Of a stretch of 64,000 bases of DNA, positions 1 through 64,000 are shown piece after piece. Within the stretch, counting starts at the first letter, position 1; every line of letters starts with the position of its first letter. Origin of the DNA: Aegilops tauschii subsp. strangulata (Eukaryota > Streptophyta > Magnoliopsida > Poales > Poaceae); the NCBI RefSeq assembly GCF_002575655.3, contig NC_053040.3, positions 457,174,780 through 457,238,779 on the forward strand, in the 5' to 3' direction. Made by a program: the position numbers and the translations under genes. The notes below the pieces were generated by a model. That model saw only the letters and a program-made list of their open reading frames with translations, ran no database searches and had not been told where the DNA came from.

Positions 1-3000
1 TGATCCTGAAACTACTTACGTGCATGCATAACTCAAACCGTGTTCACTTCCCGGACTCCGCCGAGAAGAGACCATCACGGCTACACACACGGTTGATGTC
101 TTTTAGTTAAGTCAAGTGTCAAGTTCTCTACAACCGGACATTAACAAATTCCCATCTGCCACATAACCGCGGGCACGGCTCTCAAAAGTTTATACCCTGC
201 AGGGGTGTCCCAACTTAGCCCATTATAAGCTCTCATGGTCAACGAAGGATAAACCTTCTCCCGGGAAGACCCGATCAGTCTCGGAATCCCGGTTTACAAG
301 ACATTTCGACAATGGTAAAACAAGACCAGCAAAGCCGCCCGATGTGCTAACAAATCCTGATAGGAGCTGCACATATCTCATTCTCAGGGCAACACCGGAT
401 GAGACTAGCTACGAGTAAAACCAGCCCTCAAGTTTCCCCAAGGTGGCCCCGCAGGCAGCTCAGTTCGGACCAACACTCGAAGGAGCACTGGCCCGGGGGG
501 GGTCTAAAATAAAGATGACCCTTGAGTCTGCAGAACCCAAGGGAAAAGGGGATAGGTGGTAGCAAATGGTAAAACCAAGGTTGGGCCTTGCTGGAGGAGT
601 TTTATTCAAAGCGAACTGTCAAGGGGGTCCCATAAATCACCCAACCGCGTATGGAACGCAAAATCAAGGAACATAACACCGGTATGACGGAAACTAGGGC
701 GGCAAGAGTGGAACAAAACACCAGGCATAAGGCCGAGCCTTCCACCCTTTACCAAGTATATAGATGCATTAATTAAATAAGAGATATTGTGATATCCCAA
801 CATAAACATAATCCAACATGGAGCAATATTCATCTTCACCTGCAACTAGCAACGCTATAAGAGGGGCTGAGCAAAAGCGGTAACGTAGCCAAACAACGGT
901 TTGCTAGGAAAGGTGGGTTAGAGGCTGGACATGGCAATATGGGAGGCATGATATAGCAAGTGGTAGGTAGCGCAACATAGCGATAGAGTGAACAACTAGC
1001 AAGCAAAGATAGAAGTGATTTCGAGGGTATGGTCATCTTGCCTGAAATCCCGCTAGGAAGAAGAACGAGTCCATGAAGAAGACAAACGGACGTAGTCGAC
1101 CGAATCCTCACAACTCTGGAATGAAACCGAAGGTAACGAGAGAAGCAACCCGGAAAGAAACAAACAACATAGTAAACAACCACCACATACACATGGCATG
1201 ATGCACAATCAAGTATGATGCATGTCCGGTTTAATGGGGCATGGCATGGCAAAGTGCAAAAACAAAACTACAAGTTAAGTGGAGCTCAATATGCAACGAG
1301 TAGCATATTGACGAAACACCACATCAATTGTTTAGTTCTCTCAGTTATGTACCCAACAATATTAAATGTTGATTAACATGGCAAGAGGTGAAGCATAAGT
1401 AAACTAACTATTTAAGCAAGTTAAATGAGGCCGGAAATAACAAACAACAATTCTGGAAAATCCTCATGTGCATATTTTAGATTTGGTACTGTTCTGCCAT
1501 AAACACAATTTTAATGTTGTTAAACAGAAAAATAAAGTGCACGAAGTTAAACTAGGCATTTTTCTACCCCATTTATATATAAAGTTTATTAAATTCCGAG
1601 TTACGGTTAATTAGTTATGAAATAAATCATTTTAACATGTTATTTATGCAAAATTAAACAAACAACATTTTTAAACATTTTAACATGGGATGAAAGTGGC
1701 ATATTATGAAACTAGATGAAATTCTAAGCACTTTTCATATATAAATCATTTTAATCCGATGCACGGTTAATTAGTTATTACACGCATGAACATGAGGGGT
1801 TTTTCTGCAAAACTGGAATACTCTGGATAATGGACAAAATCGCAGACGAAAAAAAAACAGGATCCGGGCCGCATCTGGAGGGGCTGGGGTTCTCACCATG
1901 GGCCATGGCCCAGATCGGTGGAGGAGGATACAGGCCGGCTGGCTTGGGGGCGCTGGGCCGAAGCCAGGCTGGGCCGGAGGCGTGGCTGCGGTCCACGTAG
2001 GCGACGGAAGGGCGCAGTCAACGCAGCGAGGCGGTCGTCGCTCGATGCGGCTTGGCTGCTGGTCGTCTCCTTCCCCAGGGGACAGAACGAAGGCGCGGCG
2101 GCAGGGCGAAGCAGAGGCCGAAGCGGGACTTGGCGAGGAACCCAGCAAGGCGGACGAGGCGCATGGCGGCGGGGACGGCTGGAGGCGGAGGGAGGCAGAC
2201 ACGGCAGCGGCGGCGTCGAAGCCTTGTCCATGGCGGCAGAGAGGGAGCAGAGCGATTAGAGACAGAGAGGAAAAGAGAGACGGCAGATGGGGAAGGAAGG
2301 GAGCAGGGCACGGCGGGGAACCCATCTCCGGCGAGGTTGTTGCTGCTGGAGGTCGCCGGCTCGGGCGAGGGTCGCGGACACAGGGCGCCTGGTCTCGCGA
2401 GGCAGGGCATGAACGCGGGAGAAGGAGCTCGGGCTCCTGGCGTGGTGGATGAGGGCGACACCCTCGTGGTTGAGGTCACTGGTGGTGGTGCTCCGGTGGC
2501 CTGCCGGTTCTTCCGACGAGCGGCGCGGGGACGAGGTGAGGAGGCGCTCGGGCACCTGCCCGCTGGATCGAGGGCTCGAGGAGCTCCTCTCCTTTGGTGT
2601 TGGACACGCACGGGAGCCGGGAGGGGAGGCGGCTGCGAGCAGTGGTTGGCCTGGTTAACTACAAGTTAAGTGGAGCTCAATATGCAACGAGTAGCATATT
2701 GACGAAACACCACATCAATTGTTTAGTTCTCTCGGTTATGTACCCAACAATATTAAATGTTGATTAACATGGCAAGAGGTGAAGCATAAGTAAACTAACT
2801 ATTTAAGCAAGTTAAATGAGGCTGGAAATAACAAACAACAATTCCGGAAAATCCTCATGTGCATATTTTAGATTTGGTACTGTTCTGCCATAAACACAAT
2901 TTTAATGTTGTTAAACAGCAAAATAAAGTGCACCAAGTTAAACTAGTCATTTTTCTTCCCCATTTACATATAAAGTTTATTAAATTCCGAGTTACGGTTA

Positions 3001-3462
3001 ATTAGTTATGAAATAAATCATTTTAACATGTTATTTATGCAAAATTAAACAAACAACATTTTTAAACATTTTAACATGGGATGAAAGGCTAGAGCGTCCA
3101 ATTGAGAAAACGGAGATGTTTTATAGATGTTAGGGGATGATCCGGACCCATCGGTAACAACAACCCGGGTCAGGTACGGGACAACTTTCGGACGCGCGGG
3201 AGGGGATCGCGGGCTGACGAGAGAGGTTAGTTGGTTTGACAAGAGGGAACCGAAAACACGGTTGGTCTCGAAAGGGTCAACGAACGCAAGGGAAGGAAGC
3301 GAGGAGCGGCAACTACGAGCGGATGCAAGCTTTAAAAACAATGACGACAACGAGTGCCGATGCAATGCGGATGATGCGATGATGAATGCAACAAAAAATA
3401 AAACACACGGCGGTCACGCAAAACATGGCAGGCATCTGGAGCGTCGGTCTCGGGGCGTCACA
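1..3462 (-). repeat. Element A 3' LTR (element sense), left copy, incomplete at window start
   Basis: Position 1 aligns with 7858 of the right LTR and both copies end in cggggcgtcaca. The first ~2650 bases follow the right copy closely. The copy then carries a second version of its own 1266-1696 segment in place of the part holding the TATA box. GC-rich DNA at about 1890-2650 gives overlapping open frames on both strands, which I regard as compositional. Confidence 0.9.
2657..3087. repeat. Internal direct duplication of 1266-1696 in the left LTR of element A
   Basis: The 431 bp starting aactacaagttaagtgg repeat those at 1266-1696 at a constant offset of 1391 bp with only a few substitutions. 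In the right LTR the equivalent place (about 10510-10769) holds unique promoter-bearing DNA. The right-hand junction, at ...atgaaag/gctagagcg, shares only an 'ag' with both parents. Confidence 0.88.
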
Positions 3463-6400
3463 ACACTCCACCACTACGAGAGGATCTCGTCCCGAGATCT
3501 AGGATGGCAACGGAGAGACATGGAAGAGGAAGAGGTAAAACAAAAGTTGCTTCTTTGACAAACGAGTGAAACCACGAACCTTGAGAGGTTAAATAATTTA
3601 AAGAAGAATACAATGGAGATGAACGCGATTGCAAACACTCTGTTAGAAAAGAGAAACAAGGAACATTACGAGAACCTTGTAGGTTGAAAAGCAAACAAAA
3701 ATGGTTACGATGGACAAGAAGTACATGCAAGCACTCCGGTTGAAACGAGATGTATAAGGAACGATAAAGATCAATTACGACAACACTCCGGTTAAAACAA
3801 GATAGAGAAGGAATAAGAGTGATATAATTAGGATAGCACTCCGACTGTAAATGGAAGGAATTTAACATGATCTTGACAAGATGAGAGGATACTCGATCAA
3901 ATTAACAACACGTTGCCTCCGGAACTAATGAAAGAATGGCACAAGGGGTAAGAAAGATTTCAAACAGCACTCCGGTTGAGGAAGGAGACAAAACTTGATA
4001 AGATGAGAGAACTCGAATGAAAACACGACACTCTGGCTAAACGGATAAGAAAGGAAAAATTACATGATCTTGACAAAACAAGATGATTGGTCGAAGAGAG
4101 CAACATCACAAAGCCTCCGGAAACAATGCATGATAGTTAGATAGTTGGAGTGAATAGAACGAAGAATGATACCAACATCTCCTACCATAAATGAATTTTT
4201 AAAGAGCATCCTTACGAAGTAGGATTGAACGGAGTTGTTGGAAAAATCAACAACGAAAAGAACAAGCTTGTTGTGGGCTTATGGAAAACTTCTCAAAATT
4301 ATGAGGTGAAATTTTGCCACTAACGAAAACAATTGCTTGCTTGAGATCAACGAAGAGATGAAAACTTCTCTCGCCGAGAGGATAGGAGAAAACTTGGATC
4401 ATTGGTGAGCACCACAATAGCAAGATTCCTTAGGGAAGGCTTTAGGTGAAATATAACCCAAGATAACTCCAATGAAGAAATCATGGGTTTAAATATCTCA
4501 TTCTTGATAACTTATGAATCATGAAACATGAAGAAAATTATCAAGAATGACATAACACCACCTCAAAAGATAGGAGAGAAAGAATTGCACTTTGGAATGC
4601 AAGATGAAGAATACTTGAGCTCCTCTGAAAAGATTCTCGATGAACACTTCGAGAAGGAATTAAATCCTTGATGAACCATCATGTAGAGCCTCCATGAAGA
4701 ACTCCGATAATAAAAGGATGATAGAAAAAAAGAGAAGTTGAAAACACCAGGTGAAGCCTTGCAGTGATAAGATGAAGCTTTGAAATGATATAACCGAGAA
4801 AACTTGGAACTCCGGAAAGAAAGATGAACAAATGTAATCAAGAATTTTGATGAACCTCCGGAATAAGGAATTGAATTTACTCGATGAAACAAGAATAATA
4901 ATTACATTATGCTCATCCTTCACCAGTTAATTGATGACAAGCAATGGATTTGTCATACTACTTATTCTCGTAGAAAGGATTAAGATAGATATGGCACAAA
5001 CTTGGGAAGGTCTTGATGGAACCACCGGTAGGATTTGGAAACAACGAATGAATTGATATGATAACGAAGGAATAGAAATCTTGAACGCACCACCGCGAGA
5101 ATTGAAAATGAAAGTAGCAAAGGCACAATTCAACGGAAAGAATTAGAAAATGAATGAAGATACTTGACAGAATTTAGATACACGAGAACGAAGAGATCAT
5201 GAACTGATTAGAGGATATTTGAGTGATGCACCGGTATGATTTGGAGAACGAGAGCTGAAAGCTTGAATGAATAATTCTGAGATGATGGGCTCCGAAGAAT
5301 CAAACTGAAAAGACTTCTGAAATGCTCCGGGTGGTTGAACAGAATTCTCACAATCGAAAACAATTATGAGAGGATGGCATCAAGCTATAACCATGAATCT
5401 TGAAGAGAATGGAGCAAGATTTAAGAGAAACTCTTCTTCGGTCTTCAAATGTTGAGAATGATGATGAGAAACACCACCATGAATTATTGAGGCACTCCGG
5501 AACCATGAAGAATAGAAAGGTTGAATCAACAATGAAAAGAATTTGAAAGATCTTGGAGAAAGACATATGACTGATGATAATTCATTTTTACGTCAAACTT
5601 TTAAATAAATTTGAGAATAGCTCCGGGAAAAGTTAGAAGAGTCAGGTAAGATCCTGGGAAAAGACCTGTGGGTTAGGGCCCACTAAAAGATACACCATTG
5701 AACGATTGATTACTTTAAATGGAGATTGCACCGGTTGAATTAAATGGCTCAAAAGAGATAACAACCTCAAGATAGCTTGAACGGATTGGGAATGGAAATG
5801 CGAATCTTCTGAGATATCTTCAGCACTCCAGATAACATGAATAGCAAGAGGTGGAAGATTAAGAGATGCACCGACATGAGAAAACATTTGAAACGAGGAA
5901 AATAATACGATCAACACTGAAAGCTTGACTTGAGTCCACCGGAGAAGAAAATGAGAACAAAGACAGATGAACTTGAAGCTCCTAAGCATCTTCCTGAGAA
6001 TCACCGGCTAAGAACATTGATGGAAAAGAATGGAGAAACTTCCCATCAATAAAAGGATACATGATTGAGAAATCTGAGTCCTTAAAGAAAAGGGTGGGAG
6101 GGCGGGAAAACAAAGGCAACTTGGGGCAGATGGAATAAACACCATTGCAAAGAACTGAGAATTGATCTCGCGAATGTTGAAATGATCAAATCCACTTGAA
6201 GAGAAGCACGTCGGTTGGAAAAGAATTGGCATGACAATCTCGATGATCAAGAAGGCTTAGTATCCACATAGAAATAGGGGAACACCGCTTAGGGAAGGTA
6301 TGGAATCAACACTTGGCATTGAAGCAACTCGAATACCACAAATTAAAACAAAACAAAGGATTGGCTTGCGGAATAAGCCGGAACAAACATATGATAGAGA

Positions 6401-7260
6401 TTTCGTCTGAAGTTTTCGTGGTGGGGCCCACACGGGCTCGATCGTACATCACCATCATGTACAAGGCAGTGCACATGACACACGAAGCGTCCCCGAGTCG
6501 GCATAGCCAAAGACTCTTTAAGACACTACGAGACCACTGTAAAACCAACCGTGGAAAGGCGGACCACTAGACGTCAAACCCCAATCTCATATCATGCGTC
6601 TGTCGGAAAGATATCCTAGGAGCTACTTGAATTCCCACTTATAAACTCCCGAAACTTTCTGGTTATGCAATCTGGTGTTGGGGATACAGGGGACACAAAA
6701 TATATCACCCAAACTAACAATCCCTAGATCCAGCTGTATCCATCCGTCAACACATAACCAAGAAACCTTCGGAAATCATTTACCTCAACCTTCGAAAAGC
6801 ATCCGTTATACGAGTTATGGCAATACTCCCGAACTCCCGCCCCAGTACTGGGTGGCGTCGAGGTGATCTCACCAACAACTGCATAAAAGAGATTTCGATG
6901 TCGGCGAAACTCAGGTATTCCAGAACTGCAACGATAAAATTGTGACGACAACACCTCGGAGCTCAACTCCCCGGGACACTGCCACAACCCCTAAATGTCA
7001 GGAGGCACCAAGAACAATGTTCTCGTCACAAAACCATCAGAACGATTCTAAGATACCCGCGTGATCCTAATTTTTTTAGTGAAATTTGAGGAGAGAAGAG
7101 TCAAAACTTATACGTCAGGAGACCTCACCAGAGTGACGAAGGGACTGAGGAGTAAAAAGAATCCTACTCTTCGATATATATAATCCTAAGACTCAAAACA
7201 TTTTTGTTCTAGACTCAACAACGTTAGCGATTCGATCAAGCAGGGGGCTCCTAAGTCGGG
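3463..7260 (-). other. Element A internal domain, non-coding
   Basis: No retrotransposon protein motif was found on either strand; the longest frames are about 60-140 codons and look random. In minus sense the 3' end holds an ATCTCGGGACGAGAT palindrome (plus 3486-3500) and a G-rich polypurine-like tract next to the LTR start. From about 3700 to 5950 the plus strand repeats short versions of CACTCCGG or CACCGG at irregular 45-120 bp spacing in purine-rich DNA. 6250-7260 shows no structure that I can name. Confidence 0.7.
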
Positions 7261-7280
7261 GATGGCTCTGATTACCAACT
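7261..7280 (-). other. Element A primer-binding site (tRNA-iMet type)
   Basis: The minus strand reads TTGGTAATCAGAGCCATC two bases after the LTR end. This is the initiator-methionine primer site TGGTATCAGAGCC with one extra A, and it fixes the orientation of A and the inner edge of its 5' LTR. Confidence 0.85.
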
Positions 7281-10200
7281 TGTAACACCCACGATGCGGC
7301 TATATCTCCCACGTGTCGAGGCACGACTTAGAGGCATAACCACATGGTGGTTTTGTCGCAAGAAGGGTCATCTTCACACAATCCCATGTAATGAACAAGA
7401 ATGGGATAAAGAGTTGGCTTACAATCGCCACTTCACACAATACATAAATAAAACATACATCAATCAGAGTACACACATAGGTCCGACTACGGAACCAAAA
7501 GAAAAGAAGACAACCCCAAATGCTAGATCCCTGATCGTCCCAACTGGGCTCCACTACTGATCAACAGGAAACAAAACATAGTAACGACCAAGGTCCTCGT
7601 CGAACTCCTGCTTGAGCTCGGTTGCCTCACCTGCACTGGTATCGTCGGCACCTGCAACTGTTTTGGAAGTATCTGTGAGTCACGAGAACTCAGCAATCTC
7701 ACACCCGCGAGATCAAGACTATTTAAGCTTATGGGTAGGAAAGGGGTAATGAGGTGGAGCTGCAGCAAGCACTAAGCATGTATGCTGGCTAACATACGCA
7801 AGTGAGAGTGAGAAGAGAAGCAACGCAACGGTCGTGAAGCTAGAAATGATCAAGAAGTGATCCTGAAACTACTTACATTCATGCATAACTCAAACCGTGT
7901 TCACTTCCCGGACTCCGCCGAGAAGAGACCATCACGGCTACACACACGGTTGATGTCTTTTAATTAAGTCAAGTGTCAAGTTCTCTACAACCGGACATTA
8001 ACAAATTCCCATCTGCCACATAACCGCGGGCACGGCTCTCAAAAGTTTATACCCTGCAGGGGTGTCCCAACTTAGCCCATTATAAGCTCTCACGGTCAAC
8101 GAAGGATAAACCTTCTCCCGGGAAGACCTGGTCAGTCTCGGAATCCCGGTTTAAAAGACATTTCGACAATGGTAAAACAAGACCAGCAAAGCCGCCCGAT
8201 GTGCCGACAAATCCTGATAGGAGCTGCACATATCTCATTCTCAGGGCAACACCAGATGAGACTAGCTATGAGTAAAACCAGCCCTCAAGTTTCCCCAAGG
8301 TGGCCCCGCAGGTAGCTCAGTTCGGACCATCACTCGAAGGAGCACTGGCCCGGGGGGGGGGGTATAAAATAAAGATGACCCTTGAGTCTGCAGAACCCAA
8401 TGGAAAAGGGGATAGGTGGTAGCAAATGGTAAAACCAAGGTTGGGCCTTGCTGGAGGAGTTTTATTCAAAGCGAACTGTCAAGGGGGTCCCATAAATCAC
8501 CCAACCGCGTAAGGAACGCAAAATCAAGGAACATAACACCGGTATGACGGAAACTAGGGCGGCAAGAGTGTAACAAAATACCAGGCATAAGGCCGAGCCT
8601 TCCACCCTTTACCAAGTATATAGATGCATATTAAATAAGAGATATTGTGATATCCCAACATAAACATAATCCAACATGGAGCAATCTTCATCTTCACCTG
8701 CAACTAGCAACGCTATAAGAGGGGCTGAGCAAAAGCGGTAACGTAGCCAAACAACAGTTTGCTAGGAAAGGTGGGTTAGAGGCTTGACATGGCAATATGG
8801 GAGGCATGATATAGCAAGTGGTAGGTAGCGCAACATAGCGATAGAGCGAACAACTAGCAAGCAAAGATAGAAGTGATTTCGAGGGTATGGTCATCTTGCC
8901 TGAAATCCCGCTAGGAAGAAGAACGAGTCCATGAAGAAGACAAATGGACGTAGTCGACCGAATCCTCACAACTCCGGAACGAAACCGAAGGTAACGAGAG
9001 AAGCAACCCGGAAAGAAACAAACAACATAGTAAACAACCACCACATACACATGGCATGATGCACAATCAAGTATGATGCATGTCCGGTTTAATGGGGCAT
9101 GGCATGGCAAAGTGCAAAAACAAAACTACAAGTTAAGTGGAGCTCAATATGCAACGAGTAGCATATTGACGAAACACCACATCAATTGTTTAGTTCTCTC
9201 GGTTATGTACCCAACAATATTAAATGTTGATTAACATGGCAAGAGGTGAAGCATAAGTAAACTAACTATTTAAGCAAGTTAAATGAGGCCGGAAATAACA
9301 AACAACAATTCTGGAAAATCCTCATGTGCATATTTTAGATTTGGTACTGTTCTGCCATAAACACAATTTTAATGTTGTTAAACAGAAAACTAAAGTGCAC
9401 CAAGTTAAACTAGGCATTTTTCTACCCCATTTACATATAAAGTTTATTAAATTCCGAGTTACGGTTAATTAGTTATGAAATAAATCATTTTAACATGTTA
9501 TTTATGCAAAATTAAACAAACAACATTTTTAAACATTTTAACATGGGATGAAAGTGGCATATTATGAAACTAGATGAAATTCTAAGCACTTTTCATATAT
9601 AAATCATTTTAATCCGATGCACGGTTAATTAGTTATTACACGCATGAACATGAGGGGTTTTTCTGCAAAACTGGAATACTCTGGATAATGGACAAAATCG
9701 CAGACGAAAAAAAAACAGGATCCGGGCCGCATCTGGAGGGGCTGGGGTTCTCACCATGGGCCATGGCCCAGATCGGTGGAGGAGGATGCAGGCCGGCTGG
9801 CTTGGGGGCGCTGGGCCGAAGCCAGGCTGGGCCGGAGGCGTGGCTGCGGTCCACGTAGGCGACGGAAGGGCGCGGTCAACGCAGCGAGGCCGTCGTCGCT
9901 CGATGCGGCTTGGCTGCTGGTCGTCTCCTTCCCCAGGGGACAGAACGAAGGCGCGGCGGCAGGGCGAAGCAGAGGCCGACGCGGGACTTGGCGAGGAACT
10001 CGGCAAGGCGGACGAGGTGCATGGCGGTGGGGACGGCTGGAGGCGGAGGGAGGTAGACACGGCAGCGGCGGCGTCGAAGCCCTGTCCATGGCGGCAGAGA
10101 GGGAGCAGAGAGATTAGAGACAGAGAGGAAAAGAGAGACGGCAGATGGGGAAGGAAGGGAGCAGGGCACGGCGGGGAACCCATCTCCGGCGAGGTTGTTG

Positions 10201-11147
10201 CTGCTGGAGGTCGCCGGCTCGGGCGAGGGTCGCGAACACAGGGCGCCTGGTCTCGGGAGGCAGGGCACGAACGCGGGAGAAGGAGCTCGGGCTCCTGGCG
10301 TGGTGGATGAGGGCGAAGCCCTCGTGCTTGAGGTCACTGGTGGTGCTCCGGTGGCCTGCCGGTTCTTCCGACGAGCGGCGCGGGGACGAGGTGAGGAGGC
10401 GCTCGGGCACCTGCCCGCTGGATCGAGGGCTCGAGGAGCTCCTCTCCTTTGGTGCTGGACACGCACGGGAGCCGGGAGGGGAGGCGGCTGCGAGCAGTGT
10501 TGGCCTGGTGCTGAATGCGAGGGGGGATTTTGGATCGAGGAGAGGGTGGCTAGCTGCGAGGGGATTTGGGCAGGAGGATGGCTGCAGCGATCTGGTTGGG
10601 TAGAGGTGGATCGGGAGGGATCCCGAGGAAGATGCGGGAGAGAGTGGCGGCGGCTAGGAGGATCCCTAGAAATTAGGGATTTGGTCTCGGTTTAGACTAT
10701 ATATAGCGAGTGGGTTAGGTTAGCGGATATTTGGTCCGTCCGATCGTAATCGGGCGGTCGAGAATAATTAGGCTAGAGCGTCCAATTGAGAAAACGGAGA
10801 TGTTTTATAGATGTTAGGGGATGATCCAGACCCATCGGTAACAACAACCCGGGTCGGGTACGGGACAACTTTCGGACGCGCGGGAGGGGATCGCGGGCTG
10901 ACGAGAGAGGTTAGTTAGTTTGACAAGAGGGAACCAAAAACACGGTTGGTCTCGAAAGGGTCAACGAACGCAACGGAGGGAAGCGAGGAGCGGCAACTAC
11001 GAGCGGATGCAAGCTTTAAAAACAATGACGACAACGAGTGCCGATGCAATGCGGATGATGCGATGATGAATGCAACAAACAAATAAAACACACGGCGGTC
11101 ACGCAAAACATGGCAGGCGTCTGGAGCGTCGGTCTCGGGGCGTCACA
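7281..11147 (-). repeat. Element A 5' LTR (element sense), right copy, complete, 3867 bp
   Basis: Bounded by tgtaacaccc on the left and ggcgtcaca on the right, giving inverted termini TGT..ACA. It contains an AT-rich stretch (about 9100-9650), a GC-rich stretch (about 9720-10670) and a minus-strand TATA region. Long overlapping frames in the GC-rich part (for example 9629-10183, 184 codons, minus) occur in both LTRs, but several frames are open at once and none resembles a known protein. Confidence 0.9.
10698..10705 (-). promoter_or_regulatory. TATA box of element A 5' LTR
   Basis: The minus strand reads CTCGCTATATATAGTC, followed downstream by a leader containing CCTAATTTCTAGGGATCC. This would start the element transcript near 10670. 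The left LTR lacks this segment entirely. Confidence 0.65.
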
Positions 11148-11472
11148 CTAAGCCTGAAACTGAGTGCTTCTACTGTAAAGGGAATGGTCACTAGAAGCGG
11201 AACAAACCCAAATACTTGGCGGATAAGAAGGATGGCACAGTGAACAAAGGTATATTTGATATACATGTTATTGATGTGTACTTTACTAGTGTTTGTAGTA
11301 ACCCCTGGGTATTTGATACCGGTTCAGTTGCTAAGACTAGTAACTCGAAACAAGAGTTGCAGAATAAACAAAGACTAGTTAAGGGCGAGGTGACGATGTG
11401 TGTTGGAAGTGATTCCAAGGTTGATACGATCACCATCGCACACTCCCTCTACCTTCGGGATTGTTGTTGAAC
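11148..11472 (+). pseudogene. Angela-type gag C-terminus and protease remnant
   Basis: The frame opens inside a gag zinc knuckle: C-F-Y-C-K-G-N-G-H is present, but a stop follows the His and the last Cys of CX2CX4HX4C is absent. After a linker containing YLADKKDG comes the aspartic protease with the intact active-site motif FDTGS (about 11312). The frame then decays after residues SKVDTITIAHSLYL and is lost at about 11470. Gag would form the particle and protease would cut the polyprotein; this copy cannot do either. The start is artificial, set by the junction with element A. Sequence between about 11480 and 11690 belongs to the same element but holds only traces. Confidence 0.8.
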
Positions 11473-11689
11473 CTAAATAAATGTTATTTGGTGTTTGCGT
11501 TGAGCATGATTATGATTAGATCATGTTTATTGCAATATGGTTATTCATTTAGAGAATAATTGTTGTTCTGTTTAAATGCATAAAACCTTCTATGGTCATA
11601 CACCCAATGTGAATGGTTTATTGAATCTCGATTGTAGCTAGTGATACACATATTCGTAATATTGATGCCAAAAGATGCAAAGTTGATAA

Positions 11690-12440
11690 TGGTAGGGCAA
11701 CATACTTGTGGCACTGCCGTTTAGGTCATATTGGTATAAAGCGCATGAAGAAACTCCATGCAGATGGACTTTTGGAATCACTTGATACTTGCGAACCATG
11801 CCTCATGGGCAAGATGACTAAAACTCCGTTCTCGGGAACAATGGAGCGAGCTAATGACATATTGGAAACAATACATACTGATGTATGCGGTCCAATGAGT
11901 GTTGAGGCACACGGCGGGTATCATTATTTTCTGACCTTCACATATGATTTGAATAGGTATGGGTATATCTACTTGATGAAACACAAGTCTGAAACATTTG
12001 AAAAGTTCAAAGAATTTTAGAGTGAAGTATCATCGTAACAAGAAAGTAAAGTTTCTACGATCTGATCGTGGAAGCGAATATTTGAGTTACAAGTTTGGCC
12101 TTCATTTAAAATAATGTGGAATTGTTTCACAACTCACGCCACTTGGAACACCACAACGTAATGGTGTGTCCGAACGTCGTAACCGTACTTTATTAGATAT
12201 GGTGTGTTCTATGATGTCTCTTACCGATTTACCACTATTGTTTTGGGGTTATGCATTAGAGACAGCCGCATTCATGTTAAATAGGGCACCGTCTAAATCT
12301 TTGAGACGACACCGTATGAACTCTGCTTTAGCAAGAAACCTAAGTTGTCATTTCTTAAAGTTTGGGGATGCGACACTTATGTCAAAAGGCTTCAGCCTGA
12401 TAAGCTCAAACCTAAATCGGAGAAGTGCATCTTCATAGGA
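11690..12440 (+). pseudogene. Angela-type integrase remnant
   Basis: Begins with the GAG-pre-integrase/HHCC zinc region (WHCRLGHIG ... CEPCLMGK) and continues into the catalytic core. The first Asp is in HTDVCGP (about 11878), the second at 12064-12066 (SDRGSEY) and the Glu at 12172-12174 (SERRNR), giving the expected D-X35-E spacing. Frame breaks occur near 12020 (TAG), 12112 (TAA) and 12300-12345, so no continuous protein can be made. It would have inserted the cDNA into the genome. Confidence 0.85.
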
Positions 12441-13070
12441 TACCCTAAGAAAACTATTGGGTACACCTTCTACCACAGATCCCAAGGCAAGATCTTTGTT
12501 GCTAAAAATGGATCCTTTCTAGAGAAGGAGTTTCTCTCGAAAGAAGTGAGTGGGAGGAAAGTAGAACTTGATGAGGTAATTGTACCTTCTCTCAAATTGG
12601 AAAGTAGCTCATCACAGGAAACCATTCCCGTGATGCCTACACCAACTAGAGAGGAAGCTAATGATGATGATCATGAAACTTCAGATCAAGTTACTACTGA
12701 ACTTCGTAGGTCAACCAGAGCACGATCCGCACCAGAGTGGTACAGTAATCCTGTTCTGGAAGTCATGTTACTAGACCAAGGCGAACCTACGAACTATGAA
12801 GAAGCTATGATGAGCCCAGATTCTGACATATGGCTTGAGGCCATGAAATCTGAGATAGGATACATGTATGAGAACAAAGTATGGACTTTGGTGGACTTGG
12901 CCGATGATTGGCAGGCCATAGAAAATAAATGGATCTTCAAGAAGAAGACTGACGCTGATGGTAATGTTACTGTCTACAAAGCTCGACTTGTCACAAAAGG
13001 TTTTCGACAAGTTCAAAGGGTTGACTATGATGAGACTTTCTCACCCGTAGCGATGCTTAAGTATGTCTGA
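12345..13070 (+). pseudogene. Angela-type integrase C-terminal linker and start of reverse transcriptase
   Basis: A 241-codon open stretch. It opens with the copia motif following integrase (FLKVWGCDTYVK ... FIGYPK), passes through an acidic linker (about codons 85-115) and enters the reverse transcriptase N-terminal motif (WLEAMKSE ... NKWIFKKKTDADG ... YKARLVTKGF). It ends at a TGA (13068-13070), probably a decayed CGA since relatives have Arg here; coding continues in frame directly after the stop. First-strand DNA synthesis would be its role. Confidence 0.85.
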
Positions 13071-13073
13071 ATC

Positions 13074-14094
13074 ATGTTAGCAATTGCCGCATTTTATGAA
13101 ATTTGGCAAATGGATGTCAAAACGGCAATCCTTCATGGATTTCTTAAAGAAGAATTGTATATGATGCAACCAGAAGGTTTTGTCGATCCTAAAGGTGCTA
13201 ACAAAGTGTGCAAGCTCCAGCGATCCATCTATGGATTGGTGCAAGCATCTCGGAGTTGGAATATACACTTTGATGAGGTGATCCAAGCATATGATTTTAT
13301 ACAACCTTATGGTGAAGCCTGTATTTACAAGAAAGTGAGTGGGAGCTCTGTAGCATTTCTGATATTATATGTGGATGACATATTGTTGATTGGAAATGAT
13401 ATAGAATTTCTGGATAGCATAAAAGGATACTTGAATAAGAATTTTTCAATAAAAGACCTCGGTAAAGCTACTTATGTATTGGGCATGAAGATCTATGGAG
13501 ATAGATCGAGACGCTTAATAGAACATTCACAAAGCACATACCTTGACAAAGTTTTGAAGAAGTTCAAAATGGATCAGTCAAAGAAAGGGTTCTTGCCTGC
13601 ATTGCAAGGTATGAAGTTGAGTAGGACTCAAATCCCGACCACGGCAGAAGATAGAGAGAGAATGAAAGTCATTTCCTATGCCTCAGCCATAGGTTCTATA
13701 AAGTATGCCATGCTATGTACCATACCTATTGTGTACCCTGCCATAAGTTTGGCAAAGAGGTACAATAGTAATCTAGGAGTAGATCACTGGACAGTGGTCA
13801 AAATTATCCTTATTTACCTAAGAGGACTAAGGAAATATTTCTCGGTTATGGAGGTGATAAAGAGTTCGTCGTAAAGAGTTACGTCGATGCAAGCTTTGCC
13901 ACCGATTCAGATGACCCTGAGTCTCAATCTGGATACGTATTGAAAGTGGGAGCAATTAGCTAGAGTAGCTCTATGCAGAGCATTGTAGAAATAGAAATTT
14001 GTAAAATACATACGGATCTGAATGTGGCAGACCCGTTGACTAAACCACTCTCACAAGCAAAACATGATCACACCTTAGTACTCTTTGGGTGTTA
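13074..14094 (+). pseudogene. Angela-type reverse transcriptase core and deleted RNase H
   Basis: Open for 266 codons to 13874. It contains WQMDVKTAILHG, the KLQRSIYGL block and the intact catalytic YVDDILLIGND motif (about 13369). The RNase H part begins SYVDASFATDSDDPESQSGYV, but a deletion at about 13965-13990 removes the centre and joins directly to the C-terminal EICKIHTDLNVADPLTKPL segment. RNase H catalytic residues after the first Asp are therefore lost. Downstream comes the 3' untranslated part with tandem repeats. Confidence 0.85.
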
Positions 14095-14234
14095 GTCACA
14101 TGGTGATGTGAACTAGATTATTGACTCTAGTAAACCCTTTGGGTGTTGGTCACATGGTGATGTGAACTATGGGTGTTAATCACATGGAGATGTGAACTAT
14201 TGGTGTTAATCACATGGCGATGTGAACTAGATTA
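14084..14234 (+). repeat. Tandem repeat in the 3' untranslated part of the Angela-type element
   Basis: Four to five diverged copies of a roughly 30-60 bp unit built on gggtgttaatcacatggtg followed by atgtgaacta; two copies also carry gattattgact. The array ends at the insertion point of element B. Confidence 0.8.
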
Positions 14235-14422
14235 TTGACTGTCGGTGTACTAAAAGAGGGGCACGCTTTTGTACCCCTTTACCTGTGCACGGGCAGTCGG
14301 AGCCGCGCCCACGGTCACGCCAAGTAGAGCAGGGGAGGTAAGCCAAGGTAAGACGAAAGCCCAAGATAACAAGAGCAACGCCAAGGCCAAGACCACAAAA
14401 GAGTAGAGGGACGACGCAGGTT

Positions 14423-14716
14423 CCCCCGGCAAGACCCTTGCCGGGCCAGCTCGCCCCACACCAACAGAGTAAGCCACCCTTGAGCCCACGGTCCCCAACG
14501 CCATCATCCAAGTGGGGCCAGGGCTCGGGAAGGCACCTCTATGGTGGCATGCAGATCTTTGTGAAGACATATTCAAGATTAGATGAGGATTAGAAGACGA
14601 CGATCCTCGGCAAGATCCTTGCCGAGGAAAGCCACCAGACCCCCCGGACAGGCCCTTGCCGGGGACGACAGCGCGCCACGGCAAGACCCTTGCCGGGCCA
14701 CACGGCAAGGCCCTCA
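14423..14716. repeat. Hairpin cluster GGCAAG...CTTGCC in element B 5' LTR
   Basis: Four inverted-repeat units of the form (C)CGGCAAGACCCTTGCCGG occur at about 14424, 14604, 14644 and 14678, plus a half unit at 14701. Each could form a 6-9 bp stem with a 3-4 base loop. The same unit recurs in gag, pol and the 3' region. Confidence 0.85.
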
Positions 14717-15119
14717 CTAAGGGGCCACCGCCAGGCCCACGCCAACTAAGCTTCCACCGCCGTTCACATGCAGCTGCCAGCCCAACCAGCTGGGCGGGCA
14801 CCTGCGTGGCAACATGCAGTTTCCAGGCCAACTCATCGAGCGCCTGCGTGGCGCATGCAGATCTTCGTGAAGGCTCCACCACCGCGCCACCTCAGCTGCC
14901 TGCCTGCCTACATGGCACCACACGCATCGCTGGCCAAGGCGCGTGTCGAAGCGAGGAGGAGCGGCGACGGACAGGACGGGCCTCGCCCCCGTCCCCGATA
15001 AAGCAAGGGGACACCTAAGCTACGCATTAAATGCGTCTTGTCCTATAATACGAGCGATAAGCTCAGGGCACTGTACGCCCTTCCACCTCCTGTGTGCCAC
15101 TGTGGCAGCCTCTTCCGAC

Positions 15120-15127
15120 TATAAAAG
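15120..15127 (+). promoter_or_regulatory. TATA box of element B 5' LTR
   Basis: gactATAAAAGGGGGCCC; the same box is at 25277-25283 in the 3' LTR. The element RNA should start about 30 bp further on. Confidence 0.7.
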
Positions 15128-15381
15128 GGGGCCCATGGCATACTGGAGAAGGATTCGACTCTTTCGAACCACGCACTGACCACAGCTAGTTCGAGAGCTC
15201 AAGAACTCTCTGAAATACACCCACCAAAGCAGGACTAGGGTTTTACGCATCCTTGCGGCCCGAACCTGGGTAAACGATCCTTCTGCCGTCTACTGGCCCT
15301 GCTCTTCTCACAACCCCGCGCCCCGGCAACCGTAGTAGGGATTCTTGTGATCCCATAGGTGTCGTTCCACACCGACATCTT

Positions 15382-15398
15382 TGGCGCGCCAAGTAGGG
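15382..15398 (+). other. Element B primer-binding site
   Basis: Starts TGGCGCGCCAAGTAGGG four bases after the LTR. TGGCG is the usual beginning of gypsy primer sites of non-Met type; I cannot name the tRNA. TTGGCGCGCCAA is a perfect 12-bp palindrome. Confidence 0.6.
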
Positions 15399-15452
15399 CG
15401 GCGCAATTGAGAGAATCTGTTCTAGTAGTTAGCCTAGCAGTTCTTCGTCGCC

Positions 15453-17443
15453 ATGGCTCCTAAGAAGAAGACGGCCACGGCGATCGGCTCGTTGGGAGCC
15501 GAACGGCCCGTGGCGGTGCGGACGAGCAGTGGACCGGTCGCGGACAGGACCCGGGCCGCGGTCCGCGAGCACCAGCATCGCCCAGGCAGTCAGAGCCTGG
15601 CGAGCGGTGTCGTTCGTGCACCAGACGACCGGCCGCACGTCGCCAGATCCAAAGACGGAGCTGCCCCCCCGCAGGCGGCGCGGGGCCCTCCAGGGGTGTC
15701 GTTGTGCCACCTCCGGGCGGCGCAGCGACCTCCAAGACACAGACACCGGCGACCACCGCGCGCTCTTCCCATGGTGCGTGCACCGAGCAGCGTCACCACG
15801 TTGGTGCCCCTGGGCACCGCTGTGGGAAGAGCCCTGTGCGCCATCCGCAAGACGAAGGGGTTCAGCACGCTCGCCGAAGCGCTGGCGAAAATGGCACGCA
15901 GCCGCTGGGTTGTATCGGAGCTCCTTCTAACATAGTTAGAAGTCAAAGCGCGCCGCGATCCACACAGCTATCGCCGCCGCCCACGCTAGCGGAAGCTTTG
16001 GCACGCGCGCAGCTGCTCCTCGACTTCCCTCCTGCTGCGGAGAAGCTCGACGAGTGGAGGGCCACCATCCGGAGCCTCGTCGCCGTCGCAAACAAAGACG
16101 ATCCGCGACCGGCGGGACCCTCGGGTCGGCGCTCCATCGAGCCAACACATGCTGGCGCTGGGAGGACCGGGGGAGCTGCGGCCACGGTGCACTCTCCTCC
16201 TCCTCGCCAGCCGCCGCGGGCGTCTGCCTGTCGCGACGACGCTTGTGATAACATCTCCATAGCATCTTCCGACCCACGGACCCTCCGCGACCAGCGCCAG
16301 GTCCTTCGGGAGCGAGCTCATGAAGACGCTCGAGCCATCGTCGAGCGCCAGCTCGAAACGCTCCGCCAGTCGGACAAGCAGGCGGGACCCACTATGGACC
16401 ACCCAACACCGGGGGGCTCCGGCGGCCTACCTTACGAGGTGGGCTGCCCGGCCTTTACCCGTGAGCTGCGGCAGTTCCAGTGGCCGTCCCACCGCACGTT
16501 CAAGCCTGACGTCGGCGAGAAGTACACTGGCAAGACCCATCCATCCGAGTTTCTCAACATCTACACCATCGCGATGTAGGCTGCTGGGGCTCGCGACGAC
16601 AAGGTGCTTGCCAACTATTTCCCGCTGGCGCTCTAGCCCAATGTGATGTCTTGGTTGATGCACTTGCCGGTGGATTCCATTTCTTCTTGGTCGGATCTGT
16701 GCCATGAGTTCGTTGGCGCCTTCATAGGAGGCCACCAAGCTCATGGCCAGGCCAGTGATCTGCATATCATTCCCCAGAAGGAAGGGGAGACACTGCGCAA
16801 GTACATCCAGAGATTCAGCCGGGTGCGGTACAACATCCTCGACGTTCATCCCGCCGCTGTGATTAGCGCGTTCCACCAGAACGTGCGCAATCGCAAGATG
16901 CGCGAGGAGCTGGCGATGACCAAGGTTAAGGATGTGACCAAGCTCTACGTTCTGGCCGATAGGTGCGCCCGGGCTAAAGACGAAAGGAAGTACCCTGGCG
17001 AAGTCGCTGGCGCGGAAACCGACTCTACCGATGAAGACGCCGCCACCCCGTCGAAGAAGGGCCGGTGTCGCAACAGGAAACTCAAAGGCAAGGCCGTGCT
17101 TGCCGTTGAGGGATCCGGCAATACCGGTGCCAGCAAGAAGGTCAAGGCAGACGCCCCCGGCAAGGAGATTGCCGGGTGCGCCGCCTGCCGGGCCTTAGCG
17201 GCTACCGACAAGCCAGGAAGCTCCGGCAAGCAATACTGCAAGATCCACCGCACCAAGGGCCACGACCTCCAAAACTGCCGACAAGTCGAGCTGCTTGCTG
17301 AGAAGCAAAAGGCTGAGTATGAGAGGCGGGACAAGGAGAAGGACCAGGACGGTGCTGAGGGATCTGGCAAGAAGCGTGGCGGCCAAGGAGGCCACCCCAG
17401 CAAGGACAACCAGCAAGAGAGGCCCGCCCAGGGCCGCAACTAG
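15453..17443 (+). pseudogene. Element B gag (degraded)
   Basis: The ATG at 15453 (gccATGGCTCC) opens a basic N-terminus (MAPKKKTA). A frameshift between about 15700 and 15935 moves coding into the frame that stays open to 16579. The retrotransposon gag domain follows (YTGKTHPSEFLNIY ... MSWLMHLP ... FVGAFIGGHQ ... LRKYIQRFSRVRYNI), then a charged linker and a variant zinc knuckle, CKIHRTKGHDLQNC. In-frame TAG stops at 16577, 16634 and 17441 all sit where CAG is expected. The gag would build the particle and bind RNA. Peptides such as PGKEIAG come from a GGCAAG hairpin inside the coding sequence. Confidence 0.85.
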
Positions 17444-18505
17444 AAACAAGAAGACGATGATCACGACGAGGACGACGAGTCTGGTGAGCAAGGGTTCTAG
17501 AAGGCTACGGAGGCCATGTGCGTCGATGGCGGTGCCTCACTGCATACCTATCACCGCCAGATCAAGCAGTGGGCGCGTGAGATTACAGCAGCAGAGCCGT
17601 CGTTCGACGCTCAGAAGCCGCTGAAGTGGTCCGGCACGCCCCTCATCTTTGACGCCGATGACCACCCTGACCGCATTGCCGCGGTCGGGTGTTTGCCATT
17701 GTTGGTCTCACCAACGATACGCAACCTCAGGGTGAACAAGATGTGGGTTGACGGCGGGGCCGGCCTGAACCTGATCTCTCCTGTCGTGATCAAAAAGTTG
17801 CAAATCCCTGATGGAGACCTTGAGGAAACGGGCAAGTTTCAAGGGGTCAGTCCGGGGAGGAGCCAGCCGAAGGGGAAGGTCACGCTGCCCGTGACATTTG
17901 GAGGAGAGTTGAACTACAGGACGGAGAGGATCGTCTTCGATGTGGCCGAGATCCCCTTTCCCTACAACGGGATCCTCGGCCGCCCGGCACTAGCCAAGTT
18001 CATGGCGGCGTCACACTACGCCTACAACATGCTAAAGATGCCCGGGCCGTTGACCATCATCTCCGTCCCCTCCGACAAGAAGGACGTGCTGATCTGCGCC
18101 GACCAACTCTACCGAGAAGCAGTTGCAGCAGCTGCCGTCACGGCACCTGCTCCTGCCGCTGAAGGCCCGGAGGGAAGAAGAAGCCCGACAAGACCTCTCG
18201 CACCCACTCCGGCAAGCGCACCTCCTCGGAGTGTTGTGCTACCATCGAGGACGTGCCAGAGAGCTCTACCGACAAGAGCAAGAGATCCAGAGCCGAGCCG
18301 CCGCAGACCAAGAAGGTGCCCGTCAGGGAGGATGGCACGGGAGGGGCCTTCACCATAGGCTCCACCCTCGACAGCAAATAGGAAGGCGCGCTCGTCACCT
18401 TCCTGCGGGCGAATGTCGACGTGTTTGCGTGGCAAGCATCCGACATCCCCGGTGTTCCCAGGGAGGTGATTGAGCACCACCTAGCCGTCTGCCTCCACGC
18501 GCGGC
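17444..18505 (+). pseudogene. Element B aspartic protease and linker (degraded)
   Basis: After another TAG (17498) the frame from 17516 carries the gypsy protease. The active-site motif is VDGGAGLNLIS (about 17748), the Tat-like variant of D-S/T-G-A, and the flap/hydrophobic block FPYNGILGRPAL is at about 17960. Coding is lost to a frameshift at about 18130-18300. It continues in a third frame (KKVPVREDG ... FLRANVDVFAW) with a TAG at 18379, leading to the pre-RT segment. The protease would release gag, RT and integrase. Confidence 0.82.
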
Positions 18506-19924
18506 CCGTCAGAAGGTCAGAAAGCAGGCTCTGGAGATGCAGGAGTTCATCACAGAGGAGATCAGGAAGTTGGAAGCGGCAGGTTTGGTGAGAGGAGTGC
18601 TCCACCCGACGTGGTTGGCCAATCCGGTAGTGGTGCGCAAGGCGAATGGGAAGTGGAGGCTGTGTATTGATTACACAGATATCAATAAGGCTTGTCCTAA
18701 GGACCCCTTCCCGTTGCCGCGCATCGACCAGATTGTTGACTCCACAGCCGGGTGTGATCTGTTATCGTTCCTCGACGCCTACTCTGGCTACCACCAGATC
18801 TTCATGACAAGAGAGGATGAAGAGAAGACAACATTCATCACCCCATGTGGCACGTATTGCTTTTTACGGATGCCTTTTGGGTTGAAGAGTGCTGGCTCAA
18901 CATTCGCAAGAGCAGTGAACCTCAGCTCCATAGAAATATGGAGGCATACATGGATGACATAGTGGTCAAAACCAAGGACGGGCCAACTCTTGTGCAAGAT
19001 CTGGAAGAGACATTTGCCAACCTGCGCAAGATCAACCTCAAGCTGAACCCTGACAAGTGTGTCTTCGGCGTCCCGTCCGGCAAGCTTCTCGGGTTCTTTG
19101 TGTCACAGCGCGGGATCGAGGCAAACCCAGACAAAATCAAGGCTATTGAGCAGATTGAGGTGCCCAAGCGGATCAAAGATGTGCGTCGGCTCACCGGCTG
19201 CGTTGCCGCCATGAGCCGATTCATCTCCAAGTCCGCCGAGCGCGCCCGTCCTTTCTTCAAAATGTGGAAGAAGGCATGCCCAATGGAGTGGACCCCAAAA
19301 GCCGAGGCAGCATTGCAGGATCTGAAGAAATACCTTTCCTCCACGCCAATACTGGTTGCGCCTAAACCACAAGAGCCGTTGCTGCTATATCTGGCGGCGA
19401 CGAATCAAGTGGTTAGCGCCGCACTGGTGGCACAGAGGGAGGTCGACGAGGAAGCAGTGACGGCGGCAGAACCAGCGGATGGCAAGCCAAAGATTCCCCC
19501 GGCAGGGCCTGGTGCCGGCAAGGCGTGGCCCCCGGCAGAGTCTGATGCCACCAAGGCAGTGCCCGCGCAGTCGAGTGAGGTGGTGCAGAAGAAGAAGATG
19601 ATGCAGCACCCGGTTTACTTTGTCAGCTGCCTCTTGCAGGGGGCTAGGTCGAGGTATTCCGGTGTGCAAAAGTTGCTCTTCAGCCTCCTTATGGCCTCGA
19701 GGAAGCTGCGTCATTACTTCCAAGCCCACGAGATCACTGTCGTCACCCGCCTCCCGTTGCAACGGATACTGCATAACCTAGATGCAACCGGAAGGATTGT
19801 GGAATGGGCCTTGGAGATATCAAGTTTCGGTTTGAAGTTTGAAAGTACCTCGACAATTCAGAGCAGAGTCTTCGCGGAGTTCATTGCAGAATGGACCTCG
19901 ACGCCTGACGAAGAAATCCAGTAG
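18506..19924 (+). pseudogene. Element B reverse transcriptase and RNase H (degraded)
   Basis: The RT N-terminal half is open at 18537-18935 (EEIRKLEAAGLVRGV ... NGKWRLCIDYTDINKACPKD ... LDAYSGYHQI). A frameshift near 18930 moves to the frame holding the catalytic YMDD at 18947-18958, followed by the thumb and connection (LNPDKCVFGV ... LLGFFVSQRGIEANP) and the gypsy RNase H (VYFVSCLLQGARSRY ... LHNLDATGRIVEWALEI). Within RNase H about 45 residues rich in Ala, Pro and Lys (about 19440-19590) are inserted between strands; the piece includes a hairpin-derived PPAGPGAGK. The frame ends at TAG 19922-19924. Confidence 0.88.
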
Positions 19925-20370
19925 ACCCCTTGCCCCGGCAAGGAAGCAGACCGCGACTGGATCATGTAGTTTGATGGGGCTTTCTCGCTGCAAGGCGCCG
20001 GTGCCGGTGTGCTGCTTGTCGCGCCCACCGGAGAGAACCTCAAGTACGTGATCCAGATGCACTTCCCCAGGGATATGTCCACCAACAACACTGCTGAGTA
20101 CGAGGGATTGCTTGCCGGTCTCAGGATCGCGGTAGACCTCGGGGTTACGAAGCTCATCGTCAGGGGTGACTCGTAGCTCGTTGTCAGACAGGTCAACAAG
20201 GATTATCGGAGCCCATTGATGGAGGCTTACGTAGATGAGGTGAGGAAGCCGGAGGAACGCTTTGACGGTATCCAAGCGGAGCACATCCCCCGAGTGGAAA
20301 ACGACATCGCCGATTACCTGTCAAAGCGTGCTGCATTCAAGCTACCTGTGGAACCAGGTACCTTTTTGCT
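19925..20370 (+). pseudogene. Element B second, archaeal-type RNase H (aRNH)
   Basis: A separate RNase H fold follows the gypsy one. The order is FDGAFSLQGAGAGVLL (first catalytic Asp), NNTAEYEGLLAGLRIA (Glu), LIVRGDS (second Asp) and HIPRVENDIADYLSK (last Asp region). Such an added domain is diagnostic of Tat elements, where it is thought to help or replace the original RNase H. TAG stops at 19967 and 20174 interrupt it; the second stands where LIVRGDSQLV would need Gln. All four acidic positions remain readable. Confidence 0.85.
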
Positions 20371-21843
20371 TCGGTTAACTCAACCATCCGTCGAGCCATC
20401 GACGGGGCAGAACAAGTGGAGGAAGTCAGGTCCCGGCAAGTACTTTCCTACCGAGCCCCCTGGGGCAGCCAGCAAGGGTGCTGCCGTGGACGCTGAGCCT
20501 GTCCAAGAGCAACTAGCTTCGGCAGCCCTGGCCGTAGAGACAACCGCTCCCATGGCGGAAGAAATGCCTTTGGTCCTTGCCGTCGAGCCCCAGGCTCCGG
20601 CATGGGCGCAGCATACCGTCCAATTCCTCCAAACAGGGGAGCTTCCTGAGGAGCTGGAAGAAGCAGAAAAAGTAGCCCGTCGGTCCGCCCTGTACCAGTT
20701 CGTCGATGACGTCCTGTACAGGAGAAGGCCAAACGGTGTGAAATTGAAGTGCATCCCCCGGGAGGAAGGACTGGAGCTGTTGGTGGAGATACACGGAGGC
20801 ATATGTGGCTCCCACATAGGGCCGAGGGCCCTTGCCGGGAAGGCCTTCCGGCAAGGTTTCTTCTGGACCACCGCCCTCCAGGATGCGACGGCACTAGTAA
20901 TCAAGTGTGAAGCGTGCCAGTTCCATTCAAAGAAGCTTCATCAACCAGCTCAAGCCCTTGAAACAATCCCTCTCTCCTGGCCATTCTCGGTCTGGGGGCT
21001 CGATATACTGGGCCCTTTCCCCCGCGCTGTCGGGGGCTTTGTGTACTTGTACGTTGCAATCGACAAGTTCACAAAGTGGCCGGAGGTGGAAGCAGTGAGA
21101 AAGGTGACTGCTCAGTCAGCCGTCAAGTTCTTCAAGGGACTGGTCTGCTGTTTTGGTGTGCCAAACAGAGTCATCACCGACAACGGCACGCAGTTCACAA
21201 GCCACATCTTCATGCAATACATTCAAGACCTCGGTAGCAAGGTCTGTTTTGCTTCCGTGGCACACCCACGGAGCAACGGCCAAGCGGAGAGGGCAAATGC
21301 TGAAGTGTTGTGAGGCCTGAGAACGAAGACCTTTGACAAGCTGCACAAGAGTGGAAGGCGGTGGATTGATGAGTTGCCAGTGGTTCTTTGGTCGATCAGG
21401 ACGACGCCAAATCGAGCCACCGGCCAGACACCTTTTGCCCTGGTATACGGGGCAGAAGCAGTTCTCCCCACGGAACTCATATATATATGGGTTACCTCGA
21501 GTGCTCTTTATGATGAGCTTGAGCAAGAGCAGTTGCACCAAGATGACGCAATGCTCCTTGAGGAAGATCGTCTTCGGGCGGCTGTGAGAGCAGCACGCTA
21601 CCAGCAAGCCTTGCGCTGCTACCATAGCCGCAAGGTTCATGCCCGAAGCTTTGAGGAAGGCGACCTTGTTCTTCGGCGCGTTCAGCCGGCCAAGAATTCC
21701 AACAAGTTGACGCCGAAGTGGGAAGGCCCTTATCGGGTAATGCGAGTCACCAGGTCCGGCGCAGTCCGCCTGGAGACCGAAGATGCCGTCCCAGTGAGCA
21801 ACTCCTGGAACATCGAGCATCTTCGCAAGTTTTACCCATAAGG
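20371..21843 (+). pseudogene. Element B integrase (one nonsense codon)
   Basis: A long linker leads to the HHCC zinc finger (EIHGGICGSHIG ... CEACQFHSKK). The catalytic core has Asp at 21002-21004 (LDILGPFP), Asp at 21179-21181 (TDNGTQF) and Glu at 21287-21289 (GQAERAN), with exact D-X35-E spacing. A TGA at 21311 splits the core from the C-terminal part (WIDELPVVLWSIRTTP ... EGDLVLRRVQP ... KWEGPYRVMRV ... NIEHLRKFYP). The frame finishes at TAA 21841-21843. No chromodomain follows, as expected for Tat elements. Confidence 0.9.
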
Positions 21844-23096
21844 CGCGGCTTGCCGGGCCTCCCGGCAAGCCACCTTTTGTACAAGCTTTGCCGGCAAGGC
21901 ATGTGACCCTTTGTACAAAGCCAGGCGCAGACCCTGAGCATAAATAAATGAAGCGCTGGCGCCCTAAGTCATAGCATGCATGCTAGGTCGAGTCTCTTCC
22001 TTGGTTAGTGTTGATAGTGCTTAGCGGCGACTAACCCCTAGCCTAGAGGTTGAGTGCGCGTCTATCTGTTTCTTTTCTGTCCTCCTTTGGTTCGCAGGGC
22101 ACACGAGCACTTCTGCTGAGCTACTTGGGAAGAAGGAAACGGACCGGCGTCCCGACCCCGGCAAACGAGAGTTGCCGGGGGCTGCAAGCATAAGGAGCCA
22201 ACCGCGGCAAGATGAGGTTGCCGGGGGCTGCAGATCCAGATAAGTCTTTCATCCTCTATCATGTATTTCGGAACGGAACTGGGGCATGTCGAACCTCATT
22301 TTTATCTCAAAGTCGCCGTGCTCCCCTTTTTCCTATACCTAAGGGTTATTTCCTGGGTCCGGATTTGGTTGTAGCTGCGGCGGCAAGGAGGTAGAATGAG
22401 GAGCCTAAAGCCCGCTTCATCCCTGCCTCCGCCAAGAGCGCGAGAATGGTCAAGTGGAGTGGGGGGACGGCAAGGCCTGTTGCCGGGCGAAAAACGTTTA
22501 TCTTAAACAATAACAAGGATTCGCTCCTTGTCGCGGGATTTACCCACGAACGAAAAATCCGGCAAGCATCCCTTTTTCATTAAAAACATCCCATACAGGT
22601 ACAGTTCATATGGAATGAAAAACATGAGCAAGGGGATTACAAGTTCTAAATTTAACGAAGGCCCGCAGGCTTACAAACTAAAAAAGAGATAATATGCCCG
22701 TAATCCCTTTCTTATCCCTCTCCTCAGGAGGTAGGTCCAGGAGGCGAAAGGGCAAAAGGGGTGCCTAGGCGAGCTACGAGCAGCAGAAAGCACCAAGAGA
22801 ACACCTCGGCGGCCGCCCACGGATGGGCCGGTGATGACGGTGCCGGGAAAAGAGCTGGAAGACGAGGCGGCAGGACCGGCAATACGCTATGAAGGCGTCG
22901 GTGCCCGCGTACTCCGAGTTGATGGCCTTGCCGCCCGCCCTCTTCCTCTTCCGCAGCCTCCCGACGCCAGCCGCCCAAGGAGACGGCCCCGAGAAGTTCA
23001 AGGAGCTGGCCCCGCCCCGGCAAACCTCTGCCGGAGGAGCGGCCAGGTGCAGATGCTGCTGCTGCCGCACCCGCCCAGGCGCGGGGAGTCCGACGC
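21844..23096 (+). other. Element B 3' region, part before the antisense gene
   Basis: No sense-strand protein recognised. Further GGCAAG/CTTGCC hairpins lie at about 21848, 21888, 22155, 22203, 22466 and 23015. Minus-strand open frames at 22724-23070 follow the antisense gene's stop and may be its 3' untranslated part; I see no domain in them. Confidence 0.6.
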
Positions 23097-23752
23097 CTAG
23101 TCGAACTCATCCCTGTCATCTGCCCTGCTGTCCTCCTCATCACTTTCGCTCGAGGAAGAGCTTCCATCGTCGGAATCTCCGTCAGAGGAGCTCTCCATGC
23201 AGCACTTCAGGCGAGTTCAGAACTCCCCGAAGACCTTGACGGAGAGCAGGCCGTCCTCCATTAATTTGAAGTAGAGGACGAGGCCCGCCGTCAGGCTGTG
23301 GATGCGAGCGAACATTTTCCACCCACGACGGAGGTACATGACCCGAGGAGCCGGGAAGTCGACGTCGACCCACGTGCCCCCATTCCCACAACCCCTCATG
23401 TGCAATCTGAGGGATTGGGGCCGATCACGCTCCATCTCCCGAGCAAACAGGGCGGGAAGACGGAGACGGCGACGTGGAGGCTGGCGCAGCCTGATGAAGA
23501 ACTCGCGGGGCTGGTCTCCGACATGGCCTTCCATCGGGAAAGGCACCATTGGCGGAGGCGAAGCCGGCGCACCGCCCCGTCCTCCTCTTCGCCGAGCACT
23601 ACGACCTCTGCCACGGTCTCGCCCACGGCCTCGCCCCTCCCTCTTCCCCTCGCGGCCGGTTCCACCACCACGGGTTCAGAAGGAGGAGGGACGCGCTGTC
23701 GAGTGGCGACCCTCGCCGCCACCGTCGAGGGACCCGGGTTCCCTTTCTCCAT
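23097..23752 (-). pseudogene. Antisense gene in element B with a B3-like domain
   Basis: On the minus strand an ATG at 23752 in good plant context (ctcaccATGGAG) opens a polar N-terminus (MEKGNPGPSTVAARVATRQR). A one-base shift before about 23530 moves coding to the frame reading REFFIRLRQPPRRRLRLPALF, then GGTWVDVDFP, RVMYLRRGWKMFARIHSL and GLVLYFKLMEDGLLSVKVFG. The order and spacing of FxxxL, LPxxF, GxxWxV, LxxGWxxFxxxxxL and a closing V-K-V-F strand resembles the plant B3 DNA-binding fold. A TGA at about 23215 interrupts it, after which the same frame reads an acidic Ser/Asp/Glu tail ending at TAG 23097-23099. Antisense ORFs are known in Tat elements; the B3 assignment is my inference. Confidence 0.6.
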
Positions 23753-23830
23753 GGTGAGTGAAGGGAAAAAGCAGAAGCAAGAGGAGATAGATGACAGAAG
23801 AATGCGGGACGCCATCCCCCCTCCCCCCTC

Positions 23831-23838
23831 TTTATAAA
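23831..23838 (-). promoter_or_regulatory. TATA box of the antisense gene in element B
   Basis: The minus strand reads CCCCTTTATAAAGAGGGGGG, about 80 bp before the ATG at 23752, with a pyrimidine-rich leader between. The octamer is palindromic, but only the minus-strand ORF lies downstream at promoter distance. Confidence 0.6.
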
Positions 23839-24353
23839 GGGGCGGGGTCGGGGCTTGGCCGCCCGCTCGGCCAATCCAGCCACCGGAGGCGCAAGGAATC
23901 AGGACCGACCCGCTGTCCCAACCAGCGACGGCCCGGTTTCCCGCCTCCACCGCTTGCCACCCCAGGCGCATGAAGGACGCGTGGCGGACGTGCAGAACTG
24001 AGGGGACGGGTGAAACAACATCTCCCCACCCCGTGATCATGGGGGGTGGACGCCTTGAAGACCGCAGCCCGGCCCCATTCAGTAAATGAGCCGCGCCTCC
24101 ACGCCTCCCTCTTTTTACGGGGAAGGCGCGAGCCGCCTCTTTACTGCGATGTGACGCATGCGTGCAGAAACCGCCCCACGCATGCCGCCCACGTCACGCA
24201 CACCCCTCCACGCCGCGCCGCGCGCGCAGGTCGTGGGAAGCGCAGCGCACGAAAAGTCTTTCCGCGGTAAAAACCGCCCCGCCTGCCCGCGCACCGTTTT
24301 GGGCCTGGCCCAACAACGTGTCGCGCTTATGTGTGGCCCAGGCCCGGGGCCCC
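23839..24353. other. Element B region between antisense promoter and 3' LTR
   Basis: GC-rich DNA with no protein recognised on either strand. It presumably holds upstream elements of the antisense promoter and, at its right edge (cccaggcccggggcccc), a poor polypurine tract for plus-strand priming. Confidence 0.5.
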
Positions 24354-25534
24354 TGTCGGTGTACAAAAAGAGGGGCACGCTTTTGTACCCCTTTACCTGT
24401 GCACGGGCAGTCGGAGCCGCGCCCATGGTCATGCCAAGCAGAGCAGGGTGGTAAGCCAAGGTAAGACCGAAGCCCAAGATAACAAGAGCAACGCCAAGGC
24501 CAAGACCACAGAAGAGCAGAGGGACGAAGCAGGTTCCCCCGGCAAGACCCTTGCCGGGGCAGCCTCAGGAGCCCCGGCAAGACCCTTGCCAGGGCAGCTC
24601 GCCCAACACCAACAGAGTGAGCCACCCTTGAGCCCACGGTCCCCAACGCCATCATCCAAGTGGGGCCACGGCTCGGGAAGGCACCTCTGTGGTGGCATGC
24701 AGATCTTTGTGAAGACATATTCAAGATCAGATGAGGATTAGAAGACGACGATCCTCGGCAAGATCCTTGCCGAGGAAAGCCACCAGACCCCCGGCAAGGC
24801 CCTTGCCGGGGACGACAGCGTGCCACGGCAAGACCTTTGCTGGGCCACACGGCAAGGCCCTCCCTAAGGACGCCAGCAGGGGCACCGCCAGGCCCACGCC
24901 AACCAAGCTTCCACCGCCGTTCACATGCAGCTGCCAGCCCAACCAGCTGGGTGGGCACCTGCGTGGCAACATGCAGTTTCCAGGCCAACTCATCGAGCGC
25001 CTGCGTGGCACATGCAGATCTTCGTGAAGGCTCCACCACTGCGCCACCTCAGCTGCCTGCCTGCCTACATGGCACCGCACACATCGCTGGCCAAGGCGCG
25101 TGTCGAAGCAAGGAGGAGCGACGACAGACGGGACGGGCCTCGCCCCCGTCCCCGATAAAGCAAGGGGACACCTAAGCTACGCATTAAATGCGTCTTGTCC
25201 TGTAATACGAGCGATAAGCTCAGGGCACTGTACACCTTTCCACCTCCTGTGTGCCATTATGGCAGCCCCTTCCGACTATAAAAGGAGGCCCATGGCATAC
25301 TGGAGAAGGATTCGGCTCTTTCGAACCACGCACTAACCACAGCTAGTTCGAGAGCTCAAGAACTCTCTGAAATACACCCACCAAAGTAGGACTAGGGTTT
25401 TACGCATCCTCGCGGCCCGAACCTGGGTAAACGATCCTTGTGCTGTCTACTGGCCCTGCTCTTCTCACAACCCCGCGCCCCGGCAACCGTAGCAGGGATT
25501 CTTGTGATCCCATAGGTGTCGTTCCACACGGACA
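24354..25534 (+). repeat. Element B 3' LTR, 1181 bp
   Basis: Begins TGTCGGTGTACAAAAAG, ends CCACACGGACA, followed by the target duplication tttac. Hairpin units are at about 24535, 24571, 24753, 24790 and 24823; the second has no counterpart in the 5' LTR. TATA box at 25277-25283. Confidence 0.93.
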
Positions 25535-27039
25535 TTTACTCTAGTGCAAGTGAGAGACTGAAGGAAATATGCCCTAGAGGCAATAATAAAGTTGTTATTT
25601 TATATTTCCTTATTCATGATAAAGGTTTATTATTCATGCTAGAATTGTATTGATCGAAAACTTAAATACATGTGTGAATGCATAAACAAATACCGTGTCC
25701 CTAGTAAGCCTCTACTAGACTAGCTCGTTGATCAAAGATGGTTAAGGTTTCCTAACCATAGACATGTAATGTCATTTGATAACGAGATCACATTATTAGG
25801 AGAATGATGTGATGGACAAGACCCATCCGTTAGCTTAGCATAATGATCGTTTAGTTTATTGCTAGTGCTTTGTTCATGTCAAATACTTATTCCTTTGACT
25901 ATGAGATTATGCAACTCCCGGATACCGGAGGAATACCTTGTGTGCTATCAAACATCACAACGTAACTGGGTGATCATAAAGATACTCTACATGTATCTCC
26001 GAAGGTGTTTGTTGGGTTGGCAAAGATCGAGATTTGGATTTGTCACTCTGAGTATCGGAGAGGTATCTTTGGGCCCTCTCGGTAATACACATCATAAGCT
26101 TGCAAGAAAATGACTAAGGAGTTAGTCACGAGGTGATGTATTACGAAACGAGTAAAGAGACTTGCCGGTAACAAGATTGAACTAGGTATAGAGATACCGA
26201 TGATTGAATCTCAGGCAAGTAACATACCGATGGACAAAGGGAATTACGTATGTTGTCATAACGGTTCGACCGATAAAGATCTTCGTAGAATATGTAGGAG
26301 CCAATATGGGCATCTAGGTTCTGCTATTGGTTATTGACCGCAGACGTGTCTCGGTCATGTCTATGTAGTTCTCTAACCCGTAGGTTCCGCATGCCAAACA
26401 GACCTAGGGAAGGAAAGGGGGGAGGGCTAGCCCCTCATGCCTTTCCCTCTCATGGGAGAAAGGAAAGGGGCGGGCGCCACCCTCCCCTACCTTTCCCCCG
26501 CTCCTATACATGGCAGGGGGGCACCACCTTGGGAGAGACCCCAAGTAGGATTCCTCCTACTTGGGCACCCCCCTTGGCTGCTCCTCCCTCCCTCCCACCT
26601 ATATATATGTGGGAGGGGGGCGCCTACCACACACCAGACAATTGCCTAGCCGTGTGCAGCGCCCCCTCCACCGTTTACACCCCCGGTCATATTTTCGTAG
26701 TACTTAGGCGAAGCCCTGCGGAGATCACTTCACCATCACCGTCACCACGCCGTCGTGCTGTCGGAACTCATCTACTACCTTGCCGTCTTGCTGGATCAAG
26801 AAGCCGGAGGACGTCACCGAGCTGAACGTGTGCAGAACGCGGAGGTGCCGTGCGTTCGGTACTTGATCGGTTGGAGCGCGAAGAAGTTCGACTACATCAA
26901 CCGCGTTGTTTAACGCTTCCGCTTATAGTCTACGAGGGTACGTAGACATACTCTCCCCCTCGTTGCTATGCATATCCATGGATAGATAATTGCGTGTGCG
27001 TAGATTTTTATTTTGTTTTTCATGCAACGTTTCCCAACA
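25535..27039 (+). repeat. Angela-type polypurine tract and 3' LTR
   Basis: 25535-25558 resumes the Angela 3' region (ctctagtgcaagtgagagac). The LTR runs 25559-27039 (1481 bp), starting TGAAGGAAATATGCCCTAG (canonical TGTTGG is mutated) and ending ACGTTTCCCAACA. A TATA-like CTATATATATGTG lies at 26599. The right flank is gaaca; the left copy is outside the window. Short frames inside are not genes. Confidence 0.88.
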
Positions 27040-27453
27040 GAACAAGCTCAAGGGTACCAAGCACCCAAGAGTAATAAGCTTCTCAACTTGTAACTTCCAC
27101 GTATCATCATGGAGAACTCAAACCGATGCACCAAATGCAATGGCAAGGGCACACGGAGTGCCCAAGTCCTTCTCTCTCAAATCCCACCAAAGCAACTAAT
27201 GCTAGGGAGGAAATTGAGAGGAAGAAAAAAGAAGAGAACACGAAGAACTCCAAGATCTAGATCCAAAGGGTTCCCCTCACTTAGAGGAGAAAGTGATTGG
27301 TGGAAATGTGGATCTAGATCTCCTCTCTCCCCCCCCCCCCCAAAACTAGCAAGAATCCATGGAGGGATTGAGAGATAGCAAGCTCGAAGAAGGCCAACAA
27401 TGGGGGAAGAACACGAGCTAAAGGGATAAGGTTCAATGGGGAAGAAGACCCCC

Positions 27454-27460
27454 TTTTATA
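27454..27460 (-). promoter_or_regulatory. TATA box in repeat X
   Basis: The minus strand reads CCACCTATAAAAGGGGGTC, followed downstream by a C/T-rich leader (TTCTTCCCCATTGAACC). No intact ORF follows before the Angela insertion at 27039. Confidence 0.5.
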
Positions 27461-27489
27461 GGTGGGGGGAAATCAAGCCATTATGTGCC

Positions 27490-27960
27490 CAGCCCGCACA
27501 CGAGCGGTACTACCGCTCGGGTAGTAGAGCAGGAAAAAGAGCAGTGGCAAAGAACCTTGGGGCGATAGTGCTACGTGTAAGCAGTACTACCGCACAAGTG
27601 AGCAGTACTGCCGCCTGCCGCTATAGGCGGTACTGCCGCTTGCCCCAGTGGTACTACCGCTGGGGTCAGAGCACACGAGGAAGAGAAGAGAGAATAAGAG
27701 AGACCTAGAGAGGCACTAGTAGCGGTTGTAGGTGCGGTACTACCGCTAATGAGTGGTACTACCGCTCCTACTGTCGCTGCTACTGCCGCTGAACCCGACA
27801 CGAGAAAAGCAAGTTTCGAATCGAGGCGGTACTAGAGCAGCACTGGCGCAGAACCACCGCCTGAAGCTCTGGGCGGTACTACCGCCGTTACAGCGGTACT
27901 ACCGCCTGTTGCTCTAGGCAGTACTGCCGCTCCAAGCCACGGTACTACCGCAGGTGCAAC
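27490..27960. repeat. Array of GCGGTACTACCGC palindromes
   Basis: About twelve copies or half copies of the palindrome GCGGTA(C/G)T(A/G)CCGC occur, for example at about 27505, 27580, 27600, 27626, 27646, 27737, 27755, 27872, 27891 and 27946. Spacing is irregular (about 15-120 bp) and orientations are mixed. Confidence 0.85.
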
Positions 27961-28562
27961 AAGAAAGCCCAGAATTGCCATAACTTCTGCAAATGAGCTC
28001 CGAATTGAGCAAACTCAAGCTTGTTGGTTATAGTAAGAAGAGGTAGGGGAGGTATGCCTAACATATAGAGGAGTTAAACCTCCAACAGAGAAGAATCGGC
28101 ATAACCTCCAACATCGAAAACATCATAGAAGATGTATGTGAACTCCGTTTTCGATGAACTCGAGCTTGTCATCAAGATGACCATAAGCTCTAAGACTCAC
28201 AAAGTGAACCGGCAAAAACCCCAACATCGAAAACATCATAGAAGATGCATGTGAACTCTATTTTTGATGAACTCGAGCTTGTCATGAAAATGACCATAAG
28301 CTCCAAATCTCACAAGGAGAAGAACAAAACAAGAACCAATGAAGATGATGCAAGGATGCAATGGTTTGAGCTCTTCTACGAATGATATGATCAAGCTACT
28401 CATTGAGAGCCCCCCTTGTTAGTACGGCAATCGATCCTATAACCCAGTCTCCCAACTACCACCATGAGACCGGTAAAATAGAAAACCTATCAAGGGCAAA
28501 CCTTTGCCTTGCACATAGTCCACTTGAGCTAGATGATGACGATCTTGACTCCCTCAAGTTTA

Positions 28563-29591
28563 AATACCTAGCCGCTCCAACCAGACGTACGACTGTCACA
28601 GCAGTTGGAACTGGTCTACCGAATCATCGTCTTCACCAAGCTACTAGTTCTATTTCCTCAACCCTTTCATTTCCTCATTGATGTGTTGATGAAATTGATC
28701 GTTATTGTTTGAAGACTTTGACTGAAGACTATCTCAATTTCCTCAATCCTAATTCTTCAGTCACTTTGTCTTCAGCCCGCTTATCCTATTTACACGCTAC
28801 CTGTACTCTGTGCTTGCCTCATTTCATAATGATGATTGTGTTACTGCCATATTATGCCTGCTCCTAAGTACTCATTCCGCTGCTAGTTGTTCATCATTTA
28901 GGAAATTCCTCACTTTGAATTTCCTCAGTGACGAATTTGTAAAAATTGCCTATTCACCCCCTCTAGTTCATATGACGCACTTTCAATTGGTATCAGAGCA
29001 AGGTACTCCCTTTTCCCGTGTGATTTTGGTTTAACCACCTGGAGTTTTAGCTATGTCGACTACAGGCATGATCAAGGTCTTGGCTGTGTGTCCTACCTTC
29101 GATAGGACGGATTACCCCTACTGGAAGAATAAGATGCGCATGCATCTTGAGGCAATTGACAATGATCTCTGGTATGTTGTGGAAAATGGCGTTCCCTCCA
29201 TCACTCCTTCCATGAACGCTGCTGATGTGAAGTTATTCAAGCAACTCAACTCTCAAGCAAAGAATATCATATGTGGCCATCTGAGCAAAGGACAGCACGG
29301 CAGAGTGAGTGCTTTGGAGACAGCAAAGCTTATCTGGGACAGGCTGTCAAAGGTCAACAAAGGAGTCTCAACTCAACGTGACTCCCGAGTTGACGTTCTT
29401 CGCAATCTCTTCAACCGCTTCAAAAGACTTGACAATGAAAATGTTCAGCAAACCTTCGATCGCCTCACTGACATCTTAAATGAGCTTCAAGCACTTGGTG
29501 CCACTGACATCACCGACCATGAGGTGGTGAAGAAATTGCTGAGATCTCTTGATTCCTCATTCTATACACTTGCACTGATGATTCAAGAACA
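28563..29591 (+). mobile_element. Truncated SIRE/Maximus-type copia fragment (LTR end plus gag start)
   Basis: Matches 31558-32585 of the complete element downstream at about 97 percent by eye: the last ~415 bp of the LTR, the primer site (ttggtatcagagc at 28986) and gag up to ALMIQE. Both ends are abrupt. It is bracketed by two copies of repeat X sequence (28105-28562 and 29592-30042), so it did not arrive by ordinary insertion. Confidence 0.85.
29053..29591 (+). pseudogene. Truncated copia gag in the fragment
   Basis: The ATG at 29053 matches the gag start at 32048 of the larger element (both begin MSTTGMIKV). About 179 codons are gag, including the copia gag motif YPYWKNKMRMHLEAID and a YWK...W pattern typical of the UBN2/gag family. 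The reading frame leaves gag at about 29590 and ends a few codons into repeat X. It lacks the zinc knuckle and everything downstream, so it can at most make an N-terminal gag piece. Confidence 0.8.
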
Positions 29592-30496
29592 TCCAACATC
29601 GAAAACATCATAGAAGATGCATGTGAACTCCGTTTTCGATAAACTCGAGCTTGTCATCAAGATGACCATAAGCTCTAAGACTCACAAAGAGAACCGGCAA
29701 AAACCCCAGCATCAAAAACATCATAGAAGATGCATGTGAACTCTATTTTTGATGAACTCGAGCTTGTCATGAAAATGACCATAAGCTCCAAATCTCACAA
29801 GGAGAAGAACAAAACAAGAACCAATAAAGATGATGCAAGGATGCAATGGTTTGAGCTCTTCTACGAGTGATACAATCAAGCTACTCATTGAGAGCCCCCC
29901 TTGATAGTACGGTAGTCGATCCTATAACCCAGTCTCCCAACTACCACGAGACCGGTAAAATAGAAAACCTATCAAGGGCAAACCTTTGCCTTGCACATAG
30001 TCCACTTGAGCTAGATGATGACGATCTTGACTCCCTTAAGTTGGACCACCTTTCTTGATTGCGTTGGTTCGATGAAGACTAGTTGATTTCTCCCCCATAC
30101 TCCAGTATGGGTGAGCCACTCTTTGGCACATCTTCACAAGTCCATTGACACCACAATGGACGGAAAGCTTCAAGGATGATCTCTTCGTGATGCTCCACTT
30201 GAACTTGCACACCGCAATCTTTATGATGATCACCACTTGATGTCATCCTCCATGGGTTCTATGAGATCTTCCTCTTGATGCAAACCCATGGAAACAAACC
30301 TAACCCACATAGAACTCATACGTAGATCATGGGTCAGTACACAAAGCGTAATTGACAATGCTTACCATACCATGGGATCACTTGACCCCTCTCGGTACAT
30401 CTTGTACGCTTTGTTTGTTGATCAACTTGATTCACTCTTGACTTAGTCTTGATTAACCTTGAATCTTTCCAACTCTCTTCATTTGGATGATGTCTT
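29592..30496 (-). repeat. Repeat X, second copy and continuation
   Basis: 29592-30042 repeats 28105-28562 with a few changes. 30043-30496 (ggaccacctttcttgattgc...) appears only here and is the natural continuation of X, interrupted at 30497 by the next copia element. No coding sequence recognised. Confidence 0.6.
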
Positions 30497-31974
30497 TGTT
30501 AGTGCATCGAGTGCCCCTTAGTGATTTTGGTGTACTGAGGACTTATAGGTTAAGGGACTAATGTGTTTGTGAGTCTACACAGGTTCTATAAGTCCATGAG
30601 GAGTTTGATATTTACGATGAAAGTTGACCCCTAAAAATGAATGTCTTCAGTTGAAGACTTTGGTTTTCTTGAAGACTTTGAAACTGAGGAAATTGATGTG
30701 ACCTTGAAGACTCTGATATTGATGCGAGGATTATGAAGCGTGGAGACTTTTGTTTTCATAGTTTCTTTTTCTCTTTCTTGAGTCATAGGAAACACCGTAC
30801 TATTAAAGGGGGTCGAGGTAAAACTAAGGAAACATTTCCAAGTGATGCTCATCTCAAAATCCTACACCTACCCAATCCTTTCCAGTGAAGACTTTGGAAA
30901 TCTCATACAGTTCACTCAATTTCTTCAGTGACAGAGACGAAGATCTTCTATTCTCTAAGGAATTTGTTCTGACTAAGGAGTTAGGAATTTTCCAGTGCGG
31001 ATTGCCTACAAGTGAGGAACATGATAGCCCTGAGGAATTTGAGAGCTCAAATTTCCGACCGTTGCTATGTTGTGCGCCAGCTGTCCAAAATATCCTATCC
31101 ACCTAACGGTCATATCATTGAAGGGCATTTATGTCTTATCATGTTGGGCTGCTCCTAGGCTATAAATAGCCACCCCTACAACTACTAGTTGGTTGGCTAC
31201 TCCAAGAGATAGATTGCCACTTGTCATTGAGAGCATCCCATCCTCCGAGGACTTTGAGCGAAAATCATCAAGTGAGGAAAAACCCAAACCCAAACACCTA
31301 CAAATCCAAAATGATTGAGCATCACTGAAGAGATTGTTATTGTGTGGAACCGACGCTTGTTACCTTTGAGGACTGTGCATCCTCCAGACGGTTAGGCATC
31401 ATGGTCTAGAGCATCCAAGAGGAATTGTGGATCGCCGAGCGACCGAGTCTGTGAAGGTTTGGAAGTCACCTGAAGACTTACCACGAGTGATTGGGCGAGG
31501 TCTGTGTGACCTTAGCTCAAGGAGAATACAGTGAGGACTGTGTGTCCTCAGGTTAGAATACCTAGCCGCTCCAACCAGACGTACGACTGTCACAACAGTT
31601 GGAACTGGTCTACCAAATCATCGTCTTCACCAAGCTACTGGTTCTATTTCCTCAACCCTTTCATTTCCTCATTCATGTGTTGATGAAATTGATCGTTACT
31701 ATTTGAAGACTTTGACTGAAGACTTTCTCAATTTCCTCAATCCTAATTCTTCAGTCACTTTGTCTTCAGCCTGCTTATCCTGTTTACACGCTACCTGTAC
31801 TCTGTGCTTGTCTCATTTCATCATGATGATTGTGTTACTGCCATGTTATGCTTGCACCTGAGTACTCATTCCGCTGCTAGTTGTTCGTCATTTAGGAAAT
31901 TCCTCACTTTGAATTTCCTCAGTGACGAATTTGTAAAAATTTCCTATTCACCTCCCTCTAGTCGATATAACGCA
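30497..31974 (+). repeat. SIRE/Maximus-type 5' LTR, 1478 bp
   Basis: Starts TGTTAGTGCATCGAGTGCC, ends ATATAACGCA. TATA box ggcTATAAATAGCC at 31161-31168. The primer site ttggtatcagagc is at 31982-31994, seven bases after the LTR. Confidence 0.88.
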
Positions 31975-32047
31975 CTTTCAATTGGTATCAGAGCAAGGTG
32001 CTCCCTTGTCCTGTGTGATTTTGGTTTAACCACCTGGAGTTTTAGCT

Positions 32048-34483
32048 ATGTCGACTACAGGCATGATCAAGGTCTCGGCTGGGTGTCCTACCTTCGATGG
32101 GACGGATTACCCCTATTGGAAGAATAAGATGTGCATGCATCTTGAGGCAATTGACAACGATCTTTGGTACGTTGTGGAAAATGGCGTTCCCTCCATCACT
32201 CCTTCTGTGAACGCTGCTGATGTGAAGAGATTCAAGCAACTCGACTCTCAAGCGAAGAATATCATATGTGGCCATCTGAGCAAAGGACAGTACGGCAGAG
32301 TGAGTGCTTTGGAGACAACAAAACTTATCTGGGATAGCCTGTCAAAGGTCAACGAAGGAGTCTCAACTCAACGTGACTCCCGAGTTGACGTTCTTCGCAA
32401 TCTCTTCAACCGCTTCAAAAGACTCGACAATGAAAATGTTCAGCAAACCTTCGATCGCCTCACTGACATCTCAAATGAGCTTCAAGCACTTGGTGCCACT
32501 AACATCACCGACCATGAGGTGGTGAAGAAATTGCTGAGATCTCTTGATTCCTCATTCGATACACTTGCACTGATGATTCAAGAATGTGGAGACTACAAGT
32601 CACTTGATCCTGCTAATATCCTCGAGAGGCTAAATACTCATGAGTTCCAACTTGCTGAGAAGAGAGACCTCTATGGACCAAGCTATGGAAGATCACGCGC
32701 TCTGAAGGCCAAGGCAGTTTCTGAATCTGAAGGAGAAGATTCCGATAGCAGCCTTGGTGATCCTAGAGAACTAAGCCAGGAGCTAGCAATGCTTGTGAGG
32801 AAATTCCAGAAGTTGTCAAGGCGTGGTCGCTTTGGAAAATCTTCAAGAGGTGATGACATGACATCAGATTCCTCATCCCGCGGTTACAAGAAGAGGACTT
32901 GCCACAAATGCAAGAAACCTGGCCACTACATTACTGATTGTCCTAGTGGGCGAAGGAATCAAAGAAGAAGAAGTACAAGCATGATAGTTCAGATGACTCG
33001 AAGAAGAAGAAGAAATCTTCAAAGTCCTCATCGTCAAAATCTTCAAAGTCTTCATCTCACAAGAAGAGAAGTTCCAAAAAGGCTCGGGCATTCATTGGCA
33101 AGGAAATGGACTCTGAAGCTGAATCTGAGGAGTCAGACTCTGGTGTGGCGAGCCTAGCCCTCGCTACTGCTTTCGTCAGCAAGTCCATCTTCACACTGAG
33201 GAAAATGACTTCCCCAACACTGCTCACGACGGCGACGATGACTACGCTCCCACCTATTGCTTGATGGCAAAAGGTGTCAAGGTACTCAAATATCCCTCCT
33301 CTGAATCAAGTGAGGATGAATCTGATGAAAACCTAAACCTAGCTATTCCAAACTTGCTAAGATTGCTGTCAAACAACAAAAGGCTTTTGTAAAGGTTCAA
33401 AATTTGCTAGACAAAAGCGATGGCCTGTTGGGTGAGGAAATGGATCGAACTCAAACTCTGACTGAAAATCTTCAGAGACTTCACTCTAAGTTTGATAACC
33501 TCCCGAGTCATCATAACACTCTCTTAGCTGATCATGAGAAGCTCTCTTATGAATTTCTTCAAAGAAAGAAAGATCTTGAAAAGCTAAGGGTGAGTTATGA
33601 AGATCTTCAGAAGGAAAATTATTCATTGCTTGCTCAACAGATCAGTTCCGCTCAGGAAGAATTCATTCCACCATGTTTGAAATGCATTGAACGTGAATCC
33701 GCTAATTCTTCACCTGAAAGTTCAAATGCTTCTATTGCTGCAAATTCTTCAACTGTCTCTGTGGTCACAAATTCCTCATCTGAGGATACCACAAGTATCA
33801 CTGACAATGCCGGGTTGAAGGAATTGTATGTGGCAGGCATGTAGAAAATCCTCAAAGGGCACCAGGCTCTTTGTGATGTGCTTAAAAAGCAGATCCTCGA
33901 CAGAAATCCTAGGAAAGAGGGTATTGCCTTTGAGAGGAAACTCAATGCTGATGGGACCTACTGGAAACCTAAGAAGTATCCCAAAACCTCATGGGTTGCT
34001 GCGAAAGGACCTCCCATAGATCCATCCACTTTATCTGGCTTTACATGTGAATCTTCCTATTCATCTGATGAGTCATTTGACTCCAACTATAAACTGTTCA
34101 AAAATCAGAATGGTGAAGTATTTGCTAGATATGTTGGAACTAACTGCAGGAACAGCCCCCCTATGAAGAAAATCTGGGTTCCCAAAAGGTGCCTTGAAAG
34201 TCTTCAGGTGAATGTCCTCATGACACCACCTGTGAAGAATAGGAACCCTAGATCAAATTCTTCATATGGGCCAAAGTCTTCATATGGATCCAAGTCCTCA
34301 TATGGACCAAATTCCTCACGTGGATCAAATTCCTCATATGGATCAAAATTCTCATATGATCATTATCATGCTAATGCTTCTGTTTCACAGGGAAAATCTC
34401 AGGGCTATGAATTTGTGCATTATTCTTCAAATCATTATGTTCATAAGTCATCGAAGAATTTCTCTGCTTATTCATATGCTTAA
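32048..34483 (+). pseudogene. SIRE/Maximus-type gag (frameshifted)
   Basis: The ATG at 32048 opens the gag core (FDGTDYPYWKNK ... FNRFKRLDNENVQQTFDRL ... LLRSLDSSFDTLALMIQE), ending in an intact zinc knuckle CHKCKKPGHYITDC (about 32899-32940). A frameshift at about 32945 throws the Lys/Ser-rich tail out of frame to a stop at 33157. The C-terminal extension continues in pieces: heptad-like coiled coil (33404-33700, GEEMDRTQTLTENLQRLHSKF), a Ser/Asn/Thr stretch, a TAG at 33842 where GMQKIL is expected, and a conserved block (YWKPKKYPKTSWV). An SSYG-repeat tail follows (about 34254-34360). The N-terminus would form the particle; the extension's role is unknown. Confidence 0.82.
34254..34362 (+). 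repeat. SSYG-encoding tandem repeat in gag extension
   Basis: About seven imperfect 15-18 bp units (tcttcatatgg + acc/tcc + aaa) encode NSSYGPK- or SSYGSK-type repeats. It is low-complexity tyrosine/serine sequence inside the gag reading frame. Confidence 0.8.
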
Positions 34484-34845
34484 CCCCTCTTCTGTGAAAC
34501 GAAGTGCACTAGCTTCTATGCCACGTTTCTCTTATGGAGCTCGCAGAATGATGAACTCTTTGCCACCCCTCCAGATGTGGGTGGTGAAGAAAAAGAACTA
34601 ATCTCTTATGCAGGGTCAGGTCTCCAGACGAAATTGAACGTCTGAAGAATTTGCCGGGGACCTGAATATGCTTGAAAGGACGCAAGCTAATCATGAAGAA
34701 ATGATTACTCATTTCTCACGTCCTTATACTGCTATATCTGTTGTACTGTTTGATGAAATTCAATTTGATGAATTTGATGTCATATTCTTCAGTGATGAAG
34801 TATATGAGTTCGTAAGATGCACTAATTCATCTGCAAGATGATCAA

Positions 34846-36385
34846 CCCAAAGCTACTGAGTGGGTCCTCGACAGTGGATGTACAAATCACATGACCGGTG
34901 ACAAGAACTTACTGATGGCCACTGCTTTATCTCCATCGCATCTGAAGCATATCACCTACTCTGACAAAGGCAAAGGCAAGGTATTGGGTCTAGGTAGGGT
35001 TGTGATCTCAAAGGATCGACACATGGACAAAGTCATGCTTGTCGAGTCCTTAGGATTCAACCTCATGTCTGTCTCAATGCTTTGTGATCTTGATATGGTT
35101 GTCGTCTTTGACAAATATCATTGCATTGTGCTCATGGAATCTGACAATTCCAAAGTCTTCGAAGGCTTTAGGAGAGGGGACTTGTATATTGTTGATTTCT
35201 CTGCAGGACCACAACTTGCCACATGTCTACTTGCAAAAGCTTCAGAAGGCTGGTTATGGCATCGACGACTAGGTCATGCTGGCATGAGGAACTTACATAC
35301 ACTCGCGAAGAAGAAGCACGTCATTGGCATCGAGGGTGTCAAATTCCTCAAAGATCATCTTTGTGGGGCTTGCGAAGCTGGAAAGATCACCAAGTCCAAA
35401 CATCCCTTGAAGACTATCATGACTACCACTCATCCTTTTGAATTGCTTCACATGGATCTCTTTGGCCCTACTCATTGTGCCACACTAACAAATGCAACAT
35501 CTCTATATGGCTTTGTTATTGTTGATGACTATTCTTGTTACACATGAGTGCATATCATCACTTACAAAACTGAAGTGCAGGAAGTCTTCAAACGATTTTC
35601 CTCAAGGGCCTCGACGAATTTTGGTGTGAAGATCAAGCACATTAGGAGTGACAATGGGACCAAGTTCAAGAACACTAGTCTTGATGACTATCTTGATGAA
35701 CTTGGTATTACTCAGGAGTTATCTTCCCCTTATACTCCTCAGCAGAATGGCATCGTGGAGCGCAAGAACAGGACTCTTGTTGAGATGGCTTGCACTATTC
35801 TTGATGAATACAAGACTCCTTCTCGCTTCTGGCCTGAGGCAATTGATACTGCTTGCCACATCATCAACAGGGTATATCTTCACAAATTCTTCAAAAAGAC
35901 CTCATATCAACTCCTCACTGACAAGAAACCCAATGTGAGTTATTTCAAAGTCTTCGATGCTAAATGTTGGATTAGAGATCCTCATCACAACTCTAAATTT
36001 GCACCGAAAGCACATGAAGGTTTTATGCTTGGTTACGGAAAGGACTCGCACACCTACAGAGTCATCAACACCTTTCACCACAAGGTTGTTGAAACTATAG
36101 ATGTGCGGTTCGATGAAAGTAACGGCTCGCAAAGAGAGCACCTACCTCCTATGCTAGATGAAATGTTACCCGAGGAATCTATCAAGTTCAAGGCTACTGA
36201 GGATGTCATACCCACTGAAGAATCTGCTGAAGAAGTCATTCTAGAACGTGAAGAAAATCATACTGGTGCATCTGTGGAAAATGGCTCTGAAGAAAATGCT
36301 AAGCCCAATCAAAGTCGTCAACCTGCTCATCCTCTCGTTGCAAATGAAGTGGAGATCAAGAAAATCGTCGACGACATCAACGCAC
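34846..36385 (+). pseudogene. SIRE/Maximus-type protease and integrase (split by solo LTR)
   Basis: Protease active site VLDSGCTNHMTG is at about 34864. The GAG-pre-integrase/HHCC region (WHRRLGHAGMRNLH ... CGACEAGK) precedes the integrase core with Asp in HMDLFGP (about 35453), Asp at 35650-35652 (SDNGTKF) and Glu at 35758-35760 (IVERKNR), giving D-X35-E. A TGA at 35545 stands where Trp or Arg is usual and splits the core. The frame from 35548 stays open through the C-terminal linker until the solo LTR at 36386. 34484-34845 is a frameshifted spacer of the same element. Confidence 0.85.
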
Positions 36386-37964
36386 TGATGCGTCTCCAAC
36401 GTATCTATAATTTTTGATTGTTCCATGTTGTTATATTATCATTCTTGGATGTTTTACAATCATTTTATAGTAATTTTATATCATTTTTTGGTACTAACCT
36501 ATTGACATAGTGCCAAGTGCCAGTTTTTGGTTTCTGCATGTTTTTTACATCACATGAAATCAATACCAAACGGAGTACAAACGCAGCGAAACTTTTTGTG
36601 GATTTTTTTGGACCAAAAGACATCTAGTGGGCCGGAGAAGCACCTGGGGGGTGCTCCGAGGGGAGCACAACCCACCTGGGAGCGCCTGGGGGCCCAGGCG
36701 CGCCCAGATGGGTTGTGCCCACCTCGGGTGCCCCCCGAACCGCCTCTTTGCTCTATAAATACCCCAATATTCCAGAAACCCTAGGGGAGTCGATGAAAAT
36801 CAATTCCATCTGCCGCAAGTTCCAGAACCACCAGATCCAATCTAGACACCATCTTGAAGGGGTGCATCAGGTCCATTGGTGCCTCTCCGATGATGCGTGA
36901 GTAGTTCTTTGTAGACCTACGTGTCTGTAGTTAGTAGCTAGATGGCTTCTTCTCTCTCTTTTTATTCTCAATACAATGGTCTCTTGGAGATCCATATGAT
37001 GTAACTCTTTTTGCAGCGTGTTTGTTGGGATCCGATGAACTTTGAGTTTATGATCAGATCTATGTTTTTATCCATGAAAGTTATTTGAGTCTTCTTTGAT
37101 CTCTTATATGCATGATTACTTATAGCCTCGTATTTCTTCTCCGATATTTGGGTTTTGTTTGGACAACTTGATCTATTTATCTTGCAATGGGAAGAGGTGC
37201 TTTGTGATGGGTTCGATCCTACGGTGCTTGATCCCAGTGACAGAAAGGGAAACGACGTGTATGTATCATTGCTATTAAGGATAACAAGATGGGGTCTATT
37301 TCTACATAAACAAATCTTGTCTACATCATGTCATCGTTCTTATTGCATTACTCCGTTTTTCCATGAGCTTAATACCTAGATGCATGATGGATAGCGGTCG
37401 ATGTGTGGAGTAATAGTAGTAGATGCAGGCAGGAGTCGGTCTACTAATCTTGGACGTGATGCCTATATAATGATCATTGCGTGGATATCGTCATGATTAT
37501 TTGAAGTTCTATCAATTGCCCAATAGTAATTTGTTCGCCCACCGTTTGCTATTTTTCTCGAGAGAAGCCACTAGTGAAACCTATGGCCCCCGGGTCTCTT
37601 CTTTATTATATTTGCCTTTGCGATCTATTTTCCTTTGCTTTTATTTTTAGATCTATTAAACCAAAAATTACAAAACCTTGCTGCACTTTATTTTATTTTG
37701 TGGTCGATCTATCAATATTTACAACTCTCTCACGTCTGTTTGCCAACTTCTGGCACCGTTACCCAAAAGGGATTAACAACCCCTTTTACACGCCGGGTTG
37801 CGAGTATTGGTTATTTGTGTGCAGTTGCTGTTCACGTAGTGTTGCGTGGTTCTCCTACTGGTTTGATAACCTTGGTCTCATCACTGAGGGAAATACCTAC
37901 CGCTGTTGTGCTGCATCATCCCTTCCTCTTTGGGGAAATACCGACGTAGTTCTAGCAGACATCA
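36386..37964 (+). mobile_element. Solo LTR, 1579 bp
   Basis: Starts TGATGCGTCTCCAACG, ends GCAGACATCA, flanked by cgcac and cacac (five bases, one mismatch). The copia coding sequence resumes directly after it. It contains a TATA box (gctcTATAAATACCCC, 36754-36761). There is no primer site, polypurine tract or internal domain, so it is what remains after recombination between two LTRs. The family was not identified. Confidence 0.82.
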
Positions 37965-39583
37965 CACACCAGGTCCTCTTACACGCTCAAGAGCTTCACA
38001 TTTGTCTAACTTTTCTGGGCACTTTGCTTTTGTCTTTATCACAGAGCCCACCAAAGTTGATGAGGCATTTCTGGAGCCTGAGTGGATTCAAGCGATGCAA
38101 GAGGAATTACATCAATTCGAGCTCAACAATATCTGGGAACTTGTCAAGTGACCAGACCCACGCAAGCACAATATCATTGGTACTAAGTGGATCTACCACA
38201 ACAAGCAAGATGAAAATGGCCTAGTGGTGAGGAATAAGGCTCGTCTTGTAGCTCAAGGCTACACATAGGTTGAAGGAGTTGATTTCGATGAAACTTTTGC
38301 ACCTGTTGCTAGACTTGAGGCCATTCGCATATTGCTTGCTTATGCTAACCATCATAATATCATTTTATATCAAATGGATGTGAAAAGTGCATTCCTCAAT
38401 GGTAAGCTAGAGGAAGAAGTATATGTTGCTCAACCCCCAGGTTTTGAAGATCCTAAGCATCCTGACAAAGTCTTCAGACTCAATAAGGCCATCTATGGCC
38501 TCAAGCAGGCCCCTCGGGCATGGTATGATACTTTGAAGGAATTCCTCATGAAGAAAGGCTTCAAACCCGGTTCACTTGACCCAACTCTTTCACCAAAACC
38601 TATGATGATGAATTATTCGTGTGCCAAATAAATGTTGATGATATTATCTTTGGTTGTACTAACCAACGTTACAGTGACGAATTTGCCTATATGATGAGTG
38701 AGGAATATCAAATGTCTATGATGGGAGAATTGAAATGCTTCTTAGGTCTTCAAATTCTTCAATAATGCAACGACATCTTCATATCTCAAGAGAAATACAT
38801 CAAGGATGTGCTGAGGAAATTCGGCATGCAAGATTGTAAAGGCGTCAAAATCCCTATGCCTACAAATGGCCATCTATGCACTGATGAAAATGATATAGAC
38901 TTCGATCAAAAGGTATACCGCTCCATGATTGGTCTTTATTGTATCTACGTGCATCTAGGCTAGATATTATGCTTAGTGTTTGCATGTGTGCATGTTTTCA
39001 AGCTACACCGAAGGAATCACACCATAAGGCTGTGAAACATATTCTTCGATATCTAGCTCACACTCCAACACTTGGATTATGGTATCCCAAGGGCTCGGCT
39101 TTTGATCTCATTGGATATTCTGACTCTGACTATGCTGGTGATCGAGTGGATCGCAAGTCAACATTAGGCACATGCCATTTCCTCGGACGATCCTTGGTAT
39201 GTTGGTCCTCGAAGAAGCAGAACTGCGTATCACTCTCTACTGCTGAAGCTAAGTACATTGCTGCTGGTTCTTGCTATGCTCAATTGCTATGGATGAAGCA
39301 AACCCTCAAGGACTACGGCATCAATGTGAAGAATGTGCCACTCTACTGCGACAACAAGAGTGCCATCAAGAGTGCTCATAACCTAGTGCAGCACTCGAAG
39401 ACTAAGCACATCCAGATTCATCATCATTTTCTTCGAGATCATGTGTTGAAGGGCGACATCTCCATCGAGCACGTGAAGACTGAAGAACAACTAGCGGATA
39501 TCTTCACAAAGCCCTTAGATGAGAAGATATTTAGCAAGTTGCGGTGTGAGGTAAATATCTTAGAATCTTCGAATGTTCTTTGA
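37965..39583 (+). pseudogene. SIRE/Maximus-type reverse transcriptase and RNase H (degraded)
   Basis: Pol resumes (FVFITEPTKVDEAFLEPEW ... IIGTKWIYHNKQDENG ... [20 protein letters not shown] ... [12 protein letters not shown]). The catalytic box at 38631-38642 reads NVDD: the Tyr of YVDD is lost, which should abolish or weaken polymerase activity. Stops occur at 38149 (TGA), 38266 (TAG) and 38763 (TAA), with frameshifts near 38600 and 38940. RNase H is open at 38939-39583 (GYSDSDYAGDRVDRKST ... CHFLGRSLVCWSSKKQ ... STAEAKYIA ... KTKHIQIHHHFLRDHV ... EEQLADIFTKPL), with its acidic residues present. Confidence 0.85.
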
Positions 39584-40539
39584 AAAGGACACACATCCTA
39601 ACACTTATGCAAAATTTATGACTTCGATGCGCAACACACGAAGTAACGTTTTTCTTCAATCAATGAAGACTAACCCTCTAAGTGTGAAGAAATTAACGAA
39701 GAATTTGATTCTCAGAACCTTACGACAATTGTACGCGGTGTCTGAAATCATCATTCTTATACGGTGGGTCACGCCACCAACAAAAGTTGAAAATCTTCAA
39801 TTTGAGTTTTTTTTTGCAAATTCTTCAACTTTTTCAATTTCTTCAACTTTGCTATTTATTCAACTTTTTCGACTGGTGTTCTTCATTGCCTATATATATA
39901 TATATATTTGAGTTTTCATGTCCTCAACAGCATTCACTTATTGCTATTTCTTCGAGTTGTTTTTTCTTCTAGGTGAATGTGATCGGACCCGTTCCCCCTC
40001 TATGCTAAACTCAACCCAGTCTGTTCATAAATTCTTCATGTGCGTTCTATTTGAAACCCGTTCAAAATCTTCACTGTGTCCTTGTCAGCTAAAGAATTTG
40101 CGAACGAAACGTTAAAATTTTCATATCTGAATTTTCGGCTTTTGCCGCTCAAACCGTTCCGCATCCCATGATAAGATTAAAATACTCACCCACGATCTCC
40201 ACCTCTCTATACGTGGGTGACACATGTCGCTAGGATGGCAAGGGTCAGGGGCACGTTCGTCCAATTTCTTCGGACGGGCAGTTTTTCACCGTGGCTATAA
40301 ATACCCCCTCCCGTCCTCAGACCTCATTTACTCCGCTCGACCTCTCCTCACACGAGCTCTTAGACCAAGCGTTGCCGCTACTCTCCATCGTCGCCGGTGA
40401 GGAAGAGCTTCACGGCATCGACCTCGTCGCCGTCGTACTCGCGTCGGCCACCGAAATCTTTACTCCGCCATCGCTGTAGCTGTCTCCCACCACCAAGTTA
40501 GGGCGTGGGAGATCTGAATGGACGAACTTCTCCACTTCC
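39584..40539 (+). other. 3' region of the SIRE/Maximus-type element
   Basis: A short continuation of frames, a (TA)n tract (39890-39908), then non-coding DNA leading to a TATA box at 40296 and a GC-rich leader. The first ATG after that box is at 40518, seven complete codons before the insertion of element E. SIRE-lineage elements often carry an extra (env-like) ORF here; whether this is its start cannot be decided from the stub. Confidence 0.5.
40296..40303 (+). promoter_or_regulatory. TATA box in the 3' region of the SIRE/Maximus-type element
   Basis: gtggcTATAAATACCCCC, followed by about 215 bp of C/T-rich leader-like DNA to the ATG at 40518. It lies well inside the element, away from any LTR. 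Confidence 0.55.
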
Positions 40540-42021
40540 TGTAACGCCCGGATAATCATGCTACAGTAATCCCACGCTAATCATGCCACGTCACCTCTGT
40601 TATTGTTGCTAACCTCACAATGATTCGAAACCGTTCCAAAATTTAAATTCTAAATAGTGGTAAACACCCAAAGTTTTCAAAAGTCAGAACAAAAATATTC
40701 GGTGGGTGCCAAATAAGGCATAGTTAATTATGGTGAAGTAAACACATTTTTAGAAAATGCCTAAATATTTTAAAATGATGTAAAATAGAAAAGAAAATAA
40801 ATAAAAAGAAAAGAAAGCTAACAAAAAAAAAGAAAGGGAAAAGGAGCCCCCCACTGGGCCGTGGCCAAACTTGGCCGAACGGCCTCGGCCCACCAGGCCA
40901 CCAGGCCGGCCCATCAGCCGCGCCCATATCCCCCACTACCCCAAACCCTAACCCCCCACTCTCCCCCTCCCTCCCCCGATCCAGATCGGATCAGGCTCGA
41001 CCCCGTTGCCCCGCTCGCCCCCGACGCCGCCCCGACGACCCCGTCGCCCCGCTCGCCCTGACGCCGCCCCGACGACCCCGTCGCCCTGCTCGCCCCCGAC
41101 GCCGCCCCGACGACCCCGCGCCCCGCGACCACGCCGCCTCGCTGTTGGACGTCGCCACGCCGGAGCTCCTCCGTCGGCCTGCTTCCTCCTCCCCACCGGC
41201 CTGCTCCCACGTCGGCCGTCGGCCCCGTCCCCCACCTCGAGCCCCGCTGCCCAGTCCCCTGCAACCCCTGTGAGCGCCACCCTCATCTCCCTCTCTGACC
41301 CCACGCCGGAGTCGCCCTCGACGGGACTCGCTCGCCCGCGTGCTCCCGCAGCTCCACCCGAGCCCTACGCCGTGCCCCGCTTCCTCCCCTCTCCCTCGCG
41401 CCTGCCCGCCTTCCCGTGCTGCGCGCGCGCTCGTCGCCGCGACCACCGCACGCCTGCGCCTCGTGCACGCCCGTCGCCGCGTTGTCCCGCTACTCCCTCA
41501 TCCATCCCGGCCTCGCCGTCCTTGCCGCGCTCGACGCCTGCCTGCGCCGTTCGCGCCTCGCGCGTGGCCGCCCCCTGCTCACCCCGCGCCCCCTTCGCTC
41601 CCCCCGCTCCTCCTCTACGCGCGCGCACGCGCTCGCGCCCTTCTGGCTCGGCCACGGCCCCTCCCCCTCCATGCGCGGCCGTGCCCGCCGCCGGCAGGCC
41701 GTCCTGGCCACTGGCCTCGCCCGCGCCGCACACGCGCGCCGCGCCCACACCCGCCTGTGGCCCCTGGGCCACTGCCAAGGGGGCCTCGCGCCCCTGAGCC
41801 ACTGCCCCTGGGCCCGAATCCCCTGGGCCTATGACAGATGGGCCCCATGCCCAGAGAACGTAAAAACAATAATAATAATAATAAAAAATAAAAAATAATA
41901 ATAATAAATTTAATTAATTAAATTAGTTAAGTTAATTAACCCTGTTTAGGTTAATCTAATTAATTAGTTAATTTAATTAATAGTTAATTAATTAGTTAAC
42001 CCTAATTACCCTAATCAGTCT

Positions 42022-42088
42022 ATGACATGTGGGACCCACGTGTCAGATGACTGCTGACGTCAGCATGATGTCATGTTGATGTCATCGC
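42022..42088 (+). promoter_or_regulatory. Palindromic ACGT-core motifs in element E LTR
   Basis: An inverted repeat tgacatgtggg/acccacgtgtca (42022-42045) is followed by the perfect palindrome GCTGACGTCAGC (42053-42064) and two further TGATGTCAT-like sites. TGACGTCA and CACGTG-like cores are known plant bZIP/bHLH targets; binding here is inference. Confidence 0.45.
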
Positions 42089-42477
42089 AACACTGTTTCG
42101 GATAATGCATATATTAAATAATTAAATAAATTCCAGAAATTAATAAATTCTTTTAAAATCAATATAAAATAAACCGTTGCTCAGATGAAAATACTTTGTA
42201 CATGAAAGTTGCTCAGAACGACGAGACGAATCCGGATACGCAGCCCGTTCGTCCACCACACCTCCCTAACCTATCGAACACGCAACTTTCCCCCTCCGTT
42301 TCATCTGTCCGAAAATGCGAAACATCGGGAATACTTTCCCGGATGTTCCCCCCCTTCGCCGGTACCACCTACTTCCTTGTTAGGACACACCTAGCACCGC
42401 TCATCGTCATGTCACGCATCGTCATGCTTATGTTTGCATTGTATTTACTGTTTCTTCCCCCCTCTTCTCTCCGGTAG

Positions 42478-42552
42478 ACTACGAGACCGACGCTGCTGCT
42501 GACCAGTTCAACTACGGAGTTGACGACCCCTCCTACTTGCCAGAGAAACCAG
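42478..42552 (+). other. Possible small exon 1 in element E LTR (acidic peptide)
   Basis: Preceded by a long pyrimidine tract and acceptor (ctcttctctccggtag), followed by a GC-type donor (CCAG/GCAAGC). Read in the phase set by exon 2 it encodes YETDAAADQFNYGVDDPSY and ends one base into a codon. It joins in frame to 55544 if the intervening DNA (with F in it) is removed. Confidence 0.35.
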
Positions 42553-42780
42553 GCAAGCCCCCCCCCCTTGATCACCAGATATCGCCTATTCTTCTCTATA
42601 CTGCTTGCATTAGAGTAGTGTAGCATGTTACTGCTTTCCGTTAATCCTATACTGATGCATAGCCTGCCCTTGCTTCTACTGTTGATACCTTTACCTGCAA
42701 TCCTACATGCTTAGTATAGGGTGCTAGTTTTCCATCAGTGGCCCTACATTCTTGTCCGTCTGCTGTGCTATACTATCGGG

Positions 42781-42807
42781 CCGTGATCACTTGGGCGGTG
42801 ATCACGG
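42781..42807. repeat. Perfect 10-bp hairpin in element E LTR
   Basis: CCGTGATCAC and GTGATCACGG flank a 7-base spacer. Each arm also contains the palindrome TGATCA. Confidence 0.8.
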
Positions 42808-43516
42808 GTTTATACTTATATACTATATACATGACACATGTGGTGACTAAAGTCGGGTCGGCTCGTAGGAGTACCCGCAAGTGGATCTTTGTGCCGGAGC
42901 GACAGGGCAGGTTGAGACCGCCTAGGTGAGAGGTGGGCCTGGCCCTGGTCGGCGTTCGCGGATACTTAACACGCATAACGAGATCTTGGTATTTGATCTG
43001 AGTCTGGCCATTGGGTCTATACGCACTAACCATCTACGCGGGAGTAGTTATGGGTATCCCGGCGTCGTCGTATCAGCCGAAGCCTTCGTGACATCAGCGA
43101 CTGAGTGGCGCGCGCCGCATTGGACTGTAAGCTCGCGCTTGTATTAAGGGGGCTAGGTCTGCTTCCGGCCGCGTACGCAACGTGCAGGTGTGCAATGGGC
43201 GATGGGCCCAGACCCCTGTGCGCATAGGGTTTAGACCGGCGTGCTGACCTCTCTGTTGTGCCTAGGTAGGGCTGCGACGTGTTGATCTTCCGAGGCCGGG
43301 CATGACCCAGAAAAGTGTGTCCGGCCAAATGGGATCGAGCGTGGTGGGTTATGTGGTGCACCCCTGCAGGGAAGTTTATCTATTCGAATAGCCGTGTCCC
43401 TCGGTAAAAGGACGACCCGGAGTTGTACCTTGACCTTATGACAACTAGAACCGGATACTGAATAAAATACACCCTTCCAAGTGCCAGATACAACCCGGTG
43501 ATCGCTCTCTAACAGG

Positions 43517-46500
43517 TGTGACGTCCGGATTTTTGAGATATAGTTTCCCAAAAAAAACGGCCTTTGTGCCCACCAACCCCAGGATGACTGTTAGCTGATG
43601 AGGCACCAACTTGATACAAGAATTCGAAGCAGGGTACAAAAATATGTAGTACAAGACCATTGAGGCCTAGGAGTACAACACTGGGTTTCTAATGATAGAG
43701 GGCGGAAGCGGTTGGATACATCTGCGTCTATGGGACTCCATTTCCCACAAGAACAGCTGACCAGGATAACTCCTATCTTCGCGAGGCTGCAAATGTCAAC
43801 ACGTAGGTTCCGAGGTTGTCACCGCGATGCTTATCTCCAAGCAAGAAATCTGGCCAAGACAATAGCCAGGGACAAGCCACTGAGTACGTTTGAATGTACT
43901 CGCAAACATTAAGAACACGGGTATAATATATCAAACATGCTCCGGATTAAATTAGGTGATCACACGTCTGTCACGAAATATACAAAAAACCATGATGCAC
44001 ACATGTGGTTAAAAAAAATACTCCAAAGTAAAATACTGGGTGACAGACGAGGGTCTGAATGACTCCTCGAGAGGAAACTGCAAGAATAGTAATACTGGTG
44101 CCAAACGAGGGTCTGAATGACTCCTCGAGAGGAAACTGCAAGAATAATAATGCCGCAGTCGGGCGTCGGGGCGACACCACATAAAGGGCTTATAAAAGAT
44201 AAAAGAACAACAAGCATGCCGCAGTCGGGCGTCTGAGCGACACCACAGAAAGGGCTTATAAGACAATCATCACAGTGAATATCCAGGAGGTAGAACCATC
44301 CCAGGGATACTCAAAACAAAATACATAATGTAAATGGTTAGTCCAAAATAATAAAGATCACAATCCATATGTGCCACAATCATAAACAATATTTAGTTCA
44401 ATCGTTTCTCCATCCGAAAACCGATAATTTGGTCTAGTCAAGCCGTATCTCCATCCGAATACCGTTACTATGATCCAGTTAGCCGTGTCTCCATCCGAAA
44501 ACCATCACTGAGTTCTAGCTAATTCGTTCTCCATCCGGATACCGTTACTAGATTTAACTCAGACTTTGGTCCTTACTCAAGAACATGACTATCCAACAGG
44601 ATATATCCTCTGCAGAGGGAGTACAATTTTTTCCACGAGTAACGGGTTTACTTAGTCCATCGGGACTAATTCCGTCTACCGTCTTTTAATTGAAAACACG
44701 CCTGACCTGCACACACCAGCTTAACTCACCGGTGTCTGGAATCACCCACGACACCTGCCAAGCAAAACTCTAAGTGGGGAGGCTACAACCTCGACGTAGC
44801 ATGGGATCAAATTTCTATTCGCGCGCTCTAAGGGGGTGCCCCCCCTCTCGGTCCCAACCGGAAACACCCATGCCCCCGGACCAGGTGGCCTGCCTACCGG
44901 ATGCACCCGGTATCTTCCACCATGGCCTCTCTGTACGGTGTGTGCTTTGGTAAGGGGTTGACAACCTACTGAACCATACCCCGTCTACGACAGGGACAAG
45001 TGGTGGTACCAACAAATAAAGAAGCTACTGACCAAGACTCGATCTACGACCGACTCAGGTGGTCCAAGTATCCTCCAACAATATTACCATTTATGAAATA
45101 AATCACCACTCCTCAAGCCTCACCATGCCATACCGGACATACTCGTCTCGACGAGGGACTAGGGACAAGCTCGTGTCTACCCAAGACCACGACTTTCCCG
45201 GCTTCCTTCCGGTGTGCATGAGGAGCTCACGAGGATGATCCAAATCACTAGTGTATCCATTGCTGACCACAAAACAACTCCAAAGTGTACTCATGTACGA
45301 GACTATATCGATACATAAAGCTAACGCATACCCCAAGTCAAAAGGTGTTGTGATCGTATCAGAACACCACAAAAAAATATTATGCCAGAGTTCAGAAATT
45401 CTTGCCTTCAAGAGTATGCAAAGGATGCACTTTTTGGAAGCTTTCCCTTTTCTCCAAAATCCTATTTTGCAAAATATCCAAATAACAAATATTTCAAACA
45501 CAGTACCAAAAGTTGTCTCAAATATTTTTGAAATAAATCTTAAAATAAACTAGATGAAATTTGAGAGAGGTAGGAAAAAGAATCAACTCATTTGGAGTTT
45601 TATTTTAAAAGTTATAGCTGGTCAAAGTATGGTCAAACTCTGCTTTTTTTAAATAAAACCAGAAAAGAAAACGTTTCGAGGGGAATACGCTTTCGCAGCA
45701 GAGGAAACGTACTCGGTGTTTTGCGCTATCACTTAACCAGAGAGGGCGGGCGCGCGGGTCACTGACAGTGGGTCCAGAGGGCCCACTGGTTAGGTTTGAC
45801 CGTTCTTTTCTCCCTCCTCTTTCCCTCTGCCCGAACGGCGGCGGCCTCCGGCGATCGCCGTCGACGAACGGTGGCTCTCCACGGGCACCCGATGGCGGGG
45901 ATGGAATGGCCAGACTGGGGCGGTCCCCTTGGTGGTCGCTGGGTCGTCGGAGGTGGAAGGAATCACCGGCGGCGAGCTCCGCGGCGGAGGGGGCTACGGT
46001 GGTGAAGTGGTTTTTGTGCTCCGGTGGTCTCCGACCGGAGTTGGGTAGTTGGGCAGCTCCGCAAGGACTAGGGGAAACTACTGGCGGCGCTGGTTGGGCG
46101 AAAGAGTGGCTGGCTGCAACGAATTTCACCGGCTCTTGGCGGCGGCCGAATCGGCCGGAGTTGGGGAAGAGAGCCTCTCCGGGCCAAACCACTGCCTGGG
46201 GAGCTCTAGAGGGAAGGTTGGAGGTCGCCTGAGTGCTCGGAGGGGCTCGGGGTTCCCTTTTATAGCGTGACGGGGCTGGCTCCGCGGCGGTGGATAAGAT
46301 CGACGACGGGTCGCCGTTGCTGTAGTTGCAGGGCGTCGTGGCGGCGACGAACGCGTGCCGACGAGCATGAGGATAAGCACGGGCTGCTTCCTGGGGCAGC
46401 TGGCGCGCTGGTGTGGTTTGGGCTGAGCAGAACATGGCAGAGGCCGCTGCCGACGCCGGCGTGCCGCCAAGTGCTCTGCCAGCGGCGCTGCAGGGCGCCA

Positions 46501-47687
46501 GAGCTGGCGTGGAGGGGGAAGCGAGCTAGTGCGCGGTTCAGCGGTGGAGCAGGGGCCAGGGACGGGTCGTGTCGAGTGCGGCAGTGCAGCGCGGCGGCTT
46601 AGTGCGCGCGCGTGCAAAACGTGCGCTCTGGGCGCGCCCAGAGCAAGCACGACATCTGCTCGACGAAATGCCAGGGCGGTCTAGAGCGCGAGGGTGGAGC
46701 TGGCAAATAACAGGACTAGGATAGGGGCAACTAGGAGCTCAATGGACACGGTGGCTGGGTCATTGGAGTAAGTTCACAGTGCAAACTAGAAAACATGCCT
46801 CAAGCTGACTGTGCATACCAAGTGTTCGACAGAATGCCAAGTGCACTTAGGCAACTCTTGGAGTGGCCAAAGTCTCCAGATCAGGGTCTCTTTAGATGCA
46901 GGAGATGGTGGTAAGATCACTTGGGCAAAACCAGAAACTTGTTAGTGCAAGTTTTGCAAAACTCCAGTTTTGGATAGAAAGAAAAAGGGTTTAAAGCATG
47001 CACTTTTAAACCCCTAATGAGTCCACTCTCCTGGACTTATGGGTTTTGAAGGGAGGGCTACAAGTAGGAAAAAGCTCAGGGTTACTAGAGCAAGGAAAAA
47101 TAAGGTTGCAGTACAAATCACCAAATTGGACCAGAATGCAAAAGAGGTTGATCCACTCAAATTTCTCAAAGAACATCACTGGGTTTTTGCTTGAAGATGA
47201 ATTGTATGCATCCACTGACATCTCCAAACACTTGGAAGAATTTTTAAAGAAATATTTAAATGGGTTGTAGTGCAAAAGTGCCTACTGGACCAGATTGGAA
47301 AAGTTGGTGTAGAGCTCAAAATCTCCAATGGCCAAAAGGTATTTTTGCATAAAAGTGGTGTGGAAACATCACATTACATCCCCAAATTTTGGTGGAAATT
47401 TTAAATGCATTTGTCAAGTGGTTGTAGTGCAAAACAGGCTCAAAATGCAAAAGAAATCCTTTTATAAGGATAAGGCTCTGAGAACACAATTCTTGCAAAT
47501 TTAAAACCACTGAGAAAGAATTTGTTTTATCATAGAGAGTATTCAAGTCCAACAATACTCCTTGAAGGTTTTTCCACTTGAAGTAAAATTCACAATAACA
47601 AAAGGGTAAATCTTGACAAATGGAAAAGTTTTATTTCCTGGCAACATTTTAATAGATAAAACAAGGCCAAAATTTTGGGGTGTCACA
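43517..47687 (-). repeat. Element F 3' LTR (element sense), left copy
   Basis: Plus-strand ends tgtgacgtccgg and ggggtgtcaca. Minus-strand TATA box CTATAAAAGGG at 46258-46264. Clustered 'ccatccga' repeats (44410-44550) and a duplicated block (44040-44240: cgagggtctgaatgactcc and gccgcagtcgggcg) lie near the 5'-proximal side. Frames in the GC-rich part (45770-46650) appear in both LTRs and look non-coding. Confidence 0.92.
46258..46264 (-). promoter_or_regulatory. TATA box, left LTR of element F
   Basis: The minus strand reads CACGCTATAAAAGGGAACC; the identical box is at 53812-53818 in the right (5') LTR, where it would start the element RNA near 53785. Confidence 0.7.
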
Positions 47688-48260
47688 ACACTACCCCCCT
47701 TAAGAAAAATCTCGTCCTCGAGATTTGTTAAAAGCTGTTTTGAACAAGAACTGTTTTGAAATAAATTTGTTTTTATCAAAGAAATCCTTCAATTGCAAAA
47801 AAACAAAACGGTTACAGTGAGAGGGCAATAAGTGGTGTAAAACCACAGTGTGTTACACTGGCGTAGTGTGGAAAAATCCACGGTTAGGGAAAACGAGATA
47901 TTTCTACGCAGATACAGTAATTTAGAATAAATTCTAAATTACCAAAATACGCTGGTCGCACCCGAGAGCACAGTGCTCTCTTTGGCTGACAGGTGGACCC
48001 AGGGCCCACTGTCGGCCTCTTCTCCTACCTCTGGCCCTCTCTTCTCTCTCGCGTGCTCTCCCGCGCTTCCTCCACCGGCGATGCCTAGCTCGTAGGGCAT
48101 CGAGGCCGTACCGTGGTAGTGCGCGGCGTGCTAGCTGCCGGTGCAGCGTGTACTCACCTCGCGGGCCAGGGCGCTATCGGCACTGCTCGCGGACTCGCCT
48201 CCGAACACCGGCGGTTGAGCGACGAGTGGCGCTGGTGGACCTCGCCCACCGTACACCGAT
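47688..48260 (-). other. Element F polypurine tract and 3' internal non-coding part
   Basis: The minus strand reads TTAAGGGGGGTAGTG next to the LTR, preceded by the palindromic AAATCTCGAGGACGAGATTT (47708-47727). The remainder to 48260 shows no coding sequence I can support; it is upstream DNA of the plus-strand TATA box at 48268. Confidence 0.65.
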
Positions 48261-48267
48261 CTCGGGC

Positions 48268-48274
48268 TATAAAA
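48268..48274 (+). promoter_or_regulatory. TATA box before the small membrane-protein ORF
   Basis: ctcgggcTATAAAACGATCG on the plus strand, about 105 bp before the ATG at 48376. The stretch between is pyrimidine-rich (ctcctctcttcttcctcaca) with no intervening ATG, as in a plant 5' leader. Confidence 0.6.
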
Positions 48275-48375
48275 CGATCGCGGTGCTCCTCTCTTCTTCC
48301 TCACACCTGGCCTCGTTCCTACTCCTCCTTCTTTCTCCTCCATTGCTGCTAGCTGGAGCTCGAGCCGAGGCTCTA

Positions 48376-48537
48376 ATGGCGGAGGCAATGCCGGACTGGT
48401 ATGTGGCCCTGGTGTGTGGAGGCTTGGCCGTGCTGCTGGGGTTCTCCGTGCTCCTGTGCGCGATGATCCTGGATGATCGTCGTGATGCTGCCGGACGAGT
48501 GTTAGCTCTTCGCGGTGGCGGCGATCACGTGGATTAG
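48376..48537 (+). CDS. Small predicted membrane protein, 53 residues, opposite strand to element F
   Basis: Begins MAEAMPDWYVALV, the first ATG after the TATA box. Residues 9-32 form one uninterrupted hydrophobic segment (YVALVCGGLAVLLGFSVLLC...) flanked by acidic residues before and DDRRD after, so a single-pass membrane peptide is the simplest reading. The rest is a short Gly/Arg/Asp tail ending GGGDHVD. The frame is also open upstream to 48148, but that part precedes the promoter. It is encoded antisense to F, after the two other accessory genes in element order. I recognise no family; the function is unknown. It could be chance, but promoter, leader, start and a helix-length hydrophobic segment occur together. 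Confidence 0.5.
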   Translation: MAEAMPDWYVALVCGGLAVLLGFSVLLCAMILDDRRDAAGRVLALRGGGDHVD

Positions 48538-48956
48538 GCGCGGCCTCGGGGCTGACTGCCGTCGGTGTGCTGGGGCAGCTCACGCTCGAATGAACACTCA
48601 CAAATCTCTCTTACTGAGACTGTGGTGTCCTCGAGTGTGGTTAGACAGGCGCAAAAATGTGCTCAAGGATTTGTGATAGTGCTCGAGGTCGAGTGGTGGC
48701 TACTGAGAGTTTGCTGTTACGGTGTTGCGCGAATAAAAAATCTATGTCGTGAAAATACATACGCAGCAGTGACTCGGGGAAAGAAATCTCCCCGAAAACA
48801 TGTTGCGAGAGAAAAAAATAATTAAAACAAAACTAACAGCAGTAAAACTGTTCACATAACAGGAACTAAAGAAAAACGGATCCATCGCACAAAAATTTAC
48901 GAACATGCTGTAACACATAAATACAAGTACTGGGGCAATAAATACATCGGAGGCGT
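48538..48956. other. Gap between small membrane ORF and second accessory gene of element F
   Basis: No coding sequence recognised. It would hold the 3' ends of two convergent transcripts; AT-rich stretches (48720-48930) contain possible polyadenylation-like aataaa on both strands. Confidence 0.5.
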
Positions 48957-49589
48957 TTACAAAGAAAACGGCAAAAAGACAGGGTCCTGAGAAAACGCCT
49001 CTGGCACTGGGGCATACTCCTCTTCTATCAGGGGAAGCGGGTTGACCAGCCGATGAATGCGCCCTTCTTGGTCAGGCCTCAGGGGTCTGCCAATAGCGGT
49101 CCGAGGATTTAAATCAGCGATGCTCTGGAGGTAACCCATTACCCGCTGAGTTAAACGCTCCTGAGCGATAACGTACTGGGCAAGGTTGGCCAGTACTGGA
49201 TCTCTCTCAATGCGCCCACCGGGAAAAGATGCAACTTCTCCGGGTGCTGCGCGACTCGGAAAATAATAGTATCCTCGCTCGCTGGCATAGGGCACTGCGA
49301 ATCGAAGACGAGTGAGCGCCACGTACGCAGCAACTTCTATAGCCATATGTGGAGTCGGCATGGATTTCCCCATGAAGGAGACTTCCGTTGGGTCTTGGTT
49401 TGGGTACGCGGGAGGGATGTGCACCACTGCCCAATATTTCGAGGTGGAAGGTGTGATCCTTGATTTGAGCAACTCGTACTGGGGTGGGTGGGTGGCACTC
49501 ATAGTACTGCAGGTAAAGTCCCACAATAATTTAACAAAACTGCCGGGGGTTGCGTCTGGGGTTCTCAGATAAATACTGGGGGTTGACAT
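48957..49589 (-). CDS. Accessory protein F2 of element F, dsRNA-binding-like, 210 residues
   Basis: ATG at 49589 (ttgccATGTCAACC), about 70 bp after a minus-strand TATA box. It aligns nearly gaplessly with the F1 and E proteins: PPQY at 35-38, KYWAVVHI at 51-58 and helix MAIEVAAYVALTRLR at 82-96. A predicted helix, three strands and a C-terminal helix with AAxxAL match the layout of a double-stranded-RNA-binding domain (inference). Downstream come GYYYFPSRAAPGEV, a helical segment (VLANLAQYVIAQERLTQRV) and an acidic end. An in-frame extension upstream to 49667 overlaps the TATA box and is unlikely to be translated. Intact, no stops. Binding RNA inside the particle or shielding it from silencing is possible but untested. 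Confidence 0.7.
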   Translation of the reverse strand: MSTPSIYLRTPDATPGSFVKLLWDFTCSTMSATHPPQYELLKSRITPSTSKYWAVVHIPPAYPNQDPTEVSFMGKSMPTPHMAIEVAAYVALTRLRFAVPYASERGYYYFPSRAAPGEVASFPGGRIERDPVLANLAQYVIAQERLTQRVMGYLQSIADLNPRTAIGRPLRPDQEGRIHRLVNPLPLIEEEYAPVPEAFSQDPVFLPFSL

Positions 49590-49655
49590 GGCAAGGAATG
49601 GTTGTGAGTGCTGCGCACAAAGGTGAGGGGTGCTCGGCAAGGTCACGAAGTGGCC

Positions 49656-49663
49656 TTTATATA
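49656..49663 (-). promoter_or_regulatory. TATA box of accessory gene F2
   Basis: The minus strand reads GGTGCTATATAAAGGCCAC, 67-74 bp before the ATG at 49589. The 49664-49959 stretch upstream has no coding sequence and is probably promoter. Confidence 0.65.
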
Positions 49664-49959
49664 GCACCGGGGCTGGGTTATCTACCGGGGTGAAGGGTAA
49701 CTGGCTGCCGATCCTGTTCTCGGTTCAAAACCACAGATATACATATCACATAAATGTGACGTATTACTGTGGGTGCCGACGGGGTTGGTCTTGGTAGCTG
49801 TGCCCGAAAATTAAAAATGCATCTGTACGATAACGTACACATGCATTGCTACTACTCCAAAGCTAGGAGCGTTCAAGCAGACCGCATGTAATAAAAGCGA
49901 TACAAGACCACATCATTACAAAGCGTAGGAAAACTAAGGCTCGATACAACTCGAGCGAC

Positions 49960-50754
49960 TTAGTCTACTTCGTTAATGTCTAAGTGGGCTGGCCTTGCGG
50001 ACGCCGGTGCTTCACCACGGTTCTCACCGTCGGGATTTGCTGGCTGAGGCTGAGGGGTTGCAGAGTCGGGGAAATGGTGATGACCATCGCGGGGGTTGTT
50101 GGCCACAATCCCGTTGGAATGGGTTCCCAAAAGGCGACGAAGCGCTTCTGGGGTCACCAAAGCACTCTGGTTGAGGGCTGGCGCGGACCTCAAAGGATCG
50201 ATCGGGTGTCCGAACAACACGACTGGGTTGTCGGCGTCGGACTCCGCTTCCCTTCTCGCCGGGGCTTGGCGAACCAGTTCTCCACGAGCTGCGATCAGAT
50301 CAAGGGTGACCTGATCGAATAGTTGCTCTAGTGCGCTTACATAGCGCACCAGATGTAACAGCGCAGGATCTGTCTCGTGGTCCCCGTTGGCAACCTGGGG
50401 CGGCCTACCATACCCGTCACGACTAGGGTAGTAGTAGAACGAGCGACAGTTAACTCTGGGCGACAAGTGCCGGAGTTGGACTATAGCTTCTCGGGCTGCC
50501 AGTTGGATGGCTTGTGGCTCAAAGGAAGTTGTCCTTCCAGTGAACCTGTAGGGGCGTTCTGGCGACAGACACCTACCGTAGATGTGCACAGTGGCCCAGT
50601 ACTGACGGCTCTCACCGTACATGGGTCCCTGGTACACAACATACTCAGGAGGCTCCTCTAACGCATAGGCACGGCGGGTGAGGTTTGCGAGCACGGTCAC
50701 AAAACCTCCAAGGTTGGTTGCTGTGGTCTCATTGTGAACAATGGGACCAGGCAT
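49960..50754 (-). CDS. Accessory protein F1 of element F, dsRNA-binding-like, 264 residues
   Basis: ATG at 50754 (ccacgATGCCTGG), about 60 bp after a TATA box. From that Met it aligns with the element E protein without a gap to residue 95: PPEY at 35-38, QYWATVHIY at 51-59 and helix QAIQLAAREAIVQLR at 81-95, the pattern expected for a dsRNA-binding fold (inference). It continues with SFYYYPSRDGYG, a probable helical segment (LLHLVRYVSALEQLFDQVTLDL), and a Pro/Asn/Asp-rich tail ending DINEVD. The frame is open upstream to 50946, past the TATA box, so I prefer the later start. Intact. It is the first gene after the primer site in element order. Confidence 0.72.
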   Translation of the reverse strand: MPGPIVHNETTATNLGGFVTVLANLTRRAYALEEPPEYVVYQGPMYGESRQYWATVHIYGRCLSPERPYRFTGRTTSFEPQAIQLAAREAIVQLRHLSPRVNCRSFYYYPSRDGYGRPPQVANGDHETDPALLHLVRYVSALEQLFDQVTLDLIAARGELVRQAPARREAESDADNPVVLFGHPIDPLRSAPALNQSALVTPEALRRLLGTHSNGIVANNPRDGHHHFPDSATPQPQPANPDGENRGEAPASARPAHLDINEVD

Positions 50755-50812
50755 CGTGGCTTGGTTTGGGGGAAAGAGGCTGTGCGGTGCTGTGTTTGAG
50801 GCTAGCGTGCCC

Positions 50813-50820
50813 TTTTTATA
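50813..50820 (-). promoter_or_regulatory. TATA box of accessory gene F1
   Basis: The minus strand reads TTCCCTATAAAAAGGGCACG, 59-66 bp before the ATG at 50754. Spacing is like that of F2. Confidence 0.65.
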
Positions 50821-51055
50821 GGGAAAGGGGACGGAGTCTTCCTCCACACGCTTGCGATAGAGACTGGTTGGGTGTCGGTCACTGGCGCGTGATCGATGGG
50901 CTAGGCTGATAGGTTGGGCACCGTCCGCCGCAAGGCGTCGGGTCACTGTGGGGCTATCTTACGCGAGAAGCTTGGCGGGACTAGGTTAAGGTCTGATGGT
51001 TTGGTTAACCTAGGTTTATTAACCTGGCTAAGATAGGATTAGCCAATGGTCAGCC

Positions 51056-51070
51056 TGGCTCTGATACCAA
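51056..51070 (-). other. Element F primer-binding site (tRNA-iMet type)
   Basis: The minus strand reads TTGGTATCAGAGCCA three bases after the LTR end. 50821-51055 between it and the F1 promoter has no coding sequence; it contains ggttaacctaggtttattaa-type repeats. Confidence 0.88.
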
Positions 51071-51073
51071 GTC

Positions 51074-54000
51074 TGTGACGTCCGGATTTTTGAGATAGAG
51101 TTTCCCAAAAAAAATGGCCTTTGTGCCCACCAGCCCCAGGATTACTGTTAGCTGATGAGGCACCAACTTGATACAAGAATTCCAAGCAGGGTACAAAAAT
51201 ATGTAGTACAAGGCCATTGAGGCCTAGGAGTACAACACTGGGTTTCTAATGATAGAGGGCGGAAGCGGTTGGATACATCTGCGCCTATGGGACTCCATTT
51301 CCCACAAGAATAGCTCACCAGGATAACTCCTATCTTCGCGAGGCTGCAAATGTCAACACGTAGGTTCCGAGGTTGTCACCGCGATGCTTATCTCCAAGCA
51401 AGAAATCTGGCCAAGACAATAGCCAGGGACAAGCCAGTGAGTACGTTTGAATGTACTCGCAAACATTAAGAACACGGGTATAATATATCAAACATGCTCC
51501 GGATTAAATTAGGTGATCACACGTCTATCACGAAATATACGAAAAACCATGATGCACACATGTGGTTAAAAAAATACTCCAAAGTAAAATACTGGGTGCC
51601 AGACGAGGGTCTGAATGACTCCTCGAGAGGAAATTGCAAGAATAGTAATACTGGTGCCAAACGAGGGTCTGAATGACTCCTCGAGAGGAAACTGCAAGAA
51701 TAATAATGCCGCAGTCGGGCGTCGGGGCGACACCACATAAAGGGCTTATAAAAGATAAAAGAACAACAAGCATGCCGCAGTCGGGCATCCGAGCGACACC
51801 ACAGAAAGGGCTTATAAGAGAATCATCACAGTGAATATCCAGGAGGTAAAACCATCCCAGGGATACTCAAAAAAAAATACATAATGTAAATGGTTAGTCA
51901 GAAATAATAAAGATCACAATCCATATGTGCCACAATCATAAACAATATTTAGTTCAGTCGTTTCTCCATCCGAAAACCGATAATTTGGTCTAGTCAAGCC
52001 GTATCTCCATCCGAATACCGTTACTATGATCCAGTTAGCCGTGTCTCCATCCGAAAATCGTCACTGAGTTCTAGCTAATTCGTTCTCCATCCGGATATCG
52101 TTACTAGATTTAACTCAGACTGTGGTCCTTACTCAAGAACATGACTATCCAAAAGGATATATCCTCTGCAGAGGGAGTACAATTTTTTTCCACGAGTAAC
52201 GGGTTTACTTAGTCCATCGGGACTAATTCCGTCTACGCTCTTTTAATTGAAAACACGCCTGATCTGCACACACCAGCTTAACTCACCGGTGTCTGGAATC
52301 ACCCACGACACCTGCCTAGCAAAACTCTAAGTGGGAAGGCTACAACCTCGACGTAGCATGGGATCAAATTTCTATTCGCGCGCTCTAAGGGGGTGCCCCC
52401 CCTCTCGGTCCCAACCGGAAACACCCATGCCCCCAGACCAGGTGGCCTGCCTACCGGATGCACCCGGTATCTTCCACCATGGCCTCTCTGTACGGTGTGT
52501 GCTTTGGTAAGGGGTTGACAACCTACTGAACCATACCCCGTCTACGATAGGGACAAGTGGTGGTACCAACAAATAAGGATGCTACTGACCAAGACTCGAT
52601 CTACGACCGACTCAGGTGGTCCAAGTATCCTCCAGCAATATTACCATTTATGAAATAAATCACCACTCCTCAAGCCTCACCATGCCATACCGGACATACT
52701 CGTCTCGACGAGGGACTAGGGACAAGCTCGTGTCTACCCAAGACCACGACTTTCCCGGCTTCCTTCCGGTGTGCATGAGGAGCTCACGAGGATGATCCAA
52801 ATCACTAGTGTATCCATTGCTGACCACAAAACAACTCCAAAGTGTACTCATGTACGAGACTATATCGATACATAAAGCTAACGCATACCCCAAGTCAAAA
52901 GGTGTTGTGATTGTATCAGAACACCACAAAAAAATATTATGCCAGAGTTCAGAAATGCTTGCCTTTAAGAGTATGCAAAGGATGCACTTTTTGGAAGCTT
53001 TCCCTTTTCTCCAAAATCCTATTTTGCAAAATATCCAAATAACAAATATTTCAAACACAGTACCAAAAGTTGTCTCAAATATTTTTGAATAAATCTTAAA
53101 ATAAACTAGATGAAATTTGAGAGAGGTAGGAAAAAGAATCAACTCATTTGGAGTTTTATTTTAAAAGTTATAGCTGGTCAAAGTCTGGTCAAACTCTGTT
53201 TTTTTAATAAAACCAGAAAAGAAAACGTTTCGAGGGGAATACGCTTTCGCAGCAGAGGAAACATACTCGGTGTTTTGCGCTATCACTTAACCAGAGAGGG
53301 CGGACGCGCGGGTCACTGACAGTGGGTCCAGAGGGCCCACTGGTCAGGTTTGACCGTTCTTTCCTCCCTCCTCTTTCCCTCTGCCCGAACGGCGGCGGCC
53401 TCCGGCGATCGCCGTCGATGAACGGTGGCTCTCCACGGGCACCCGAGGGCGGGGATGGAACGGCCAGACTGGGGCGGTCCCCTTGGTGGTCGCTGGGTCG
53501 TCAGAGGTGGAAGGAATCGCCGGCGGCGAGCTCCGCGGCGGAGGGGGCTACGGTGGTGAAGTGGTTTTTGTGCTCCGGTGGTCTCCGACTGGAGTTGGGT
53601 AGTTGGGCAGCTCCGCAAGGACTAGGGGAAACTACTGGCGGCGCTGGTTGGGCGAAAGAGTGGCTGGCTGCGACGAATTTCACCGGCGCTTGGCGGCGGC
53701 CGAACCGGCCATAGTTGGGGAAGAGAGACTCTCCGGGCCAAACCACTGCCTGGGGAGCTCTAGAGGGAAGGTTGGAGGTCGCCTGAGTGCTCGGAGGGGC
53801 TCGGAGTTCCCTTTTATAGCGTGACGGGGCTGGCTCCGCGGCGGTGGATAAGATCGACGACGGGTCGCCGTTGCTGTAGTTGCAGGGCGTCGTGGCGGCG
53901 ACGAACGCGTGCCGACGAGCATGAGGATAAGCACGGGCTGCTTCCTGGGGCAGCTGGCGCGCTGGTGTGGTTTGGGCGGTGCCGAACATGGCAGAGGCCG

Positions 54001-55241
54001 CTGCCGACGCCAGCGTGACGCCAAGTGCTCTGCCAGCGGCGCTGCAGGGCGCCAGAGCTGGCGTGGAGGGGGAAGCGAGCTAGTGCGCGGTTCAGCGGTG
54101 GAGCAGGGGCCAGGGACGGGTCGTGTCGAGTGCGGCAGTGCGGCGCGGCGGCTTAGTGCGCGCGCGTGCAAAACATGCGCTCTGGGCACGTCCAGAGCGC
54201 GCACGGCATCTGCTCGACGAAATGCCAGGGCGGTCTAGAGCGCGAGGGTGGAGCTGGCAAATAACAGGACTAGGATAGGGGCAACTAGGAGCTCAATGGA
54301 CAAGGTGGCCGGGTCATTGGAGTAAGTTCACAGTGCAAACTAGAAAACATGCCTCAAGCTGACTGTGCATACCAAGTGTTCGAAAGAATGCCAAGTGCAC
54401 TTAGGCAACTCTTGGAGTGGCCAAAGTCTCCAGATCAGGGTCTCTTTAGATGCAGGAGATGGTGGTAAGATCACTTGGGCAAAATCAGAAACTTGGTAGT
54501 GCAAGTTTTGCAAAACTCCAGTTTTGGACAGAAAGAAAAAGGGTTTAAAGCATGCACTTTTAAACCCCTAAGGAGTCCACTCTCCTGGACTTATGGGTTT
54601 TGAAGGGAGGGCTACAAGTAGGAAAAAGCTCAGGGTTACTAGAGCAAGGAAAAATAAGGTTGCAGTACAAATCACCAAATTGGACCAGAATGCAAAAGAG
54701 GTTGATCCACTCAAATTTCTCAAAGAACATCACTGGGTTTTTGCTTGAAGATGAATTGTATGTATCCACTGACATCTCCAAACACTTGGAAGAATTTTTA
54801 AAGAAATATTTAAATGGGTTGTAGTGCAAAAGTGCCTACTGGACCAGATTGGAAAAGTTGGTGTAGAGCTCAAAATCTCCAATGGCCAAAAGGTATTTTT
54901 GCATAAAAGTGGTGTGGAAACATCACATGACATCCCCAAATTTTGGTGGAAATTTTAAATGCATTTGTCAAGTGGTTGTAGTGCAAAACAGGCTCAAAAT
55001 GCAAAAGAAATCCTTTTATAAGAATAAGGCTCTGAGAACACAATTCTTGCAAATTTAAAACCACTGAGAAAGAATTTGTTTTATCATAGAGAGTATTCAA
55101 GTCCAACAATACTCCTTGAAGGTTTTTCCACTTGAAGTAAAATTCACAATAACAAAAGGGTAAATCTTGACAAATGGAAAAGTTTTATTTCCTGGCAACA
55201 TTTTAATAGATAAAACAAGGCCAAAATTTTGGGGTGTCACA
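51074..55241 (-). repeat. Element F 5' LTR (element sense), right copy
   Basis: 4168 bp, collinear with 43517-47687. Plus-strand ends tgtgacgtccgg and ggggtgtcaca, then the target duplication acagg. TATA box at 53812-53818 (minus). Confidence 0.93.
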
Positions 55242-55246
55242 ACAGG

Positions 55247-55942
55247 GCGACGAGGAGTGGATCGCCGGGTAGGATTATGCTATGCGATGCTACTTGGAGG
55301 ACTTCAATCTACTCTCTTCTACATGCTGCAAGATGGAGATGGCCAGAAGCGTAGTCTTCGGCAGGACTAGCTATCCCCCTCTTATTCTGGCATTCTGCAG
55401 TTCAGTCCACTGATATGGCCCTGTACACATATACCCATGCATATGTAGTGTAGCTCCTTTGCTTGCGAGTACTTTGGATGAGTACTCACGGTTGCTTCTC
55501 TCCCTCTTTTCCCCTTTCCCTTTTACCTGGTTGTCGCAACCAGATGCTGGAGTCCAGGAGCCAGACGCCACCGTTGACGACGACTCCTACGACACTGGAG
55601 GTGCCTACTACTACGTGCAGCCCGCTGACGACGACCAGGAGTAGTTAGGAGGATCCCAGGCAGGAGGCCTGCGCCTCGTTCGATCTGTATCCCAGTTTGT
55701 GCTAGCCTTCTTAAGGCAAACTTGTTTAACTTATGTCTGTACTCAGATATTGTTGCTTCCGCTGACTCGTCTCTGATCGAGCACTTGTATTCGAGCCCTC
55801 GAGGCCCCTGGCTTGTATTATGATGCTTGTATGACTTATTTATGTTTTAGAGTTGTATTGTGATATTTTCCGGTGAGTCCCTGATCTTGATCGTACACAT
55901 TTGCATGCATGATTAGTGTACGGTCAAATCGGGGGCGTCACA
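55247..55942 (+). repeat. Element E 5' LTR, second part
   Basis: Continues the LTR after F and ends ATCGGGGGCGTCACA. It contains the possible exon at 55544-55644. Confidence 0.9.
55544..55644 (+). other. Possible small exon 2 in element E LTR (acidic peptide end)
   Basis: Preceded by a pyrimidine tract and acceptor (ggttgtcgcaaccag). In phase with exon 1 it encodes an Asp/Tyr-rich peptide (DAGVQEPDATVDDDSYDTGG, then AYYYVQPADDDQE) ending at TAG 55642-55644. Where the transcript would begin is not clear. Confidence 0.35.
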
Positions 55943-56277
55943 AGTTGGTATCAGAGCCGACTGCCTGTAGGAATCCCCCTTTCCACACTCCTTGGCCGAA
56001 GTCGAGTCTAGACATTACAAAACTTTTACTAACATGGCTGTGTGTCTTACGGGCCCTCATCGCCATTGGGTGGTACTAGGATCTTTTACTCCTCGACCTT
56101 TACTCTGGGACTCTGAACTCTCTTCTACTCGGGTTAAACGAATTTACTAACTCTAACACTAGGATCCCGTGACCGCATTCACCCCAAAGTTGGATAAGCC
56201 ATAGTTGTTTCTTAGAATAGTATTTTGAACAATTCACACACTGTCATTTGACTCCTTTGAAACGTCTTTGCTTTCAG
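55943..56277 (+). other. Element E primer-binding site and leader
   Basis: ttggtatcagagccgac starts three bases after the LTR (PBS core 55946-55958, tRNA-iMet type). The rest of the leader has no coding sequence. It ends in a good splice acceptor (gtctttgctttcag) directly before the ATG at 56278. Confidence 0.85.
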
Positions 56278-57033
56278 ATGGAACTCACGAGGCAGGTCGT
56301 GCGCCACACGACGACCATTGGTGCCTCGGGATCACAGGCTGTGCTAGCTGAGATGATGACCTATTTGGGTTATCGCTGGCACCCTGAGTACACCGTCTAC
56401 GAGGAGTACCAGGACTTGAACCAGGAGCAGTACCGTGCCATCGTCCACCTCTACTCGCGGGAGTATGACTCCACTACTGTGCTGCACACCGCTCATGGTG
56501 TTGGAGGGACCATCGATATGGCTGTCCACGATGCTGCCTATGCTGCTCTGACACGTCTTCGTGGAGAGTATTGGGAGTTGGACACCTCCCCTTTCAGGCA
56601 CATTGCTATCGCATCTGATGTTGGTGCGGAGGGATACTATACTGCTGCCTACTCCACTGTCACCCGAGAGCCCTTCTACCATCAGAACCTGGTTCTGCAT
56701 GCTGATGGGCTGGATCGAGCTAACCGAGCTCTTCGCCACGAGTTGTACACCACCCGTCAGCACCTTTGCCGTGCTCTGACGCTGCTGCACCCCTTTGTCC
56801 GATCTAGGGAGCTGCCCCGTTCTGCGATCTACCCAGCCAGGACTGTGATGCCCAAGGGTGTCGGCTGGCCAGATGTGGGAGGCCACTCTCCTGCACTTGG
56901 ACCTCTTCTGCCTCCTGAGCGTCAGGTTCTGCACCAGAGTATTCGCGGACCCCAGGTTGCTGATGTGGAGTTCCCGATGCGACACTACCAGCTTTCAGGC
57001 TACACCTACCTCCACAGTACCTCTTGGGACTGA
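56278..57033 (+). CDS. Accessory protein of element E, dsRNA-binding-like, 251 residues
   Basis: The ATG at 56278 follows a pyrimidine tract and CAG, so it may be the first codon of a spliced mRNA; there is no nearby TATA box. HPEY (35-38), QYRAIVHLY (51-59) and the helix MAVHDAAYAALTRLR (81-95) fall at exactly the same residue numbers as in F1 and within one residue in F2. The arrangement helix, strands, AA-containing helix resembles a dsRNA-binding domain (inference). The second half has a likely helical stretch (GLDRANRALRHELYTTRQHLCRALTLL) and a Pro-rich end. Intact. It lies between primer site and gag, 251 bp before the gag ATG. Its role in the element's cycle is unknown. Confidence 0.75.
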   Translation: MELTRQVVRHTTTIGASGSQAVLAEMMTYLGYRWHPEYTVYEEYQDLNQEQYRAIVHLYSREYDSTTVLHTAHGVGGTIDMAVHDAAYAALTRLRGEYWELDTSPFRHIAIASDVGAEGYYTAAYSTVTREPFYHQNLVLHADGLDRANRALRHELYTTRQHLCRALTLLHPFVRSRELPRSAIYPARTVMPKGVGWPDVGGHSPALGPLLPPERQVLHQSIRGPQVADVEFPMRHYQLSGYTYLHSTSWD

Positions 57034-57284
57034 TGTAGGCTTGCTTGTTAGTGTTAGATGCATTCGCCGCGAGCCTGTGTGCCGCCTATGTTGTTTTAGC
57101 CTATGTACTGAACTCTGTGTACTGAACTCTGTGTACTAAACCCTATGCATGACCCCTTTTGTAAGTTATGCCGACTACTATGTAGTAGCTATCGTGCTCC
57201 TTTCATTATGCATGTTTCATCATGAATGATTCTTGTCTTTGCAAATTTCTCAATGCTGAACTACCCCTGTTATATATTAGCAGG

Positions 57285-60200
57285 ATGGTTAGACCAGGTG
57301 GTCGTGGTAGTGGTGGCAATGCCCCACCACCACCTGAGTACATGGCTGGTATGATCCAACAGTTTGAACTGAACCGCCAATTCATGGAAAATATGATGGC
57401 TCAGTTTCCTCGCCCCAATATGGACCAGCAACCAACCCCAGTAACTCTGCAGGATTTCATGCGCCTGAACCCAACTGTGTACCGCAGCTCAACTCAGCCT
57501 CTGGATGCTGATGAATGGCTCCGTGACATCACCTATGAGATGGAGTCCGCCAATGTAGCCCCTGCCAGCTATGTCAACTTTGCTTCCTTCTTTCTGAAGG
57601 GACCCTCAGCTCAATGGTGGGACAGCCACAGCCGTACTCTGCCAGCTGGAACAATCATCACCTGGCCAGACTTCCAAGCAGCTTTCCGTGCCCGCTTCAT
57701 TCCTCAGGGAGTCATGGACCGGAAGAAGCGTGAGTTCCGCAACCTCACCCAAGGCAACAAAACTGTTGAAGCTTATCAGCGGGAGTTTCTGTACTTGTCT
57801 CGCTATGCTGAAGAGGACATTGCAACTGATGCACGCAGACAGGAGAAGTTCCGTGATGGCCTTCAAGCTGACATCAAGCTCGCACTTCTAGTGCATGACT
57901 TTACTGATTTCGCCACCTTGGTGAACAAGGCCATCAATGTCGAAACTGGTCTGCAGGAATACCAGAGCTCTCACAGGCGCAACCGTGACACGGGCTCATC
58001 TTCGGGCCCGCCCTCACAGAAGCGTAAGATATGGATCCCGAACAGCATGTACCGTCCAAATGCATCTGCCCCGACGCAGACCAATTCTACACCTCGTCTG
58101 CCTCCACCACCATCTAGGCAGTCAAGACTTCCAGCTCCACCATCCCAAGCTCCTGTTCCCACTCCCAATAATGGTCTGTGCTACAAGTGTGGGCAACCAG
58201 GTCACCGTGCCAGGGACTGCAATCAGAATCAGAATCAACTTGCCCTTCCCGCAGCTGGCCGTGGTAACAACCAGCCCCGCAACAACAATGCTAAGTCTTA
58301 TGGTCGTGCTCATGCCAACCACGTTGATCTGAACGAAGCTCAAGACCAGCCGACTACTGTGATGGGTACACTCCTCGTAAATTCAGTACCAGCATCCGTT
58401 TTATTTGATATAGGTGCATCGCATTCATTCATGTCAGAAGATTTTGCATACAAGCACGACGTTAAATGTGAGGAGATGAACACCTCGGTATTGGTCAAAA
58501 CCCCAGTGGGACAGTGTCAAACCTCCCTGGTTGGCATCGACGTCCCCGTGGAAATCAAAGGGCTGGAATTCTATGCCTCTCCCATTATCCTGAAGTCGTC
58601 TAACATCGACCTCATTTTGGGGATGGATTGGTTGAAAGGGCATACTGCTTCAATCGTTTGCGCCACTAAGACCGTCCATCTGCTACACCCTTCAGATGAA
58701 ATAGTTGCTTACCAAGCTCATCTGGTGCAAAATGCCGAGGCCAGGCTCTATGCATTGAATGCATTGAACACTGCACCACTCGAGGGCATTGAAAACATTC
58801 CCGTCGTGCGTGAATTCCTCAACGTCTTCCCTGAAGAACTTCCAGGGATTCCCCCTGCTAGGGCTGTCGAATTCATCATCGACTTGAAACCAGGCACCAC
58901 TCCAATAGCCAAGCGACCCTACAAGATGCCGCCGCATGAACTCCTTGAGCTTAAGGAGGAAATCGACAAATCTCTTCGCAAAGGATTCATTGGCCCAAGT
59001 TGCTCTCCCTGGGGAGCACCTTCTTTCTTTGTCAAGAAGAAGGATGGGACAAACCGATTAGTTCAAGACTACCGTCCTATAAACCAAGCTACCATTCAGA
59101 ATAAATACCCTCTTCCTCGGATCAATGATCTGTATGATCAACTGGCGGGTTCGTCAGTGTTCTCTAAGCTCGACTTGAGGTTGGGTTACCACCAGATCCG
59201 TGTTCGCGAAGAGGATATCCCAAAGACCGCCTTCGTGACTCACTATGGTTCATACGAGTACACCGTCATGTCTTTCGGTTTAACCAATGCTCCAACCACC
59301 TTCTCTCATCTGATGAACTATATATTCATGGATTACCTCGACAAGTTCGTCATGGTTTATCTGGATGATATCCTGGTATTTTCCAAGAACGAAGAAGAAC
59401 ATGCTGAACATCTTCGACTTGTGCTGGAAAAGCTACGAGAGCATCAACTATATGCCAAGTTCTCCAAATGTGAATTCTGGCTACCCGAAGTAACCTATCT
59501 TGGGCATGTCATCTCTAAGGATGGTATTGCCGTCAACCCTGAACGAGTCCAGGCTATCCTTGATTGGACTCCTCCCAAGAACGTTAAGCAAGTCAGAAGT
59601 TTTCTCGGTCTCGCCAGCTATTGTCGTCGATTCGTCGAGAACTTCTCCAAGATCGCCAGGCCTCTGACTAACCTGTTGCATAAGGGCGTCAAGTTCCAAT
59701 GGACAGACAAATGTCAGGAAAGTTTCCAGGCACTCAAAGACAAGTTGACTTCTGCCCCAGTTCTAGCTCCACCTGATACTAAGAAGGACTTCGTCATTTA
59801 CTGCGACGCTTCCCATGAAGGATTAGGCTGTGTCCTAATGCAAGACCGCAAAGTGATTGCTTATGCCTCTAGGCAATTGCGCCCTCACGAAGAGAACTAC
59901 CCAGTTCACGACCTCGAACTTGCTGCTGTCATTCATGCGCTGAAGCAGTGGCGACATTACCTTCTCGGTAATCGTTGCGAGATCTTCACTGACCACCAAA
60001 GTCTGAAGTATCTGTTTACTCAGCCAGACATGAACCTCCGTCAGCAGAGATGGATGGAGCTTGTTGCAGACTTTGACTTGGGTATTTCCTATACGCCAGG
60101 CAAGGCTAATGTAATGGCTGATGCCTTGAGCCGCAAGTCTTACTGCAACCACCTCCAGGTTCACAAAGTTCAGCCCTCGCTTGTTGAAGAATTCAGGAAG

Positions 60201-61673
60201 CTAAACCTCCATATTGTTCCTCCGGGTGCACTCGCTCCCCCTCCTAAGGAGTTTGGCAAGATGAACCTCCACGTTGTTACCCAGGGTTCCCTCAATACCC
60301 TAGTTGCTAAACCAGATCTCGTGGACAGCATCAAAAGGCTACAGAAGTATGACTCTGAAGCCCACAAGATTAAGCGCTACCTCGCTGAACGAAAGCCCTC
60401 ATTCTTCACTGTTGCTGATGACGGCACCTTGTACTTCAAAGGCTGCCTAGTGGTGCCGTGTAAGGAGAAAAACCTGGATATGACACAGGAGGTTATGAAA
60501 GAAGCTCATGATACGCCTCTATGTATCCATCCTGGTAGTACAAAGATGTACCAAGACATCCGTCAGAGATTCTGGTGGTCTAATATGAAGCAAGACATTG
60601 CTCGATATGTTGCTGAGTGCGACGTTTGCCGTCGTATCAAAGCAGAACATCAAAGACCTGCTGGAACTCTGCAACCTATCTCTATTCCTGAATGGAAATG
60701 GGACCATGTTGAGATGGACTTCGTCACTGGATTTCCCAAATCACAGAAAGGTAATGATGCTATTCTTGTCGTCATTGACCGGCTTTCCAAAGTTGCACAT
60801 TTCCTGGCGGTCAAAGAAACGATCACTGCTAGTCAGTTGGCAACGCTCTATATGTCCAGGATTGTTTCACTCCACGGTATTCCATTGGTTATCAGTTCAG
60901 ACCATGGCAGCTTGTTCACTTCAAGATTCTGGGCAAGTTTCCAAGAAGCTATGGGAACTCATCTGTCATTCAGTACTGCGTTTCATCCTCAGTCGCAAGG
61001 GCAAGTTGAACGCGTCAACCAAGTTCTCGAAGACATGCTTCAAGCTTGTGTTATTTCCTTCGGCAAGAAATGGGAGGAATCTCTCCCGTATGCTGAGTTC
61101 TCTTATAATAATAGCTATCAAGCTAGTCTGAAGATGGCCCCCTTCGAAGTGTTATATGGACGAAAGTGCCGAACCCCTCTGAACTGGTCAGAAACTGGGG
61201 AGCGCCCACTCTTCGGTCCGGATATTATCCAACATGCCGAAGAACAAGACCGCATTATTCGTGAGAATCTCAAGACTGCTCAGTCACGTCAGAAGAGTCA
61301 GTATGACCGTCATCATAAAGACATGGTCTATCAACCTGGCGAAAAGGCTTATCTTCGAGTCACACCAATGAAGGGTGCTCACCGCTTTGGAATCAAGGGC
61401 AAACTAGCTCCTCGATATATTGGCCCATTCACTATTCTGGAAAGGCGTGGAAAAGTGGCATACCAACTGGAGCTTCCGCCGAACCTTTCTCAGGTTGACG
61501 ATGTGTTCCATGTGTCACAGCTCCCACGTTGCTTCAAGGACCCAATCCGAGCAGTGGATCATGAAATGCTCGAATTGCAGCAGGACCTCTCCTATAAGGA
61601 GCATCCGGTCCGCATTCTCGACCAAGCTGAACTCCGCACACGTCAGAAGGCGATCAAGTTCCTCAAAGTCTAG
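57285..61673 (+). CDS. Element E gag-pol polyprotein, 1462 residues, ends inside the chromodomain
   Basis: The ATG at 57285 (cagATGG after ttatatattag) is preferred over 57222 because a splice acceptor precedes it. Order: gag domain ([14 protein letters not shown] ... [12 protein letters not shown] ... [10 protein letters not shown]), zinc knuckle [14 protein letters not shown] (58179-58220), protease with active site DIGA (58407-58418; usually D-S/T-G-A), reverse transcriptase with YLDD (59358-59369), RNase H ([11 protein letters not shown] ... DHQSLKYLF) and integrase HHCC. Integrase D, D, E are at 60717, 60900 and 61008 (D-X35-E). The chromodomain begins EHPVRILDQ and is cut by TAG 61671-61673. 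All other blocks are uninterrupted. The altered protease motif and this stop suggest that the copy is recent but impaired. Confidence 0.93.
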
Positions 61674-61763
61674 TGGTCGCACCATTCTAAGGATGAAGCC
61701 ACTTGGGAACGCGAGGATCGCCTGCGTGATGAATACCCCGCACTATTTCCTTCTACCTCCTAA
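61674..61763 (+). pseudogene. Separated end of element E chromodomain
   Basis: In frame after the TAG: WSHHSKDEATWEREDRLRDE, then YPALFPSTS and TAA at 61761-61763. The Trp and the ATWE block belong to the chromodomain core, which in chromoviruses steers integration to marked chromatin. The TAG stands where CAG would give Gln. Confidence 0.8.
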
Positions 61764-61798
61764 ATCTCGGGACGAGATTTCTTGTAGTGGAGGAGATT
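61764..61798 (+). other. Element E pre-LTR palindrome and polypurine tract
   Basis: tctcgggacgagatttcttg followed by tagtggaggagat directly before the 3' LTR; the purine run would prime plus-strand synthesis. Confidence 0.8.
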
Positions 61799-63103
61799 TG
61801 TAACGACTGGATAATCATGCTACAGTAATCCCACGCTAATCATGCCACGTCACCTCTGTTACTGTTGCTAACCTCACAATGATTCGAAACCGTTCCAAAA
61901 TTTAAATTCTAAATAGTGGTAAACACCCAAAGTTTTCAAAAGTCAGAACAAAAATGTTCGGTGGGTGCCAAATAAGGCATAGTTAATTATGGTGAAGTAA
62001 ACAAATTTTTGGAAAATGCCTAAATATTTTAAAATGATGTAAAACAGAAAAGAAAAGAAAGCTAACAAAAAAAGAAAGGGAAAAGGAGCCCCCCCCACTG
62101 GGCCGTGGCCCAACTTGGCCGAACGGCCTCGGCCCACCAGGCCACCAGGCCGGCCCATCAGCCGCGCACATATCCCCCACTACCCCAAACCCTAACCCCC
62201 CACCGACACCCCACTCTCCCCCGATCCAGATCGGATCGGGCTCGACCCCGTCGCCCCGCTCGCCCCCGACGCCGCCCCGACGACCCCGTCGCCCCGCTCG
62301 CCCCCGACGCCGCCCCGACGACCTCGTCGCCCCGCTCGCCCCGACGCCGTCCCGACGACCCCGTCGCCCCGCTCGCCCCCGACGCCGCCCCGATGACCCC
62401 GCGCCCCGCGACCACGCCGCCTCGCCGTTGGACGTCGCCACGCCGGAGCTCCTCCGCCGGCCTGCTTCCTCCTCCCCACCGGCCTGCTCCCACGTCGGCC
62501 GTCGTCCCCGTCCCCCACCTCGAGCCCCGCTGCCCAGTCCCCTGCAACCCCTGTGAGCGCCACCCTCATCTCCCTCTCTGACCCCACGCCGGAGTCGCCC
62601 TCGACGGGACTCGCTCGCCCGCGTGCTCCCGCAGCTCCACCCGAGCCCTACGCCGTGCCCCGCTTCCTCCCCTCTCCCTCGCGCCTGCCCGCCTTCCCGT
62701 GCTGCGCGCGCGCTCGTCGCCGCGACCACCGCACACCTGCGCCCCGTGCACGCCCGTCGCCGCGTTGTCCCGCTACTCCCTCGTCCACCCCGGCCTCGCC
62801 GTCCTTGCCGCGCTCGACGCCCGCCCGCGCCGTTCGCGCCTCGCGCGTGGCCTCCCCCCTGGTCACCCCGCGCCCCCTTCGCTCCCCCCGCTCTCCCTCT
62901 ACGCGCGCGCACGCGCTCGCGCCCTTCTGGCTTGGCCACGGCCCCTCCCCCTCCACGCGCGGCCGTGCCCGCCGCCGGCAGGCCGTCCTGGCCACTGGCC
63001 TCGCCCGCGCCGCACATGCGCGCCGCGCCCACGCCCGCCTGTGGCCCCTGGGCCACTGCCAGGGGGGCCTCGCGCCCCTGAGCCACTGCCCCTGGGCCCG
63101 AAC
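61799..63103 (+). repeat. Element E 3' LTR, first part (cut by element G)
   Basis: Starts TGTAACGACTGGATAATC and follows 40540-41815 closely, with indels in the CGCCCCGACGACCC-type repeat (62230-62400), which has more units here. It stops at the insertion of G; left flank cgaac. Confidence 0.92.
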
Positions 63104-64000
63104 TGTTGGGAATCGTAGCATAATTTTAAAATTTTCCTACGCTCACCAAGATGCATCTATGGAGTCTACTAGCAACGAGGGGAAGGGAGTGCATCTACAT
63201 ACCGTTGTAGATCGCGTGCGGAAGCGTTCCAATGAACGTGGATGACGGAGTCGTACTCGCCGTGATCCAACACCGATGACCGAGTGCCGAACGTACGGCA
63301 CCTCCGCGTTCAACACACGTACGGTGCAGCGACGTCTCCTCCTTTCTTGATCCAGCAAGGGGGGAGGAGAGGTTGATTGAGATCCAACAGCACGACGGCG
63401 TGGTGGTGGATGTAGCGGCTCTTCGGCAGGGCTTCGCCGAGCTTCTGCGCGAGAGAGAGGTGTTGTAGGGGAGGAGGGAGGCGCCAAAGGCTGTAGTCTG
63501 CTGCCCTCCCTCCCCCCCCTTTATATAGGCCCCCAAGGGGGGTGCGCAGCCCTTGGAGATGGGATCTCCAAGGGGGGGGGGGGGGGCGGCCAAGGGGGGA
63601 AGGGGTTGCCTTGCCCCCCAAGGCAAGGGGGAACTCCCCCCTAGGGTTCCCAACCCTAGGCGCATGGGGGGGAGGCCCAAAGTGGCGCCCCAGCCCATTA
63701 GGGGCTGGTTCCCCTCCACTTTCAGCCCACGGGGCCCTCCGGGACAGGTGGCCCCACCCGGTGGACCCCCGGGACCCTTCCGGTGGTCCCGGTACAATAC
63801 CGATAACCCCCGAAACTTTCCCGGTGGCCAAAACTGGACTTCCTATATATAATTCTTCACCTCCGGACCATTCCGGAACCTCTCGTGACGTCCGGGATCT
63901 CATCCGGGACTCCGAACAACTTTCGGGTTTCCGCATACATATATCTCTACAACCCTAGCGTCACCGGACCTTAAGTGTGTAGACCCTACGGGTTCGGGAG
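63104..64000 (-). mobile_element. Element G: copia-type LTR, minus strand, runs off the window
   Basis: Plus-strand start TGTTGGGAATCGTAGC; in minus sense this is an LTR end ...GCTACGATTCCCAACA, similar to the Angela-type LTR end. Minus-strand TATA box GGCCTATATAAAGG at 63520-63527. A run of 15 G at 63572-63586 and many C/G blocks follow. The open frames here are low-complexity Pro/Gly and not supported as genes. Confidence 0.7.

What the first reader, a model, noticed from the sequence alone, without database searches (positions are those of the whole stretch)
48957..57033. A three-member accessory protein family shared by a chromovirus (E) and a gag-pol-less element (F)
The proteins at 56278-57033 (E), 49960-50754 (F1) and 48957-49589 (F2) align from their first Met. 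P-x-Y is at 36-38, Y-x-A-x-V-H at 52-57, and an AA-containing helix ending L-R at 81-95 (F2 shifted by one residue). E and F1 need no gap over 95 residues although most positions differ, so the family is old and kept under constraint. The order helix, P-x-Y strand, strands, AA-helix resembles a double-stranded-RNA-binding domain. A dsRNA-binding protein carried by a retrotransposon could bind its genome or block small-RNA silencing.
Basis: partly seen in the sequence, partly recalled or inferred. Interest (0 to 1): 0.9.

Follow-up and report, generated by a model that had tools for sequence, protein, structure and literature searches.

The report
dsRBD-like proteins of grass retrotransposons
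Two nested jumping elements in a large plant genome carry three related, selectively maintained proteins whose core looks like a double-stranded-RNA-binding fold without its usual RNA-gripping residues; one of the elements carries two of them and no replication genes.

Summary
The three ORFs align from Met1, and an HMM of E's relatives alone finds only E, F1 and F2 (E <= 1) among 864 segments of the window. E is ORF0 (5'aORF) of a long-LTR gypsy element, as in rice Retrosat2/RIRE3/RIRE8. F is a complete 11.7-kb element (TSD ACAGG) with two ORF0 paralogues and no gag-pol. All three are under purifying selection: omega 0.53 (E), 0.27 (F1), 0.18 (F2); E's gag 0.47.
Prior art: PMC11728184 (2024) reports weak DRBM-like matches for maize and sorghum Tekay 5'aORFs. 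New here, as far as my searches show: the constrained duplication in a gag-pol-less element, lost RNA-binding residues, lysine scarcity in E and F1, and a conserved TTTCAG|ATG start.

The parts
40540..43516 (+). E 5' LTR, first part (interrupted by F); starts TGTAACGCCC
55247..55942 (+). E 5' LTR, last part; ends GTCACA (about 3.67 kb in all)
55946..55958 (+). E primer binding site TGGTATCAGAGCC (initiator-Met tRNA type, recalled)
56272..56277 (+). TTTCAG directly before the ORF0 ATG, 3'-splice-site-like; in 25 of 25 E-type loci (window included) and 3 of 3 loci of a diverged subfamily
56278..57033 (+). E: ORF0 / 5'aORF protein, 251 aa; dsRBD-like domain about residues 15-106, long helix 135-176 in the model
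57285..61673 (+). E gag-pol (gag, zinc knuckle, protease, RT, RNase H, integrase); an in-frame stop ends it inside a chromodomain-like stretch
61799..63102 (+). E 3' LTR; similarity to the 5' LTR ends at 63102, probably at another insertion
43517..55241 (-). F: complete gag-pol-less LTR element, 11.7 kb, LTRs 4.17 kb, 1.94% apart
51074..55241 (-). F 5' LTR (TGTGACACCCC...GTCACA)
43517..47687 (-). F 3' LTR
43512..43516 (.). F target-site duplication ACAGG, left copy
55242..55246 (.). F target-site duplication ACAGG, right copy
51057..51069 (-). F primer binding site TGGTATCAGAGCC
49960..50754 (-). F1: ORF0 paralogue, 264 aa, at the ORF0 position (319 bases after the LTR)
48957..49589 (-). F2: second ORF0 paralogue, 210 aa, where gag would lie

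Best explanation
E encodes ORF0 (5'aORF) of a Retrosat2/Tekay-like grass element. F is a non-autonomous long-LTR element without gag-pol that carries two ORF0 paralogues, one at the ORF0 position and one where gag would be. Shown: homology of the three, element anatomy, purifying selection. Supported by a model: a dsRBD-like fold for E. Inferred: F1 and F2 share that fold. Inferred, moderately: the domain is a degenerate dsRBD that binds protein (itself or a host partner such as DCL or DRB proteins) rather than dsRNA, followed by a coiled-coil-like helix. Inferred: the proteins act mainly in cis, on the RNA or particle of the element that makes them, because a freely shared protein would leave a gag-pol-less parasite little reason to keep two such genes of its own. 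Most likely role: the protein stays with the element's RNA or particle and hinders its processing by the host silencing machinery. For E it may be made from a spliced RNA whose acceptor abuts the ATG. E and F1 (not F2) are nearly lysine-free, which could slow ubiquitin-dependent turnover.
Against: No Foldseek hit reaches E 0.001 (best 8.8e-3 in PDB; 3.9e-3 in BFVD to an unnamed protein). E's model averages pLDDT 57. F1's model averages 43 and its fold comparison lists Era, MamM/MamB, zinc-transporter and OsmC-like domains, not dsRBDs, so F1's fold is not independently confirmed; F2 was not modelled. Every Pfam dsRBD hit is below its cut-off, E and F1 themselves have none, and unrelated families score as well in some relatives (DUF6007 E 0.0039, Thump_like 0.043). 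hhalign probabilities to dsRBDs are only 18, 2 and 66; for the F1 family the score 18.5 is close to the best shuffle (17.4) and to the reversed profile (16.7). PDB sequence searches with E, F2 and three profiles find no dsRBD. The F1 and F2 domains are slightly basic (net +2), so RNA binding through other residues is not excluded. Cis action, splicing, host targets and the effect of lysine scarcity are inferred only.
Confidence: 0.5

Rival explanations
1. ORF0 is an RNA-binding accessory protein (nucleocapsid-like or silencing suppressor) that binds the element's own structured or double-stranded RNA.
For: dsRBD-like fold of E; arginine-rich (8.6% and 9.5% R in full-length E-family and F1-family members); F1 and F2 domains net +2; viral DRBM and RNase III proteins are among the BFVD matches, none at E <= 0.001.
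Against: The two region-3 positions that carry at least one K/R in each of 11 reference dsRBDs (alignment) carry V/I and D/E/N in the E family (K/R 0 of 23 at each) and mostly E and P in the F1 family (K/R 1 of 55 at each). E-family domain net charge is -8 to -1 (21 of 24 members).
Confidence: 0.25
2. ORF0 is a structural or oligomerisation factor of the virus-like particle (dimerising dsRBD fold plus coiled coil) with no link to silencing.
For: Long helix 135-176 after the domain in E's model; the seven top VIA rows are dsRBDs from protein complexes or with protein-binding roles: Loquacious dsRBD3, TRBP dsRBD3, DRB7.2:DRB4, Staufen dsRBD5, DCL4 dsRBD2 (roles partly recalled). E's constraint is close to that of its gag.
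Against: F has no gag of its own, so its copies would have to serve another element's particle. No direct test.
Confidence: 0.25
3. The low omega reflects descent from a few recent master copies or selection of well-conserved copies by the search, not function.
For: Searches scored only the best 131-150 of thousands of candidates, and I used the top 30 rows of two lists and 16 rows from the upper half of the gag list. Loci in one tandem array are not independent.
Against: Each ORF was measured in loci ranked on a different ORF, with flank-derived mutation rates and out-of-frame controls. A barley homologue covers all of F1 at 65% identity (P0029).
Confidence: 0.07

Closest known systems
ORF0 of Retrosat2 / RIRE3 / RIRE8 and homologues in maize, sorghum, Brachypodium (PMC3485330, 2012; abstract and sections 9, 10, 14 read)
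   Same: A second ORF beside the gag-pol ORF of a long-LTR (over 3 kb) grass gypsy element; ORF0 far less conserved than ORF1; average Ka 0.2574 and Ks 1.6471 among four Oryza copies.
   Different: That paper modelled ORF0 proteins as hydrolases, an acyltransferase and a transporter with differing folds. The sections read name no wheat member and no gag-pol-less element with two copies. Sequence homology to the rice ORF0 was not testable here.
Tekay 5'aORF proteins with DRBM-like structure (PMC11728184, 2024; section 2.5 read, passages elsewhere)
   Same: 5'aORF proteins of maize Tekay and sorghum Sb7 matched a soybean DRBM protein in Foldseek (TM 0.35-0.37, E 0.04-0.25); long C-terminal helix; a role in RNA-silencing modulation was suggested.
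   Different: In what I read: no Triticeae, no non-autonomous carrier, no omega test, RNA-binding residues not examined. Evidence here adds solved-structure matches, shuffle controls and omega.
Non-canonical, protein-binding dsRBDs (Loquacious dsRBD3, TRBP dsRBD3, Staufen dsRBD5, DRB7.2, DCL4 dsRBD2; Pfam Dicer_dimer)
   Same: Fold order and best structural Z; sub-threshold Dicer_dimer match of F2. That such domains lack the basic RNA-binding positions is recalled.
   Different: Host proteins; membership not shown by sequence at curated cut-offs.
LARDs (large retrotransposon derivatives, Sukkula; Kalendar et al. 2004, recalled, full text not held; described in passages of PMC7215508)
   Same: Non-autonomous Triticeae elements with about 4.4-kb LTRs and about 3.5-kb internal domain (sizes recalled); F has 4.17 and 3.39 kb.
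   Different: PMC7215508 describes LARDs as encoding no protein products; F encodes two constrained proteins. A recalled Sukkula LTR primer is not in the window.
RLG_Sabrina NA and RLG_WHAM, mobilised by RLG_Wilma (PMC9744471, 2021; abstract and sections 2.7-2.8 read)
   Same: High-copy non-autonomous wheat gypsy elements; short Sabrina variants carry other short proteins in place of gag-pro.
   Different: Their PBS matches tRNA-Asp, here it is TGGTATCAGAGCC; Sabrina elements are 6.6-8.3 kb, F is 11.7 kb.

Membership tests
ORF0 / 5'aORF of Retrosat2-Tekay-like elements | Separate ORF between PBS and gag-pol in an element with LTRs over 3 kb | tested here: met
   E: LTR about 3.67 kb, 335 bases between LTR and ORF0, gag-pol follows.
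ORF0 / 5'aORF of Retrosat2-Tekay-like elements | Chromodomain at the end of pol | tested here: inconclusive
   A motif ATWERE follows an in-frame stop at the end of pol (motif recalled); no Pfam Chromo hit on the open part.
ORF0 / 5'aORF of Retrosat2-Tekay-like elements | Sequence homology to rice, maize or sorghum ORF0 | not testable with these tools
Canonical RNA-binding dsRBD | alpha-beta-beta-beta-alpha fold | tested here: met
   E only, on a model. F1 inconclusive; F2 not modelled.
Canonical RNA-binding dsRBD | Basic residue at one or both of the first two positions of KKxAK | tested here: not met
   11 of 11 reference domains meet it (alignment; the third lysine position is E in 6 of the 11). 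Residues 79 and 80: K/R 0 of 23 and 0 of 23 in the E family, 1 and 1 of 55 in the F1 family; F2 has P and H there.
Canonical RNA-binding dsRBD | Pfam dsrm at or above the gathering score | tested here: not met
   Only sub-threshold hits: P0155 dsrm 14.5 vs 23 bits; F2 Dicer_dimer 16.3 vs 23.7.
Canonical RNA-binding dsRBD | Binds dsRNA | not testable with these tools
   Needs an assay.
LARD | Long LTRs, PBS, no gag-pol | tested here: met
   F.
LARD | Internal domain encodes no protein | tested here: not met
   F1 and F2 under purifying selection.
LARD | Sequence identity with Sukkula | tested here: inconclusive
   Recalled primer absent from the window; genome search did not complete (11 tries).
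Viral-type suppressor of RNA silencing | Suppresses silencing in a plant assay | not testable with these tools
   No assay.

The most novel reading that the evidence does not exclude
Elements like F are not coding-free parasites. They are minimal 'shield-only' retrotransposons that borrow all replication proteins but keep, under selection, two copies of their own cis-acting dsRBD mimic, one of them lysine-free, which attaches to their RNA-protein particle and disarms the host DCL/DRB machinery. Other elements filed as non-coding LARDs would then need rechecking.
Probability: 0.2. Interest if true: 0.85.

Novelty: new variant of a known kind. Interest (0 to 1): 0.6.

Why it matters
ORF0-type proteins sit in long-LTR grass retrotransposons and have no established function: one paper modelled them as enzymes, another saw a weak DRBM resemblance. 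Here the fold of one member is supported by solved structures and shuffled controls, and the loss of the usual RNA-binding residues points to a protein partner, which can be tested directly. A gag-pol-less element that keeps two of its own proteins at omega 0.2-0.3 is a sharp test case for cis preference in non-autonomous retrotransposons.

Tried and rejected
Direct dsRNA binding by a canonical dsRBD: set below the leading reading because the basic region-3 positions are lost. F = Sukkula LARD: considered from size; a recalled LTR primer is absent from the window; left open. F = Sabrina/WHAM/Wilma: set aside on PBS type and, for Sabrina, size. Fold of F1: the model was too poor; its matches (Era, MamM/MamB, zinc transporters, OsmC-like) were not used. 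PDB sequence searches with E, F2 and three profiles gave no dsRBD. Rfam at gathering threshold over 43000-63200: 0 matches. The first omega run used copies ranked on the same ORF for E and F1 and is superseded (one search gave E 0.318, F1 0.165, F2 0.189).

Rows dropped before counts. F2 5 of 30 (indel or truncation). E 2 of 16 (1 short, 1 frameshift), F1 9 of 30 (8 frameshift, 1 short), F2 3 of 30 (frameshift); copies with inner stops were kept (4, 6 and 5); 1 of 8 (frameshift); domain charge on 21 of 24 and 46 of 59 members; full-length members (230 aa or more) 12 of 24 and 53 of 59. The 16 gag-ranked loci were picked by eye from the upper half of 131 rows. A4 and A5 were hand-picked: A4 holds E, 20 of the 38 hits and 3 new hits; A5 holds F1 and 58 of the 117 hits; A2 holds E, F1, F2 and 7 relatives. 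The dsRBD reference profile holds 11 domains printed, not all that were matched.

Papers. PMC3485330: abstract, sections 9, 10, 14. PMC11728184: passages and section 2.5. PMC9744471: abstract, passages, sections 2.7-2.8. PMC6097303, PMC8268840, PMC7215508, PMC9033089: passages. PMC7264820: term search only, no hit. Others: search listings. That the duplicated gag-pol-less form and its selection test are not in print rests on searches, in the open-licence library only.
Full report
WHAT IS THERE. The window lies in chromosome-sized contig C6 of an unnamed 4.10-Gb genome; Aegilops tauschii is my guess from seven chromosome sizes, not a tool result. Two LTR elements are nested. E runs on the + strand: its 5' LTR starts at 40540, is interrupted after 43516, resumes at 55247 and ends at 55942. 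A TGGTATCAGAGCC primer site, ORF0 (56278-57033), gag-pol (57285-61673) and a 3' LTR from 61799 follow. F runs on the - strand inside E's 5' LTR, 43517-55241, with 5-bp target duplications ACAGG on both sides and LTRs of 4168 and 4171 bp that differ at 1.94% of 4170 compared sites. At the 1.3e-8 rate quoted in PMC9744471 this is about 0.75 million years.

F HAS NO REPLICATION GENES. Its 3.39-kb internal region shows no similarity to E's gag-pol (best E-value 2.4). Its two longest frames are F1 and F2. There are 319 bases between F's LTR and F1, and 335 between E's LTR and ORF0, so F1 sits at the ORF0 position and F2 where gag would be. In 30 of 30 F1 loci fetched, the window's own included, F2 is found too, in one of them as a shorter match. 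The first-look candidate counts for F1 and F2 are 8443 and 8435; these are rough, since only 145 and 150 were scored. Several copies lie head to tail at about 7.5-kb spacing, one LTR plus one internal region, as unequal LTR recombination would give.

THE FAMILY IS REAL. E and F1 share 21 of 95 residues without gaps; no shuffle of 20,000 reaches the score. Profile comparisons tie E's family to F1's (E 2.7e-9), F1's to F2 (2.4e-14) and E's to F2 (2.6e-5). An HMM of E's family, without F1 and F2, picks exactly E, F1 and F2 out of 864 segments at E <= 1. Relatives: 117 proteins for F1, the named ones from wheat, Aegilops and barley, the best barley one (P0029) at 65% identity over the whole of F1; 38 for E, down to 38%; 204 at E <= 10 for a mixed profile, 120 of them listed; and a further ORF0 subfamily in the same genome.

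SELECTION. To limit bias, each ORF was taken from loci ranked on another ORF, with mutation rates from F's flanks and two wrong frames as controls. Omega: E 0.533+-0.049 (14 of 16 loci), F1 0.272+-0.025 (21 of 30), F2 0.180+-0.023 (27 of 30). Wrong frames of the whole ORFs give 1.14 to 2.42. The dsRBD-like part is more constrained than what follows it for E (0.38 vs 0.65) and F1 (0.19 vs 0.32); for F2 the two parts hardly differ (0.16 vs 0.18). E's gag, first 400 codons in 7 of 8 loci ranked on ORF0, gives 0.465+-0.070 with wrong frames 1.21 and 1.82, so ORF0 is about as constrained as gag. Decay after insertion should push all values up. Loci in one array are not independent, and the jackknife does not correct for shared ancestry.

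WHY NOT PLAIN RNA BINDING. At the first two lysine positions of dsRBD region 3, each of the 11 reference domains keeps at least one K/R (read off the alignment; the third position is E in 6 of 11). In the E family they are V/I and D/E/N (K/R 0 of 23 at each); in the F1 family mostly E and P (K/R 1 of 55 at each). E's domain has net charge -6, F1's and F2's +2, the references -1 to +6. Lysine is scarce: E 1 in 251, F1 0 in 264, full-length E-family members median 0 (12 of 24 members, maximum 2), F1-family members median 1 (53 of 59, maximum 5); E's gag-pol has 90 in 1462. Codon-position base composition predicts about 5-6 per protein. F2, with 4 in 210 against 5.5 expected, is not clearly depleted. 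A plain K-to-R swap would have kept RNA contacts; here the positions became acidic, hydrophobic or proline.

EXPRESSION HINT. TTTCAG stands directly before ORF0's start in 25 of 25 E-type loci, the window included (in L005 the start codon reads AAG). It also stands there in 3 of 3 loci of the diverged subfamily, with CTAAT some 25 bases upstream. This looks like a splice acceptor abutting the ATG. F1 and F2 lack it. No RNA data were available.

MECHANISM. A protein shared freely would hardly be kept by a parasite that already borrows gag and pol, so constraint on F1 and F2 suggests action on the RNA or particle that encodes them. A dsRBD-like fold without the usual RNA-binding residues, close to domains that mediate contacts among DRB, Dicer and Staufen partners, plus a long helix, suggests self-association or contact with host DCL/DRB proteins. 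I rate the silencing-interference version the most likely single role, but well short of shown.

PRIOR ART. ORF0 of Retrosat2/RIRE3/RIRE8 is described in PMC3485330, which assigned it enzyme- and transporter-like models. PMC11728184 (2024) reports weak Foldseek similarity of maize and sorghum Tekay 5'aORF proteins to a soybean DRBM protein and suggests a silencing role. So the fold idea is not new; the evidence here is stronger for one member and extends to Triticeae, to a gag-pol-less carrier and to selection.

Noticed in passing
56278-57033, 49960-50754 and related proteins: E, F1 and their relatives are nearly lysine-free while arginine is abundant (about 9%); the neighbouring gag-pol has 6% lysine. 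F2 does not share this clearly.
   Followed up: partly
56272-56277; L069, L070, L071, L072: Conserved TTTCAG|ATG at ORF0 starts, with CTAAT upstream in L069, L071 and L072: possible 3' splice site.
   Followed up: partly
61602-61780: E's gag-pol frame has a stop inside its chromodomain-like end; this copy is not intact.
   Followed up: no
63102 onward: Similarity of E's 3' LTR to the 5' LTR ends here and a stretch beginning TGTTGGGAATCGTAGC follows that looks like an Angela/BARE-type LTR start (recalled).
   Followed up: no
G000 C3:514325605, 514333137, 514340669 and other places: F1 copies in head-to-tail arrays, 7532 bp apart, the size of one LTR plus one internal region.
   Followed up: no
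1-11069: Long direct repeats with a period of about 7.86 kb at the left end of the window, perhaps another LTR-internal-LTR arrangement.
   Followed up: no
L069, L071, L072: A further ORF0 subfamily in the same genome, 38-41% identical to P0155 and alike along the domain.
   Followed up: partly
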